NCBI RefSeq assembly: GCF_900606115.1
Contig: NZ_UWPJ01000040.1
Coordinates: 1 to 58,295 of the forward strand
Length of the DNA: 58,295 nt
Direction of reading: 5' to 3'
Origin: Pigmentiphaga humi
GTDB taxonomy: Bacteria > Pseudomonadota > Gammaproteobacteria > Burkholderiales > Burkholderiaceae_B
Positions 1-58,295 of this stretch are shown piece by piece (within the stretch, counting starts at the first letter, position 1; each line of letters begins with the position of its first letter). The notes below the pieces were generated by a model. The model saw only the letters and a program-made list of their open reading frames with translations, did no database searches and was not told where the DNA came from. Position numbers and translations under genes: made by a program.

Positions 1-1714
1 GGTCGGGGAGTTCGGCGGGGGGGCGGGTGTCGAGGTTGGTGAGGATGTCCAGCGTGCCGCTTTCGGCGTCCAGCCTGACGAGGTCGCCGGTGCGCACCTT
101 GCCGATGGCGCCGCCGTGCAGGGCTTCGGGCGTGACGTGGATGGCGGCGGGGACTTTGCCGGAGGCGCCGGACATGCGTCCGTCGGTGACCAGGGCGACG
201 CGGTAGCCGCGGCTTTGCAGAACGCCGAGGGCGGGCGTGAGTTTGTGCAGTTCGGGCATGCCGTTGGCGGCGGGGCCTTGCCAGGGCACGACGGCGACGA
301 AGTCGCGGTCCAGTTCGCCGCGCTGGAAGGCCGCCAGCACGTCCTCCTGGTCGGCAAAGACGATGGCGGGCGCTTCGATGCGGTAATGCGCCGGGTCGAC
401 GGCGGATATCTTGATGATGGAACGCCCGAGATTGCCCGCCAGCACGCGCAGGCCGCCGTTCGGCGAAAAAGGCTGCGCGGCCGGCCGGACGATGCTTGCA
501 TCGCCGCCTGTCGCCGAGCCGTCGCGCCAGGCGAGCCTGCCGTCCTGCAGCCAGGGTTCGCGGCAATAGTCGGACATCCCCCTTCCCACCACGGTATTCA
601 CGTCGTCGTGCAATAGCCCGGCACCCAGCAGCTCACGTATGACGAACTGGAGCCCGCCGGCGGCCTGGAAGCCGTTCACGTCGGCCTTGCCATTGGGATA
701 GACGCGGGCCAGCAGCGGCACGATTTCCGACAATGCGTGGAAGTCGTCCCAGTTCAGCTCGATACAGGCGGCGCGCGCCATCGCGACCAGGTGCAGGGTG
801 TGGTTGGTCGAGCCGCCGGTGGCCATCAGCCCGACCATGCCGTTGACGAACGCCTTCTCGTCGAGCACCTCGCCGATCGGCATGTAGCGGCCGCCGCCGT
901 GCCAGAGCGAGACGACGTGGCGGGCCGCTTCGCGGGTGAGCGCTTCGCGCAGCGGGGTTCCGGGATTGACGAAGGATGCGCCGGGCAGGTGCAGGCCCAT
1001 GAATTCCATCAGCATCTGGTTGGAATTGGCGGTGCCGTAGAAGGTGCAGGTGCCGGGACCGTGGTAGGCGCGGCTCTCGGCTTCCAGCAACTGGTCGCGC
1101 CCGACCTTGCCTTCGGCGTAGAGCTGGCGGATGTGCGCTTTCTCGTCGTTGCCGACCCCGGTGGTCATGGGCCCAGCCGGCACGAACAAAGCGGGCAGGT
1201 GCCCGAAGGACAGCGCCCCCATGACCAGGCCCGGCACGATCTTGTCGCACACGCCCAGGTATAGCGCGGCATCGAACATCTGGTGCGACAGCGCGACCGC
1301 CGTCGCCATCGCGATCACGTCGCGCGAGAACAGCGAGAGCTCCATGCCCGCCTGCCCCTGGGTCACGCCGTCGCACATGGCGGGCACGCCGCCGGCGAAC
1401 TGCGCCGTGGCGCCGGCCTCCAGCGCGGCCTCCTTGATCCAGGCGGGATAGGCGCCCAGCGGCTGATGGGCGGAAAGCATGTCGTTGTAGGCCGACACGA
1501 TGGCCACGTTGGGCCGCTCCATCTGCTTGAGCAGCAGCTTGGGGCGATCCGGCATGGCCGCCATGCCGTGCGCCAGGTTGGTACAGGCCAGATGGCTGCG
1601 CTCCACCTTGGCGCCGGCACGCGCGCGCATTTCGTCCAGCCAGCGCCGGCGGCTGTCGCCGCCACGCGCGATGATGCGGTCGGTAACCTGCTCGAGCACA
1701 GGATGCAAAGCCAT
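1..1714 (-). CDS. edd: Phosphogluconate dehydratase (partial, 3' end outside window)
   Basis: Converts 6-phosphogluconate to 2-keto-3-deoxy-6-phosphogluconate, the first committed step of the Entner-Doudoroff pathway; a cytosolic [4Fe-4S] enzyme of the IlvD/Edd family. The visible 571 residues read through in one frame and follow E. coli Edd closely from memory: [11 protein letters not shown]-type, [36 protein letters not shown] and [12 protein letters not shown] blocks. Edd-like wording in the N-terminal half argues against IlvD. The ATG at 1714 has a strong GGAGGAG ribosome site just upstream. The C-terminus runs off the left edge, so the partner eda gene cannot be seen. Confidence 0.93.
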
Positions 1715-1759
1715 GCGGGTCTCCTCCAGGCCAGCGCCCCGGACCCGCCGGTGCCCTGG

Positions 1760-3001
1760 CTATCCTTCCAGCGACTTCAATTTGCGCAACTGTGGAAACA
1801 ATACCATCCACAGCAGCGCGATAGCGATCGTGCCCGCCCCGCCGATCAGGACGGCGGGCACCACGCCGAACAGCGCCGCGGTCACGCCCGATTCGAACTC
1901 GCCCAACTGGTTCGAGGTGCCGATGAACAAAGAGTTCACCGCGCTGACCCGGCCCAGCATCTCGGGCGGCGTCTGCAATTGCACGAGCGTGAAGCGGATC
2001 ACCACGCTGATGACGTCCGAGGCGCCCAGCACGAACAGGGCCGCCATCGACACGAGCAGATGGGTGGACAGGCCGAACACGACGGTGGCCAGGCCGAATA
2101 CGACCAGCGACGCGAACAATGCCCTGCCGACGTGGTGCCTGATCGGGAAATGCGCCAGCACCACCGACATCGTCAGGGCGCCGACGGCGGGCGAAGTGCG
2201 CAGCAGGCCCAGGCCCCATGGGCCGGTCTCCAGGATGTCGCGCGCATAGATGGGCAGCAGCGCCGTGGCGCCGCCCAGCAGCACCGCGAACAGGTCCAGC
2301 GACAGCGTCCCCAGGATGATCGGCCGGCTGCGGATGAACGACAAGCCCGAGAACATCGTCTTCAAGGTAGCGGGTTCGCGCGTGGACACGACGCGCTCGG
2401 CGCGTATCAGGGCCACCAGCACGCCGCCGACCGAGAAGAACACACAGGCCACCACATAGGCCGTCATGGAACCGAACCCATACAGCAGGCCGCCCAGCGC
2501 CGGCCCGAGGATCTGCGCGGTCTGGGTGGCCGAGGTGGTCCAGGCCGCGGCCTGCGGAATCAGTTCGCGCGGCACCACGCCCTGCACCAGCGCCGCCATG
2601 GTCGGCGACTCGAAGGCGCGCCCCGCGCCGCCTATCGCGACCAGCGCCAGGATGAGTTCGCGGGTGAGCCAGCCCTGATAGGTGCCCAGGGCGAGCGCGC
2701 CCGCGGCGAGCGCTTCGACGATCATGCAGATGCTGGCGATGGCGCGCCGATCGTAGCGGTCCGCCACCTGTCCCACCACGAAGGTGAGCAGCACCATGGG
2801 AATGAACTGCGCAAGCCCCACCAGGCCGAGATCGAAGGCGCTGCCGGTGATCTCGTAGACCTGCCATCCCACGGCCACCGACAGCATCTGGAACGACAGG
2901 GTCGACATGACCCGGCCAAACCAGAACAGGATGAAAGGCGGATGGCGCGCGACCGAGACTACCGGGGCCTGGCCCGTCGTGGCGTCACTTGCTGAACTCA
3001 T
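1760..3001 (-). CDS. MFS transporter, EntS/MFS_3-like
   Basis: 413-residue polytopic membrane protein with about 12 hydrophobic segments, of usual MFS length. The GQVADRYDRRA loop between helices 2 and 3 is the MFS motif A region. The overall wording (FWFGRVMSTLSFQML, VSAVNSLFIGTSNQLGEFESG) resembles the EntS/MFS_3 branch of drug or siderophore exporters. The start overlaps the 3' end of proC by 17 bases, so the two are probably co-transcribed. The substrate cannot be told from sequence; export of a small molecule is inferred from family membership only. Confidence 0.85.
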   Translation of the reverse strand: MSSASDATTGQAPVVSVARHPPFILFWFGRVMSTLSFQMLSVAVGWQVYEITGSAFDLGLVGLAQFIPMVLLTFVVGQVADRYDRRAIASICMIVEALAAGALALGTYQGWLTRELILALVAIGGAGRAFESPTMAALVQGVVPRELIPQAAAWTTSATQTAQILGPALGGLLYGFGSMTAYVVACVFFSVGGVLVALIRAERVVSTREPATLKTMFSGLSFIRSRPIILGTLSLDLFAVLLGGATALLPIYARDILETGPWGLGLLRTSPAVGALTMSVVLAHFPIRHHVGRALFASLVVFGLATVVFGLSTHLLVSMAALFVLGASDVISVVIRFTLVQLQTPPEMLGRVSAVNSLFIGTSNQLGEFESGVTAALFGVVPAVLIGGAGTIAIALLWMVLFPQLRKLKSLEG

Positions 3002-3815
3002 CGCCCATCTCTTGCGCCCGGTGGGCCGCCGCTTGCATCGCCCGCGCCACGATCCGGCGGAAATCGGCCTGGGCCATCACGTCCAGCGCCGCGGCGGTGG
3101 TGCCGCCTTTGGAGGTCACGCGTTCGCGCAGCAGCGCGGGCGGCTCGGCGGACGCCGCGGCCATGCTCGCGGCGCCCGTGAACGTGGCCAGCGCCAGCGC
3201 GCGCGACTGCTCGGCGCTCAGGCCGACCGCCTGGCCGCCTTCGATCAAGGCCTCAAGGAACAGGAAGACGTAGGCCGGACCGCTGCCAGACAGCGCCGTC
3301 ACGCCGTCCAGGTCGGACTCCCGGTCCACCCATACGGTTTGCCCCACCGCCTTGAGTACCGCGTCGGCCAGTTCACGGTCCTGCCTGCCGACACCGTCCA
3401 GCGCGGCCAGGCCGGTGACGCCCTGGCCGATCAGCGCCGGCGTATTGGGCATGCAGCGCACCACGCGCGGCCAGGCGGCCGACTCCGCTCCCAGCCAGCC
3501 GGCCAGGTCGGCGGCGCGGATGCCGGCGGCGATGCTGATGACCAGGCTGTCCCGCAGCCAGGGCTGCGCCGCGGCCGCGACGCTCTTCATGATCTGGGGC
3601 TTGACCGCGAGCACCCAGATATTGCAGCGCGACAACTGCTCGTCGGGCGCCGCCGCGACCGTGGCGCCCCGCCCCGCCCACGCCTTGCGGGTGTCTTCGA
3701 CCGGATCGATGACATGGATGTTGCCGATCGGGCAGAACTTGCCGGCCAGGCCGGATATCAGCGCGGCGGCCATGTTGCCGCCGCCGATGAACGCAATCGA
3801 AAGTTCAGGATTCAT
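2985..3815 (-). CDS. proC: Pyrroline-5-carboxylate reductase
   Basis: Reduces 1-pyrroline-5-carboxylate to proline with NAD(P)H, the last step of proline synthesis. The 276-residue product is of family length. It starts with a beta-alpha-beta dinucleotide site (AFIGGGNMAAAL, residues about 8-19) and carries the family signature ALSGSGPAYVFLFLEAL and the SKGGTTAAAL block near the C-terminus. An in-frame extension upstream to 3896 exists, but the ATG at 3815 directly precedes the nucleotide-binding strand and is the natural start. It lies between the yggS-type gene and the MFS gene on the same strand, a common proC-yggS pairing. Confidence 0.95.
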   Translation of the reverse strand: MNPELSIAFIGGGNMAAALISGLAGKFCPIGNIHVIDPVEDTRKAWAGRGATVAAAPDEQLSRCNIWVLAVKPQIMKSVAAAAQPWLRDSLVISIAAGIRAADLAGWLGAESAAWPRVVRCMPNTPALIGQGVTGLAALDGVGRQDRELADAVLKAVGQTVWVDRESDLDGVTALSGSGPAYVFLFLEALIEGGQAVGLSAEQSRALALATFTGAASMAAASAEPPALLRERVTSKGGTTAAALDVMAQADFRRIVARAMQAAAHRAQEMGDEFSK

Positions 3816-3828
3816 GATGGTTCCGGAC

Positions 3829-4527
3829 TCAGGACGAATAATCGCGGGCGCCGAAGATGGCAGTGCCCACGCGTACGATGGACGCACCGGCCGCAATCGC
3901 CGCCTCCAGGTCGTCCGACATGCCCATGGACAAGGTGTCCAGGCCCAGCCCTTCTTCGTTCAGGCCGTGCAGCAGGCCGGCCAGGCGGTCGAAGACTTCC
4001 CGCTGGCTGGCGGGATCGCGCTGCGGGGCGGGAATGCACATCAGCCCGCGCAGCGCGATGCGCGGCAGCTCACGCACCGCCAGCGCCAGTTCGCGCAAAT
4101 GCGCCGGCGCCACGCCGCTCTTGGTGGGTTGGCCGTCGATGTTGACCTGCAGGCACACTTGCAGATCGGGCGCCTGCTGCGGACGCAGGTCCGACAGGCG
4201 CTGGGCGATCTTGAGGCGGTCCACGCTATGGACCCAGTCGAAATGCTCGGCCACGTGGCGGGCCTTGTTGCTCTGCAAGGGACCGATGAAATGCCATGCC
4301 GTGTCGGCGCGCAAGTCCTGCAATTGCTCCAGCTTCCCGACTGCTTCCTGGACGTAGCTCTCGCCGAAGGCGCGCTGCCCGGCGGCGTAGGCCTGCCGGA
4401 CGGCCGCCGCGGGAAAGGTCTTGGAGACCGCCAGCAGCTCGACTTCGTCCGCGCCGCGGCCGCATGCGCCGCAGGCGAGCTCGATACGATGGCGGACTGA
4501 CCGGAGTTGGTCGGCGATGGGCGGCAT
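3829..4527 (-). CDS. YggS/PLPBP-family PLP homeostasis protein
   Basis: 232-residue fold-type III PLP-binding protein of the YggS/PROSC family, which buffers pyridoxal phosphate and affects amino- and keto-acid pools; no catalytic activity is established. Lys36 in LLAVSK is the expected PLP lysine. The motifs GESYVQEAVGK, WHFIGPLQSNK, GLMCIPAP and LSMGMSDDLEAAI are characteristic of the family. It sits 13 bases upstream of proC on the same strand, as in many Proteobacteria, and is likely co-transcribed with it. Confidence 0.93.
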   Translation of the reverse strand: MPPIADQLRSVRHRIELACGACGRGADEVELLAVSKTFPAAAVRQAYAAGQRAFGESYVQEAVGKLEQLQDLRADTAWHFIGPLQSNKARHVAEHFDWVHSVDRLKIAQRLSDLRPQQAPDLQVCLQVNIDGQPTKSGVAPAHLRELALAVRELPRIALRGLMCIPAPQRDPASQREVFDRLAGLLHGLNEEGLGLDTLSMGMSDDLEAAIAAGASIVRVGTAIFGARDYSS

Positions 4528-4598
4528 GGCGGGGACGGGGCAAAGGCAGGATTATATGCGGCGCGGCCGGGCTTCCGCGCGCCGCCCGCGGCGCAATC

Positions 4599-5483
4599 TC
4601 ACCCCAGCACGGTGGTCTGCGCGAAGATGCCGGCGAAGACGGCGAAACCGAACCAGGTGTTGTGCAGGAAGGCGCGGAAACACGCCGCGCGGTCGCGCCC
4701 GCGTATCCACCACAGGTGGCGCGCCGCGACGCCGGCGGCGGCCAGCAGGCCGGCGGCGAAAGGCCAGCCGTAGCCCAGCCTCGCGCCCGCCACGGCCAGC
4801 AGCGCCAGCGTCGCCAGGTAGCACAGGCCGACGGCCAGGACGTCCCAGCGGCCGAAGGTGATGGCCGAAGTCTTCAGGCCCAGCTTGAGGTCGTCGGGCC
4901 GATCGACCATCGCGTATTCGGTATCGTAGGCAACCGCCCAGGCGATATTGGCCGCCAGCATGATCCAGCCTTCCAGCGGCACGGTCTCGAGCACGGCCGC
5001 ATAGGCCATGGGGATGCCGAAGCCGAACGCGATGCCGAGGTAGGCCTGCGGAATGGCGAAGAAGCGCTTGAACTTGGGATAGCTCACGGCCAGGAACACG
5101 GCGACCACCGACAGCGCCCAGACCAGGCGGTTCATGGGCAGGATCAGCAGCAGCGAGACCAGCGCCAGCGCGGCGGCCACGCTCAGGGCCTCACGGGCCG
5201 AAATCAGTCCCGAAGTCAGTACGCGTTCGCGCGTGCGCTCGACGTACTTGTCCACGTCGCGGTCGAAATAATCGTTGACCGCGCAGCCGGCCGAACGCAT
5301 CAGCACCGTGCCTGCCACGAAGGCGAAGACGAAATACCAGGACGGCCGGCCCTCGCTGGCCGCCCACAGGGCCCAGAGCGTGGGCCAGACCAGCAGCAGG
5401 CTGCCGATGGGCTTGTCGATCCGCACCAGGCGGGCGTAAAGCGACAGGCGCTGGGAAATCGTCAGGGGCAGGGAACGGTTCAT
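4599..5483 (-). CDS. ubiA: 4-hydroxybenzoate polyprenyltransferase
   Basis: Integral membrane prenyltransferase that joins the polyprenyl chain to 4-hydroxybenzoate in ubiquinone synthesis. The 294 residues contain the first Asp-rich motif ([10 protein letters not shown], about residue 70) and the second ([12 protein letters not shown], about residue 190), which bind Mg-diphosphate, plus about eight hydrophobic helices. The ATG at 5483 gives the usual N-terminus; an upstream GTG at 5504 adds seven residues and is less likely. It reads toward the yggS/proC group with a 71-base gap. Confidence 0.94.
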
Positions 5484-5532
5484 GCCCCGTATGGTACCAA
5501 GCACGCCGCCGGACGCGGCGGCCGCCCTGCCC

Positions 5533-7167
5533 TTACATCGACCGCAGCGCGAAGCGCTTGAGCTTGCCGGTCTCGGTGCGCGGCAGCGCCTCGACGAAGC
5601 GGATGACGCGCGGATACTTGTACGGCGCGATCGTGCGCTTCACGTGATCCTGCAGGGTCTTGGCCATGGCGTCTCCGGCCTGCGCGCCCGGGCGCAGCAC
5701 CACGTAGGCCGCCACGACCTCGCCCCGCTCTTCGTCGGCCATGCCGACCACGCCGCATTCGGCCACCGCCTCGTGCTGCAGCAGCGCGCTTTCGACCTCC
5801 GGCCCGGCGATGTTGTAGCCGGCCGAAATGATCATGTCATCGGTGCGCGCCTGATAGTAGAGATAGCCGTCGTCGTCCATCAGGAAGGAATCGCCCGTCA
5901 GGTTCCAGCCCTGCCGGACGGCCCTGGCCTGCCGTTCGTCGGCCAGGTACTTGCACCCGGTGGGCCCCTTGACCGCCAGCCGGCCCACGGTGCCCGCCGG
6001 CAGCGGCCGCATGCCCTCGTCCACGATGCGCACTTCGTAGCCCGGCACGGGCTTGCCGATGGCGCCGCGCCGGACCTGGCCGCCGGCGCTGGAGATGAAG
6101 ATGTGGATCATCTCGGTACTGCCTATGCCGTCGGTCATTTCCACGCCGCTGGCCGCCTTCCAGCTCTGGCGCGTGGCATCGGGCAGGGCCTCGCCGGCCG
6201 ATACCGTATGGCGCAGGCTCGACAAATCGTAGCCGGACGCCAGCGCCGCCATCTGCCGGTAGAACGTGGGAGCGGTGAACACCACGGTCGCCCTGGCCGC
6301 CTGGATGGTCTCCAGCAGCGTGGCCGGCGTCAGCTTCTCGGCCAGCACGGTCGAGGCGCCGGCGCGCAGCGGGAAGCACAGCATGCCCCCCAGCCCGAAC
6401 GTGAACGCCAGCGGCGGCGTCCCGCAGAAGATGTCGTCGGGCCCGGCCTGCAGGAGCGAACGCGGGAACAGGTCGCACATGGCCAGCACGTCGCGGTGGA
6501 AATGCATGCAGCCCTTGGGGCTGCCCGTAGTGCCGCTGGTAAAGGCGATCAGGCAGACGTCGTCGGCCGCCGTATCGCAGGCGGGAAAGCCGCCGGACTT
6601 GCGGGCCGCCAGGCTTTCGACGGAATCCGGACCATCGTCGTTGAAGTACCGGACCTGCTTCAGGGTGGGGCTGTGCAGCGGCCCGGCCCGCATGCAGGTT
6701 TCGAGTTCGTCGCGCAGGCGCACGTCGCACAGCGCCGCGGCGACCTCGGCCTTGTCCAGGATGGGCTTGAGCTCCACCGCGCGCAGCAAGGGCATGGTGG
6801 GTACGGCCACCAGCCCCGCCTTGATCGTGGCCAGCAATGCCACCGCCATGGCGGGATTGTTCGGCCCGCGCAGCAGCACGCGGTTGCCCGGCACCAGTCC
6901 CATCTCCTCGACCAGGACCCGCGCGGTGCGGTCGACCCGTTCCTGCAGCTCGCGATAAGTGATCGACGCCAGTTGTCCGTCGGAGAGGGTACGGATGGCC
7001 GGACGGTCGCCCCACCCTGCCGCGATCGCGCCGTCCACCAGCTCGGCCGCGCTGTTCAGGCGCACAGGATAGGCCAGCGCGGGGTGGTCGAGCAGGAAAT
7101 CCGGCCATTCCTGCGGTGGCGGAAGATGGTCACGGGTAAACGTGTCGCGGTGTCCCGAGCGTTCCAT
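5533..7167 (-). CDS. Benzoate/2-aminobenzoate-type acyl-CoA ligase
   Basis: 544-residue member of the ANL adenylate-forming superfamily. The P-loop-like motif is [18 protein letters not shown], followed by the adenine-binding GIGSTE block, the hinge [15 protein letters not shown], and the C-terminal lysine in [11 protein letters not shown]. The layout, with a short N-terminus and [17 protein letters not shown] wording, matches the benzoate-CoA and 2-aminobenzoate-CoA ligase group, so the substrate is probably an aromatic acid; this is inference. It converts the acid, ATP and CoA to acyl-CoA. An AT-rich palindromic site lies about 65 bases upstream. Confidence 0.85.
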
Positions 7168-7227
7168 GTCACTACTCCGGCAGTGCGCGCGCTCCGGGGA
7201 GCGGCGATAGATCGGCTGAATTGCTTT

Positions 7228-7247
7228 AACCTAAAATTTTTAAACCT
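7228..7247. promoter_or_regulatory. Possible operator upstream of the aromatic acyl-CoA ligase
   Basis: An AT-rich island in otherwise GC-rich DNA. The palindrome TAAAA-T-TTTTA (7232-7242) is flanked on both sides by the direct repeat AACCT (7228-7232 and 7243-7247). It lies about 65 bases before the start of the minus-strand ligase gene, where a promoter and operator are expected. No cognate regulator is adjacent. Confidence 0.4.
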
Positions 7248-7285
7248 CAAGTAATTTTGCAGCAGATAAGGCGCTGGGGAAATAG

Positions 7286-7325
7286 AAAAATCCCTGTATC
7301 GCACGGCAGGCGGTACAGGGATTTC
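7286..7325 (-). terminator. Intrinsic terminator of dps
   Basis: Inverted arms AAAATCCCTGTA and TACAGGGATTTC surround a 15-base loop. Read on the minus strand the hairpin ends in a T-run. It lies 50 bases after the dps stop codon and before the ligase promoter, so it separates the two units. Confidence 0.75.
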
Positions 7326-7375
7326 CCGAAGTTCGATGCGCCGGCCCCTGCAAGAGCCGGCAAGCTTCGCGGGAT

Positions 7376-7912
7376 TTACTGCAGGATGCTGCGCAGCATC
7401 CAGGCGGTCTTCTCATGGAATTCCAGGCGCTGGGTCAGCAGGTCGGCGGTCGGCTCGTCGCTGGCGGCGTCGGCCATTTTCAGCACATTGCGCGCGGTCT
7501 TGGCCACGGCTTCGTGGCCGGCCACCAGCAGGCGCACCATTTCCATCGCCTCGGGCACTTCGGCCGGCTCGGCGATGGTGCTGAGCTTGCCGAATTCGCG
7601 GTAGGTGCCGGGCGCGACATGGCCCAGGGCGCGGATGCGCTCGGCCACGTCGTCGATGGACGTCCACAGGTCGGTGTACTGGGTCATGAACATGTTGTGC
7701 AGGGTGTTGAACATCGGCCCCGTCACGTTCCAGTGAAAATTGTGCGTCATCAGGTACAGCGTATAGGTATCGGCCAGCAGCTTGGACAAGCCTCCCGCCA
7801 CGGCTGCGCGATCCTTGTCCGAGATACCGATGTCGATGCGCAGCACGCCCGCTGCGGACCGGGCGGTCTCTGCACTTGCGGCGCTCTTCTTCGGGCTTGC
7901 TTTTTTAACCAT
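7376..7912 (-). CDS. dps: Dps-family ferritin-like DNA-protection protein
   Basis: 178-residue Dps family protein: a dodecameric ferroxidase that stores iron and protects DNA in starvation and peroxide stress. The ferroxidase ligands are seen in [13 protein letters not shown] (His) and the following [17 protein letters not shown] (Asp/Glu). A Lys/Ala-rich N-terminal tail ([16 protein letters not shown]) is of the type that binds DNA in other Dps proteins. It has its own terminator and lies just downstream of oxyR on the same strand, so peroxide control by OxyR is plausible but not shown. A second Dps lies at 31597-32145. Confidence 0.93.
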
Positions 7913-8018
7913 GGCTAACTCCCTTTATCAAAGTCGGTACGACATCACGGAACACGATATCGAGCATACTAGATGGCGCCCGATCGCGGAATGACAAGTC
8001 CCCGGGCCGGCCCTCGGC

Positions 8019-8963
8019 TCAAGCATCCTGCTCTTGCGGATCCAGCATCGTCACGCCATTGAGCCTGCAGGCACGGATGGCGGTGATCAGGGTATCGATC
8101 GCCGCCGTGCGCGGGAAGCTCTTGCGCCAGGCCAGCACCACGCGCCGATCGGGCACGGGCTCTTCGAAGGGAACGTAGCGCAGCAAATCGCGCTCGTCCG
8201 GCACGGCCGGCACCGACGACGTGGGCAGCACGGTAATGCCTATGCCCGAGGCCACCATGTGGCGAATGGTTTCCAGTGACGAGCCTTCGAAGGTGCGCTG
8301 GATCCCTTCGTTGGTCGCGGAAAAACGCGACAGCTCGGGACACACCTCCAGCACCTGGTCGCGAAAGCAATGGCCGGTGCCCAGCAGCAGCATGGTCTCG
8401 CTCTTGAGCTCCTCGGCATCGACGCGTTCGCGGCTAGCCAGCGGATGGCCCTTGGGCACGGCGACGATGAAGGGCTCGTCGTACAGCGGCTGGATCGCCA
8501 GCCCCGCGTCGGGAATCGGCAAGGCCATGACGGCGCAGTCGATCTCGCCCTGGCGCAGCAGTTCTAGCAGCCGGACGGTGAAGTACTCCTGCAGCAGCAG
8601 CGGCATCTGCGGCGCGATCTCGATCAGCTTGGGCACGAGCTGCGGCAGCAGATAAGGTCCGATGGTATAGATCACGCCCACGCGCAGCGCGCCCGACAGG
8701 GGATCATGCCCCTGTTTGGCGATCTCCTTCAGGTTCGCGCTTTCTTCCAGCACCTTCTGCGCCTGCGCCACGATGCGCTCGCCGATGGGCGTCACCCCGA
8801 CCTCGGTGCCGCCGCGCTCGAACAAGGTCACGCCCAGCTCGTCCTCGAGCTTGCGTATCGCGACCGACAGCGTCGGCTGGCTTACGAAACAGGCCTCGGC
8901 CGCCCGGCCGAAATGCCGCTCGCGCGCCACCGCCACGATATATTTCAACTCGGTGAGGGTCAT
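8019..8963 (-). CDS. oxyR: Peroxide-sensing LysR-type regulator OxyR
   Basis: 314-residue LysR-type transcription factor. The N-terminal winged HTH is at about residues 1-60 (HFGRAAEACFVSQPTLSVAI). The peroxide-sensing pair is present exactly as in E. coli OxyR: Cys199 and Cys208 in GHCFRDQVLEVC. On oxidation these form a disulfide that switches the tetramer to activate peroxide-defence genes. Its neighbours are dps downstream and recG upstream, all on the minus strand. Confidence 0.96.
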   Translation of the reverse strand: MTLTELKYIVAVARERHFGRAAEACFVSQPTLSVAIRKLEDELGVTLFERGGTEVGVTPIGERIVAQAQKVLEESANLKEIAKQGHDPLSGALRVGVIYTIGPYLLPQLVPKLIEIAPQMPLLLQEYFTVRLLELLRQGEIDCAVMALPIPDAGLAIQPLYDEPFIVAVPKGHPLASRERVDAEELKSETMLLLGTGHCFRDQVLEVCPELSRFSATNEGIQRTFEGSSLETIRHMVASGIGITVLPTSSVPAVPDERDLLRYVPFEEPVPDRRVVLAWRKSFPRTAAIDTLITAIRACRLNGVTMLDPQEQDA

Positions 8964-9040
8964 GACAAGTCTCTCTCGAAGTCTTCAGTCGTCCATGGCG
9001 CTACACGCCACCCGCAGTGCATGAAAGTACGCCGCCCACC

Positions 9041-9124
9041 CCAGGAAACTGCGGATCCGGCTCCGCCGGTCCGCCGGTTTCGCCCCCTGAGGGGCGCGCG
9101 CGTAAGCGCGTAGGGGGGTCTTCA
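9041..9124 (-). repeat. Dispersed GC-rich repeat, copy 1 (3' of recG)
   Basis: An ordered set of blocks, GCGGATCCGGCT, CCGGTCCGCCGGTTTCGCC, CCCTGAGGGG and GCGCGTAGGGGGGTC, which recurs at about 44216-44303 and, in two-part form, at 41794-41940. It begins a few bases after the recG stop codon and contains several short palindromes. It looks like a REP-type or terminator-associated element. Confidence 0.7.
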
Positions 9125-9126
9125 TC

Positions 9127-11187
9127 TCAGGCTTTCAGGAAATCTTCTCTTCCGCGCATCCATCTCGATAAATGGGCGGACACGACATCCGGGGCTTCGG
9201 CCTGCAACTGCGCCGCGGCCTCGTGCGCCTGCTCGGCGATCTCGAGATCGTTCTCCAGGTCGGCAAAACGCATCAGCGCCAGCCCCGACTGGCGCACCCC
9301 CAGGAACTCGCCGGGGCCGCGCAGCTCCAGGTCGCGCCGGGCGATCTCGAAACCGTCGGTGGTCTCGTGCATGGTCCGCAGCCGGGCCTTGGCCACCTGC
9401 GACAGCGGCCCCTGGTACAGCAGCACGCACACGGACTCGGCCGCGCCCCGGCCCACCCGGCCGCGCAACTGGTGCAACTGGGCCAGGCCGAAGCGCTCGG
9501 CATGCTCGATGACCATCAGCGACGCATTGGGCACGTCCACGCCGACTTCGATCACCGTGGTGGCGACCAGCAGATCCACCTCGCCGTCCTTGAAAGCCTG
9601 CATCACCGCGGCCTTCTCGGCCGTGGGCAGCCGGCCGTGCACCAGGCCCACCCGCAACTCGGGCAGCGCATGCCGCAGCGCTTCGTACGTATCGACCGCC
9701 GTCTGCAGCTCCAGCGTCTCGCTCTCTTCCACCAGGGGACAGACCCAATACACCTGGCGCCCTGCCCGCGCCGCTTCGCGTATGCGCGCCACCACCTCGT
9801 CGCGGCGCGCATCGGACAGCAGCTTGGTGATCACCGGCACCCGCCCCGGCGGCAGTTCGTCGATCACGGACACGTCGAGGTCGGCGAAGAAAGTCATCGC
9901 CAGCGTGCGCGGAATCGGCGTGGCCGACATCATCAACTGGTGCGGGAAGATCTCGTCCTCGCCGCCCTTGTTGCGCAGCGCCAGCCGCTGGCCCACGCCG
10001 AAGCGGTGCTGCTCGTCGACGATGGACAGGCCCAGGCGCGCGAACTGCACGTGCTGCTGGATCAGCGCCTGCGTGCCCACGGCCAGCCGGGCCTCGCCGC
10101 TTTCGATCAGCGCGGCGGCCTCGCGCCGCGCCTTGGCGGCCAGGCTGCCGGTCAGCCACGCCACCGTGACGCCCAGCGGCTCCAGCCATCCCACCAGTTT
10201 GCGGAAATGCTGCTCGGCCAGGATCTCGGTAGGCGCCATCAGCGCCGCCTGGAAACCGTTGTCGATGGCTTGCGCCGCGGCCAGCGCCGCCACCACCGTC
10301 TTGCCGCTGCCGACGTCGCCCTGCAGCAGGCGCTGCATGGGGTGAGGCCGCGCCAGATCGGCGGCGATTTCCTCGCGCACGCGCTGCTGCGCGCCGGTCA
10401 GCGCGAACGGCAGCGTTGCCAGCAGGCGCGCCACCAGCCCGTCCGGCGCGGTCGAACGCGCCAGCGGCGGCGCGCGCTTGTCCAGCCGCGCCGCGCGCGC
10501 GCGCGCCAGCGACAGCTGCTGGGCCAGCAATTCGTCGAACTTGATGCGCAGCCAGGCCGGGTGCGCGCGGTCCACCAGCGACTCGGTGGCGACCTCGGGC
10601 GGCGGCGCGTGCAACAGCCGCACCGACTCGCCGAACGGCATCAGGCCGTAACGCTGCAGCAGCGGCTGGGGCAAGGTATCGGCCAGATCGGCGGTCTTGA
10701 GCGCCGCGGCGATGGCCTTGCGCAGCGTGGCCTGCGGCAGCCCCTCGGTGGTGGGGTAGACCGGCGTCAGGCGGTCGGGCAGCGGGGCGTCGTCCCCGGC
10801 GACGGTGGTGCGCGGATGCACCATCTCCATACCGAAGAAACCGCCGCGGGCTTCGCCGCGCGCACGGATGCGGCGCCCCACCGCCAACTGCTTCTGCTGG
10901 CTGGGATAGAAATTGAGGTAGCGCAGCCCCAGTTCGCCCGTTTCGTCCCGGATCGCCGCCACCAGTTGGCGGCGCGGCCGGTAAGCGACCTCGCAGCGCG
11001 TCACCTCCCCTTCGACCTGCGCCCACATGCCGGGGATCAGGCGGCCGATCGGCGTCACCTGCGTCTCGTCCTCGTAGCGCAGGGGCAGGTGGAGGACGAA
11101 ATCGTCCGCCGCGACCAGTCCCAGCTTGCGCATCTTGCGCTGCTGCGGGGTCAGCGCGGCGTCTTCCCGGGCGGGAGAGCGGTCCAT
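9127..11187 (-). CDS. recG: ATP-dependent DNA helicase RecG
   Basis: 686-residue RecG: it remodels stalled replication forks and branch-migrates Holliday junctions. The N-terminal wedge/OB domain (about 45-150) is followed by a superfamily 2 helicase core. Walker A reads LLQGDVGSGKTVVA (about residue 290), the DEQH box VDEQHRFGVGQR, motif III MSATPIPRTLA, and motif VI QLRGRVGRG. The C-terminal ARRDLELRGPGEFLG block is typical of RecG. The length matches the family. A 28-base gap separates it from the ridA gene upstream on the same strand. Confidence 0.96.
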   Translation of the reverse strand: MDRSPAREDAALTPQQRKMRKLGLVAADDFVLHLPLRYEDETQVTPIGRLIPGMWAQVEGEVTRCEVAYRPRRQLVAAIRDETGELGLRYLNFYPSQQKQLAVGRRIRARGEARGGFFGMEMVHPRTTVAGDDAPLPDRLTPVYPTTEGLPQATLRKAIAAALKTADLADTLPQPLLQRYGLMPFGESVRLLHAPPPEVATESLVDRAHPAWLRIKFDELLAQQLSLARARAARLDKRAPPLARSTAPDGLVARLLATLPFALTGAQQRVREEIAADLARPHPMQRLLQGDVGSGKTVVAALAAAQAIDNGFQAALMAPTEILAEQHFRKLVGWLEPLGVTVAWLTGSLAAKARREAAALIESGEARLAVGTQALIQQHVQFARLGLSIVDEQHRFGVGQRLALRNKGGEDEIFPHQLMMSATPIPRTLAMTFFADLDVSVIDELPPGRVPVITKLLSDARRDEVVARIREAARAGRQVYWVCPLVEESETLELQTAVDTYEALRHALPELRVGLVHGRLPTAEKAAVMQAFKDGEVDLLVATTVIEVGVDVPNASLMVIEHAERFGLAQLHQLRGRVGRGAAESVCVLLYQGPLSQVAKARLRTMHETTDGFEIARRDLELRGPGEFLGVRQSGLALMRFADLENDLEIAEQAHEAAAQLQAEAPDVVSAHLSRWMRGREDFLKA

Positions 11188-11215
11188 GCGGAACCTGCGC
11201 GATCGGCGATGGGGA

Positions 11216-11605
11216 TCAGATCACCAGCACCGCCTCGACCTCGAATTCCGCGCCCTTGGGCAGCGCCGCCACGCCCACGGTCGAACGCGCCGGGAAGGGC
11301 TGGGGAATGATCTGGGCCATGATCTCGTTGGCCGTGCCGAACTTGGAGAGATCGGTCAGGAACAAGGTCAGCTTGACGACCTGATCCAGCGTGCCGCCCG
11401 CCTGGCGCACCACCGCTTCCATATTGGCGAAGGCCTGGCGCACCTGGGCCTCGAAGCTCGCGGTGACCAGTTCGCCCGTGGCCGGCGCGAGTCCGATCTG
11501 GCCCGACAGATAGACGGTCTTGCCCGAGGCCGGCACGGCGACGGCCTGGGAATACGGGCCGACGGCGGCCGGGGCGGCGTCGGTATGGATGATCTGCTTG
11601 CTCAT
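11216..11605 (-). CDS. ridA: RidA-family reactive intermediate deaminase
   Basis: 129-residue YjgF/YER057c/UK114 family protein. RidA hydrolyses enamine/imine intermediates formed by PLP enzymes and so protects them. The key arginine lies in FPARSTVGVAALPKGAEFEVE near the C-terminus, and the N-terminal GPYSQAV and YLSGQIGL blocks are present. It precedes recG in the direction of transcription and is likely co-transcribed with it. It is divergent from the permease at 11802. Confidence 0.9.
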   Translation of the reverse strand: MSKQIIHTDAAPAAVGPYSQAVAVPASGKTVYLSGQIGLAPATGELVTASFEAQVRQAFANMEAVVRQAGGTLDQVVKLTLFLTDLSKFGTANEIMAQIIPQPFPARSTVGVAALPKGAEFEVEAVLVI

Positions 11606-11801
11606 GCTTGCCTCTGGAATCTGGGTAGGGATGCTTGCGGCTTCCTATGCATAAAGCTATCAGAAATTCGATTGCAATAGGGCACCCATTGGACCTCGGG
11701 TAACAAATTCCCTATTACCAGAATGGATTTTCACCCCTGTTGCAGCGCAAAAGCGTACGCTGCCGCCGCACTGCAAAACAAAGAGCAGGAACACCCTTTG
11801 T

Positions 11802-13772
11802 ATGAAAGCATCATCGTGGCGCGAGCGTCTGCTGGGCAAGGCTCGCGATCCTTTTTCGCCGGATACGCGGCACTCCATCGCGCTGGCCGCCTTCCTGGCC
11901 TGGGTGGGACTGGGCGCGGACGGCCTCTCGTCCTCCGCCTACGGCCCTGAAGAAGCTTTCCGGGCGCTCGGCTCGCATACCCACCTGGCGCTGTTCCTGG
12001 CGATCGCCACGGCCGTCACGGTATTCGTGGTGGCGCTGGCCTACAACCAGGTCATCGAACTCTTCCCCACGGGCGGCGGCGGCTACCGCGTCTCGACCGC
12101 GCTGCTCGGCCCCACCGCCGGCCTGGTCTCCGGTTCGGCGCTGATCGTCGACTACGTGCTGACCATCGCCATCTCGGTGGCCAGCGGCACCGACGCGCTG
12201 TTCTCGCTGCTGCCGGCCGATTGGCAGGCCTTCAAGCTGTGGACCGCCTGCGCCATGGTGCTGCTGCTGATCTGGCTGAACCTGCGCGGCGCCAAGGAAA
12301 GCATCCGCGTGCTGCTGCCCATCTTCGTCGGCTTCCTGGTCACGCATGCGCTGCTGATAGGCTGGGGCATCTTCGCCCACGCCGAGGGCCTGCCGCTGCT
12401 GATCCCGGACACGCTGCGCGAAGTCCGCGAATTCTCGCAAGAGGCAGGCTGGTTCTTCGTGCTGGCCGTGTTCCTGAAAGCCTACTCCCTGGGCGGCGGA
12501 ACCTATACCGGAATCGAGGCCGTCTCCAACAACGTCGACCGGCTGGCCGAGCCCGTGGTCCATACCGGCAAGGCCACCATGATGCTGATGGCCATCAGCC
12601 TGGCCTTCACCGCCGGCGGCATCATCCTGCTCTACCTGCTGTGGAACGCCGCCCCCGTCGAAGGCCAGACGCTGAACGCGGTGGTCTTCGGCAACGTACT
12701 GCGGGAAATGGGCTTCGACGGCGGCAGCCTGTTCGCCTCGCTGACCCTGGTGCTCGCCTTCGAGGCCGGACTGCTGTTCGTGGCCGCCAATACCGGCTTC
12801 CTGGGCGGCCCCTCGGTGCTGTCCAACATGGCGTCCGACTCCTGGGTGCCGCACCGCTTCCGCTACCTGTCCAACCGGCTGGTGACCGAGAACGGCGTCC
12901 TGCTGATGGGCCTGGCCGCCTTCGCCATCATGCTGCTGACCGGCGGCGACGTCTCGGTGCTGGTGGTGCTCTACTCGATCAACGTGTTCCTGACCTTCTC
13001 GCTGTCGCTGGCCGGGCTGTCGCGCTACTGGATACGCAACCGCAAGAAGCCGCTGCACAAGGGCCACTGGCGCCGGCGGCTGGCGCTGTCGCTGACCGGC
13101 CTGGCCATCACCAGCTCCATCCTGGTCATTACCATCGTCGAGAAATTCTTCGAAGGCGGATGGGCCACGCTGCTCATCACCAGCGTGCTGATCGGCGCCT
13201 GCCTGTGGGTGCGCGCGCATTACCGCGAAGTGCGCCGGCGCATCGCGCTGATCGACGAAATCTTCGCCGACCAGGCCTTCGGCTCGGACTGCTCGCCGCC
13301 GGCGCTCGACCCCTACTCCCCCACCGCGGCCTTCGTGGTGGGCTCCAGCCGCGGCGGCGGCCTGCACGCGCTTCTGTGGGTGCAGCGCATGTTTCCCGAC
13401 CACTTCAAGAACTTCATCTTCATCAATGCCCGCACCGTGGACGCCCAGGTCTATGGCGGCGCGGAAGCCATGGAGGCCATGAAGCTGCAGGCCACCACTT
13501 CGCTCAAGTTCTTCGAACGCTTCTGCAACAGCTACGGCATGGCCGCCACCAGCCGCCTGGCCTTCGGCACCGATGCCGTCCAGACGCTGGAAAAACAGAT
13601 CACCGAACTGCTGCAGGAATATCCGAACACCATCGTGTTCGCCAGCAAGCTGGTGTTCAAGCACGAGAACTTCATCACCCGCCTGCTGCACAACCAGGCG
13701 ATCACTTCGCTGCAGCGGCGCATGCACGTCAACGGACAGCAGTTGATGGTGCTGCCCATGCTGATCGACTAG
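11802..13772 (+). CDS. APC-superfamily permease, KimA-like
   Basis: 656-residue membrane protein with about 12 transmembrane segments (residues about 25-465), then a soluble C-terminal domain of about 180 residues. The early GLGADGLSSSAYGPEEAF motif and FPTGGGGYRVS are typical of the APC group that includes the Bacillus potassium importer KimA, which also has a cytosolic tail. K+ uptake is therefore a reasonable guess, but amino-acid transport cannot be excluded. The 196-base gap to ridA holds a spaced inverted repeat (AATAGGG 11676-11682, CCCTATT 11710-11716). No Bacillus-type ydaO riboswitch was seen. Confidence 0.8.
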   Translation: MKASSWRERLLGKARDPFSPDTRHSIALAAFLAWVGLGADGLSSSAYGPEEAFRALGSHTHLALFLAIATAVTVFVVALAYNQVIELFPTGGGGYRVSTALLGPTAGLVSGSALIVDYVLTIAISVASGTDALFSLLPADWQAFKLWTACAMVLLLIWLNLRGAKESIRVLLPIFVGFLVTHALLIGWGIFAHAEGLPLLIPDTLREVREFSQEAGWFFVLAVFLKAYSLGGGTYTGIEAVSNNVDRLAEPVVHTGKATMMLMAISLAFTAGGIILLYLLWNAAPVEGQTLNAVVFGNVLREMGFDGGSLFASLTLVLAFEAGLLFVAANTGFLGGPSVLSNMASDSWVPHRFRYLSNRLVTENGVLLMGLAAFAIMLLTGGDVSVLVVLYSINVFLTFSLSLAGLSRYWIRNRKKPLHKGHWRRRLALSLTGLAITSSILVITIVEKFFEGGWATLLITSVLIGACLWVRAHYREVRRRIALIDEIFADQAFGSDCSPPALDPYSPTAAFVVGSSRGGGLHALLWVQRMFPDHFKNFIFINARTVDAQVYGGAEAMEAMKLQATTSLKFFERFCNSYGMAATSRLAFGTDAVQTLEKQITELLQEYPNTIVFASKLVFKHENFITRLLHNQAITSLQRRMHVNGQQLMVLPMLID

Positions 13773-13834
13773 CGCCGCGCAGGGCGGCCGGGGCAGGCGC
13801 GGTATGCTTATGCAAACCGTCCTGCCTGCCCCTC

Positions 13835-14323
13835 ATGCTCAGATTCGAACACCTCATCCAGATCAACGATCCGCTCATGCCCCTGCTGACGCCCTTGACG
13901 CGGGAGCAGATCTGGCGCGGCCTCTACATACGCGCCCACCAGCCGACGGAGTTCGTCATGGGCCTGGAAAGCTGCACGATCGAGAACGAGACGGTCGGCC
14001 CGGAGCAGACCGTGTTGACCCGCGTGCTGGACTTCGGCCCGTTCCAGGTCCACGACCAGGTCACCCTGACGCCGATGGACGGCGTCCGGATCGTGGCTGC
14101 GGCCACCGAGCTGTGGCCGCGCAGCACGGCGGCCGTAAACATCGAAGAGCCCGAGGAAGGCAGCCTGTTCCTGCGCTTCACCTACGAACTGGAGCTGAAG
14201 GAAGGCCACAGCGAACTCGACGAAACTGCCGTCGAGCTACGCAAGCAGGCCTACATCGCCGCCGACATGGACACCGTGCAGCGCATACGCGAACTGGCGG
14301 AAAGCGGGCGGCTGCCGCACTAG
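13835..14323 (+). CDS. DUF1857/SRPBCC-like protein
   Basis: 162-residue soluble protein. The pattern RFEHLIQINDP...LTREQIWRGLYIRAHQPTEF...TAAVNIEEPEEGSLFLRFTYE matches, from memory, the DUF1857 family of START/SRPBCC-fold proteins, which bind a small hydrophobic ligand. No catalytic residues are assignable. The start is the ATG just before the conserved LRFEHLI strand. It follows the permease on the same strand after 62 bases and is convergent with fpr, whose stop is one base away. Confidence 0.7.
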   Translation: MLRFEHLIQINDPLMPLLTPLTREQIWRGLYIRAHQPTEFVMGLESCTIENETVGPEQTVLTRVLDFGPFQVHDQVTLTPMDGVRIVAAATELWPRSTAAVNIEEPEEGSLFLRFTYELELKEGHSELDETAVELRKQAYIAADMDTVQRIRELAESGRLPH

Positions 14324-14324
14324 C

Positions 14325-15101
14325 TCACTTTTCCACGAAGGCCCGTTCGACCACGTAGTCGCCCGGCTGGCCCGTTCCCTCGGACACCTTGAACCCCAGG
14401 CCGTCCAAGATGGCGCTGATGTCGCTCAGCATGTGCGGGCTGCCGCACAGCATGGCGCGGTCGGTCTCGGGATTGACCGGCGGCAGGCCGACGTCGGCCG
14501 CCAGCTTGCCGCTGGTCAGCAGATCGGTGATGCGGCCCTGGTTGCGGAACGGTTCGCGCGTGACCGTCGGGTAGTAGATCAGCTTGTCGCGCACCATCTC
14601 GCCGAAATACTCGTTGTCCGGCAGCTCGCTGCCGATGTAGTCGGCATAAGCCAGCTCGCTCAACCAGCGCACGCCGTGCACCAGCACCACTTTCTCGAAG
14701 CGCTCGTAGACGTCCGGGTCCTTGATGATGCTCATGAACGGCGCCAGGCCGGTGCCGGTGCCGAACAGGTACAGGTTGCGGCCGGGAAGCAGGTCGTCGA
14801 CCACCAGCGTGCCTACGGGCTTGCGGCTGACCAGGATGGAGTCGCCGACCTTCAGGTGCTGCAGGCGCGACGTGAGCGGACCATTGGGCACCTTGATGCT
14901 GAGGAACTCGAGGTGCTCTTCGTAGTTGGCGCTGGCGATGCTGTAGGCGCGCATCAGCGGCTTGCCCTCGACCTCCAGGCCGATCATGACGAAGTGCCCA
15001 TTGTGGAACCGCAGAGCGGGATCGCGCGTCGTCCGAAAACTGAAAAGCGTATCGTTCCAGTGGTGAACGCTGGTGACGCGTTCGGTATTGAAAGCGGCCA
15101 T
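14325..15101 (-). CDS. fpr: Ferredoxin/flavodoxin-NADP+ reductase
   Basis: 258-residue FAD protein of the bacterial (class I/Fpr) ferredoxin-NADP+ reductase family, which moves electrons between NADPH and ferredoxin or flavodoxin. The FAD-binding RAYSIAS motif is at about residue 50, the NADP-binding GTGTGLAPFMS at about residue 112, and the CGSPHML block near residue 215. The C-terminus YVVERAFVEK is the extended tail seen in subclass I enzymes. Its start faces the tRNA-Ala gene; the 278 bases between hold the tRNA promoter and no gene. Confidence 0.94.
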   Translation of the reverse strand: MAAFNTERVTSVHHWNDTLFSFRTTRDPALRFHNGHFVMIGLEVEGKPLMRAYSIASANYEEHLEFLSIKVPNGPLTSRLQHLKVGDSILVSRKPVGTLVVDDLLPGRNLYLFGTGTGLAPFMSIIKDPDVYERFEKVVLVHGVRWLSELAYADYIGSELPDNEYFGEMVRDKLIYYPTVTREPFRNQGRITDLLTSGKLAADVGLPPVNPETDRAMLCGSPHMLSDISAILDGLGFKVSEGTGQPGDYVVERAFVEK

Positions 15102-15366
15102 GGGCTGTAGGATCCCGTGTAGATAGTCCCGGGGAGTTTACCAAACGATGCCGCGGGAAAGCTGCGTAAACCCTTGTTTTCAAGAGGTTTGGCGGCAAAA
15201 AGAGCGGAAAAGGCCGGGCGTTATGAAGGCTTGTTTTAAGCATATTTCCTCAGGCAGGAACGCTTGCCGGATCAAGCTGGTAAACCGCTAAGTCCTACCT
15301 GCGGCGCTGCTCGGCCGCGGCAATTTTCGAACACCCATGCGAATTTTTTTGAAATCCGGTATAGTT

Positions 15367-15456
<90 letters not shown>

Positions 15457-15564
15457 TATGCAGCGTCAGCAAGTGGTTGATTTTCAAGGCTTTTTTATTG
15501 GCCGCCCCTAGCTGACCAGCGAAACTGCTACATGATCGTGCTACATGTTGGAAGACATGCAGCC

Positions 15565-16872
15565 ATGTGTACGCACCTCCAAAGACGCGGCAACCGTTAC
15601 TACCTTCGCCGTGTCATCCCCATCGATCTAGTGCCTGCCTACGGGCGTCGTGAATTCACCCGAGCCCTCGGCACGAGCGACTACACCGAAGCCCGGGTGC
15701 GCTGTCGGCGACTGGGCGCTCAACTCGACGAAGAATTTGAAGCCATTCGTGCCGGGAAGCCCATGGAGCATCCACGGCCTCCGGCCAGTTCCTCGCCTAT
15801 CGTCATTCCGCCGACGAGCGCACAGCCTCTTCCAGCAGCCCCGCAGCCCGCTATGGACGGAATCTCCCTAACGAAGCTGGCCAAAAAGTGGGAAGCCGAG
15901 CGCAGGCCTTCAGGACGCTCCGTAGCGGCCATGGGCAGAGTCATCGCCCGCTTTGAAGCCATGGTGGGTAAGATCTCTGCCCCCGGCATCACCAAGGCTC
16001 ATGGCGTCCAGTTCAAAGACAAGCTGCTGGAGTCCGGCCAGACTGCCGTGAACACGAACAAGCAATTCGACGTGTTCAACGCCCTGCTGAATTACGGCGT
16101 GGGCAACGGGGATCTGGACATGAACCCGATACGAGGCATTCGGGTCGCAGTCAAGCGCAAGGCCAAAGACGCCCGGCACCCGTTCGACCTACCCGCCCTC
16201 CAAGCCATTTTCAGCAGCTCCGTATACAGCGACAAAAAAGGGGTGCCCGAGCACATCGGCTTCGAGGCGGCCTACTGGATCCCCCTTCTGGGCCTGTTCT
16301 ACGGCGCACGCCGTGAAGAGCTATGCCAGCTTCGGCCAGAGGACGTGTACGAGGAAGTCTACCGAGGCGCCAACGACAAGGATGCTCGCTGCTGGGTGCT
16401 GCGGATCACGGACGGCGGCGACGATCAGGGCGTAAAGAACGCGAACAGCGTTCGGCGGGTACCGCTGCATTCAGCGCTGCTGGAGCTTGGCTTCGTCGAG
16501 TTCGCCAAGGCGCAACGAGGCAAGGCCCGGCTATTCTGGCGGCTCAAACCCGACGAGCACGGCGATGAGGGCGCTGCATTCGGAAAGTGGTTCAGCAAGC
16601 ACTTACGCCAAGAGTGCGGCGTGGCGAACAGGAAAATGGTATTCCACAGTTTCCGCCATTCGTTCAAGGACTACTGCCGGGAGGCGGAAATTTTGGAGGA
16701 GGTATCGGATGCATTATCGGGGCACAGCAACGGCAAAGAGTCGCGTCGATACGGCGGTGTGAGCTATCCGCTACGACCTTTGGTAGAAGCGATGCAAAAA
16801 TACAAAGTTCCGGGACTGCGCCTTCCAAGTCATGAAAAACGTGACCTGAAGCCAAATCGACCAACTAGCTGA
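15565..16872 (+). CDS. int: Tyrosine recombinase / integrase
   Basis: 435-residue site-specific recombinase that probably integrates the element into tRNA-Ala. The N-terminus (THLQRRGNRYYLRRVIP) is a DUF6538-type arm-binding region. A SAM-like core-binding region is at about 105-200, and the catalytic domain follows with the first arginine in LFYGARREELCQL, the HSFRHSFKDYC box and a tyrosine in the ESRRYGG segment. An ATG at 15532 adds eleven residues; the ATG at 15565 fits the family start and has GGAAGA upstream. It lies 109 bases from the left tRNA repeat. Confidence 0.93.
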   Translation: MCTHLQRRGNRYYLRRVIPIDLVPAYGRREFTRALGTSDYTEARVRCRRLGAQLDEEFEAIRAGKPMEHPRPPASSSPIVIPPTSAQPLPAAPQPAMDGISLTKLAKKWEAERRPSGRSVAAMGRVIARFEAMVGKISAPGITKAHGVQFKDKLLESGQTAVNTNKQFDVFNALLNYGVGNGDLDMNPIRGIRVAVKRKAKDARHPFDLPALQAIFSSSVYSDKKGVPEHIGFEAAYWIPLLGLFYGARREELCQLRPEDVYEEVYRGANDKDARCWVLRITDGGDDQGVKNANSVRRVPLHSALLELGFVEFAKAQRGKARLFWRLKPDEHGDEGAAFGKWFSKHLRQECGVANRKMVFHSFRHSFKDYCREAEILEEVSDALSGHSNGKESRRYGGVSYPLRPLVEAMQKYKVPGLRLPSHEKRDLKPNRPTS

Positions 16873-16885
16873 TCGCAGAAAAACT

Positions 16886-17683
16886 ATGCCACGCCATTCA
16901 AGAGATAACCAACTTTCCCTCGCAGACTTCTCTTGGCTTAACCTTGCGAATTACGCACTATTAAATAGCGCCTCTATATCGCAATGGGCACAAATCGCAC
17001 ATGACCGAGTTGAGCTGCGTCGATTTGTCGCTTTAGGTGCAGAGCACGGCAAAGGAACCCAAGAGTTTCAATACGCTGAGCAACTCGTTGAAAAAGTAAA
17101 GGCCACCCCTTTACAGCCGCTCGGCTTTAGCAAACGGCGAATTCAACGACATCAGTCTGAACAACCACACATTAGCTTATTAACGGAGGACCGAGCAACA
17201 CTCCTTCAACAGCTTTGCGAAGAAAGCCGATGCTGCGCACAGAATACACGTGGAATTATTGACATCACCCTACGTCAGGGGCCCTGGGGAGGGTTATGGC
17301 AACGGTACGCTCATTTAAGTATTGACCTAAACGCATCTGATATCCAGCTTGAAAAAGATTTTCGAACTTGGCTAAAAAAATGGCGAATCAGCGAGAAACT
17401 TAAAAAGAACAATCAACTCAAGGGCAATGCGCTGGGGAAAAAAACTGCCGGATGGGCAAGACACCTTCTGATCCCTTTCGTCGACATGGAAGCCTTTGCA
17501 AACCTGCACCAAAAATTCATACCCAGAAATGTTTTTCAAGAGCTATTGGGATTTCATCGTCCTTATAAGAAGTGGGAACCATTATCCGATACCCAGCTTG
17601 ATGATTTGCGCAAAGACGCGAAAATAATTTTTACCGGTCCAGGCGTAGATATACTGTTGAATTCAATCATATCTGACGAGTAA
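16886..17683 (+). CDS. Unknown low-GC protein next to integrase
   Basis: 265 residues, soluble, no transmembrane segment or recognised catalytic motif. The C-terminal part (WARHLLIPFVDMEAFANLHQ...LFPD-like ending) and its position directly after an integrase recall the DUF6387 group of integrase-linked proteins, but I cannot confirm this. Codon use is much more AT-rich than the integrase, suggesting separate acquisition. It starts 13 bases after the integrase stop. Function unknown. Confidence 0.6.
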   Translation: MPRHSRDNQLSLADFSWLNLANYALLNSASISQWAQIAHDRVELRRFVALGAEHGKGTQEFQYAEQLVEKVKATPLQPLGFSKRRIQRHQSEQPHISLLTEDRATLLQQLCEESRCCAQNTRGIIDITLRQGPWGGLWQRYAHLSIDLNASDIQLEKDFRTWLKKWRISEKLKKNNQLKGNALGKKTAGWARHLLIPFVDMEAFANLHQKFIPRNVFQELLGFHRPYKKWEPLSDTQLDDLRKDAKIIFTGPGVDILLNSIISDE

Positions 17684-17701
17684 ATTAAACGGGGGAAAAA
17701 T

Positions 17702-17788
17702 ATGAGCCAAAACTCCCCGTGGAATATGACGGACTTTGCATCTGAAAATGCAGGTGTGGCCAAAAATTGCCACCAACCTCTTTTTTAG
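17702..17788 (+). CDS. Possible 28-residue leader peptide
   Basis: Short reading frame (MSQNSPWNMTDFASENAG...) with a strong GGGGGA ribosome site six bases upstream. Its stop codon overlaps the ribosome site region of the HTH gene that starts at 17797, which would allow translational coupling. No homology recognised; it may be a chance frame. Confidence 0.3.
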   Translation: MSQNSPWNMTDFASENAGVAKNCHQPLF

Positions 17789-17796
17789 GAATTTGC

Positions 17797-18147
17797 ATGA
17801 AATTTAGTATCGTCAACAATCTTTCGGGATCCAGCAAGCAGGCATACCGAATCGCAGGATGGCAGGCGACTGACTACGAATTGGCCATCATCCGAACCAA
17901 ACAGAAACACAAGCATGTGAGGCGCTTCCAAGGAGCCGGCAACCTCGGCGTAAGTCCGAGTTCGCTGGCGACGTGGGCTTGCCGCCAGACTCATCCCATC
18001 CCCTACGTCAAGATCGGCAGGGCGGTGAGGTATCGCAAGGCTGACCTCGACGATTTTCTGGAGCGTAACCTCCACCAAGTCGAAGCTGCGTCGATGGCGA
18101 CCTCCGCCAGCGTGTTTGCTTATGCGCAAGGCAAGGGGGCCGTATGA
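17797..18147 (+). CDS. AlpA/excisionase-like helix-turn-helix protein
   Basis: 116 residues. The central part (LGVSPSSLATWACRQTHPIPYVKIGRAVRYRKADLDDFLERN) has the layout of the MerR-like HTH_17/AlpA domain: an HTH, a wing with a V/I-G-R-x-V-R-Y strand, and a final helix. Such proteins act as excisionases or activators of integrase or replication genes in integrative elements. An upstream ATG at 17767 lacks a ribosome site; the ATG at 17797 has AGGA nearby. It overlaps the DUF927 gene by ATGA, so the two are coupled. Confidence 0.75.
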   Translation: MKFSIVNNLSGSSKQAYRIAGWQATDYELAIIRTKQKHKHVRRFQGAGNLGVSPSSLATWACRQTHPIPYVKIGRAVRYRKADLDDFLERNLHQVEAASMATSASVFAYAQGKGAV

Positions 18148-21100
18148 GCGAAATCAATTTTTCCGACGATGACATGAACGAACCTGTCGAGTTCGAACCG
18201 GCGGCGAGCCCCTCCGGACTGCGGCCGGGCAGCGTCGAGTACGAACAAGCCATCAAGCAGAGCGACTTGGAATATGAGCGGTGGTTTACCCGTGACGAGG
18301 CCCGTCGTAACGACCCGAAGAAGTTGAACCATCGAGCGGTGGCCGAGGCCCGCTGGGTGCTGCTTTGGCTCGGCGTCTCGGGGAGTGGTGCAGGCGGGTA
18401 TTTCGAGGGAATCCTGCCCCCGACTGCCGGTTTCGGGCGTATGGCCATGCTGCTCGAACTGCTTGATGGAGGCTGGGAAACGAATCAGGGGAACCCGCGT
18501 GGCCGCCATATGATTTCCCTGGTTGCCCACGTGCGCCAACTCCCCCTGCTAGAGGCGGCTCGACAGCTGAAGAAATTCCTTGCAGCGCTGGATGTCGGCG
18601 AGGACCTGGAGCGTGTTTCGGATATTGGGCTTGATGACGCTGCTGTCGAGTCCGTCGTTTACCCCCTTCCTGCCGATGCCCCGCCGATACCAGCGGTCTT
18701 CGGTTGGCTGGGCGCACCTTCCACCATCTACGAGTACCGCAACGGAGGCGGACAACTGACCGGGTATGTGCTGCGGTTCGAAGATTTTTCTTTGGGGGGC
18801 GGGCGAAGCGGGCTGGGACGACCGAGGCTCATTCCGCTGACACTGTGGACCAAGGCAGACGGCTCGTGGGCGTGGCGAACCAGGTTTAGCCCCGAGGCGT
18901 TAGGTCTATATGGCGCCGACATTCTCGCCATGAATTCGGAAGCCCGGATACTCATCGTTCCAGACGAGCGGTCTGCGGACCTTCTGAACTTCGGAGGTCT
19001 TGCCAACCGGTCAGGGTTCGTAGCCGTTGGCGTGCGCCAGGCGGCTTCAGAGGGAATCGATTGGCAGCGCCTAAGCGCACAGCAAACGGCGGATGTCCTC
19101 GCCCCGCTAGGGACCGACGGAGATGCGTACTTTGAACAGATGGCGGCCTGCCTATGGGCTCGAAATCCTGCCATTCAGGTATTTCGTTCCAACGTCAAGA
19201 TTCTCTCGACGCCGGGAAAAACATCTTATGGTTCTGTGCCATCGGGAGAGAGGTGGCTATTTAGCGACTACGCCAACTGGAGTAGTGAGGCAAGATATGA
19301 GATCGAGTTAATGCTGTCACCGCCGGTGACGCCGGGTCGGCCTATTGAAATCCGATGCCCCGACTACGGCCCGCCTACGGAACACTTTACCGCCGAAGAA
19401 CTTGGACTTGGCAGTCAGAAGCCGAACGATTTCGCCCATGACGACTTTTTCGTCAATAGCCAAGGGGTGTTCGTACGGCGGAACATCAAGGGTGAATTGA
19501 TCGAGGTATGGATTTCGTCCCGTATCGACGTCATTGCCCTGGCTCGGAGTGCCGAGAGCGAGGAATGGGGTTCCCTGATCCGGTTCCAGGATCGGGATGG
19601 CGTATGGCACCAGTGGTGCATTCCGTGGAATCTGCTTGGAGGAGACCCGTCCGGTTTCTGCAAAACGTTGATGGGCATGGGCGCTATCGTATCGGCCCAA
19701 AAGCGTGATCGCGACGACTTGGCGCGTTACTTGATGTCCGTCGAACCGGGGTCCCGATGCCTCGCAGTGTCGAAGCCGGGCTGGCATGACAACAGATTCG
19801 TCCTGCCTGACGGTACGGGTGCGGGAGTAGGGAATGGCGAGACGATAGCATTGCAGATGTCGGACCCCCTGCTTGGTGGTTTCGTAAAAGCTCGTGGCAC
19901 CCTCGCCGATTGGCAGCGTGAAGTCGCGGCGAAGTGCCGGGGGAATTCTCGGCTACAGATTGCCATGAGCGTAGCGTTCACCGGCCCGGTCTTGCACTGG
20001 CTCGGTGAGGAAAGCGGCGGTTTTCATTTTCGGGGCAACAGCTCGATCGGTAAGACGACGATTCTGCTGGTTGCAAGCAGTGTGTGGGGCAGGCCAACCA
20101 AGTTCATCCGACCTTGGCGGGCGACTGCCAATGGTCTTGAGGCGGTTGCCGTGCAACATCACGACATGCTGCTGGTCTTGGACGAAATGAGCCAGATCAG
20201 CCCGCACGAGGTCGGGCAAGCCGTATACATGCTATCGAACTCGCAGGGAAAATCCCGAGCCACTCAAACAGGCGCCGCTCGGGCCGCGTCGGACTGGCGC
20301 TTGATGTTCTTGTCGTCGGGCGAGATCGGATTGAGGGCGCACATCGAAAGTGGTGGCGAGCGCCCCATGGCTGGCCAGGAAACCCGGGTCGTGGACATTG
20401 AGGCGGACGCGGGAGGTGGACACGGCATCTACGAGGCCCTTCATGGAGCCAGCAATGGCGCCGAGTTCTCGTTGATGCTGAAGGATGCGGCAGAGCGGTT
20501 TCACGGCATTGCCGGTCGTACCTGGGCGGGGGTTCTCGCTGATCCTGATCGGCGGGCAAGGATACTGGATTCCATCAAGGCTCACACCGACGAATTTGTG
20601 CGCAACAACACCCCGCACGGGGCGGATGGTCAAGTACAGCGGGTTGCCCGACGCTTTGGGCTGATTGCAGCCGTAGGCGAGGTGTGCCAGCAAGTCGGGA
20701 TCCTTCCATGGGACGAAGGTGAAGCAACACGGGCTGCTCGGATCGGCTTCACCGACTGGTTGAACCGTCGAGGCGGCTCTGGCAGCCTAGAGTCCGATCA
20801 GATTCTCGAGCAGGTGCGGCGCTTTTTCGAATTGCACGGAGAAGCCAGGTTCACGCCCATGGGGCACCCCGGCATAGGCGGTGGCGAAGAGTGCGTGGAC
20901 GACAATCATCGCATGACGCTCCAACGTGCCGGCTTCCGGCAGATGAACGACGACGGCCAGACAGACTATTACGTGCTGCCCGAGGCGTTCAAGCGGGATG
21001 TGTGCAGTGGCCGAGAATTGCGCCAAGTGATCACGGCGCTGCGGAACGCCGGGCACCTCGTGATAGCCAACGACGGTAAAGCTCAGGTCGCCAAGCGGTT

Positions 21101-21158
21101 GCCGGGAATGGGCGTGTGCAAGGTCTACCACATCCGTTCCACGATTTTTGGAGGCTAG
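18144..21158 (+). CDS. DUF927-domain primase/helicase-like replication protein
   Basis: 1004 residues. The C-terminal half holds a P-loop ATPase: Walker A GNSSIGKTT (about residue 632), Walker B LLVLDEM (about 677), and a LMFLSSGEIGL sensor-like strand, all in the style of DUF927 proteins found in integrative elements and phages. The N-terminal half has an ILIVPDERSADLL strand (about 270) that could be a degenerate TOPRIM motif. A role in starting element replication is inferred. Translation is coupled to the HTH gene. The stop codon lies a few bases from the truncated end of an IS remnant, so the C-terminus may have been altered. Confidence 0.8.
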   Translation: MSEINFSDDDMNEPVEFEPAASPSGLRPGSVEYEQAIKQSDLEYERWFTRDEARRNDPKKLNHRAVAEARWVLLWLGVSGSGAGGYFEGILPPTAGFGRMAMLLELLDGGWETNQGNPRGRHMISLVAHVRQLPLLEAARQLKKFLAALDVGEDLERVSDIGLDDAAVESVVYPLPADAPPIPAVFGWLGAPSTIYEYRNGGGQLTGYVLRFEDFSLGGGRSGLGRPRLIPLTLWTKADGSWAWRTRFSPEALGLYGADILAMNSEARILIVPDERSADLLNFGGLANRSGFVAVGVRQAASEGIDWQRLSAQQTADVLAPLGTDGDAYFEQMAACLWARNPAIQVFRSNVKILSTPGKTSYGSVPSGERWLFSDYANWSSEARYEIELMLSPPVTPGRPIEIRCPDYGPPTEHFTAEELGLGSQKPNDFAHDDFFVNSQGVFVRRNIKGELIEVWISSRIDVIALARSAESEEWGSLIRFQDRDGVWHQWCIPWNLLGGDPSGFCKTLMGMGAIVSAQKRDRDDLARYLMSVEPGSRCLAVSKPGWHDNRFVLPDGTGAGVGNGETIALQMSDPLLGGFVKARGTLADWQREVAAKCRGNSRLQIAMSVAFTGPVLHWLGEESGGFHFRGNSSIGKTTILLVASSVWGRPTKFIRPWRATANGLEAVAVQHHDMLLVLDEMSQISPHEVGQAVYMLSNSQGKSRATQTGAARAASDWRLMFLSSGEIGLRAHIESGGERPMAGQETRVVDIEADAGGGHGIYEALHGASNGAEFSLMLKDAAERFHGIAGRTWAGVLADPDRRARILDSIKAHTDEFVRNNTPHGADGQVQRVARRFGLIAAVGEVCQQVGILPWDEGEATRAARIGFTDWLNRRGGSGSLESDQILEQVRRFFELHGEARFTPMGHPGIGGGEECVDDNHRMTLQRAGFRQMNDDGQTDYYVLPEAFKRDVCSGRELRQVITALRNAGHLVIANDGKAQVAKRLPGMGVCKVYHIRSTIFGG

Positions 21159-21159
21159 C

Positions 21160-22170
21160 AGAGAGCAGCTTGGCGGCCGCCTCGTCGCTGGGGAAGTGGT
21201 CCCGCGTTTTGACCGCCCGGCGCAACTGCGCATTGATGCTCTCGATAGCGTTGGTGGTGTAAATCACCCTGCGGATGGCTGGCGGGAACATAAAGAATGG
21301 GATCACTCGGTCCCAGGCCGGCGCCAGGCGTCCACGATCGGCGAGTAGCGTTGCCTCCACGGCCCCTGTTCGAACTCTGCCGGCCGCCAGAGCGGCCTCC
21401 ATGGTAGGCGCGGTGTAAATGGGCTTGAGCGCCGCCGCCACCGTGTGCCGATCCTTCCAACTGGCGTAGTCCCCCAGAACTCGGCGCCCTCGGTCTGTTC
21501 GATCCACAGGCCCAGGATGTCCCGGGTGCCGTCCGGCAGCGCTCCCAGCGCCAGGTAGTTGGCCTTGTCGCTGACTCTTGACCCGCAGCGCATCGAAGAA
21601 CAGGACCGGGTACAGCGCCTCCAGCGGACGGCTCTGCCAGGCGATCGTCTCGGCCATGACCTCGTCGGTGGCTGAGCTGATGAAGTCCGGCGAGACCACG
21701 GTGCCGTAGCTCTTGGCCAGGAACGCCTGGATCTCGCGCACGCACGTGCCCCGGGCATACACGGCGATGATCCGCTCGTCGAACCCCGTGAAGCGTCGCT
21801 CGTGCTTGGGAATCAGGATCGGATCGAAGCTGCCGTCCCGGTCTCGGGGAATGTCCACCCGCAAAGGGCAGTCGTCGGTGAGCACCGTCTTGCGGCTCTT
21901 GCCATTGCGCTGGTCGCAGCCTCGGGGCGCTCCTGCCCCGGGCATAGTGATGCCCAAGCTCGGCGCCCAGGGCTCGCTCGATCAGCGCCTTCTTGAACGC
22001 CATCGACAGGTCCTGCACCGCCTCGGCGGTCATCGGGCCTTTAACGAATTGATCGACCAAGTCCGCCGAGATCGACGGCAGCTCTGGCACGGGAAGTTTC
22101 TTCTTTGCGGCCATACATGTGGCCCACGACCGGTATGTTCGGCCTCACTCACAAAATTTATGACACTCCC
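21160..22170 (-). mobile_element. Decayed IS256-family insertion sequence
   Basis: Remnant of an IS256-type element. The outer end at about 22170 shows the usual terminal sequence (GGGAGTGTCATAAATTTTGT on the minus strand). The other end stops inside the transposase reading frame, next to the DUF927 stop codon, so the far terminal repeat and the last part of the element are gone. Confidence 0.8.
21165..22114 (-). pseudogene. IS256-family transposase, frameshifted and truncated
   Basis: Transposase pieces lie in all three minus frames in the right order. The start is MAAKKKLPVPELPSIS, followed by GAELGHH, then (frame shift near 21955) RNGKSRKTVLTDD and DRDGSFDPILIPKHERRF, VLFFDALRV, then (another frame) YLALGALPDGTRDILGLW, and then DYASWKDRHTVAAALKPIY and RVIYTTNAIESINAQLRR. 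About 50 residues between EFWG and DYASWKD are missing, and the part after HFPSDEAAAKLL is lost. At least four frame changes make this inactive. Confidence 0.88.
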
Positions 22171-22189
22171 AGCGCCGGTGCATATGTAT

Positions 22190-22525
22190 GTAACCCCGCT
22201 GGCTTCGGGGTAACGCTCCGGGTAACACGTGGACTTCGTCGAAAGCCTTGCCATTGCGGGACTTTTCGGGGGTGTTACCCCTGTTACCCCCGTAACCCTA
22301 CCCAGCAAGGGCAAGCCGTCAGCAGCCGGAATGGAAGGCAAGGGTTTCAGAAATCCGCTTGGATTTTCCTGCAATCGTGGGGAGCCCTCCCTAGACCAGA
22401 GGCCTTTCTTTTTCTGGGTTACACAGGTTACAGGGTTACAAAGCAAGAAAAGTCTAGGCGCTGTAGGGAACTATCGGCCCCTCGGCCTGTAACCCCCAGC
22501 GGCCTCGGCCAGGTTACGGGGTAAC
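22190..22525. repeat. GTTAC/GTAAC array, iteron-like
   Basis: Twelve copies of GTTAC or its complement GTAAC, usually extended to GTTACCCC or GGGGTAAC, in about 335 bases: 22190, 22209, 22222, 22274, 22283, 22292, 22418, 22427, 22435, 22489, 22513 and 22521 (approximate starts of the units). Fewer than one would be expected by chance. Several pairs form inverted arrangements and three are packed in 22274-22298. The array lies downstream of the primase/helicase-like gene, beyond the IS remnant, with no convincing gene in it. A replication origin with protein-binding iterons is the leading guess. Confidence 0.7.
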
Positions 22526-22568
22526 GCGAAAAGGGCGTCCGTGGGGGCGTTCAATAGCCATAACAGCC

Positions 22569-23117
22569 TTAGTGGGCCGCCACCATAACCGTGACTGCAT
22601 GGATCAACAAACCCATCAGCCCACCGACGAAGGTGCCGTTGAGGCGGATGTATTGCAGGTCGGGGCCGATATTCAGCTCAAGCTTCTCGACGATTTCGTG
22701 GTCCTTCCACTCCCGCATCTTGCTGGAGATGAAGGCACCGATCTTGGGACGCACCGATTCCAAGGCAGTCGGGACGGTCTCCACGATATAGCCGTCGATG
22801 CTCTCCCTCAGCGGCTCGTTCTTCAGCAACTCCTGCCCCAGTTCGATCACTAATTCGGTGACCTTGGCACGAATACTGGACGCATCGCTGCTCAGGTCGG
22901 CTTTCAGCCAAGCGTGCACGTCCTGCCAAAGGCCATCCACGTAGCTGGCAAGTTCCCGATTTTCAGCGAACTCCTGCTGGTAGTGTTCGATTTTGCTCCG
23001 CAACCCCGGATCGCTTTGCAATTGTCCGATCAAGCCCTCCACCGCCTGGTGGAACCTGGACCGCAACGGATGTTGTGGATCCGTGTCGATTTCGGTGACC
23101 AGCTCCCCCGACCAAGC
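22569..23117 (-). pseudogene. DUF445 membrane protein, C-terminal fragment
   Basis: The last 180 or so residues match the C-terminal half of DUF445 proteins (usually about 400 residues): DPQHPLRSRF, ELLKNEPLRESIDGYI, EKLELNIGPDLQYIRLNGTFVGGLMGLL, ending in a hydrophobic anchor. The N-terminal membrane half is absent. The open frame runs on to 23177, but the extra residues overlap another small frame and look unrelated. This is probably a remnant left by recombination. Confidence 0.7.
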
Positions 23118-23141
23118 AAAAAACGGGCTAGTCAGACAGAA

Positions 23142-23294
23142 ATGCCATCCGTCACGCTTACTGTCGAAGAAAGTCAACTGGTGCGCAGGTTGCGCTCTCT
23201 TCCTGAGGCACGTCGTCGACTGGTTCTTGAACTGGTTGAACAGTTCGTGCTAGATGAGGAAGTATGGATACCCAAAGCGCACTCAAACCGCTAA
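23142..23294 (+). CDS. Possible 50-residue amphipathic protein
   Basis: Short frame beginning MPSVTLTVEESQLVRRLRSLPEARRRLVLELVEQF, with heptad-like Leu/Val spacing and many charged residues, suggesting a helical regulatory peptide. There is no strong ribosome site (ACAGAA upstream). It starts just past the presumed break of the DUF445 fragment. No family recognised. Confidence 0.35.
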   Translation: MPSVTLTVEESQLVRRLRSLPEARRRLVLELVEQFVLDEEVWIPKAHSNR

Positions 23295-23466
23295 TTATTG
23301 CTGGGGCCAATTTCTCAGCCTGCCCGACAGATTAGATTAAGTAAGGCGGTGAGCCCCGTTATCTACCTGCATTAATTAACTGTGTTAGTAAGTATCGTAG
23401 CTCTTTGATTCGCAGAAAAGTGAGCACTGGATGTAAACTTAGCTTAGCGCGAGAGAGAATAATAAT

Positions 23467-24732
23467 TTACAAGTAAGACTCAATTTCACTTTTTACTCGT
23501 AAATTCAAAGATATTCCAGCATTGCTGTGTATTAGGTTTTTTTCCACAAGAGCATCTAGAGACAAATCGAAAGTTAATACACTTCGGCAATAATGGTTCT
23601 TAAGCGTTTCCCGTGAGACGGTTTTTCCTCCCCAAAAATGCTTCCTGTAGAGGACAAGTAGAATTTGCCTGGCCCCTACATCAAGATCAATTTTTCGTCT
23701 AAAACCTACGATAGAGGTATCTAGAGACTCGAGTATGGTCTCGTAAGCCTCAATCCCAAAGTAATGGCTATGCGTTTCTCGAACAGTTGCCACCTCTGAC
23801 GAACCGATTAGAACTACTTCAAAGCCTTCGTTGGGAGGAAATGCCCGTTCGGTTTGAATGTATGAGGCTACAGCCTCGTCAGGACTGCGGCCCACGATAT
23901 CCCAACTAACGAATTGCCCCGTATTCCAGTCAAACACTATGATCCAGTTATTCAGACCGTACCCACCTCGGCTCTCCTTCTCTGTAAGAGTACGAATAAC
24001 CCCTTCGTTGATGAAACTATCGAGAATTTTTCCTAGAGGTGATGCTTCAATAATTTTTTCGCAAGTTGTACGCAGCGCGTCGATTTCAAGCCGATGATCC
24101 GGGCTTGCTGTTCTTCCGGCCTCTATTTCGTAAAACGCATCCGAAAGCAACTGGAAATAGCGCAGGACAGCAGGATCCCCCTCTTCTTCTTTCAGGTGAT
24201 ATCCATAGATCACAGAGGTGCGTTCGATGCTTTCAGCCCAATAATGCTGAATTCGACTTCGGATTTGTAGTTCAAGGGAAACTCCGTCCCGAGATAAAAT
24301 CAGGTGAAGAGCCCTATACCCTGTCGTATCACGTCCTTTCTCTCGATAGTCTGTCTCTCTCTCAATTTTAAAGCCCTTCTGACAACCGAGTTGACCTTCC
24401 AGGTAACGATAGAGTCGGTCTACGTCAGCATTCGTCGGAACAATAATTCGTAGTCCACCAATATCTTGAAGCTGGCTCAAGCGTACTTTGAGTCTCTTTA
24501 GTTTTCGAATAATTTGAGGTTTTCGCTTTAGGCGCTGCGCTATATAGTATGGACGTCTATAGCCATTGAGCCAGCCCTGAATTTCTAGGGTCGTTTCTGA
24601 CAAAGGTTGAAGATGATTCTTTCGATACTCATCAAAGACATCTTCAAGTTCAATATACTCGTCATCACTGCGATATATGCTACGAGCTATTGCGTTCCCG
24701 GCACGGTCAATTCTAGATTTAGACATTTGCAT
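23467..24732 (-). CDS. RelA/SpoT-domain nucleotide synthetase-like protein
   Basis: 421 residues. Residues about 45-185 form a RelA_SpoT synthetase domain with the catalytic pattern kept: R67-L-K69 in IAQRLKRK, Asp90 in LSQLQDIGGLRIIV, Tyr139/His142 in GYRALHLIL and Glu154 in LELQIRS. No HD hydrolase, TGS or ACT domain is present. The C-terminal 230 residues (LNNWIIVFDWNTGQFVSWD, YRKHFWGGKTVSRETL) are not recognised. Such stand-alone synthetases make (p)ppGpp or pyrophosphorylate other targets and include toxin and anti-phage effectors. It lies 63 bases after the DUF3800 gene, in the same low-GC block and probably the same operon. Confidence 0.82.
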   Translation of the reverse strand: MQMSKSRIDRAGNAIARSIYRSDDEYIELEDVFDEYRKNHLQPLSETTLEIQGWLNGYRRPYYIAQRLKRKPQIIRKLKRLKVRLSQLQDIGGLRIIVPTNADVDRLYRYLEGQLGCQKGFKIERETDYREKGRDTTGYRALHLILSRDGVSLELQIRSRIQHYWAESIERTSVIYGYHLKEEEGDPAVLRYFQLLSDAFYEIEAGRTASPDHRLEIDALRTTCEKIIEASPLGKILDSFINEGVIRTLTEKESRGGYGLNNWIIVFDWNTGQFVSWDIVGRSPDEAVASYIQTERAFPPNEGFEVVLIGSSEVATVRETHSHYFGIEAYETILESLDTSIVGFRRKIDLDVGARQILLVLYRKHFWGGKTVSRETLKNHYCRSVLTFDLSLDALVEKNLIHSNAGISLNLRVKSEIESYL

Positions 24733-24795
24733 AGGTTCTATGCCTTTCTTTAGTACTGAGGAGGCTGGAATTTAGCGACGATGGCAACACGCTCC

Positions 24796-26079
24796 TTATA
24801 CTTTTAGCATTACGGCTGCATCGAGATCGGTCTTTTCTCTGTCAAAATCAAGCCCAAGACGGCGAATTATTAAGTCGGCGATTTCATCCTTATGATTCCT
24901 CTCTCCCGAGAAGTTCAGTCGACGATTAACCGCCCCAGCAATAACGTCCGAAATTTGCACAAACGAACTGTTTCTAGAAGAGATGCTGGCAACTCGTTCA
25001 AGTGTTATGTCTTCCCCATACTTAGATGCCAGCTCACCACGCAACCGTTCTTTCATATCTCTCAAGGTAAACCTATCTAGAGACTGCTCTTCGTCTAGTG
25101 TGACACTTACTCGACGTGGCAACCCTATACGCCCACTGTCAATTTCATGCTTAATTCCCTCGATCAACATTAGCTCATGCAGGCGTTGAACAGCCTGCTC
25201 AGTAGAGCGCTTTAGATTGATGCGTGAGATTGCTATTGCTTTAAAGCTTAGGAATTCTCGGTGGGACTGTATGATGTCCAGATATTTATCAATTGAGTCA
25301 AAGTCTCCCTTACCAAAGCGTGAGAAATGAACCTCTTTGTTTGAAAAATTAGAAGTGCTTTTCCACTCATTAATTGCCCTATCTACCGTATATACAGCTC
25401 GGCCATTCAAAGCCCATACAGACCCAACGATAAGAAATGAATCAGTCTTTCCTGCTTCATCCGAGAAAACCTGTACGGTTTGTATAGGTGGAGCGTCTTT
25501 CAGAACAGCTTCTCGAACTTCACTTTCTCGGTCACGCCGTTTTGCCCTTACCTTTCCGTCGGCTTGAAACAACTCGTATTCATTTTGAATTTTCGCTCGT
25601 GCCCTCACAATGACGGGGATGCGCTCCAGCTTGAATAGATCCTCCGGTTTAATTCCATGCTCATTGTAGATATCAGGCTGAAAAATCTCCCAATATTTTA
25701 GAGTCAACGCCACGTCGCTATTTCGCGTTAACGGATAGAGGTTCAACACAAAAGCAACCCGAGTCCTTTGGCTGGAAAAATCCCCTCCATCTAGTGCAGC
25801 TATCAGTTGTCGTTTTTCTTTCTCGAGCTTCTGTACGCGTTCAGAGATTACAGCGCCATGCAACGCGGCTACCCTATCAGCGTTCCCCCCGCTATCTTCA
25901 TGCAGACCGTCGTTGGTCGACTCTGGCACATTCTCTAGTGTTAGGCCATTCACATTGGCTCCCATAGAACAAAAGGCATACCAAGATAGCTCATAGTCGC
26001 ACCTTTTGCATCTGCAATTTCTACGGATGGCAGCCTGCGGGGATAACCCTAATTTCAAGATACGCTTTCCCAGGCTCAA
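24796..26079 (-). CDS. DUF3800-domain protein
   Basis: 427 residues. The C-terminal half matches DUF3800, a family with an RNase H-like fold and acidic site: VQVFSDEAGKTDSFLIVGSVW (Asp207, Glu208) near the start and FVQISDVIAGAVNRR (Asp378) near the end. The N-terminal 200 residues include a Cys cluster (C22, C24, C27, C37), possibly metal-binding, and a charged coiled-coil-like stretch (about 78-95). The frame opens with TTG at 26079; an ATG at 25965 would lose the Cys cluster and has no better ribosome site. DUF3800 proteins occur in defence islands; nuclease activity is inferred. Confidence 0.75.
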   Translation of the reverse strand: MSLGKRILKLGLSPQAAIRRNCRCKRCDYELSWYAFCSMGANVNGLTLENVPESTNDGLHEDSGGNADRVAALHGAVISERVQKLEKEKRQLIAALDGGDFSSQRTRVAFVLNLYPLTRNSDVALTLKYWEIFQPDIYNEHGIKPEDLFKLERIPVIVRARAKIQNEYELFQADGKVRAKRRDRESEVREAVLKDAPPIQTVQVFSDEAGKTDSFLIVGSVWALNGRAVYTVDRAINEWKSTSNFSNKEVHFSRFGKGDFDSIDKYLDIIQSHREFLSFKAIAISRINLKRSTEQAVQRLHELMLIEGIKHEIDSGRIGLPRRVSVTLDEEQSLDRFTLRDMKERLRGELASKYGEDITLERVASISSRNSSFVQISDVIAGAVNRRLNFSGERNHKDEIADLIIRRLGLDFDREKTDLDAAVMLKV

Positions 26080-26284
26080 TATTAGTGATTACTTGCCAAC
26101 ATCCTTTGTTGGTATGTTTTTCATAGATTAATTTTTCATATACTTCTTGACGCTAAGAAGAGCTGGGCAATTTAATGAGTGTGCAGTTAATGCGTGCGCT
26201 CTATGGTCACTAGATCACTATAGGTAATCTTATTTGGTATAAGAAATGGGGGGAGATATTTTCCCTTCTGACTAGGAGAACCTC
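26080..26284. promoter_or_regulatory. Divergent low-GC control region
   Basis: Separates the minus-strand DUF3800-RelA/SpoT pair from plus-strand element genes. It holds an inverted repeat CTTCTT-N6-AAGAAG (26143-26160) and a partial palindrome with direct TCACTA repeats (26201-26223, arms CTATGGT and ACTATAG). Both are plausible operator sites. A TATAAG -10-like box is near 26237. Confidence 0.4.
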
Positions 26285-26428
26285 ATGCGCACCACCACGG
26301 CTCGCATTTTTCTGGCCCTGCTGCTCGAAGCGGCAGGCGCTATCGTCCAGTACCTCAAGCACTACGTCGAAACGATCCTACGCCGCTTCGATGACCCGCT
26401 CTGGGAAAACCATCCCAAGTTCGTCTAG
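26285..26428 (+). CDS. Small 47-residue element protein
   Basis: Frame MRTTTARIFLALLLEAAGAI...DPLWENHPKFV with a good AGGAGA ribosome site seven bases upstream. The N-terminal half is a hydrophobic or amphipathic helix and the C-terminal half is polar. GC content and codon use match the following DUF932 module rather than the low-GC cassette. Function unknown. Confidence 0.6.
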   Translation: MRTTTARIFLALLLEAAGAIVQYLKHYVETILRRFDDPLWENHPKFV

Positions 26429-26530
26429 CTACTTCCAATCGGCCATTCGGCCAGCTTCCTCCTTCCTTCCATAGTCCCCAGCCTGGCAGTTACGCCCCAG
26501 GCCGAAGGCGTTCGCCTATTCGGAGTCCCT

Positions 26531-27493
26531 ATGCACCTCGTTCAAAGCATGGCCTATACCGGCCCGCAGCCCTGGCACGGCCTGGGCAATCCTCTTCAAC
26601 CCCGCCAACCGCTCGAAGTCTGGGCCAGGCAAGCGGGTATGGACTGGCAAATCGATCAGGCCGAAGTCCGGTATGCCGCTGGCGATCATGATGCCGATCC
26701 GGTCCATGCCTACCCCGAGCAAAAGGTCCTGTATCGCAGCGATACCCGAGCCCCTTTGTCGGTCGTGTCCAACCGCTACCAAGTCGTGCAGCCCCGTGAA
26801 GTCTTGGAGTTCTATCGGGATCTGACCGAGGTTGGCGGCTACGAGCTGGAAACGGCAGGCGTCCTAAAAGGCGGCAAGAAGTTCTGGGCGCTTGCTCGCA
26901 CCGGCCAGTCCACCCAGCTCCGGGGCAACGACGAAGTCAATGGCTATTTGCTCTTGGCAACGGCGTGCGATGGCACCCTGGCCACGACCGCTCAATTCAC
27001 CTCGGTGCGGGTCGTCTGCAACAACACCTTGGCGATTGCCCTGGGAGCAAGCCAGGGAGCGATCAAGGTTCCCCATCGCAGCCAGTTCGATCCCCAGGCC
27101 GTCAAGCGCCAGCTTGGTATCGCCATTTCTTCGTGGGATGCGTTCATGAGCCGGATCAAGACCCTGGCCGACTGCAAGGTCTCACCTTCCATGGCGCAAA
27201 CCTACTATCGGCGGGTTTTAGCCCGTCCAGAAGCTTCGCCCATGCCTGCCCCTTCCGCCCGTCCTGATCGGACAGCTGAGGCCCTCTACGGTCTCTTCAC
27301 GGGCAAGGGCATGGGAGCGGATCTGCCTTCGGCCTCGGGGACGGCCTGGGGATTGCTCAATGCCGTCACGCAATTTGTCGATCACGAGCGACGAGCCCGC
27401 AGTCTGGACCATCGTCTGGATGCTGCCTGGTTCGGAACGGGAGCCACCCTCAAGCAACGAGCCTGGGAGGAGGCCATGCAGCTTGTCGCATGA
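26531..27493 (+). CDS. DUF932 phage/plasmid-like protein
   Basis: 320 residues matching the DUF932 (phage/plasmid-related TIGR03299) family: PWHGLGNPL near the N-terminus, VVSNRYQVVQPREVLEFY, and TSVRVVCNNTLAIAL. These proteins are common in mobile elements next to recombination genes; their biochemical role is not established. It is the first large gene of a plus-strand operon-like run reaching 29897. Confidence 0.88.
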   Translation: MHLVQSMAYTGPQPWHGLGNPLQPRQPLEVWARQAGMDWQIDQAEVRYAAGDHDADPVHAYPEQKVLYRSDTRAPLSVVSNRYQVVQPREVLEFYRDLTEVGGYELETAGVLKGGKKFWALARTGQSTQLRGNDEVNGYLLLATACDGTLATTAQFTSVRVVCNNTLAIALGASQGAIKVPHRSQFDPQAVKRQLGIAISSWDAFMSRIKTLADCKVSPSMAQTYYRRVLARPEASPMPAPSARPDRTAEALYGLFTGKGMGADLPSASGTAWGLLNAVTQFVDHERRARSLDHRLDAAWFGTGATLKQRAWEEAMQLVA

Positions 27494-27526
27494 CTGCGGG
27501 ACTTTCGCACACCCCTGGAGTTCAAC

Positions 27527-27781
27527 ATGTTCTTCCCACGTGACCTACCCACCTCGTTTGGAGATTGGCTAGAGCAGCAGCAGGAAAGCGGTGCGCCCGG
27601 CACGGATATCTCGGCAGCCACCACGGTTGATCAGCGTCTCCGTGCTGCCTTGGTGATCTGCACGGCGCTGTTCGCCTCGCCTTCGGAGAAGACTGTGGTT
27701 GCCGTCTTCGAACGCATCAACGCCTTGGCGGAAGCGCAGCGTATTCCCAAGCCTTCACGCTCCGCAGCGCCGTTGGCCTAG
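27527..27781 (+). CDS. Hypothetical 84-residue protein
   Basis: Short soluble protein (MFFPRDLPTSFGDWLEQQQESG... RIPKPSRSAAPLA) between the DUF932 and YqaJ genes on the same strand, 33 bases after DUF932. No motif recognised. Its position in a conserved-looking module supports it as real. Confidence 0.6.
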   Translation: MFFPRDLPTSFGDWLEQQQESGAPGTDISAATTVDQRLRAALVICTALFASPSEKTVVAVFERINALAEAQRIPKPSRSAAPLA

Positions 27782-27857
27782 CAGTTTCTCCTTCTTCTTC
27801 AACACGCCCGGTCGGACTTCGGTTCGCCGGGCTTTTTCATTTTCTGGAGTCCATGAC

Positions 27858-28859
27858 ATGAGAAGTTCTCTTGAATCGGTTCGCCCGGCCAGGCCTCGTC
27901 CGGCCTTGCGTCTGGTCGATACCCGCCGCATCGAGCGCGACGATTGGCTGGAGGTTCGCAAAGCGGGCATAGGCGGATCCGATGCCGCAGCCGCCGTTGG
28001 CCTGAATCCCTACAAGAGCGCGTTGGCGCTTTGGCTCGAAAAGACCGGCCGGGATGCGAATCTGGAAAAACCCGATCCGAAGGACACCACACAGCCGGTG
28101 TTCTGGGGTTCGTTGTTGGAGCCCATCGTGGCTGCCGCCTATACCCAGCAAACGGGCAGGCGGGTGCGCAAGGTCAACGCCGTGCTCCAGCACCCCACCG
28201 TGCCATTCATGCTCGCCAATCTGGACCGGGAAGTGGTCGGCGTTCCCGGGGTGCAGATTCTGGAGTGCAAAACGGCGGGAGAGTTCGGAGCCCGGCTGTG
28301 GCGCAATGGGGTACCCGAGTATGTGCAGCTCCAGGTTCAGCATCAATTGGCCGTGACGGGCAAGCAAGCGGCAGACGTTGCCGTGCTGCTGTGCGGTCAG
28401 AAGCTGGAGGTCTTTCGCATCCATCGTGACGACGAGTTGATCGCCCGGCTGATCGAATTGGAAGCGCAGTTCTGGGCCTATGTGACCAGCGACACGCCTC
28501 CCCCCGCCGATGGATCTGACTCAGCGGAAAAAGCGCTGCGATGCCTCTATCCGCAGGATACCGGTACCACGATCGATTTCAGCCATGACCGCATCCTCTC
28601 TGCGGCTTTCGCTGACCTGCAATCGGTCCGTCAGAAGATCGACGATCTGGCCGGCGAAGAAGCCAAGCTCAAGCAACGTTTACAGCAGGCCATGGGCGGT
28701 GCCACCAAAGCGATCTTCGAGACTGGAGAGATTTCCTGGAAACGCAGCAAGGACAGCAGGAGCATCGACCTCGAACGCATTCTTGGTGACCACCCTGCAT
28801 TGCGGGAACAGTACGCCATGACCAAACCCGGTTCACGCCGATTCACCATCCTGGCTTGA
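27858..28859 (+). CDS. YqaJ-type viral recombinase / lambda-exonuclease-like nuclease
   Basis: 333 residues of the PD-(D/E)XK YqaJ family, a 5'-3' exonuclease used in phage-type single-strand annealing recombination. Motifs: GIGGSDAAAAVGLNPYKS near residue 35, an early glutamate in FWGSLLEPIVAAAY, the catalytic aspartate in MLANLDREVVG and E-x-K in ILECKTAGE, then YVQLQVQHQLAVTG. A C-terminal coiled-coil-like helix (DLAGEEAKLKQRLQQAM) follows. The ATG at 27858 directly precedes the conserved region; an open frame upstream to 27699 overlaps the preceding gene. Confidence 0.9.
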   Translation: MRSSLESVRPARPRPALRLVDTRRIERDDWLEVRKAGIGGSDAAAAVGLNPYKSALALWLEKTGRDANLEKPDPKDTTQPVFWGSLLEPIVAAAYTQQTGRRVRKVNAVLQHPTVPFMLANLDREVVGVPGVQILECKTAGEFGARLWRNGVPEYVQLQVQHQLAVTGKQAADVAVLLCGQKLEVFRIHRDDELIARLIELEAQFWAYVTSDTPPPADGSDSAEKALRCLYPQDTGTTIDFSHDRILSAAFADLQSVRQKIDDLAGEEAKLKQRLQQAMGGATKAIFETGEISWKRSKDSRSIDLERILGDHPALREQYAMTKPGSRRFTILA

Positions 28860-28872
28860 AGGAGCAAGAACC

Positions 28873-29769
28873 ATGCTGAAAGGTTTGGCTATTACGCCTC
28901 CCGTCATCGGCCGTATCTCGATCGGTCGGGTCGTGGAGAAGAACGGCAAGCGCCTGCCGGAAAAGGACGATCAGTTCACCGTGACCACGCAGGTCCAGAA
29001 CCATGACGGCTGGGTGCTTCACCCCCTGGACGACACCTTGCGTAAGTCCTGCGTGGGCAAGCTGCGCTCGATTCCGGTGTGGATGTTGTTCGACGATCCC
29101 GACTTGAACCTGCGGGCCGAATATGCGCTCTTCGACCGGGAAACCGGCAGGCCGCAATGCGTTGGCAACGGCGAGACATGCCGCCGGGCCAGTGCGGAAG
29201 GCATCGAGACGCAACCCTGCCTCTCGCCCGATCTCTGCGCCTTGGGACGTAAGGCCGGGTGCAAGCCCTACGGTCGTCTCTACGTCATGCTGGGCGAGGA
29301 GGAGATGGCGGCGTTTGTGCTTCGAACAACGTCCTTCAACTCGATTCGGACGCTGGCCGCCAGGCTACGTTACTTCCATGCGGTCTCGGGCGGCGCACTC
29401 GCGACCATGCCGCTCGAATTGAAGCTGCGGGGCAAGTCCACGACGCAGAGCTACCGGACGCCCATCTACTACGTGGACCTGGTGCTGAAGTCAGGCGAAA
29501 CGTTGGAGAACGCGGTTGCGCAAGCCCACGAAACGAAGCGGCAGCGAATCGCAGCCGGGGTTGATCAAGCGGCGCTCGATCAAGCGGCTCGGGATGGCTT
29601 CAGTAACGGGGCATTCGAAGAGTCCGCTGAGGATGTGCCGGCGGTTGTCGAAGAGTTCTACCCCGATTCAGCATCCCACGAAGTCAGTCCAGGAAGCATG
29701 GCTGTCAACGAACTGCTGCGGGACAAGCTAACGCGGCGAACCCAGGTTGAACGGGGCTCGACATCATGA
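28873..29769 (+). CDS. Cys-rich metal-binding protein, Gp3-like
   Basis: 298 residues. A Cys cluster (C149-type region: RPQCVGNGETC, QPCLSPDLC, RKAGCKPYGRLYVML) is followed by an LRTTSFNSIRTLAARL block and a LELKLRGKSTTQSY strand. In databases such ICE proteins carry the vague name 'hydrolase or metal-binding protein'. From memory the layout resembles actinobacterial Gp3-like recombination directionality factors; that is inference. It follows the YqaJ gene by 13 bases with a GGAG ribosome site. Confidence 0.75.
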   Translation: MLKGLAITPPVIGRISIGRVVEKNGKRLPEKDDQFTVTTQVQNHDGWVLHPLDDTLRKSCVGKLRSIPVWMLFDDPDLNLRAEYALFDRETGRPQCVGNGETCRRASAEGIETQPCLSPDLCALGRKAGCKPYGRLYVMLGEEEMAAFVLRTTSFNSIRTLAARLRYFHAVSGGALATMPLELKLRGKSTTQSYRTPIYYVDLVLKSGETLENAVAQAHETKRQRIAAGVDQAALDQAARDGFSNGAFEESAEDVPAVVEEFYPDSASHEVSPGSMAVNELLRDKLTRRTQVERGSTS

Positions 29770-29897
29770 AGGCCCTGATCGTGAACATGGTTGTTGCCGT
29801 GCTGTTGCTGCTGGCTGCGCCGATCTTCTTGATCTGGAGTGGTGTCATGCTCCTGCTCGTGGTCTGGGCTGTGTTGGCCAAGTTGTTCGGACGCTGA
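29766..29897 (+). CDS. Small 43-residue membrane protein
   Basis: Starts with an ATGA overlap with the preceding stop, so translation is coupled. The sequence MKALIVNMVVAVLLLLAAPIFL... is almost wholly hydrophobic with one or two membrane helices and a basic end (KLFGR). An intrinsic terminator begins 12 bases after its stop. Function unknown. Confidence 0.6.
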   Translation: MKALIVNMVVAVLLLLAAPIFLIWSGVMLLLVVWAVLAKLFGR

Positions 29898-29908
29898 GGC
29901 GTTCCTTG

Positions 29909-29932
29909 CCCCGCTTGTGACGGGGTTTTTTT
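29909..29932 (+). terminator. Intrinsic terminator of the DUF932-YqaJ module
   Basis: Stem CCCCG / CGGGG with a 7-base loop followed by seven T residues, 12 bases after the last gene of the element. Confidence 0.85.
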
Positions 29933-30028
29933 ACCCTCGGCCAATAGGGATCTCTCTGGTTCCAGCCTTTTTAAATTGCTACACTGACAAGCAACATAGT
30001 TCCTAACGAATTTACGGCACGATCCGTC

Positions 30029-30118
<90 letters not shown>

Positions 30119-30136
30119 GAATCTCAGTACGAAAAG

Positions 30137-30167
30137 CGCAAAAACCGACCATCAGGTCGGTTTTTGC
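30137..30167 (+). terminator. Intrinsic terminator after tRNA-Ala
   Basis: Perfect stem AAAAACCGACC / GGTCGGTTTTT with a 4-base loop and T-run, about 20 bases after the right tRNA. It is probably the native terminator of the tRNA gene before the element inserted. Confidence 0.85.
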
Positions 30168-30327
30168 ATTTCAGATCAGCCGCGGGCCAGGCCGACTCAT
30201 CAGCCGATCCCGAATGGCGCGGGCAAGGCCATTGGCATCGATCCGTGGAAGAGCGCATGAGGCCGGGGCACTCGTGAGCGTCGCGCACGCTTCGCTGTAA
30301 CATGACGCACTCTCCCCCAAGCTCCAG

Positions 30328-31542
30328 ATGCCCCTCTCCACCCCGCACATCGTCGTCGACACCCAGACCATGCTTGCCGAACGCCTCAGCGGCATCGGCC
30401 ATTATGGGCTGGGCATCGCGCAGGCGATGGACCGGCTGGCCGCGGGCGGGCTGTTTTCCTATAGCCTGATCGCGCCTCGCAAGCTGTATGGGCGGGTGCC
30501 GGCGCTGCCGCTGCGCGCTTGCCGGGATGCCGTGCCCGTGGGCCGGCTGGCGGAGAAGCTGACCCACCAGATATTGAAGCGGCGGCTGGGCCTGTCGATC
30601 GACTGGCTGCTGCCCGAGGGCGCGTATTATTTTCCCGCCTTCAAGGTCCTGCCGATGAAGGCGCGCCCGACGAGCGTGGTCATCCACGACCTGGCCCACC
30701 TCGACGTTCCCGAGTGCGTCGAAGCCGGCAACGTCGCGTTCCTGGACTATGCGCTGCCCCGTTCGGTCGCGCAGGCGCGCAGCCTGATCGCCGTATCCGA
30801 GTTCACCCGGCAGCGCATCGTCCATCATTTCCAGGTGGATCCGGCGCGGATCCACGTCGCGCCTCCCGCGGTGGACCGCCGGGTCTACCGCCCTGTCGAT
30901 CCCGTGCAGGCCCGCGCGACGCGCGAGCGCTACGGGGTGGACTGCGAGGCCTATTTCCTGAGCGTCGCCACGCTGGAGCCGCGCAAGAACCTGCTGAACC
31001 TGATCGACGCCTTCGCGGCGCTGCCGCCGGCCGAGCGACGCCATTACGCGCTGGTGCTGATCGGCGCCAAGGGCTGGGACAACGGCGCGACGCAGGCGCG
31101 CATCGAGCAGGCCAGAAAGGCTGGCGCGCGTATCGTGCAGCCGTCGGGCTTCGTGGCCGACGAGGACATGGCGGCTTTTTACACGGGCGCGCAGGCGCTG
31201 GCCTTCGTGCCGCTGTACGAGGGGTTCGGCATGCCGCCGCTCGAGGCCTATGCCTGCGGCACGCCGGTTCTTGCCAGCCGGGTCGCGTCGGTGCCCGAAG
31301 CGGCGGGGGAACCGGCCCGCTACGTCGACGATCCCCGCGACGTCGCCGCGATCCGGGACGGCCTGCTGGCGTTGGCCGCACTCGGCCAGGCCGGGCGGCA
31401 ATCGCTGCAACCGGCGATGCAGCGGCACCTGGAACGGTTCGACTGGATGCACAGCGGCGCGGCGACGGTCTCCGCGATCACCGGCATTCCCGCCTCCGCC
31501 TTGCTGGGCAGCGTGGATTATCCGCCGCCCGCGGCCGCCTGA
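30328..31542 (+). CDS. Glycosyltransferase family 4 protein
   Basis: 404 residues with the GT-B fold of GT4 enzymes. The N-terminal domain has VVDTQTMLAERLSGIGHYG and VVIHDLAH. The C-terminal nucleotide-sugar-binding domain has LSVATLEPRKNLLNLIDAF and the E-x7-E motif in VPLYEGFGMPPLEAYACGTPV. It probably transfers a sugar from an NDP or GDP donor to a surface glycan; no other polysaccharide genes are adjacent, so the product is unknown. Confidence 0.88.
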   Translation: MPLSTPHIVVDTQTMLAERLSGIGHYGLGIAQAMDRLAAGGLFSYSLIAPRKLYGRVPALPLRACRDAVPVGRLAEKLTHQILKRRLGLSIDWLLPEGAYYFPAFKVLPMKARPTSVVIHDLAHLDVPECVEAGNVAFLDYALPRSVAQARSLIAVSEFTRQRIVHHFQVDPARIHVAPPAVDRRVYRPVDPVQARATRERYGVDCEAYFLSVATLEPRKNLLNLIDAFAALPPAERRHYALVLIGAKGWDNGATQARIEQARKAGARIVQPSGFVADEDMAAFYTGAQALAFVPLYEGFGMPPLEAYACGTPVLASRVASVPEAAGEPARYVDDPRDVAAIRDGLLALAALGQAGRQSLQPAMQRHLERFDWMHSGAATVSAITGIPASALLGSVDYPPPAAA

Positions 31543-31596
31543 CGATCAACGCTGCCGGCCGCGGCCCGGCCCCCGGGCTCCGGCCCGCGGCGCTGC

Positions 31597-32145
31597 TCAA
31601 TGTCCGGTGCTGTCGGCCTCCCGGCTGGCTTCGAACAGGAACCAGGTGCGGCGCTCGGTCTCGTCGATCCAGTTCTCGATCAGGCTGGCGGTGGCGATGT
31701 CCCGGTGCGTGTCGCACATCTCGTGCGCTTCGCGCAGGTTGCCGGAGAGCTGCTTGTTGTCTTCCCGCAGTTCGGCCAGCATGTCCAGCGGCTGCACGAA
31801 ATCCGCGTCGTTGTCGAGAATGCGCTGCTGGCGCGCGATGTGGCCGATGGACTTGATCGTCGGCCCGCCGATCTTGCGCACGCGCTCGGCGATGTCGTCG
31901 GTCATGGCGAATATTTCCGTGGCCTGCTCGTCCAGCAGCACGTGGTAGTCGCGAAAGTGCGGACCGCTCATGTGCCAGTGGAAGTTCTTGGTCTTCAGGT
32001 AGAGGGCGAAAACATCCGCCAGGATCGCGTTCATCACGCCGCTAAGGTCGCGGGTGGCCTCGGCGCTGAGGTCGCTGGGCGTGGCCAGCGGGGCGGCGCG
32101 GCGCTTTTTCAGCTTGGCCTGGCGTTCGGGATCGATGCGCTTCAT
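31597..32145 (-). CDS. Second Dps-family protein
   Basis: 182-residue ferritin-like Dps protein, distinct in sequence from the one at 7376. The ferroxidase motif KNFHWHMSGPHFRDYHVLLDEQATEIFAMTDDIAERVRKIG is intact, and the N-terminus is basic (KRIDPERQAKLKKRRAAP). Start choice: the ATG at 32145 has GGAG six bases upstream, whereas ATGs at 32157 and 32199 have no ribosome site. It is convergent with the glycosyltransferase gene. Confidence 0.9.
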   Translation of the reverse strand: MKRIDPERQAKLKKRRAAPLATPSDLSAEATRDLSGVMNAILADVFALYLKTKNFHWHMSGPHFRDYHVLLDEQATEIFAMTDDIAERVRKIGGPTIKSIGHIARQQRILDNDADFVQPLDMLAELREDNKQLSGNLREAHEMCDTHRDIATASLIENWIDETERRTWFLFEASREADSTGH

Positions 32146-32434
32146 GGAGAACTCCATTGATGGGTATATCGGATCTGACCAACCCTCGCGAAAGCGCACC
32201 CGGCTGCGATGCCATGGCCGCCACCGCGATACCGATTATGTCGGCCATGCCCCGCCGGATCAACCACGGCGCCCGGCTATTCCTGGCCGATGACCGGGGG
32301 TTTTTGCCCGGCCTGCCCATCCCGTTCTAATGGTTAACCCCAGGTCCATGCGCGAAACCGTGTAGACTAGCCCGCTGCAAGTTCCACGACGGCCTTGGCC
32401 CCCGCCTGGCAACCGCCATCGATACCGCCCGCTC

Positions 32435-33637
32435 TTGAACGCCGATCCCGCCCTATCCTCCCGCGCCTCGTGGCGCGCCCGACTGCTGATCACCGGCTCG
32501 CTGATGACAGGGGTGCTGGGCAGCAGCGTACCCACGCCGCTGTACCCGCTCTACCAGGCCAAGCTGCACCTGCCTTCGTTCACCACCACGGCCATCTTCT
32601 TCGCCTATGTCGTGGGCGTGCTGAGCGCCTTGCTGATCGGCGGACGGCTGGCCGACCGGGTCAAGGACCGGCGCAGCCTGATGCTGCCGGCCCTGGCCAT
32701 GGTGGCCGCGGGCGCGACGCTGCTTGCGCTGGCGCACGGGCTGGCCATGCTGCTGGCGGGCCGGCTGCTGGCCGGACTGGGCACCGGCACGCTGACCGGT
32801 GCCGCCAACGCCGCGCTGATGGAGCTCGAACCGCCCCAGCACAAGCAGCGCGCGGCGCTGCTCGGCACGGTCGCCTTCACGCTCGGCTCCATCGTCGGCC
32901 CCATCCTCAGCGGCGTGGCGCTGCAAAGCGGCTTCTATCCCACGGTCGCCCCCTTTCTGTTCATCGTCACCGTGACCGGTCTGGCCGGCTACGGGCTCTG
33001 GCGCCAGCCGCTGCCGCGGGCCGCCGCCACCGGCAACGCCGCGCCGCAGGCCCACGCCGCCGTCCACCCGCTGCCGGCGCGCCGGGTTGCGCGGCTCATG
33101 GCCTTGAGCTGCGGCACGCTGTTCTTCGTCTGGGGAGTCGGTTCCTCGCTGATGGCCGTGGGCCCCTCGCTGGGCGAGAAACTGCTTGGCATCCACGACT
33201 ACGCGCTCAGCGGCTACGCCAGTTCGCTGCTGGCCGCCTGTGCCGGCACGGCGCAGTTCTTCAGCCGGCGCATGTCCAGTTCCTCGGCGTTCCGCTATGG
33301 CCACATGACGTTCACGGCGGGACTGGTCTGTGCGGTGGCTTCGCTGCTGGCCACGCAAAGCTGGCTGATGGGAATCGCGGTGTTCATCACCGGCCTGGGC
33401 TTTGGCGCCACCTTCATCGGCGCGGCCGGCATCGTCAATCACATCGCCCCGCCGCAGCGCCGCGGCCTGATGGTCTCGCTGTTCTACATCGCCGGCTACG
33501 TCGGCAACGGCTGGCCCCTGCTGCTCGGCTACCTCACCGATCATGCCGGCCCCATGGCCGCGGCCATGACGCTGCTGGTCACCGCGATCGCCGCCTCTTC
33601 CTGTTTCGCGGCGATCGCGCGCCGCCGGCTGGTCTAG
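32435..33637 (+). CDS. MFS transporter
   Basis: 400-residue major facilitator protein with 12 predicted helices. The motif A loop is LIGGRLADRVKDRRSLM, and VLGSSVPTPLYPLYQ lies in helix 1. The frame opens with TTG, and no in-frame ATG lies before the first helix, so TTG is the likely start; the ribosome site is weak. Efflux of a drug or metabolite is a guess from the family. Confidence 0.8.
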   Translation: MNADPALSSRASWRARLLITGSLMTGVLGSSVPTPLYPLYQAKLHLPSFTTTAIFFAYVVGVLSALLIGGRLADRVKDRRSLMLPALAMVAAGATLLALAHGLAMLLAGRLLAGLGTGTLTGAANAALMELEPPQHKQRAALLGTVAFTLGSIVGPILSGVALQSGFYPTVAPFLFIVTVTGLAGYGLWRQPLPRAAATGNAAPQAHAAVHPLPARRVARLMALSCGTLFFVWGVGSSLMAVGPSLGEKLLGIHDYALSGYASSLLAACAGTAQFFSRRMSSSSAFRYGHMTFTAGLVCAVASLLATQSWLMGIAVFITGLGFGATFIGAAGIVNHIAPPQRRGLMVSLFYIAGYVGNGWPLLLGYLTDHAGPMAAAMTLLVTAIAASSCFAAIARRRLV

Positions 33638-33716
33638 GCCGAAAAGCCGGCCGGCGCAGCCCCCGCGCCGCCGCGATTTCCCCTAGACTGCCGCAAAAGA
33701 CGGCGGATCGGTTCCG

Positions 33717-35936
33717 ATGGATTACTCCACCAAGAACATCAAGAAATTCATCTACAGCCAGTATTTCTACATGGGGGTACGCCAGGCGCTGGGCGTGCTG
33801 ATGCCTGCGATCCTCATCCTGGGCATCTTCCACCATGCGGCGCTGGGCCTGGCCGCCACATTCGGCGCCATGTGCGTGGCCATCGTCGACCAGCCCGGCC
33901 CCTATCGCCACCGCCGCAACGAAATGCTGGGCTGCACGCTGCTGGGCACGATCGCCGCCGGCGTGACGGCGCTGGCCACGCCCTATCCGTTCGTGCTGTG
34001 GGCGGCCGTGATCGCGCAGTGTTTCGTGTTCTCGCTGCTGACCGTGTTCGGCCGCAAGGGAGCGCTGATCAGCTTCGGCTGCCTGCTGCTGATGACGATG
34101 ACCATGCACGACACCATGGATGCGCGCGGCGCCGTCGTCCATACCGCCGCGGCGCTGGGCGGCGGCCTCTGGTACACGGCGTTCAGCCTGCTGGTCAACC
34201 GGCTGTTGTGGTATCGCCAGGAGCAGCAGGCCATTGCGGTCTGCGTGTTCGCCTCCGCGGAATACCTCGAGGTCAAGGCACGCTTCTACGACCCGGACAT
34301 CGATATCGACGACAACTACGGCCAGTTGATCGTCAAGCAGGCCGCAGTGGCCGAGCAGCAGGAAGCCGCGCGCGACGTGGTCCTGCGCGAACTGCCGCGC
34401 AGCGCCGACCTGGCGCGCGACCGGCATCGGGTCATACTGTTCAACCTGTTCATCGACATCGTCGATCTGCACGAGACCATGGTGGCCGTGCACACCGACT
34501 ACGTGCAGATCAGGCGCGTGTTCAAGGATTCCGACCTGCTGGTGTTCTTCCGCGACATGCTGCACAAGCTGTCGCAGGATACCGAGTCGGTCGGGCTGGC
34601 GGTAACGCAGGGCGAACCCAGCCGCAGCCGGATCTCGGTCAAGGCCGAGATCCGCGCCATCGAATACGAAATCGAACTGCTCAAGCAGCAAGGCTTTCCG
34701 CAGGCCGAGCCGGAGGCCTACGCGGCGCTGATCTCCACCTTCCGGCGCGCCCGCAACGCCGCCTACATCGTGGAGCGGCTGCACCGCCACACCGACCTGG
34801 CCAACGTGGACGAACCGAGCTCGCTGCAGATCGACGCCTCGCTGCAGCGCTTTCTCTCGCGCCAGGATTTCAAGCTGGGCCGATTGACCAGCAATCTGCG
34901 CCTGGGCTCGCCCTATTTCCGCCATGCGCTGCGGGTCACGCTGGCGGCCGCCATCGGCATGACCGTTTCCAGCGAATGGCTGATGCCCCATCACATCGTC
35001 CACAGCTACTGGATACTGCTGACCATCCTGGTCATCATGAAACCGGGCTTCAGCCTGTCCTGGCAGCGCAATTTCCAGCGCCTGGGCGGCACGCTGATCG
35101 GTTGCGCGCTGGTGCTGGCGCTGTTGTTCTTCGTGCACAACAAGTTCGTGCTGCTGGCGGCGATGTTCGTCGCGGTAGTCATGGCCAACAGCCTGGTTCT
35201 GCTCTACTACGTGGGCAGTTCGGCCTTCAATACCGCCTTCGTGCTGCTGAGCTTCCACTTCCTGGCGCCGGGTTCGCTGCTGGTCGTGGGCGAACGCGTC
35301 CTGGATACGCTGATCGGCTCGATCATCGCGCTGGCCTGCAGCTACGTGCTGCCGTACTGGGAATACCGCTTCCTGCGGCCGCTCCTGCGCCATGCCATCG
35401 ACGCCAACCGCAGCTACCTGGAAGCCAGCCGCCGGCTGCTCGGCGCCTCGGTGGACAACGTCGACATGAAACTGGGCGACGTGGACTACCGGATCGCCCG
35501 CAAGAACGTCCACATCGCCTTCGGCAACTTCACCAATTCGTTCTACCGGATGATGCTGGAGCCCAAATCCAAGCAGCGCTCGGCCGCCCAGTTGAACAGC
35601 CTGGTCATCCAGTTGCACGACCTGTCCGCCCAGATCGGCGCCGCCGCCCCGCTGGTCGCGGCCCTGCCCGCGCTGCCGCCGGCATTGGGCACGGCGTTCG
35701 AGACGCTGGACCGGCAATTGCGCAGCGCCGCCGCCCGCAGGCCGGCGCCCGAGGACGAGGCCGAACAGGCCAAGCGGCTCTCCCGCGAACTCGACGCCGC
35801 CGTGGCCGACGCCCAGGCCAGGCCCGAGCCGGCCGAGGCCGAACGCGCGCTGCTTTTGCAGCAACTGGTCTACCAGGTCAAGCAAATGCTCAAGACGGCT
35901 GTCCTGGTGCGCGCCACGGCTTGCGAACTGGCGTAG
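33717..35936 (+). CDS. FUSC-family (YccS/YhfK-like) inner membrane protein
   Basis: 739 residues with two membrane blocks, about 20-170 and 395-540, each followed by a soluble region, the layout of YccS/FUSC fusaric-acid-resistance and aromatic-acid exporter relatives. Motifs include ATFGAMCVAIVDQPGPYRHR and VIMKPGFSLSWQRNFQRLGGTLIGC in the second block. The C-terminal 150 residues are helical and charged. Transport of an aromatic compound is inferred only. Confidence 0.83.
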   Translation: MDYSTKNIKKFIYSQYFYMGVRQALGVLMPAILILGIFHHAALGLAATFGAMCVAIVDQPGPYRHRRNEMLGCTLLGTIAAGVTALATPYPFVLWAAVIAQCFVFSLLTVFGRKGALISFGCLLLMTMTMHDTMDARGAVVHTAAALGGGLWYTAFSLLVNRLLWYRQEQQAIAVCVFASAEYLEVKARFYDPDIDIDDNYGQLIVKQAAVAEQQEAARDVVLRELPRSADLARDRHRVILFNLFIDIVDLHETMVAVHTDYVQIRRVFKDSDLLVFFRDMLHKLSQDTESVGLAVTQGEPSRSRISVKAEIRAIEYEIELLKQQGFPQAEPEAYAALISTFRRARNAAYIVERLHRHTDLANVDEPSSLQIDASLQRFLSRQDFKLGRLTSNLRLGSPYFRHALRVTLAAAIGMTVSSEWLMPHHIVHSYWILLTILVIMKPGFSLSWQRNFQRLGGTLIGCALVLALLFFVHNKFVLLAAMFVAVVMANSLVLLYYVGSSAFNTAFVLLSFHFLAPGSLLVVGERVLDTLIGSIIALACSYVLPYWEYRFLRPLLRHAIDANRSYLEASRRLLGASVDNVDMKLGDVDYRIARKNVHIAFGNFTNSFYRMMLEPKSKQRSAAQLNSLVIQLHDLSAQIGAAAPLVAALPALPPALGTAFETLDRQLRSAAARRPAPEDEAEQAKRLSRELDAAVADAQARPEPAEAERALLLQQLVYQVKQMLKTAVLVRATACELA

Positions 35937-35956
35937 CGCCCGGCGGACGCCGCCGC

Positions 35957-36409
35957 TCAGCCATGCGTCGGCCCCAGCCGTCCATGCTTGTGGCCGCTCT
36001 CGCGGCGCACGCTCCCCGGCGCGCTCGCCAGCCCTTGCAGGATCCCGCAATCGCCTTGGCCATCCTGCCTGCCGCATAGCTGGCGCAGGTCTTTCAGCGT
36101 TTTCTGCAGCGCCTTGAGTTCGGCGATGCGCGCCGCCACGTGGCCGATGTGCTCGTCGAGCAGCGTATTGATTTCGCCGCAGTTGCCGACCGGATCCACG
36201 CACAGCTGCAGCAGGCGCCGGATCTCGTCCAGCGTCATGTCCAGCGCCCGGCAGTTGCGCACCAGCAGCAGCCGCTCGGCATGCGCCTCGCCATAGACGC
36301 GGTAATTGCCGAGGGTGCGCGCGGGCTCGGGCAGCAGCCCTTCGCGTTCGTAGTAGCGGATCGTTTCGACCGGCGTATGGGTGCGCGCGGCCAGTTCACC
36401 GATTTTCAT
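35957..36409 (-). CDS. cadR: Cd(II)/Pb(II)-responsive MerR-family regulator
   Basis: 150-residue MerR-type activator. The N-terminal HTH reads MKIGELAARTHTPVETIRYYEREGLLP. The metal-binding cysteines are placed as in CadR/PbrR: one in LQLCVDPVGNCGEIN and two in LCGRQDGQGDCGIL. A His-rich tail (ESGHKHGRLGPTHG) is also typical. The ATG at 36409 has GGAG upstream; a longer frame to 36562 would cross the operator. It is divergent from cadA and controls it through the site at 36469-36499. Confidence 0.92.
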   Translation of the reverse strand: MKIGELAARTHTPVETIRYYEREGLLPEPARTLGNYRVYGEAHAERLLLVRNCRALDMTLDEIRRLLQLCVDPVGNCGEINTLLDEHIGHVAARIAELKALQKTLKDLRQLCGRQDGQGDCGILQGLASAPGSVRRESGHKHGRLGPTHG

Positions 36410-36468
36410 CACGACTCCAGCAGGCGGGAATGCTCTCAGCATACTGCCGGAGCCGGGCGGCACCCCGC

Positions 36469-36499
36469 TTGACCCTGTACCCACTACAGGGTTTCCAAT
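36469..36499 (+). promoter_or_regulatory. cadA promoter with MerR-type operator
   Basis: Perfect inverted repeat ACCCTGTA-N5-TACAGGGT (36472-36492) between -35 TTGACC (36469-36474) and -10 TCCAAT (36494-36499). The spacer is 19 bases, the long spacing expected for promoters that MerR-family proteins untwist on metal binding. Confidence 0.88.
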
Positions 36500-36526
36500 C
36501 GAAGCATGCCTACACGGAGCCTGCGG

Positions 36527-38779
36527 ATGTCCGACTCTTGCCAGCACTGCCATTGCGACCACCCCGAACCGGCGGCGCCCACGGCCGAGCGCGATGCGCC
36601 GGGCGCCGAGGGCCTGAGCCGGCGGGAAACGCGATTCCGCATCGAACAGATGGACTGCCCGACCGAAGAGCGCCTGCTGCGCAAGGCGCTCGAGGGCATG
36701 CCGGGCGTGCGTTCGCTGTCATTCGACCTGATCGGCCGCACCTTGAAGGTCGGCCACGATCTGGACGACGTCCAGCCCATCCAGGCCGCCATCTCCGCCT
36801 TGAACATGTCGCCCGTGCTGCTGGACGCGGCCGCGCCCGCCGCGGACCAGGCCGAAGAAGCCGTCGCCTCGCGCCCGCCGTGGCTGCGGATGGGCGCCGC
36901 CGGCGTGCTGGCCATCGCCGCCGAGGCGCTCGCCTATGCCACCGGCACCGACCGTTCGCTGCCGGTCGTCGCGCTGGCGCTCGGATCCATCCTGCTGTGC
37001 GGCCTGGGCACGCTGCGCAAGGGCTGGCTGGCGCTGCGCCACTTCACGCTCAACATCAACCTGCTGATGACGGTGGCCGTGATCGGCGCCGCCGTGCTGG
37101 GCCAATGGCCCGAAGCCGCCATGGTGATCTGGCTGTTCGGCCTGGCCGAGACGATCGAAGCCATGAGCCTGACGCGCGCGCGCCATGCCATCCGCTCCCT
37201 CACCGCCCTGGCGCCGGAACGAGGTTCGGTGCGCCAGGCCGACGGCGCATGGCTGGACCTGCCCGCCGGGCAGATCGGCATGGGCGCCGTCGTACGCGCG
37301 CGTCCGGGCGAGCGCATCGTGCTCGACGGCGAGGTGGTGGCGGGCAGCTCCAGCGTGGACCAGTCGCCCATCACCGGCGAAAGCATGCCCGCCGACAAAC
37401 AATCCGGCGATCCGGTCTATGCCGGCACCGTCAACCAGCAGGGCGTGCTGGAATACCGGGTCACCGCCGCGGCCGGCCACACCATGCTGGACCGCATCGC
37501 CCACACCATCCAGGAGGCCCAGGGCAAGCGCGCGCCCACGCAGCGCTTCATCGACCGCTTCGCCGCCGTCTATACGCCGGCGGTATTCGCCGTGGCCATC
37601 GCGGTCGCGCTGGGCGGGCCGCTGCTGCTGGGCATGACCTGGCTGGACGCGGTCTACCGGGCGCTGGTGCTGCTGGTGATCGCCTGCCCCTGCGCGCTGG
37701 TCATTTCCACGCCCGTTACCATCGTCAGCGGCCTGGCCTCGGCGGCGCGGCGGGGCATCCTGGTCAAGGGCGGCCTGTATCTCGAACAAGGCCGGCACCT
37801 GCGCCACCTGGCGCTGGACAAGACCGGCACGCTCACCCACGGCAAGCCGGTGCTGACCGACGTGGTCCCGCTGGGCGCCTCGCCGGCCTCGCGGGCGCAG
37901 GCGCTGCAGTGGGCCGCCAGCCTGGAGGCGCTGTCTCCGCATCCGGTGGCCCATGCCGTGGTCTCGGCCCACACGGGCCAGGTGCTCGACGTTGCCGATT
38001 ACCGCGCGCTGCCGGGACGCGGCGTGGCCGGCCGCATGCAGGGCCAGGACTACAGCCTGGGCAGCCTGCGGCTGGCCGGCGAGCTCGGCGCCGCCACGCC
38101 CGAGCTGGAAGCGGAGATGCAAGCCCTCGAAGCCCAGGGCAAGACCACGATGATCCTGTGCCAGGGGCCGCGCGCCGTCGCCCTGCTCGCGGTGGCCGAC
38201 ACGATACGCGACACCAGCCGCGCAGCCATCGCCGACCTCCGCCGGTTGGGCGTCGAACCGGTGATCCTGTCGGGCGACAACACCGCCACGGTGCGGACCG
38301 TGGGCGCGGACCTGGGCATTGCGGACGCGCGCGGCGGATTGCTGCCCGAGGACAAGCTGGCCGCCATCGAGGCGCTCGGCGGCCAGGGCCCGGTCGGCAT
38401 GGTGGGCGACGGCGTCAACGATGCGCCGGCGCTGGCGCGCGCGGACATCGGCTTTGCGATGGGTGCGGCCGGCACGGATACCGCCATCGAGACGGCGGAC
38501 GTCGCGCTGATGCAAGACGACCTGCGCAAGCTCCCCGAATTCATCCGGCTGTCGCGCCGCACGGCGGGCGTGCTGTGGCAGAACATCGTATTCGCGCTAG
38601 GCATCAAGCTGGTGTTCTTCGCCCTGACTTTCGCCGGCGAAGCCACGCTCTGGATGGCGGTGTTCGCCGATGCCGGCGCCAGCCTGCTGGTGGTGTTCAA
38701 CGGCCTGCGGCTGTTGCGCGCCGCGCCTTCGCGTCATCCCGAACAGGCGCCGGCGCAACTGCGCGGCAGCGCTGCCTGA
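36527..38779 (+). CDS. cadA: Zn/Cd/Pb-exporting P1B-type ATPase
   Basis: 750-residue heavy-metal ATPase that pumps soft divalent cations out of the cytoplasm. A His/Cys-rich N-terminus (SCQHCHCDHPEP) precedes an HMA-like domain with the MDCPTEE motif. Catalytic blocks are SSVDQSPITGES, the membrane CPC motif in IACPCALVIST, the phosphorylation site DKTGTLTHG, the SPHPVAHAV motif, and MVGDGVNDAPALARADIG. The ATG at 36527 has GGAG seven bases upstream; an ATG at 36506 is less good. Its promoter and the divergent cadR support Cd/Pb/Zn induction. Confidence 0.93.
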   Translation: MSDSCQHCHCDHPEPAAPTAERDAPGAEGLSRRETRFRIEQMDCPTEERLLRKALEGMPGVRSLSFDLIGRTLKVGHDLDDVQPIQAAISALNMSPVLLDAAAPAADQAEEAVASRPPWLRMGAAGVLAIAAEALAYATGTDRSLPVVALALGSILLCGLGTLRKGWLALRHFTLNINLLMTVAVIGAAVLGQWPEAAMVIWLFGLAETIEAMSLTRARHAIRSLTALAPERGSVRQADGAWLDLPAGQIGMGAVVRARPGERIVLDGEVVAGSSSVDQSPITGESMPADKQSGDPVYAGTVNQQGVLEYRVTAAAGHTMLDRIAHTIQEAQGKRAPTQRFIDRFAAVYTPAVFAVAIAVALGGPLLLGMTWLDAVYRALVLLVIACPCALVISTPVTIVSGLASAARRGILVKGGLYLEQGRHLRHLALDKTGTLTHGKPVLTDVVPLGASPASRAQALQWAASLEALSPHPVAHAVVSAHTGQVLDVADYRALPGRGVAGRMQGQDYSLGSLRLAGELGAATPELEAEMQALEAQGKTTMILCQGPRAVALLAVADTIRDTSRAAIADLRRLGVEPVILSGDNTATVRTVGADLGIADARGGLLPEDKLAAIEALGGQGPVGMVGDGVNDAPALARADIGFAMGAAGTDTAIETADVALMQDDLRKLPEFIRLSRRTAGVLWQNIVFALGIKLVFFALTFAGEATLWMAVFADAGASLLVVFNGLRLLRAAPSRHPEQAPAQLRGSAA

Positions 38780-38801
38780 GGCGTGCAGAAAGCGGACTGC
38801 C

Positions 38802-39575
38802 TCAGGCGGCCTTGCGGCGGAAGACCAGCCGGTCCGGCTGCGACGCCGCCGCGTCGTAGCCATAGCCCTCGGCGTCGAAGCCCTGCAGCCCCTCGGGCTT
38901 GGCCACGCGGTGCTGGATCGCGTAGCGCGCCATCAGGCCGCGGGCGCGCTTGGCGTGGAAGCTGATGACCTTGTAGACGCCGCCTTTCCAATCCTCGAAC
39001 ACGCACTGGATGACCCGCGCCTTGAGCGCTTGCCGGTCGACCACCTTGAAATATTCCTCGGACGCCAGGTTGACGATCACCGGCTGCCTCGCGCCGTCCT
39101 GGCGCTGGTTCAGATACTCCGAGATGCCGGTGCCCCAGTATTCGTACAGGTTCTTGCCCTTGGCGGTGCCCAGGCGCGTGCCCATCTCCAGGCGGTAGGG
39201 CTGCATCAGATCCAGCGGCCGCAGCGCCCCGTACAGCCCGCTCAGGATCACGACGTGGTCCTGCGCCCACTCGAGCTGCTTGCCGGTCAGCGAGCCGGCG
39301 TCCAGCCCCTCGTAGACGTCGCCGTTGAAAGCCAGCACGGCCTGCTTGGCATTTTCCGCCGTAAACTTCGGCGTCCACTGCGCATAGCGCGCCACGTTCA
39401 GCTCGGCGAGCGCTGGGCTCAGGTGCATCAGCTCGGCCACGTCCTGCGCCGACTTGGCCTTGAGCGTCGAGATCAGCGTCTTGGCCCGGTCGACGAACAG
39501 CGGCTGGGTGGCGGTCTCGACGTGCGGGGGCGTGTCGTAGTCCAGCTTCTTGGCGGGGGAAAGCAGAAACAGCAT
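38802..39575 (-). CDS. yaaA: Peroxide stress protein YaaA
   Basis: 257 residues of the UPF0246/YaaA family, which lowers free intracellular iron during peroxide stress in E. coli. Family blocks: [11 protein letters not shown] at the N-terminus, [34 protein letters not shown], and [13 protein letters not shown] near the C-terminus. It is convergent with cadA and divergent from ychJ with only 17 bases between the start codons, so the promoters must overlap the coding ends. Confidence 0.93.
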
Positions 39576-39592
39576 GGCGTATACCGGAACAA

Positions 39593-40003
39593 ATGAACCC
39601 AGGCGTTAATGTAGACCAATTGTGCCCATGCGGGCTCGGCCAGGCCTATGCGCGCTGCTGCGGCCGCTGGCACCACGGCGCGCAGCGGCTCCAGGCGCCG
39701 GACGCCCCGGCGCTGATGCGCTCGCGCTACAGCGCCTACGTGCTCGGCCTGCACGGCTACCTGCTCGACACCTGGCACCTCTCGACCCGGCCCGCCGCCC
39801 TGGAACCCGACCCCGACGGCATGAAATGGCTGGGCCTGGAGGTGCGCAGCAGCGCCCAGCGCGATGCCGACCATGCCACGGTGGAATTCGTGGCGCGCAG
39901 CAAGCTCGGCGGACGCGCGCACCGGATGCATGAAATCAGCCGCTTCGTGCGCGAAGCGGGGCAGTGGTACTACCTGGACGGCACTTTCCCGGGCCGGAGT
40001 TAA
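39593..40003 (+). CDS. YchJ-family SEC-C motif protein
   Basis: 136 residues. The N-terminal SEC-C zinc motif is [15 protein letters not shown], followed by the YchJ/NTF2-like domain ([31 protein letters not shown]). The function of YchJ is not established. The ATG is the only start that keeps the zinc motif. A 108-base gap precedes the hydrolase gene. Confidence 0.88.
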
Positions 40004-40111
40004 ACTTCCGCCTGCACGGTCCCGCGATGCCACCGCACCGCAGGCCGCTGCAAGAGCGGCGCTCCGGCGCCCTGCCCGGGCCCGAGCGGCCCCGACTCCA
40101 TTGCGTTCGCC

Positions 40112-40981
40112 ATGTCCGTCCACCCGCTGCACGACCACCCTGCCTATACCCCCGAGTTCTGCGAAAGCGGCTACAACAACCTCGTCCGCATTCCCGACCA
40201 TCTCGATTACTTCTCCCGCTGGGCTTCCGACGCTGCGCTCGCGCGCCGCGGACAGGCCTGCCAACTGGGCCTGCGCTACGGCGATGCCCCGGCCGAAACC
40301 CTGGACTATTTCCCATCGCGCAAACCGGGCGCGCCGCTGCTGGTCTTCATCCACGGCGGCTACTGGCGTGCGCTGGACAAGTCCTGTTTTTCCTGGCTCG
40401 CCCCGGCCTACGTGGCGCGCGGCGCCGCCGTGGCCATCGTCGGCTACGGCCTGGCGCCCGCCACGCCGCTCGAAGACATCGCGCGCCAGATGCTGCGCGC
40501 CCACGCCTGGCTGTACCGGCATGCCGGCGAGCTCGGCTTCGATGCGCGCCGCATCGTCACCAGCGGCCATTCGGCCGGCGGTCAACTGACCGGGATGCTG
40601 CTGGGCGCGCGCTGGAACGAATGGGAGTCCGGCCTGCCGGCCGGATTGATCAGCGGAGGCTTGTCGCTGAGCGGCCTGTTCGACCTGGAACCGGTCGCGA
40701 AAGCGCCGTTCCTGGCCAATCTCGGCCTCACCCCGGACCGGGTGCGGCAACTCTCTCCCGCCTATTTCACGCCGGACCTGCCCACGCCGCTGATTGCCGC
40801 GGTGGGCGGCAGCGAGACCCCGGAGCTGCAGCGGCAGACTTCGCTGATCGCCGCCTGCTGGCCGCGCAACGTCAGGCGCACCCTGGTCGTTCCCGACTGC
40901 AATCACCTGGACATCTGCGACCGCCTGGCCGATCCGTCCGAGGCGCTGTTCGGCGCGGCCTGCGAGCTGCTGGGCCTCTGA
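40112..40981 (+). CDS. Alpha/beta hydrolase, arylformamidase-like
   Basis: 289 residues of the alpha/beta-hydrolase fold. The oxyanion-hole motif HGGYW and nucleophile elbow GHSAGGQL (Ser about 153), with a late Asp and His (PDCNHLDI), give a full triad. HGGYW with this spacing is typical of the kynurenine-formamidase and carboxylesterase group. The substrate is not determinable from context; it lies just upstream of promoter A of the CoA-catabolism regulon. Confidence 0.8.
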   Translation: MSVHPLHDHPAYTPEFCESGYNNLVRIPDHLDYFSRWASDAALARRGQACQLGLRYGDAPAETLDYFPSRKPGAPLLVFIHGGYWRALDKSCFSWLAPAYVARGAAVAIVGYGLAPATPLEDIARQMLRAHAWLYRHAGELGFDARRIVTSGHSAGGQLTGMLLGARWNEWESGLPAGLISGGLSLSGLFDLEPVAKAPFLANLGLTPDRVRQLSPAYFTPDLPTPLIAAVGGSETPELQRQTSLIAACWPRNVRRTLVVPDCNHLDICDRLADPSEALFGAACELLGL

Positions 40982-41028
40982 GCCGGTCGTGGGGAGCGGA
41001 TGCCGCTCCCTTTCCAACGGCCATAAAG

Positions 41029-41066
41029 TTGACGAAATTAACTATATAGTTTAATTTATCAACTAT
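41029..41066 (+). promoter_or_regulatory. Regulon promoter A
   Basis: -35 TTGACG (41029-41034), 17-base spacer, -10 TAATTT (41052-41057), overlapped by the inverted repeat ATAGT-N11-ACTAT (41046-41066). The same layout is found at 47315-47352 and 51903-51940 in front of two other enoyl-CoA hydratase genes. Confidence 0.75.
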
Positions 41067-41070
41067 ATTC

Positions 41071-41817
41071 ATGAGGACAGCCACCGTGGCCGAGGACAAG
41101 GAACTGCTGCAGGCGCGGCACGGCAGCGTACTGCTGCTGACGCTGAACCGCCATCCCAAGCGCAACGCGCTGGACACCGCGCTGATGCGCACCCTGCTCG
41201 ATACGCTGCGCCAGGCCGATGCCGACCCGGAAATCCACTGCGTGCTGCTGGCGGCGAACGGCTCGTGCTTCTGCGCCGGCGCAGACCTGGAGGAAGCGCG
41301 CGCCCTCGCCAGCCAGGGTGAAACCGCCCGCCTGCAGGAACGGGCGCAAATACTGGTGGACTTGAACACCATCGTGGCCAGCATGCAGACGCCCGTCGTC
41401 GCGGCGGTCAACGGCCCGGCCATCGGCGCGGGGGCCGGCCTCTCCCTGGGCAGCGACCTGGTGGTGGCCTCGTCCGCGGCGCGCTTCGGCTACCCCGAAG
41501 TCAAGCACGGCATCTCGGCCGGCATCCTGATTCCCAACCTGATCCGGCAGGTCGGCCCCAAGGCCGCCTTCGAACTGATCGCCACCGGCGATCCCATCGG
41601 CGCCGAACGCGCCTATGCGCTGGGCATGGTCAACCGCGTCGTTGCGCCCGAGGAACTGCTCGACGCCGCATTGGCGCTGGCAGGCCGGCTGGCGCAGTTT
41701 CCCCCGGCCGGGCTGATGGCGTCGAAGCGGGCGTTCCAGCAGGCCTACGACATGCCGATGGCCGAAGCTGTGCAGGCCCAGCGCGACGTGAATATGAGGC
41801 TCCCCCCTACGCGCTGA
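41071..41817 (+). CDS. Enoyl-CoA hydratase/isomerase family protein
   Basis: 248-residue crotonase-fold protein acting on CoA thioesters. CoA and oxyanion-hole strands: LNRHPKRNALD, SCFCAGADLEEA and VNGPAIGAGAGLSLGSDLVVAS; a glutamate in FGYPEVKHGI. It lies 5 bases past operator A. The ATG is very close to the predicted transcript start; a GTG at 41086 with GAGGA eight bases upstream is a good alternative. The last residues and the stop codon (RLPPTR) lie inside a dispersed repeat, suggesting the natural C-terminus was replaced. Confidence 0.85.
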   Translation: MRTATVAEDKELLQARHGSVLLLTLNRHPKRNALDTALMRTLLDTLRQADADPEIHCVLLAANGSCFCAGADLEEARALASQGETARLQERAQILVDLNTIVASMQTPVVAAVNGPAIGAGAGLSLGSDLVVASSAARFGYPEVKHGISAGILIPNLIRQVGPKAAFELIATGDPIGAERAYALGMVNRVVAPEELLDAALALAGRLAQFPPAGLMASKRAFQQAYDMPMAEAVQAQRDVNMRLPPTR

Positions 41818-41940
41818 CGCGCGCCCCCCAGGGGGCGGCAGTGGCGGACCGGCAGGGAAGCCCACCCCTCGCGGCTGCGCCGCGCCGCTCGAGGGGCGGC
41901 ACCGGCGGACCGGCAAAGCCGGATCCGCTGTGCCCTGGGT
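41794..41940 (+). repeat. Dispersed GC-rich repeat, copy 2 (two-part)
   Basis: Opposite orientation to copies 1 and 3. It begins CTCCCCCCTACGCGC and includes two related units, each with a GTCCGCC/GGCGGAC core and a CCCCTGNGGGG-like palindrome, ending GGCAAAGCCGGATCCGCTG. It overlaps the end of the enoyl-CoA hydratase gene. Confidence 0.65.
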
Positions 41941-41976
41941 CTGAGTTGCTTTACTGTTTTCTGGAAGAGTTTCAAT

Positions 41977-42930
41977 ATGCTTTCGACGCGTTTGACTGCT
42001 TTGCTTGGCATACGCCACCCTATCGTCCAGGGGGGCATGAGCTGGGCGTCTTCCAATGCCGAGCTGGCGCTGGCGGTGTCCCGGGCCGGAGGGCTGGGGG
42101 TGATCGCCGCAGGGCCGATGTACCCGGACGATCTGCGCGCGGCCATTGCCAAGGTGCAGGCCGGCACCGATGCGCCTTTCGCGGTCAACGTGCCGCTCTA
42201 CAACAAGCGTTCGGCCGAGTTCCTGGATATCGTGCTGGAAGCGCGGGTTCCCGTCATCATCGCTTCGCAAGGCGGACCCAAGGCCCATATCGGCCGTTTC
42301 AAGGAAGCCGGCGTCACCTGGATACAAGTGACGGCGAACCCGCTCCACGCGCGCAAGGCGGAAGACGCCGGCGTCGATGCGGTGATCGCCGTGGGCGGCG
42401 AGGCCGGCGGGCATCCCGGCCCCGATGAAGTCAGCACCCTGGTGCTGGTGCGCGCCACGGTGCAGGCTGTCTCGGTACCGGTGATCGGCGCCGGCGGCAT
42501 TGCCGATGGCGCCGGCATCGCCGCCATGCTGGCGCTCGGGGCCAGCGGCGCGCAACTGGGTACGCGCTTCCTGCTCACGCCGGAATCCGGGCTGCACGAG
42601 CATTACAAGAACCTGGTGCTGCAGGCCGACATCGGCGATACGGCCGTGATCGGCCGCGGCCGCTCGCCCATCCGCATGGTGAAGAACGACTTCGCCGCCG
42701 AGTACGAGGCCGCCGCCAGGGCGGGCGCTTCCGATAGCGAACTCGATGCCTTGTTTGGCCGCAGTTCCCTGCGCCAGGCGGCCAAGGACGGCGACGTGGC
42801 GCAAGGCAAGGTCGAGGCGGGCCAAAGCGCGGGACTGATCGACGCCCTGGTGCCGGCCGGCGAGCTGGTGGAACGGCTGGTGCAGGAAACCGAAACTGCC
42901 TTGCGCGGCGCGGCTTCGCTGTTGCGCTGA
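41977..42930 (+). CDS. Nitronate monooxygenase
   Basis: 317-residue FMN-dependent TIM-barrel protein of the 2-nitropropane dioxygenase/nitronate monooxygenase family, oxidising alkyl nitronates; FabK-like enoyl reductases are related. Motifs: HPIVQGGMSWASS at the N-terminus, the catalytic-His block GGEAGGHPG, and phosphate-binding GAGGIADGAG and GASGAQLGTRFL. It follows the hydratase gene on the same strand after the repeat. A shared terminator lies just downstream. Confidence 0.88.
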   Translation: MLSTRLTALLGIRHPIVQGGMSWASSNAELALAVSRAGGLGVIAAGPMYPDDLRAAIAKVQAGTDAPFAVNVPLYNKRSAEFLDIVLEARVPVIIASQGGPKAHIGRFKEAGVTWIQVTANPLHARKAEDAGVDAVIAVGGEAGGHPGPDEVSTLVLVRATVQAVSVPVIGAGGIADGAGIAAMLALGASGAQLGTRFLLTPESGLHEHYKNLVLQADIGDTAVIGRGRSPIRMVKNDFAAEYEAAARAGASDSELDALFGRSSLRQAAKDGDVAQGKVEAGQSAGLIDALVPAGELVERLVQETETALRGAASLLR

Positions 42931-42967
42931 ACCGCATCGTCCAGTGCCGCAAAGGAATGCGGCCGAT

Positions 42968-42997
42968 AAAAAGGCATGCCGCGCGGCATGCCTTTTT
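42968..42997. terminator. Bidirectional intrinsic terminator
   Basis: Perfect 13-base arms AAAAAGGCATGCC / GGCATGCCTTTTT with a 4-base loop. A-run and T-run on opposite sides let it stop transcription both from the nitronate monooxygenase gene and from the convergent enolase-superfamily gene. Confidence 0.9.
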
Positions 42998-43034
42998 CAT
43001 TGCCGACGAAGCGCGCCGAGCGCTTCCCCGGCGT

Positions 43035-44162
43035 TCAGGCGGGTGTCCCGGCGGTGAATTCGACGCCGGACGCCACCGCATCGGACACCGCCAGTTCGCC
43101 GTTCCTCACATCCAGGCCGGTGAACGGATCGTCCAGCAGATGATCGAACTCGGCCAGCTCCGCCCCCGCATGGATGGTGGCGGCCAGGCTCGCCAGGTGC
43201 ACGCCTTGGGCCGCCAGCAGGCGCGGCCCGAAGATGGCGCCGAATCGATAGCCGACGCCGGCGGCTTCGCAGATGCGCATGGCGGTCAGGGTGTTGCGGA
43301 TGCCGCCGAGGTAATGCAGCTTCAGGTTGTAGGAATCCGCTGCGTTCAATGCGATCAGGCGCATCAGCCCCGCCAGGTCGCCGATGGATTCGTCGGCCTC
43401 GATGGGCAGTTCCCCCGCCGCATGCACCCGGCACAATCCGTCCACGTCGGCCGCGGGCACGGGCTGCTCCATCATTTCCACCGCCAGCGGCCGCAATTCC
43501 CGGCACACGCGGATGGCCGTGTCGGCATCGTAGGCCTGGTTGGCGTCCACGGTCAGCGTGAGCTGCGGGCCGACCCGCTGGCGCACCGCGCTCACCCGCG
43601 CCACGTCCAGGCCGGGCTCGCCGCTCAGCTTGAGCTTGAGATTGCGATACCCCTGCCCCGCCAGCCTCGCGGCCTGCGCCGCCATCTCGTCGGGAGCCTT
43701 GATGGACACGATGCGGGAAGCCTCGATGCCTGCGCGCACCTTGCCGCCCAGCAGCGCATGCAGCGGCAGGCCGAGCATGCGCGCCTGCAGGTCGTAGGCG
43801 GCGCAGACGAAGCCCGACAGCGCGCAGACTTCGGCGCCCGCCACGCCCTCCAGGCGCCGGTGCAGCGCTTCGAGCTCGAAGACGTTGCGGCCCACGGTTT
43901 CGCGGCGCAGCGCCTCCAGCACCGGCTCGATGCGCGCGACGTCGGGCTGGAAGATCGGCGTGCCCAGCACGTGGCCGAAGCCCGCCTCGCCGCGGCGCGA
44001 AACCAGCCGGATGATCCAGCCGTCCACATGGGTAATGACGCCGCGCGCGAAGCGCCAGGTCGGATCGTCCTGGCGCTGCGAGCAGGCAATGATGTCGATG
44101 CGTTCTATCGTGCCCGGCCCCGCGGCAAGCGGCGCCGCCACGGGGCGGTGGGAGTCGGTCAT
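43035..44162 (-). CDS. Enolase-superfamily (mandelate racemase/muconate-lactonizing) enzyme
   Basis: 375 residues. The barrel carries the superfamily residues: K-x-K in NLKLKLSGEPG, metal ligands Asp in TVDANQAYD, Glu in MMEQPVP and Asp/Glu in IEADESI, and a Lys in YNLKLHYLGGI. These abstract an alpha proton from a carboxylate. The exact substrate is unknown. An in-frame GTG at 44186 adds eight residues; the ATG at 44162 is preferred although its ribosome site is weak. Copy 3 of the repeat separates it from the Bug gene upstream. Confidence 0.82.
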   Translation of the reverse strand: MTDSHRPVAAPLAAGPGTIERIDIIACSQRQDDPTWRFARGVITHVDGWIIRLVSRRGEAGFGHVLGTPIFQPDVARIEPVLEALRRETVGRNVFELEALHRRLEGVAGAEVCALSGFVCAAYDLQARMLGLPLHALLGGKVRAGIEASRIVSIKAPDEMAAQAARLAGQGYRNLKLKLSGEPGLDVARVSAVRQRVGPQLTLTVDANQAYDADTAIRVCRELRPLAVEMMEQPVPAADVDGLCRVHAAGELPIEADESIGDLAGLMRLIALNAADSYNLKLHYLGGIRNTLTAMRICEAAGVGYRFGAIFGPRLLAAQGVHLASLAATIHAGAELAEFDHLLDDPFTGLDVRNGELAVSDAVASGVEFTAGTPA

Positions 44163-44215
44163 ATCAATTCTAGAGCTGGGCGTCACACTGCGTCCGCCTG
44201 TAGTTCTACTTTAGG

Positions 44216-44303
44216 CCAGGGAAACCGCGGATCTGGCTTTGCCAGTCCGCCAGTTTCGCCCCCTTGAGGGGGCCCGCGTACGTGGGTAGGGGGTGGGCTC
44301 TTC
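44216..44303 (-). repeat. Dispersed GC-rich repeat, copy 3 (3' of Bug gene)
   Basis: Closely follows copy 1 along its length: GCGGATCTGGCTTTGCC, GTCCGCCAGTTTCGCCCCC, TTGAGGGGG and a GTAGGGGG end that abuts the stop codon of the Bug-family gene. Orientation relative to the upstream gene is the same as for copy 1 at recG. Confidence 0.7.
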
Positions 44304-45266
44304 TTAGTCCAACTTGAGATTGGCCGCCTTGATGAGGTCGACCGTGCGCTTGGCGTCGTCCATCACGAAGCGGGTGGTTTCCTCGGGCGTCAGGGTCGCC
44401 AGTTCGGTGCCCTGGGCCTCCATCAGCTTGCGGTATTCCGGCTTGCGCGCCACCGCGTTGATCGCCTCGTTGAGCTTGTTGACCACCGCGGCCGGCGTGC
44501 CCTTGGGCGCGGCCACCGTATACCACGACGCCGATTCGGCGCCGCCCAGCCCGGCCTCGGCGAAGGTCGGCACGTCGGGCAGCAGCGGCGAGCGCGACGT
44601 GGAGGCATAGGCCAGCGCGCGCAGCTTGCCGGCCTTCACGAAGGGCAGTTCGCCCGACAGGTTCATCACGCCGACCTGCAGGCGGCCCGCGACCAGGTCG
44701 GTGATCGCCGGCGCCGCGCCGCCATAGGGGATGTGCGCCATATCGATCTTGGCCTGCTGCTTGATCAGTTCGCCGCCCAGGTGGGGCGAGGTGCCCGTGC
44801 CGGACGAGCCGTAGTTCAGCTTGCCGGGCGCGCTGCGGGCCAGTTCGATCAGCTCCTTGGCGCTATTGGCCTTGACGGAGGGATTCACCACCAGCAGGTT
44901 GGGCTGGTTGGCAGCCAGGGCGATGAAGGCGAAATCCTTGATGCCGTCGTACGGCGTGGCCTGGATCAGCGGCGTCACGATGTGCGCGGCGGCAGTGCCG
45001 AACAGCAGCGTGTAGCCGTCCGCCTCGGCGCGCGCCACCAGGGCCGCGCCGATGGTCGCTCCGCCGCCGGCCTTGTTCTCGATGACCACTTGCTGCCCCA
45101 GTTCGGTGCCCAGCTCCTTGGCCAGGCTGCGCGCGACCAGGTCGGCCGGGCCGCCCGCGGCGTAGGGGTTGATCAGCACGATGGGCTTGCTGGGATAGGA
45201 CTGGGCCTGTACCGCGCCGGCCATGGCCAGCGCGGCCAGCAGCATGGAATGCTTGAGGTATTTCAT
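44304..45266 (-). CDS. Bug-family tripartite tricarboxylate transporter substrate-binding protein
   Basis: 320 residues with an N-terminal signal peptide (MKYLKHSMLLAALAMAGAVQA, cleavage after AQA likely), then the Bug fold: YPSKPIVLINPYAAGGPADLVAR, NKAGGGATIGA, LNYGSSGTGTSPHLGGELI and VPTFAEAG. These periplasmic proteins bind carboxylates; they are greatly expanded in Bordetella. No membrane partner genes are adjacent, as is common. ATG 45266 has AGGAG upstream. It follows the CoA-transferase gene after 95 bases. Confidence 0.93.
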   Translation of the reverse strand: MKYLKHSMLLAALAMAGAVQAQSYPSKPIVLINPYAAGGPADLVARSLAKELGTELGQQVVIENKAGGGATIGAALVARAEADGYTLLFGTAAAHIVTPLIQATPYDGIKDFAFIALAANQPNLLVVNPSVKANSAKELIELARSAPGKLNYGSSGTGTSPHLGGELIKQQAKIDMAHIPYGGAAPAITDLVAGRLQVGVMNLSGELPFVKAGKLRALAYASTSRSPLLPDVPTFAEAGLGGAESASWYTVAAPKGTPAAVVNKLNEAINAVARKPEYRKLMEAQGTELATLTPEETTRFVMDDAKRTVDLIKAANLKLD

Positions 45267-45361
45267 GTCTCGCTCCTGGTGGATCGTTTTGTGGATGGCC
45301 GGCGTTTCCGGCTGATGCGCCATCCACGGGAGGCGGCCGCTCCCGCGGAGGCGCCGTTGAG

Positions 45362-46561
45362 TTAAATGACCTGCTTGTCTCTCAAGGCGGCGATCTGTTC
45401 CCGCGTCATGCCCAGCCGGCCTGCCAGCACCTGGTCGGTATGCTCGCCGAGCAAGGGCGGGCGGGCCAGGCTGGGATCGTCGTAGCCGGAGAACTTGAAC
45501 GGCACCGGCACGGCCTTGAACGCGCCGACCTGCGGATGGTCGAATTCGCGCACCATGCCGCGCGCCAGCACATGCTCGTTGGTCAGCACCTCGTCGACGT
45601 TCAGGATGGGGCCGGCGGGCACCTTGGCCGCATCGCACAGGCGGCAGAACTCGTCGCGGTCCAGTTGGCCGATCGCCGCGGACAGCGCCGCCATGACCTC
45701 TTCGCGGCGGCGCACGCGCTCGATGTTCCTGGACAGCGCCGGATCCTCGGCCCAGTCGTGCAGGCCCAGCAGGTCGCACAGCGGCTTCCAGTGCTGGTCG
45801 CTGCCGGTGACCTGCACCCATTTGCCGTCGCGGCAGCGGAACGCCGCCGACGGCACCCGTCCCGGATGCTCGGTCCCCAGGCGCGGCGGCACCTCGCCCA
45901 GCGCGAAGAAGCGCGCCGCGGCCAGCGACAGCAGGCCGACCTGCCCGTCGAACATGGAGAAATCGACGTGACAGCCCTTGCCAGTGGCATGGCGGCCCAT
46001 CAGGCTGGACAGGATGGCGATGGCCACCCACAGGCCCGAGGTCAGGTCGGCCACCGGCAGCCCCGGCTTGACCGGGCCGCCGCCGCGCTCCCCGGTCAGG
46101 CTCATGATGCCGCCCATGGCCTGGAACACCGTGTCGTAGCCTTTGCGCGGCGCATAGGGGCCCGTCATGCCGAATCCCGTGCACGAGACATAGACCAGCC
46201 CCGGGTTGTGCTCCGACAGCCGCGCATAGTCCAGGCCGTAGCGCTTGAGCGTGCCGACCGGGAAGTTCTCCAGCACCACGTCGGCCTGCGCGCTCAGCTT
46301 GCGGACCAGTTCCTGCCCTTCCGGGCTGCGCAGGTTGACGGTAATGGACTGCTTGCTGCGGTTGAAGGCCATGTAATAGGCCGACTCCGTGCCGCCCTCG
46401 CCTTCCACCTGGGGTTCGAAGCTGCGCGTCTCGTCGCCCGCGCCCGGCTGTTCGACCTTGATCACCGTGGCGCCCAGTTCGGCCAGGATCATGCTGGCGA
46501 ACGGGCACGCCAGCACCCGCGACAGGTCCAGGATGGTGATGTTCTCCAGCGGCCGCGTCAT
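45362..46561 (-). CDS. CaiB/BaiF (class III) CoA-transferase
   Basis: 399 residues of the family III CoA-transferases, which move CoA between carboxylic acids through an aspartyl-CoA intermediate. N-terminal ITILDLSRVLACPFASMILAELGATVIKVEQPGAGDETR is diagnostic; the catalytic Asp is in GLPVADLTSGLW. The start overlaps the enoyl-CoA hydratase stop by ATGA, so the two are translationally coupled. It probably activates the carboxylate handled by that pathway. Confidence 0.93.
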   Translation of the reverse strand: MTRPLENITILDLSRVLACPFASMILAELGATVIKVEQPGAGDETRSFEPQVEGEGGTESAYYMAFNRSKQSITVNLRSPEGQELVRKLSAQADVVLENFPVGTLKRYGLDYARLSEHNPGLVYVSCTGFGMTGPYAPRKGYDTVFQAMGGIMSLTGERGGGPVKPGLPVADLTSGLWVAIAILSSLMGRHATGKGCHVDFSMFDGQVGLLSLAAARFFALGEVPPRLGTEHPGRVPSAAFRCRDGKWVQVTGSDQHWKPLCDLLGLHDWAEDPALSRNIERVRRREEVMAALSAAIGQLDRDEFCRLCDAAKVPAGPILNVDEVLTNEHVLARGMVREFDHPQVGAFKAVPVPFKFSGYDDPSLARPPLLGEHTDQVLAGRLGMTREQIAALRDKQVI

Positions 46562-47289
46562 TTGGCCGCCTTGCGGAAGCCCCGCATGATCACGTTGGCG
46601 TCGCGCCCCGCGGCCAGGCCTTCCTCCAGCGTCAGGTCGGCGACGCGGTGAAACAGCTTCTTGGTCGTGCCCATCGCGATCGGGCTCCAGCTCGCCAGCT
46701 TGGCGGCGACCTCCATGGCGGCGTCGAGCACCTGCTCGGCGGGCTCCACCCGGTTGGCCAGCCCCAGCGCCAGGGCGCGCGCGCCATCGATGGGCTCGCC
46801 CATGGACAGCAGTTCGAACGCGTGCTTGCGCCCCAATTGCCGGGCCAGGTTGGACATCACCACCGCGGCGACGATGCCGTGCTTGAGTTCGGGATAGCCG
46901 AAACGGACGTTGTCGGCCATGACGGCGAGGTCGCAGGCGATGGCCAGCCCCGCTCCGCCGCCCAGCGCGTTGCCGCGCACCGCCGCCACCACCGGCTTGG
47001 CCATGCGCGAGAAGGTCAGGTGCAGGCGCGTGGTCAGGTCGGCGCGCGCGTTGACGGCCAGGGGATCCTCGGGCACCAGCGCGCTGAACTCCGAGGTATC
47101 CGCCCCAGCGCAGAAGGATTTGCCGGCGCCGGTCAGCACCACGGCGTGCACGCCGGGATCGGCATCGGCCTGCAGCAAGGCGTCCAGCAGCGACTGCGTC
47201 AGGGCCGTGTTGAGCGCATTGTGCTTTTCCGGCCGGTTCATGGTCAGCACCCGGACGGCGCCGTGATTTTCTATCAGGAGTTCGCTCAT
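46558..47289 (-). CDS. Enoyl-CoA hydratase/isomerase family protein
   Basis: 243-residue crotonase-fold enzyme. LNTALTQSLLDALL, KSFCAGADTSEF, GNALGGGAGLAIACDLAVMADN and FGYPELKHGIVAA are conserved CoA-binding and oxyanion-hole segments. It is the first gene behind promoter B. An ATG at 47313 would start within four bases of the predicted transcript start, so ATG 47289 is preferred. It resembles the hydratase at 41071 (same HGI/HGIVAA wording), suggesting paralogous genes. Confidence 0.88.
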   Translation of the reverse strand: MSELLIENHGAVRVLTMNRPEKHNALNTALTQSLLDALLQADADPGVHAVVLTGAGKSFCAGADTSEFSALVPEDPLAVNARADLTTRLHLTFSRMAKPVVAAVRGNALGGGAGLAIACDLAVMADNVRFGYPELKHGIVAAVVMSNLARQLGRKHAFELLSMGEPIDGARALALGLANRVEPAEQVLDAAMEVAAKLASWSPIAMGTTKKLFHRVADLTLEEGLAAGRDANVIMRGFRKAAK

Positions 47290-47314
47290 GCTCTGGTCTT
47301 GCCTCGTCTGCAAT

Positions 47315-47352
47315 ATAGTTGATTTTATATACTATCTAATTGACAATTTCAA
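47315..47352 (-). promoter_or_regulatory. Regulon promoter B
   Basis: On the minus strand: -35 TTGAAA (47352-47347), 17-base spacer, -10 TATAAA (47329-47324), with the inverted repeat ATAGT-N11-ACTAT (47315-47335) over the -10. A second TATAGTTG half-site sits just upstream of the -35. Confidence 0.8.
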
Positions 47353-47440
47353 CTATAAGCGCGGACGGCTTCGGGCGGACCAGACAAGACAGGCGAGGCC
47401 GGGGGCCCGTCAACGCGAAAGGCGGCCTCGCACCGCTTCC

Positions 47441-47941
47441 CTAGCGACCCCGGGCGGACTTCTTCTCTTTGGGCGTGCGGGGCTTGAGTTCGTCGAGCAG
47501 CGCGATCGTATGGTCGGTGAGCTTGTCGAGGGCGCGCTCGAGCACGTCGCGCTCCTCCTCGGTCAGGATGGAGAGCATGCGGTCGTTGCGCTCGACGGCC
47601 TTGGGAAAGACCTTGCGGTAAAGGGCGCGCCCCTGCGGCGTCAGATCCAGCCGCACACCCCGGCCGTCGGACTCGTCCGCACCGCGCTTGACGTAGCCGC
47701 GCTCGATCAGCTCGCCCACGCTGCGGCTGGCCTGGCTCTTGTCGATGTTGGCCTCGTGCGCCAGCGCATTGAGCGACAGCGGCGCGAAGGCGCCCAGCAG
47801 ACCGATGATGCGCCAGTCGCGCGACCCCAGCTCGTACTGGGTTTCGTTCACCCGCGCGGCGATGCGGCTGGAAACGAATGCCAGGCGGTTCAGGCGGTAG
47901 GAAAACAACTCCTTCAGATTCTCGGGAGCGGGTCGTGCCAT
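47441..47941 (-). CDS. MarR-family transcriptional regulator
   Basis: 166-residue winged-HTH protein. The recognition region is LSLNALAHEANIDKSQASRSVGELIERGYVKR (about 55-85), and the wing DESDGRGVRLDLTPQGR follows. The C-terminus is very basic (PRTPKEKKSARGR). It is the last gene of the catabolic operon that starts behind promoter C and lies next to promoter B, so it is the obvious candidate for binding the shared operators, with a CoA thioester or aromatic acid as ligand. ATG 47941 is preferred over 47974. Confidence 0.88.
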   Translation of the reverse strand: MARPAPENLKELFSYRLNRLAFVSSRIAARVNETQYELGSRDWRIIGLLGAFAPLSLNALAHEANIDKSQASRSVGELIERGYVKRGADESDGRGVRLDLTPQGRALYRKVFPKAVERNDRMLSILTEEERDVLERALDKLTDHTIALLDELKPRTPKEKKSARGR

Positions 47942-48020
47942 GCTGTGTGCTTCTCGAAAAGTTGACCGCAGCAATGTACCTCAGTCGGCCAGGCGGCGCC
48001 GCACCGCCCGGCGCGGGCGC

Positions 48021-48491
48021 TCAGGCGTGCTTGGGGCGCCTGAGCTTGAAACTGCTCATGGCCGTGGCCACCAGCGTGCCGTCCAGGTCGCGCACCTCGC
48101 ACTGGCAGAACGAAATCGAGCCGCCCGCATGCTTGACCTCCGCCCGGGCGATCAATTCGCCGCGGCCGGGCGCAACGAAATGGATGTTCAAGTCTACCGT
48201 CCCGCTGGTCTCCATGCCGGCTTCGATGGTGCGCGTGGCGATCGCCATGCTCGAATCGACCAGCGTGGCGATCGCGCCGCCATGGACCACGCCGCGGCGA
48301 TTGGCCAGGCGCTGGCTCGCGCGCATGGCCAGCACGGACTTGCCGTGGTCGGCCTCGAGCACCTCGATGCCCAGCCAGGTCGCGAACGGCGCGATCGCGG
48401 ATCCGGTCAACGGTCCGACCTGGATCACGCCGGGCTGGATCGCTTCGTCCCCGGACACCGTTGCGTCCGCCGTGGCTTGCCGGTTATCCAT
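48021..48491 (-). CDS. PaaI-type hotdog-fold thioesterase
   Basis: 156 residues with the PaaI motif RRGVVHGGAIATLVDSSMAIAT, in which the HGG-A-x8-D pattern supplies the catalytic residues, then LNIHFVAPG. It hydrolyses acyl- or aryl-CoA and may relieve CoA trapping in the pathway. Its start overlaps the lyase stop by 8 bases; the MarR gene follows after 79 bases. Confidence 0.9.
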   Translation of the reverse strand: MDNRQATADATVSGDEAIQPGVIQVGPLTGSAIAPFATWLGIEVLEADHGKSVLAMRASQRLANRRGVVHGGAIATLVDSSMAIATRTIEAGMETSGTVDLNIHFVAPGRGELIARAEVKHAGGSISFCQCEVRDLDGTLVATAMSSFKLRRPKHA

Positions 48492-49467
48492 GCGCGGCCT
48501 CCCGCGCGGCGGCCAGCAGCGGGTTCAGGCCGCTCTGCGCCACGCGGCTGTGCAGGCTGCGACCCAGCGCCTGCTCGCACAGCTCGGCCGTCTCCATCAG
48601 GCCGGCCAGGTCGATCCCGGTCGCCACGCCCATGGATTCGAACAGGTTGACCAGGTCCTCGGTCGATACGTTGCCGGTATGGCCGCCGCCGTACTTGACC
48701 TTGGCCGGATGGCCGCCGACTCCGCCGAAGGCGCAGTCGAAATAGCGACAGCCGGCCTCCAGCGCCGCGACGTAGTTGACCAGGCCCGTGCCGCGCGTAT
48801 CGTGGAAATGCGCCACCGCCGTGACCTCGGGCGCCTCGGCATGCACGGCCTCCATCAGCCGGCGAACCGTCTGCGGCGCCGCCATGCCGGTGGTGTCGCC
48901 CAGCGCCACGTGCATCACCCCCAGCCTGGCGAAGCGCTTCACGTCTTCGACCACGCTGTCCGCCGACACCCGGCCTTCGAACGGGCAGCCCCAGGCGACC
49001 GACACCGTGCCTATCATCCGGAAGCGCCCCTGCGAAGCCGCCACCATGTCGGCCACGTTCTGCCACTGGTCGGCGCGCGTGCGCCGCAGGTTCTTCATCG
49101 AGTGCGACTCGCTGGCGGAGACCAGCAGGCTGATTTCGTTGGCGCCGAAGCCGGCCTCCAGGTCGGCCACCGCGCGCTCCACCGCGCGCACGTTGGCGCA
49201 GGTCGCCTTGTACCAGACGCCCTCGCGCCGCGGCAGCGTGCGCAGCAGCTCGCTGGCGTCGGCGAACTGCGGCACCACCTTGGGGTTCGAGTAGGACGTG
49301 GCCTCCACGCGCTGGAAGCCGATCCGCGCGAAGCGGTCGATCAAGGCCACCTTGGTGGCCGTGGGGATGAAGCCCTCTTCGTGCTGCATACCGTCGCGCG
49401 CGAAGCATTCGCACAGAACCACGTCGGCGCCTGCGCGCGCGCCCGCTCCGCCTTGGGCAACACTCAT
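48484..49467 (-). CDS. HMG-CoA lyase-like protein
   Basis: 327-residue DRE-TIM metallolyase-type barrel. FARDGMQHE supplies the metal-binding and catalytic Arg-Asp/Gln, AHFHDTRGTGLVNY the metal histidines, and ALGDTTGMAAP a conserved loop. The usual HMG-CoA lyase signature cysteine (GGCPY) is replaced by GGHPA, so a different aldol-type cleavage substrate is likely. It overlaps the ligase stop by ATGA and the thioesterase start, indicating tight coupling. Confidence 0.85.
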   Translation of the reverse strand: MSVAQGGAGARAGADVVLCECFARDGMQHEEGFIPTATKVALIDRFARIGFQRVEATSYSNPKVVPQFADASELLRTLPRREGVWYKATCANVRAVERAVADLEAGFGANEISLLVSASESHSMKNLRRTRADQWQNVADMVAASQGRFRMIGTVSVAWGCPFEGRVSADSVVEDVKRFARLGVMHVALGDTTGMAAPQTVRRLMEAVHAEAPEVTAVAHFHDTRGTGLVNYVAALEAGCRYFDCAFGGVGGHPAKVKYGGGHTGNVSTEDLVNLFESMGVATGIDLAGLMETAELCEQALGRSLHSRVAQSGLNPLLAAAREAAHG

Positions 49468-51113
49468 GCCTTTCCTCCGTCCGCGGCCTTCACGCCGCCC
49501 AGCCCGAACAGCTCGATGGCGTGCGCCTTGAGCTTGTTCTTCTGCACCTTGGAACTGCCGGTCATGCCGATATTGTCGAACGATTCGACGATGTCGAGAT
49601 AACGCGGCACCTTGAAGTTGGCGCAGCGCGCCTTGCACCAGTCGATCAGCTCCTGGCGCTCGGCATGCTTGTCCTCCTTGAGCAGCACGAAAGCCGCCGT
49701 CACCTCGCCCAGCCGCGCATCGGGCACGCCGACCACCTGCGCCATCTGGACCGCGGGATGCGCGTGCAGGGTCTCTTCCACCTCGGCGGGCGCGACGTTC
49801 TCGCCGCCCACGCGGTACATGTCCTTGAGGCGGCCCACCATGCGCAGCCGGCCGTCCGGACGCATTTCGCCCAGGTCGCCGGTACGCAGCCAGCCTTCGG
49901 GCGTCAGCGCCTTGGCGGTCGCCTCGGGCATCTTGTAGTAGCCGCGCATCACGTGCCAGCCGCGCACCTGGATCTCGCCCTGGCCGCCCGGCGGCAGCAC
50001 CTGGCCGGTTTCCTCGTCGACGATGCGCACCTCGGTGCCCGGATGCGGCAGGCCCCAGCCGTGCGCGCGGAACTCGAAGGGATCGTCCCACGACGACATG
50101 ATGACGTTGGGCGACGCCTCCGATTGCCCGTAGGCGTTGCATACGCCGTCCACGCCCATGACGTCGCGGATCTGCTGCATGACCTCCGGCCCCGCCGCCG
50201 CCCAGCCGCCGCGCAGATGCAGCTTGTTCCGGTCGAAGTCGGGATGGCCCATCATCATCAGGAAAATCGTGTCGTTGCCCGAGGTCAGCGTGCAGCGCTC
50301 GACGTCCATGATGCGCAGCGTCTCGGCCACGTCGAACTTGGGCAGGGTCAGCAGGCAGCAGCCGAACACCAGGCTCATGAGCACCGACAGCGTCGAGCCC
50401 GACACGTGGAAGAACGGTCGGATGCTGAAGTAGCGGTCGTCGTAGCGCGCGCCGATGCGCTGGCCCGCGGCCCAGGCATTGGTCAGCATGTTGGCGTGGG
50501 TCAGCATGACGCCCTTGGGGAAGGACGTCGTGCCGGACGTGAACTGCATCAGCAGCACGTCGCCGGGCTCGACCTGGCCGGCCGCGGCCTCCAGTTCGCC
50601 GGCCGGCACGCTCTCGCCGCGCGCCAGGAAATCCACATAGCGGCCGGCGCCCGCCGGGCACGGACCGTTGCCCACCATCACGGCCTGGCGCAGCTCCGGC
50701 AGCGCCGCGCCGGGCAGGCTGCCCTCGAACGCCGGCTCGACCGCGGTCAGCAATTCGACGAAATCGATGCCGAGGAACTGGTCGGCGAAGAACAGCATCT
50801 TCACGTCGGCCTGCTTCAGGCAGAACTGCAGCTCATCGGTCTTGAAGCGGGTGTTGACCGGCACCGTTACGGCGCCGACGGTCGCGCAGGCGAAGAATAT
50901 CTGCAGCCAGGTCGCGCCGTTGCCCAGCATGATGCCGACGTGGTCGCCCTTGCGGATGCCGCTGGCGTGCAAGGCGGCGGCGACGCGGCGCGTGCCCGCC
51001 AGCACTTCGTTCCAATTCAGCCGGTCGGACTGGCAGATGAAGGCATCGCGCTCGCCATACTGGCTGGCCGTGCGTTCCAGGGCGCGGTAAAGCGTGGTCG
51101 GACGCTCAAGCAT
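49464..51113 (-). CDS. AMP-dependent acyl-CoA synthetase
   Basis: 549-residue ANL enzyme that activates a carboxylate to its CoA ester. Adenylation motif MQFTSGTTSFPKGVMLTHANM, YGQSEASP, TGDLGEMRPDGRLRMVGRLKDM and a C-terminal lysine in TGSSKVQKNKLKAH. ATG 51113 has GGGAG upstream and is preferred to 51143. It overlaps the hydratase stop. The wording is closer to medium-chain or short acyl ligases than to the ligase at 5533. Confidence 0.9.
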   Translation of the reverse strand: MLERPTTLYRALERTASQYGERDAFICQSDRLNWNEVLAGTRRVAAALHASGIRKGDHVGIMLGNGATWLQIFFACATVGAVTVPVNTRFKTDELQFCLKQADVKMLFFADQFLGIDFVELLTAVEPAFEGSLPGAALPELRQAVMVGNGPCPAGAGRYVDFLARGESVPAGELEAAAGQVEPGDVLLMQFTSGTTSFPKGVMLTHANMLTNAWAAGQRIGARYDDRYFSIRPFFHVSGSTLSVLMSLVFGCCLLTLPKFDVAETLRIMDVERCTLTSGNDTIFLMMMGHPDFDRNKLHLRGGWAAAGPEVMQQIRDVMGVDGVCNAYGQSEASPNVIMSSWDDPFEFRAHGWGLPHPGTEVRIVDEETGQVLPPGGQGEIQVRGWHVMRGYYKMPEATAKALTPEGWLRTGDLGEMRPDGRLRMVGRLKDMYRVGGENVAPAEVEETLHAHPAVQMAQVVGVPDARLGEVTAAFVLLKEDKHAERQELIDWCKARCANFKVPRYLDIVESFDNIGMTGSSKVQKNKLKAHAIELFGLGGVKAADGGKA

Positions 51114-51873
51114 TTTGTTTCGCTCCCGAACCGAAACCGGCAATGGCGCGCTTCCAGTCGCTGTTGCGCAGGTTTTCCTCGATGGCGAGCAGCTCGACCG
51201 CCATCGCCCCTTCGCGCGTCGTTTCCACGCCCTGGTCCACGCAGCGCTTGGTCAGGCGCACCGTCAGCGGCGCCGCGGCCGCGATATGGCGGGCCATGGC
51301 CACGGCCTCGGCTACCAGTTGGTCGGGCGCGTAGACGTGGTTCACCAGGCCGATCTCCTTGGCCTCCTGGGCATCGAACGTACGGCCGGTGAACAGCAGC
51401 TCCTTGGCCATGCGGGTGCCGACCATGCGCGGCAGGCGCTGGGTCGCGCCTATGGTGCCCCAGCTCACTTCGGGATAGCGGAACTTCGCCTCGGTCGAGG
51501 CCAGGATGAAATCGCTGGCGCCGGCGATCTCGCAGCCGGAACCGAAGGCGGGACCGTGCACCACCGAAATGACGGCCTGCGGCAGGCGCTCGATCGCGGC
51601 ATAGGCCATGAACCCCTTGACGCGGCGCGCCGTCAGCTCGGCAGTGGACATGCCCTGCCGCTCTTTCAGGTCGGCGCCGGCGCAGAAGACCGGTCCCTCG
51701 CCGCGGATCAGCACCACGTGGACGGACTCGTCGGCCGCCAGCCGCTCGGTCGCCGCGAGCAGTTCGCCGCACATGGCGACGTTGAGCGCATTGCGGCTCT
51801 CGGGCCGGTTCAGCGTCAGCGTGGCGACGTGGTCGTCTACCTCGAGCCTGATGGTGGAAAATGCACTGCCCAT
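51106..51873 (-). CDS. Enoyl-CoA hydratase/isomerase family protein
   Basis: 255-residue crotonase-fold enzyme: LNRPESRNALNVAM, GPVFCAGADLKERQ, VHGPAFGSGCEIAGASDFILAS, FRYPEVSWGTIGATQRL. It is the first gene of a five-gene unit (hydratase, ligase, lyase-like, thioesterase, MarR). An ATG at 51900 would lie almost at the predicted transcript start; ATG 51873 has AGGGG five bases upstream and is preferred. Confidence 0.9.
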   Translation of the reverse strand: MGSAFSTIRLEVDDHVATLTLNRPESRNALNVAMCGELLAATERLAADESVHVVLIRGEGPVFCAGADLKERQGMSTAELTARRVKGFMAYAAIERLPQAVISVVHGPAFGSGCEIAGASDFILASTEAKFRYPEVSWGTIGATQRLPRMVGTRMAKELLFTGRTFDAQEAKEIGLVNHVYAPDQLVAEAVAMARHIAAAAPLTVRLTKRCVDQGVETTREGAMAVELLAIEENLRNSDWKRAIAGFGSGAKQNA

Positions 51874-51902
51874 ACGTACCCCTGCATGTTGTGTCGCCAT
51901 TG

Positions 51903-51940
51903 ATAGTTGTTTTTATACACTATCTTGTTGACGTTAACAA
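51903..51940 (-). promoter_or_regulatory. Regulon promoter C
   Basis: On the minus strand: -35 TTGTTA (51940-51935), 17-base spacer, -10 TATAAA (51917-51912), overlapped by ATAGT-N11-ACTAT (51903-51923). A further ATAGTTG half-site lies just upstream of the -35. Controls the operon that encodes the MarR protein. Confidence 0.8.
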
Positions 51941-51973
51941 CTATATGCGGAAGCACATCCGGCGGCACCGGCC

Positions 51974-52644
<671 letters not shown>

Positions 52645-52648
<4 letters not shown>

Positions 52649-53400
52649 GCCGCCGTCTCCGCCGCCGTTCCCAGGTAGGCCGCGCGCACGGCGGGATCCG
52701 CTGCGACCTCCTGCGGCGTGCCCGACGCGATGACGCGGCCGCGCACCAGCACCAGGACGGCGTCCGCGAAACCGAACACCACGTCCATGCTGTGCTCGGT
52801 GAACAGCACGGCCAGCCCCGATGCCTCGACCTCCTGCCTGACCAGCGCCATCAGCGCGCGCCGGTCCGCCCGGGTCATGCCGGCGGTGGGTTCGTCCATC
52901 AGCAGCACGCGCGGCCGCAGGGCCAGCGCGCTCGCCAGCTCCACCCGCTTGAGTTCGGGGTAGGGAAGCTCCGCGCACAAGCGCTCGGCCTGCCCTGCCA
53001 GGCCGAAACGCGCCAGCCAGGCGTCTGCCTGCTCGAGCGCCTCGCGCTGCGCACGGCCGGTCACGCTGCGCCATACAGCCGGGTCGCGCGCGGCCAGCGC
53101 CAGCGCCATATGCTGGCGCACCGTCAGCGAAGCGGCCACCTGCGCGATCTGGAACGTGCGTCCCATGCCCAGCCGCGCCCGGGACGCCACGCTGGCATGC
53201 GTGATGTCGCGCCCTTCCAGCGCCACTCGGCCTGCATCCGGGCGCAATTGACCGTTGATGCATTGAAAGCACGTGCTCTTGCCCGCGCCGTTGGGGCCGA
53301 TCAAGGCCAGCATCCGGCCCGCCGCCAGGCCGAAGCTGACATCGCTCACCGCCTTGACCGCGCCGAACGAACGGGACAGGTGTTCCACCTCCAGTCTCAT
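52645..53400 (-). CDS. livG: Branched-chain-type ABC transporter ATP-binding protein LivG-like
   Basis: 251-residue ABC ATPase with Walker A GPNGAGKSTCFQCI, Walker B RVLLMDEPTAGM and switch LFTEHSMDVVF. The signature is unusual: YPELKRVELASAL in place of a canonical LSGGQ, a form seen in some LivG relatives. GRTFQIAQVAASLTV is typical of LivG. It overlaps the permease gene by ATGA. Confidence 0.92.
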
Positions 53401-55307
53401 GCCTGCCTCCTTGCCGCGGCCGGCCAGCGCCAGCCGGTCAACCCGCCGGGAGCAAGCAGCACCAGGACCAGCATGGCAAAGCCGATGGCCGCGCGCCAGT
53501 ATTCGGTCGCGCGCGCCAGGAAATCTTGCCCTACCGTATACGCCAGCGCGCCCAGCCAAGGCCCGGCCAGCGACTGCAGGCCGCCCAGCAGCACCATGAC
53601 GAGCGCATCGACCGAGCGCGGTATCGCCAGCAGGTCGGGCGACAGCGAACCTTTGGCGAACACCGTCAGCGCCCCCGCGGCGCCGGCCAGCGCGCCCGCC
53701 AGCATGAACGCCGTCCAACGGACCGCGAACACCGGCAGCCCCAGGCTCTCGGCCCGCAGCGGCGCATCCCTGACCATGCGCAGCGTCACGCCGAACGGCG
53801 CATGCAATACCTGCCGCAGCAGCCAGGCCGCCAGCGCGGCGATACCCAGCACGAACCAGTAATAGCCCTCGCGGCTGCCCAGCCACCCCTGCGGCCAGAA
53901 CCCGAACAGGCCGTTGCTGCCGCCCGTCACGCCGTCCCACTGGAAAGCGATGGACCAGGTGATCTGCGCGAAGGCCAGGGTCAGCATCGCCGCATAGACG
54001 CCCGCCGCGCGCAACACCACGAAGCCATAGAGCGCGGCGCCGGCCACCGCCAGCGCCATGCCCGCGCACATGGCCAGCACGACCTGCAGCATTCCGCCGG
54101 CGCCTTCCATTCCAGGCAAGGCGTCCGCCAGCAACGGCGCGGCCAGCGCCGCTCCGTAGGCGCCCAGGCCCAGGAACGCGGCATGGCCGAACGAATGGAT
54201 GCCGCCCGGCCCCATCAGCGCAAACAGGCTGGCGGCGAACAGGCCGGCAATCAGCACATCGACCGCCAACACGAGTACGTAGGGCGCATCCGCCGCCATC
54301 CATGGCAGCGCGGCGAGCACGGCCAGCAGCGCCAGCGCCCCCCACACGGCGCGCGGCGCCGGCGCCGGCAGCGGCGTCCATTCCGCGCGCGCGGCACGGG
54401 CCGGCGCGGCCGGGCGGCCGAACAGGCCCCAGGGCCGGAAGGCCAGCACCACGGCCATCAACAGGAATTCGATGACCAGCGTGAGCTTGGGCAAGACCAG
54501 CTCGAACCCGCCCACCTGAAGCGTTCCCAGCGCCACGCAGGCGGCCTTGATGACGCCGATCAGCATGGCCGCCACGAAAGCCCCGGCGACGCTGCCCATG
54601 CCGCCAACCACCGTCACGACGAAGGCTTCGGCAACGACCTGCAAGTCGTAGGTCAGGGCCGCCGGCTCGCGCGGCATCTGCAAGGCGCCGGCCAGGCCCG
54701 CCAGCCCGGCGCCGAGCGCGAATACCTGCGTGAACAGGCGGCGTTCATCCACGCCTATCGCCAGCGCCATCTCGCGGTCTTCGGTCGCGGCGCGCAATTG
54801 CAGGCCCCAGCGCGTCGACGCCATGACCCAGCGCACGGCCGCCAATACCGCCACACCGGCCGCCATCAGCGCCAGGTCGTACCAAGGCAGGTTGAGCGCC
54901 CCGGGCGCGAACACCCCATCCAGCCCAGGCGCCTTGGGCCCGAGCAAATCGTCGGCTCCCCAGAACCAAAGGGTCGCGTCGCGCACGATCAGCACCAGCG
55001 CGAACGTCGCCACCAGTTGGAACAATTCGGGGCGGCCATACAGGCGCCGCAGCAGCAGGCGCTCGACCAGCGCGCCCACGAGCGCCACCGCCACCGTCGC
55101 CCCGGCTACGGCGCCCCAGAATCCGGCCCCGCCCAGCCAGGGCATCATCCAGCCCGCCAGGCTCACGCCCAGGTACAGCCCGAGCATCGCAAGCGAGCCG
55201 TGGGCAAAATTCACCACCCGGGAAACACCGAAGATCAGCGTCAGGCCGAGCGATAGCAGAAACAGGCTGCTGGCGCTGGCCAGCCCGTTCAGCAGTTGCG
55301 CCAGCAC
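53397..55307 (-). CDS. Fused LivH-LivM permease
   Basis: 636 residues joining both membrane subunits of a branched-chain/aromatic-acid ABC importer. The N-terminal part (1-290; LGLTLIFGVSRVVNFAHGSLAMLG) is LivH-like. The C-terminal part (about 335-625; LMGPGGIHSFGHAAFLGLGAYGAAL) is LivM-like. The two are normally separate genes of about 290 and 320 residues; the reading frame is continuous, so this looks like a genuine fusion. The solute-binding gene ends 4 bases before its start. Confidence 0.92.
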   Translation of the reverse strand: MLAQLLNGLASASSLFLLSLGLTLIFGVSRVVNFAHGSLAMLGLYLGVSLAGWMMPWLGGAGFWGAVAGATVAVALVGALVERLLLRRLYGRPELFQLVATFALVLIVRDATLWFWGADDLLGPKAPGLDGVFAPGALNLPWYDLALMAAGVAVLAAVRWVMASTRWGLQLRAATEDREMALAIGVDERRLFTQVFALGAGLAGLAGALQMPREPAALTYDLQVVAEAFVVTVVGGMGSVAGAFVAAMLIGVIKAACVALGTLQVGGFELVLPKLTLVIEFLLMAVVLAFRPWGLFGRPAAPARAARAEWTPLPAPAPRAVWGALALLAVLAALPWMAADAPYVLVLAVDVLIAGLFAASLFALMGPGGIHSFGHAAFLGLGAYGAALAAPLLADALPGMEGAGGMLQVVLAMCAGMALAVAGAALYGFVVLRAAGVYAAMLTLAFAQITWSIAFQWDGVTGGSNGLFGFWPQGWLGSREGYYWFVLGIAALAAWLLRQVLHAPFGVTLRMVRDAPLRAESLGLPVFAVRWTAFMLAGALAGAAGALTVFAKGSLSPDLLAIPRSVDALVMVLLGGLQSLAGPWLGALAYTVGQDFLARATEYWRAAIGFAMLVLVLLAPGGLTGWRWPAAARRQA

Positions 55308-55310
55308 CGG

Positions 55311-56522
55311 TCAACGAGCCGGGCGCAGCTTGACCACCTCGGCATCGGAGGGCTGGTACTTGGCGCCATCGGCATAGTGGAAATCCACCATCACCCCGGT
55401 GCGCTGCGCGCCGCTGCCTTGCAGCGCGGTGCGGCCCACATAGGCGCCCAGCGTCGATTGGTTATCCTGCGCGCGGAACACGATCGGGCCCCAGGGCGAC
55501 GACAGCGGCATGTTATGGAACGCCTCGACGATCTTCTCGGGGTCGGTGCTGCGCGCCCGCTTCAGTGCCTCGGCGGCCGCATGGATGGTCACATAGCCGA
55601 CCACCGACCCCTGGCGCGGCGGCTCGCCGTATTTCTTCCGATAGGCGTCCAGGAAGCGCTGATGCTCCGGCGTCTTGATCGCATACCAGGGATAGCCGGT
55701 CACGACCCACCCCACGGGAGCCTCGTCCTTCAAGGGCTCGAGATACTCCGGCTCGCCCGACAACAGGCTCACCACCTCCCTGCCCTTGAACAGGCCGCGT
55801 GTGCTTCCTTCGCGCACGAACTTGGTCAGGTCGGTGGCGAACAGCACGTTGAAAATCGCGTCGGGCTTGCTGGCCTCCAGCGCCTGGACCACCGGACCCG
55901 CGTCCAGCTTGCCCAGCGGCGTGGCCTGCTCGCTCACGAACTCCACGTCGGGCTGCGCCGCCTTGAGCAGGGACTTGAAAGTCTGCACCGCCGACTGGCC
56001 GTACTCATAGTTGGGATAGACGATGGCCCAGCGCTTCTTGCCCAGCTTGGCCGCCTCCGGCACCAGCATGGACACCTGCATCCAGGTCGAAGGGCGCAGG
56101 CGGAAGGTATAGCGGTTGCCGTTGGCCCAGGTGATCTTGTCCGTGAGCGGCTCGCTGGCCAGGAAGGGCATCTTGCGCTGGCGGGCATAGTCGCCCAGCG
56201 CCAGCCCCACATTCGACAGGAAGCCCCCCGCCAGCATCGCCACCCGCTCGCGCGACACCAGTTCTTCGGCGGCGCGCACCGCATCCCCCGGCGTGCCGTT
56301 GTCGTCGCGGATGACCAGTTCCAGGGGGCGTCCGTGCACTCCGCCCGCGGCGTTGACCTCCTCGAGCGCGAGCATCATGGCCTTGCGGTAGGGTTCCAGG
56401 AAAGCCGGCTGGGCCTTGTAGCTATTGATCTCGCCGATACGCAGCGGGTCGGCGGCATGCGCGGACCCGGCAAGCAATATCGACAGGCCCAGAGCGGCGG
56501 AAACAAACGATGTGCGCAGCAT
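55311..56522 (-). CDS. ABC transporter substrate-binding protein, LivK-like
   Basis: 403 residues with a signal peptide (SAALGLSILLAGSAHA, cleaved after AHA) and a Leu/Ile/Val-binding (peripla_BP_6) fold: INSYKAQPAFLEPYRKAMMLALEEVNAAGGVHGRPLELVIRDD. It delivers a carboxylate or amino acid to the fused permease. Because a CoA ligase operon follows, the ligand may be that operon's organic acid; this is inference. ATG 56522 places the signal peptide correctly; a GTG at 56546 is possible. Confidence 0.9.
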   Translation of the reverse strand: MLRTSFVSAALGLSILLAGSAHAADPLRIGEINSYKAQPAFLEPYRKAMMLALEEVNAAGGVHGRPLELVIRDDNGTPGDAVRAAEELVSRERVAMLAGGFLSNVGLALGDYARQRKMPFLASEPLTDKITWANGNRYTFRLRPSTWMQVSMLVPEAAKLGKKRWAIVYPNYEYGQSAVQTFKSLLKAAQPDVEFVSEQATPLGKLDAGPVVQALEASKPDAIFNVLFATDLTKFVREGSTRGLFKGREVVSLLSGEPEYLEPLKDEAPVGWVVTGYPWYAIKTPEHQRFLDAYRKKYGEPPRQGSVVGYVTIHAAAEALKRARSTDPEKIVEAFHNMPLSSPWGPIVFRAQDNQSTLGAYVGRTALQGSGAQRTGVMVDFHYADGAKYQPSDAEVVKLRPAR

Positions 56523-56627
56523 GGAAAGACTCGAATGACGCCCCACGACGAAGGTGCCTACCGGCCGGGGCGAGCGAACGCCAGCACCGCCTCTGTGCAG
56601 AGGCCGGGCTATTGTAAGGGCTTACGT

Positions 56628-57593
56628 TCAGTTTCCGGAGAGCACGCCCAGCTCGCGCGCATAGCTGCGCAGCGCCTGCCAGGACGGCGCATCGAACAGC
56701 ACCGCCCTGCCGGCGGCGTCCGGCCCCGCGGCAGGCGCCTCGCCGTGCGCCAGCAACTCCAGCGCGGCCATCTGCCAACGGTTCACTTCATCCAGCGGCA
56801 GCAATCCCGGATAGATTTTGTCCAGCTGCACCAAGTCCAGCAGGCCTTCGAGCGCGCCGGCGTTGAATGCGGGCGGCGCATCCTGCCCCCCCTCGAAGCA
56901 ACGCGACTTGAGCATATTGCGCAACACCGACACGCCTATGCGACGCCATCCGTCGGCTTCGCTCCCTTCGAAGAAAGCCCCGGCGAACAGCAGCGCCATC
57001 CCCGCGCGCCCCGCGTACAGGCCCGTAACCGAGCTTCCCATCCGCTTGCGCAGGAAACGCGCCTGTACCACCAGACTGCTGCGCGCCACGTCGTTCAGGC
57101 CTTGCGTGGCCAAGCCCCATTTGATCCAGTTCGAAATACGTCTGGACAGGCTCGTCGGCTGCCATCCCACGCCCTTGCCCGGAGGGTTGGCCATGATCCA
57201 GTTGGAGATCAGTTTCTCATGCCACTCGAAGCGGGCCTGCCTGTCGTCTGCGAGCAGATCATCGAAAGCATGGAGATTGAGAAGCCAGTCCTCTCCCCAA
57301 GGCTTCCACCGCCAGCCGCGGTTGTCCGCCAGCGTGTGCTCCACTCCGAAAAAACGGAACGCCTGCGGCCCATGCATGCTCGCGTCGCGTTGGCAGAAAC
57401 GCCAACCCGACGCGGGCTGGCGCACGGCGGGAACATCCACCGCATCGAACCAGCCGAGAGCGCCCTCCCCCCAGCCCAGGCTCGGAGCCAAGGATGCCGG
57501 ATGGGCGTAGCGCAACCGCAGGAAAAGGAGATTGAGGCCATGCGACGACGCTGACCAAAAACCAGATGACTTGAGCGAACCCGACGTGACCAT
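56628..57593 (-). CDS. Heparinase II/III-like protein, short and diverged
   Basis: 321 residues. The first 200 match the alpha-helical N-terminal domain of heparinase II/III family proteins: WGEDWLLNLHAFDDLL, WIMANPPGKGVGWQPTSLSRRISNWIKW, SLVVQARFLRKRM. The family normally exceeds 500 residues with a beta-sandwich part, absent here, and the usual NHLFANGKAL and ERSPMYH-type active-site segments are replaced by GLYAGRAGMAL and DAPPAFN. It is therefore probably a degenerate or repurposed copy. A GTG at 57608 is an alternative start. Confidence 0.65.
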   Translation of the reverse strand: MVTSGSLKSSGFWSASSHGLNLLFLRLRYAHPASLAPSLGWGEGALGWFDAVDVPAVRQPASGWRFCQRDASMHGPQAFRFFGVEHTLADNRGWRWKPWGEDWLLNLHAFDDLLADDRQARFEWHEKLISNWIMANPPGKGVGWQPTSLSRRISNWIKWGLATQGLNDVARSSLVVQARFLRKRMGSSVTGLYAGRAGMALLFAGAFFEGSEADGWRRIGVSVLRNMLKSRCFEGGQDAPPAFNAGALEGLLDLVQLDKIYPGLLPLDEVNRWQMAALELLAHGEAPAAGPDAAGRAVLFDAPSWQALRSYARELGVLSGN

Positions 57594-58216
57594 AACAGCA
57601 CAGCTCACGGGAAATGGTTGACCTCACGCGCCGACAGGCACGTCCATACTTGCTCACTGCACACCCGTATCCACCGGCAACTTAGCCAGGCGGCACAGGG
57701 CGAATCCTCTGGCCTGAGCCATACCTTCAACACTATCTCATAACTGTATCGACAGCTCTAGTTGTAAATAAATAAAACATTATTGCCATCTTAGTGCGAA
57801 TGAGTTTCATCTACCAGTAAGAATCCATGTTTCATCGAGTAATTCACGAGAGTACCTACTCACATGAATCGATAAAAACTTGAAACAAAATATTTTTTCC
57901 TGTGATGGACGAGGTGTCGTTACAACTGGCGGCAGTGCTCCAGGCGGAAAACAGCGTGTGGCCATCTCATGGACGTTGGTACCCGTAACCAAGTCATATG
58001 ACGCCAAAGCAGAACCGGCGGACCGAACCACGTGCAGATGCAGGTTGACGGGCGGCGCATGCCAAATGGAATGAGAGGCGAAGAGATCGCGGGGCAGCGC
58101 CCTCGAGCGCGGGAGGCGCGTGAACTGGGGACAGCTTCGACGGCGCGCAGGCCTGTATCGAGCCCGATCCGTTCATCGAGGATCGACTCCCCGATATCAA
58201 TAGTCGCGTATAAAGC
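57594..58216. other. Gene-free region before the rRNA operon end
   Basis: About 620 bases without a convincing gene. Positions 57720-57900 are AT-rich, which may mark an old insertion or a promoter zone. The short open frames on both strands have no recognisable product and no good ribosome site. Confidence 0.6.
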
Positions 58217-58251
58217 AAAACCCCCGGCCGGGATTACCGGTCGGGGGTTTT
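58217..58251 (-). terminator. Intrinsic terminator of rRNA operon
   Basis: Stem AAAACCCCCGGCCGG / CCGGTCGGGGGTTTT around a 5-base loop, 11 bases beyond the 5S rRNA 3' end on the minus strand, with a T-run in that direction. Confidence 0.85.
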
Positions 58252-58262
58252 AGGAGAGGGTA

Positions 58263-58295
58263 GCTTGACGATGACCTACTTTCACAGACGTCCGT
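58263..58295 (-). rRNA. rrf: 5S ribosomal RNA, 3' end (partial)
   Basis: On the minus strand the last bases read GTGAAAGTAGGTCATCGTCA followed by AGC, the conserved 3' end of betaproteobacterial 5S rRNA. The rest of the gene, and presumably the 23S and 16S genes, lies beyond the window edge. Confidence 0.8.

Follow-up and report, generated by a model that had tools for sequence, protein, structure and literature searches.

A probable CapRel-type toxin-antitoxin gene with an altered neutralisation motif and a clade-specific C-terminal extension on a tRNA-Ala integrative element of Pigmentiphaga humi

The stretch of Pigmentiphaga humi DNA analysed here (58,295 nucleotides of contig NZ_UWPJ01000040.1; the window) carries, on its minus strand, a gene (23467..24732) for a 421-aa protein that is homologous to CapRel over residues 1–328, keeps the RelA/SpoT active site, and differs in an altered neutralisation motif and a C-terminal extension specific to its clade. 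The gene sits on a mobile element and has no recurrent partner. We consider it probable that the protein is a self-contained CapRel-family toxin-antitoxin fusion, which a tRNA-Ala element carries for defence against phages and which acts through phage-triggered pyrophosphorylation of tRNA, with the adjacent DUF3800 gene a separate entity. As a bacterial immune receptor made of one protein, CapRel has been studied in depth; what determines its trigger is an active question, and in the published examples effector, inhibitor and sensor are all found in a single chain. Judged from sequence, what would be new beside the known CapRels is a clade that joins a tail domain of ~95 residues to a changed neutralisation motif.

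The element extends from 15364 to 30118 and is bounded by a 93-nt direct repeat that holds tRNA-Ala(CGC). The left copy is the attachment site (15364..15456) and the right copy (30026..30118) is 99% identical to it, both on the plus strand. Also on the plus strand are the element integrase (15532..16872; phrog_1 integrase, E 3.9e-29), an excisionase-like HTH protein (17767..18147; HTH_17, E 2.5e-7; TIGR01764 excise, E 0.0056, below the cut-off), a DUF927/primase-helicase-like backbone protein (18144..21158), a DUF932 backbone protein (26531..27493), a YqaJ/lambda-exonuclease-family recombinase (27699..28859) and a Gp3-like, recombination directionality factor-like protein (28873..29769; Pfam PF18897, E 6e-43); the DUF932-YqaJ-Gp3 order recurs at two other loci (L074 and L075). 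GC content is 0.442 in the RelA/SpoT gene and 0.456 in the DUF3800 gene, as compared to 0.60–0.62 in the integrase, DUF927, DUF932, YqaJ and Gp3-like genes and 0.68 outside the element. The proposal in the initial annotation of two low-GC genes within an integrative element is therefore borne out.

Like small alarmone synthetases and long RelA/SpoT proteins, the 421-aa protein has a RelA_SpoT domain (Pfam E 3.4e-16) with the catalytic residues. It matches the PADLOC model PDC-S33 with E 3e-55, as compared to E 7e-87 for CapRel-SJ46 itself. From these matches PDC-S33 seems to correspond to the CapRel family, so tools that list it as an unnamed candidate could give it a name; no paper on PDC-S33 was found, a weak absence, as most subscription papers lay outside the literature searched. 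The top PDB entries are likewise CapRel-SJ46 (7ztb/9erv), with a phmmer E of 3e-10 over residues 2–326 and a profile E of 1.4e-19 over residues 2–204, and hhalign against seven compact CapRels aligned residues 1–328 with probability 100 and E 2.4e-40. Identity to CapRel-SJ46 is only ~22–25%. The toxSYNTH (pyrophosphokinase) domain, residues 1–204 (24121..24732, minus strand), keeps R67, K69, D90, R95, Y139, E154 and Q156. The five residues first picked out as catalytic, R67, K69, D90, Y139 and E154, all align with active-site residues of CapRel-SJ46 (R79, K81, D111, Y155 and E180, respectively). The earlier suggestion of a toxSAS/CapRel-type effector with the RelA/SpoT fold, borne by the element as cargo, is supported.

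The homology continues into residues 205–328 (23749..24120, minus strand), the counterpart of the CapRel anchor and pseudo-zinc-finger antitoxin. Aligned alone, residues 205–330 gave an hhalign probability of 72.8 over 56 aligned columns, while 30 column-permuted profiles reached at most 0.7 and the reversed profile 0.1; this homology is one of sequence profiles. A C-terminal region of 230 residues had been described as unrecognised. Up to residue 328 this does not hold, as that part matches the CapRel chain, but the description stands for the last ~95 residues. Because the homology spans the whole CapRel chain, we regard the long tail as a variant feature; a chain end soon after the motif is a trait of compact members that the available parts of the literature do not give as defining.

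The protein belongs to an extended clade of 25 rows with tree support of 100/98. Two broken copies (L005, L022) were left out of alignments A1 and A7 and of the tree, the partial L019 was left out of the tree, and L068 and L073 were left out of the identity table. R67, K69, R95, Y139, E154 and Q156 are kept in all 25 rows and D90 in 24, L020 having Glu at this position. The neutralisation motif, A-[Y/F]-x-x-Y-F in CapRel, has become T-H-[S/R]-H-Y-F in 25/25 rows; in the P. humi protein it reads THSHYFG (residues 320–326; 23755..23775, minus strand). The first tyrosine of the YXXY motif is replaced by His321 throughout, so a strict YXXY is absent from the clade, while the second (Y324) is kept in every row. 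Compact CapRels are not strict either, some having Phe at the first or fourth position; a Tyr or Phe does occupy the first position in 60 of 61 distinct compact viral CapRels (from the best 80 of 123 matches). Six motifs missed by the search pattern were read by eye, and one truncated compact protein (L092, 293 aa) has no motif. Given the invariant histidine, neutralisation in this clade may not follow the published mechanism.

Past the motif, the 25 extended rows have 95–100 residues, as compared to 15–56 in the 54 compact proteins measured. In the P. humi protein this extension comprises residues 329–421 (23470..23748, minus strand) and has no counterpart in CapRel-SJ46. Searches returned no convincing Pfam or PDB match for it: the best Pfam families were DUF1803 (E 4e-4, 5 of 26 members), DUF6432 (E 9e-4, four members), FeoC (E 0.003, three members) and HTH_36 (E 0.036, two members), and the PDB matches were transglycosylases (E 0.008–0.018) and two transcriptional regulators (E 0.09–0.1). 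In the alignment, a stretch of variable length falls where a wing would be. From these weak matches and the alignment, the extension is possibly a winged-helix fold. Of the three domains in the extended clade, the tail varies most, whereas the antitoxin region, at matched toxin divergence, is more conserved than in compact CapRels; H321 and H323 of the motif and H380 of the tail are invariant. The sensing role may thus have shifted to the tail. More speculatively, and in our view with a rather low probability, the ancestral antitoxin domain would have become a fixed lock with a His-for-Tyr latch, and sensing would fall to the added, faster-changing, winged-helix-like tail. What the tail recognises might then be nucleic acid, or a phage protein bound to it, in place of a capsid protein; if true, the clade would represent toxSAS proteins whose third module is an exchangeable sensor. 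With its toxin kept, its latch motif changed and a domain added, the clade offers a natural experiment on how a receptor gains or shifts a sensor.

No recurrent partner of the RelA/SpoT gene emerged from the neighbouring genes, no neighbour family being common to more than two of the loci clustered (22 genome loci and the window; five later loci lay outside the clustering). Filamentous-phage-type genes are common to L026 and L062, both outside the clustering, and a tail gene was found at L063 and capsid and portal genes at L064. Among 139 of the 257 listed neighbour ORFs, scanned without a control set, most Pfam families were not defence genes, and the PADLOC matches were to UvrD-type helicase models, PtuA, LeoA/LeoBC and restriction-modification; one UvrD-type helicase may account for the GajB, DRT-helicase and PDC-S02 matches alike.

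The DUF3800 gene lies on the same strand as the RelA/SpoT gene with 63 bases between them (24733–24795), as the initial annotation had it, and the two had been proposed as a sensor-effector pair. A co-transcribed two-gene cassette, whether sensor-effector or toxin-antitoxin, would fit this spacing, the low GC content of both genes within one element, and the low-GC stretch, which in the window covers both, running on into DUF3800 for 1500 nt. A pattern scan of 22400–26600 also found the minus strand free of promoter-like sites, with nothing terminator-like on that strand between the two genes; the scan as a whole gave no more sites of use at this locus than chance. In contrast, a DUF3800 relative was found beside a RelA/SpoT homologue at 0/27 loci (L019, with only 123 bases upstream, cannot count), and a CapRel-type gene beside a DUF3800 homologue at 0/20 loci. 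Among relatives, the low-GC stretch is mostly confined to the RelA/SpoT gene, with median overhangs of 50 nt on the upstream and 0 nt on the downstream side (26 loci per side), and CapRel-SJ46 is a one-gene system (PMC9712102, available parts). As homologues of the two genes are not adjacent, the proposed pair is unsupported; we rejected the cassette on the missing co-occurrence and the mostly single-gene low-GC islands, and regard it as highly improbable. The DUF3800 gene is probably an unrelated passenger, and a likely false lead is removed, namely RelA/SpoT plus DUF3800 as a recurrent pair. We found no paper linking CapRel with DUF3800, again a weak absence, since most subscription papers were outside the literature searched.

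From its TTG codon the DUF3800 ORF covers 24796–26079 (minus strand; Pfam DUF3800, E 2.1e-7). A GTG at codon 43, preceded by GGGAG at a fitting distance, is the likelier start, giving a 385-aa RNase H-like protein (24796..25953, minus strand). Alignments with 20 relatives begin at residue 47 at the earliest, and at 79 or later in 17 of them, so the N-terminal Cys cluster reported previously (residues 22–37 from TTG) probably lies outside the protein. D207, E208, E249, H251, D329 and D378 are invariant in 17/17 aligned rows, and DUF3800 proteins have an RNase H fold (PMC10910872, in the parts available). The PADLOC candidate model PDC-M04A matches residues 201–414 (E 2.8e-12), with no PDC-M04 partner component among the 10 other element ORFs scanned. 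A DUF3800-associated structured RNA was rejected on Rfam scans, which gave no RNA of DUF3800-type families in window positions 15000–31000 up to E 10 and, at the gathering threshold, none in the 15 DUF3800 loci scanned out of 20; CRISPR models gave nothing beyond a chance-level Cas6 (E 0.03) in the element ORFs scanned.

As to how the protein acts, we infer that the N-terminal toxSYNTH domain most likely moves pyrophosphate from ATP onto the 3'-CCA end of tRNA, stopping translation. At rest the antitoxin region (~205–328) would fold back, with the THSHYF loop plugging the ATP site like YXXY in CapRel-SJ46, until a phage product released the autoinhibition; the clade-specific domain of ~95 residues would most likely contribute to sensing or to keeping the protein switched off. 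A housekeeping alarmone synthetase was rejected, since long RSH proteins are encoded at two other places in the same genome (frames of 761 and 776 aa) and a search of 60 other relatives, among them 10 congeners, found no close full-length homologue; the view that the protein is not such an enzyme thus held up. A compact CapRel-type protein does occur in one congener (G005). The RSH domains of the two long proteins fall outside the CapRel group in the tree, on very long branches. They do match seven of eight aligned active-site residues, so the substrate cannot be read from these residues, and the enzyme might instead make an alarmone, (p)ppGpp or (pp)pApp, with defence or toxicity arising from nucleotide signalling or ATP depletion. 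Consistent with this, the stretch before the G-loop tyrosine reads [TV]DYRxxGR[DE]xxGYR in the extended clade, where 6/7 compact CapRels have PK. Nevertheless, the nearest characterised relative, CapRel-SJ46, pyrophosphorylates tRNA (PMC9712102), pZFD-type antitoxins that block the ATP (donor) site are associated with toxSAS enzymes that modify tRNA (PMC11782079), both according to the available parts of the sources, and the 421-aa protein keeps a pZFD-type region by hhalign; we find alarmone synthesis unlikely. Less likely still is that the gene serves chiefly for addiction, stabilising the element or keeping out competing elements, with phage defence secondary or absent. The location in an integrative element would suit such a role, as would relatives on a plasmid (one) and in viral contigs (four), but a fused toxin-antitoxin would leave no free labile antitoxin whose loss kills segregants, and characterised CapRels work in phage defence (PMC9712102, PMC11578894, PMC13423816, available parts).

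Among known systems, FaRel2:ATfaRel2 is a tRNA-targeting toxSAS in which YXXY stacks on two arginines at the ATP site, and R67 and R95 are their counterparts in the 421-aa protein; unlike that protein, it consists of two genes with the antitoxin acting in trans (PMC11782079, in the parts available). In that system, Y54A at the second tyrosine abolishes and Y51A at the first weakens neutralisation (PMC11782079); the extended clade keeps the second and has His at the first. Long RelA/SpoT proteins differ in their long RSH architecture, which the 421-aa chain lacks. CapRel-Ebc, 70% identical to CapRel-SJ46, is likewise a fused toxin-antitoxin; for its trigger, Gp0.4 with FtsZ, the predicted binding site lies in the antitoxin region and takes in the last anchor helix, and the available part of its report makes no mention of an extra C-terminal domain of the kind seen in the extended clade (PMC13423816). 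CapRel-SJ46 is a fused toxin-antitoxin activated by phage proteins (PMC9712102, PMC11578894, available parts). The P. humi protein departs from it in sequence identity, in the additional C-terminal domain and in having THSHYF in place of AYPNYF, and resembles it (7ztb, 9erv) in the active-site residues, in being one gene on a mobile element, in the PADLOC model matched, and in having toxSYNTH, anchor, pseudo-zinc-finger antitoxin region and neutralisation motif in one order over residues 1–328.

Of the 421-aa protein encoded at 23467-24732 on the minus strand, only residues 66-176 scored above the Pfam cut-off, as a RelA_SpoT domain. A longer match, over residues 2-326, was obtained with the PADLOC model PDC-S33 (E 3e-55), which also matches CapRel-SJ46, the fused toxin-antitoxin of phage SJ46 (E 7e-87). 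The same residues gave 7ztb and 9erv as top PDB matches, the former being the CapRel-SJ46 structure according to the available text of PMC11782079. When a profile of 22 relatives was compared with seven compact CapRels, i.e., CapRels that lack the C-terminal extension discussed below, residues 1-328 matched with probability 100 (E 2.4e-40). To check whether the synthetase domain carries the whole match, we also compared residues 205-330 alone with the CapRel antitoxin part and obtained a probability of 72.8 over 56 columns, as against at most 0.7 in 30 column-permuted profiles and 0.1 for the reversed profile. The C-terminal region, initially annotated as unrecognised, is thus CapRel-like up to residue 328; the description holds for the extension, which had no match to the CapRel antitoxin part in profile comparison (0.1) and only weak winged-helix matches.

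The catalytic residues had been noted as kept, and alignment bears this out. R67, K69, R80, D90, R95, Y139, E154 and Q156 are the same in CapRel-SJ46, and all of them recur in 25 of 25 extended relatives, except that D90 is E at locus L020. Because these residues are kept, and because their FaRel2 counterparts bind ATP, magnesium and the acceptor base (PMC11782079, available text), the enzyme is predicted to be active. Its kin would make tRNA the substrate.

The gene is carried by an element of 14.7 kb (15364-30118), bounded by two 93-nt repeat copies (15364-15456 and 30026-30118) that are 99% identical and each contain tRNA-Ala(CGC). This tRNA gene, present twice in the window, was found once at 99-100% identity in seven of ten congeners, the best match in the other three being 86-89%. 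The backbone comprises an integrase, an HTH protein, a DUF927/primase-helicase-like protein, DUF932, a YqaJ exonuclease and a Gp3-like protein, and the DUF932-YqaJ-Gp3 order is also found in two viral contigs (L074 and L075). GC is 0.68 in the window outside the element, 0.60-0.62 for the integrase, DUF927, DUF932, YqaJ and Gp3-like genes, and 0.442 and 0.456 for the RelA/SpoT and DUF3800 cargo genes, which lie on the minus strand with a 63-base gap. Between the DUF927 gene and this cargo, ORFs overlapping in two frames (21031-22114, minus strand) look like a frameshifted transposase remnant, presumably of the IS256 family. A 202-aa protein (22569-23177, minus strand) covers only positions 194-367 of the 368-position DUF445 profile, its C-terminal half, and is probably a fragment; a 28%-identical homologue lies in a 433-aa frame on another contig. 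Adjoining the integrase, a 265-aa ORF (16886-17683, plus strand; GC 0.454) with no match in PADLOC or PHROGs could be a further cargo gene.

The initial annotation proposed that the RelA/SpoT and DUF3800 proteins form a sensor-effector pair, but the DUF3800 protein is probably not part of the system. No DUF3800 relative was found by tblastn and profile search at 27 RelA/SpoT loci (22 genome loci, one plasmid and four viral contigs; L019, with too little upstream sequence, could not be counted), and no CapRel-type gene at 20 DUF3800 loci. No neighbour family was common to more than two loci among the 22 genome loci and the window. GC of the RelA/SpoT gene is at least 0.08 below that of its flanks in 26 of the 27 loci and equal to it in L016. 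Beyond the gene, the low-GC stretch has a median length of 50 nt on the upstream side and 0 nt on the downstream side (26 loci for each); it extends 300 nt or more in L002, L006, L018, L020, L021 and L022, and by 1500 nt into DUF3800 in the window. Since the stretch is mostly confined to the RelA/SpoT gene, this gene seems mostly to travel alone. The DUF3800 frame is itself open, and D207, E208, E249, H251, D329 and D378 are invariant in 17 of 17 aligned proteins; the N-terminal Cys cluster remarked on earlier lies upstream of the likelier start. The 20 DUF3800 relatives fetched came from 15 viral contigs, four plasmids and one genome, proportions that reflect the collections searched. None was found among the genomes of 60 other relatives, and one among 368 other genomes of the class. 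A viral-contig scan gave 14 further relatives (L048-L061), and neighbours other than CapRel-type genes were common to up to four of the 20 loci. Possibly, the DUF3800 proteins are a phage cargo family of their own.

With the pairing that drew interest failing, what remains of interest is the extended CapRel clade. Its members have 95-100 residues after the neutralisation motif (25/25), compared with 15-56 residues across 54 compact proteins, and the motif itself reads T-H-[S/R]-H-Y-F in all 25. Among 61 distinct compact proteins, drawn from the best 80 of 123 viral-contig loci, 54 were captured by the search pattern, their first aromatic position being Y or F; the remaining seven are six YPN variants, read by eye, and one truncated protein without the region. 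In a synthetase-domain tree with 13 compact CapRel-type proteins and two housekeeping RSH domains outside, the extended proteins form one clade on a long branch (support 100/98); because long branches were flagged, including those of the RSH domains and the one leading to this clade, we limit the claim to the clade itself. The CapRel family is already known; newly described are the C-terminal extension, the TH[S/R]HYF motif, the separate clade and its conservation pattern.

This pattern concerns the antitoxin region, the variable, trigger-binding part of CapRel in the available text of PMC9712102 and PMC13423816. At toxin-domain identities of 0.60-0.65 and 0.65-0.70, its mean identity is 0.579 (97 pairs) and 0.606 (109 pairs) in extended proteins versus 0.398 (35 pairs) and 0.377 (19 pairs) in compact ones, the pairs of either kind being mutually non-independent; it is more alike in extended proteins in all six bands, within 0.55-0.90, that have both kinds. 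The extension has a mean identity of 0.48 in both of the above bands, and in 260 of 300 pairs its core shows lower similarity than the antitoxin core. These values are consistent with sensing having shifted to the extension, but would be equally expected if constraint on the extension had relaxed.

When 84,980 genomes (one per species) were searched by pattern, the extended clade was found at 22 loci, sparsely across several phyla; some of the records are metagenome bins, and their host names are weak. No close full-length homologue of the 421-aa protein was found in the 60 other relatives examined. Some match was obtained in 24 of these, four being compact CapRel-type (G005, G012, G059 and G060; confirmed in the tree analysis) and the remainder mostly long RSH, as judged from frame length. 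Neighbours of the clade's genes include Rep_trans and Zot-type genes (L026 and L062), a tail gene (L063), and capsid and portal genes (L064). The CapRel-type genes at L026 (4986-6269) and L062 (5001-6272) lie about 100 bases downstream of the Zot-type genes, which, with Rep_trans on the same contigs, suggests that filamentous phages carry them. Among the 139 neighbour ORFs scanned, of 257 listed, PADLOC gave matches to GajB, DRT helicase, PDC-S02, PtuA, LeoA/LeoBC and restriction-modification models; the GajB, DRT-helicase and PDC-S02 matches are possibly a single UvrD-type helicase, as Pfam shows one. The setting is mobile and partly defence-type, and we do not claim enrichment, because the neighbour families are the first 25 of each list and there was no control set. 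The gene is broken in two of the 27 relatives: in L005 (6001-7275) it is split into two open frames, and in L022 (4508-6883) about 1.1 kb of other sequence interrupts it. A 303-aa CapRel-type protein without the motif region (L068, 757-1668) is encoded alongside qnrD1 on a 5.9-kb Proteus plasmid.

By analogy with CapRel-SJ46, the resting 421-aa protein would be closed, with its antitoxin loop in the ATP pocket. Binding of a phage product to the C-terminal half would open the pocket, and the opened enzyme would pyrophosphorylate tRNA 3' ends, halting translation and phage growth; the extension may act as latch holder or trigger reader. Compared with ATfaRel2, the loop of the extended clade keeps the second tyrosine, whereas histidine replaces the first, and in ATfaRel2 the counterpart of the second tyrosine is the essential one, as given in the available text of PMC11782079.
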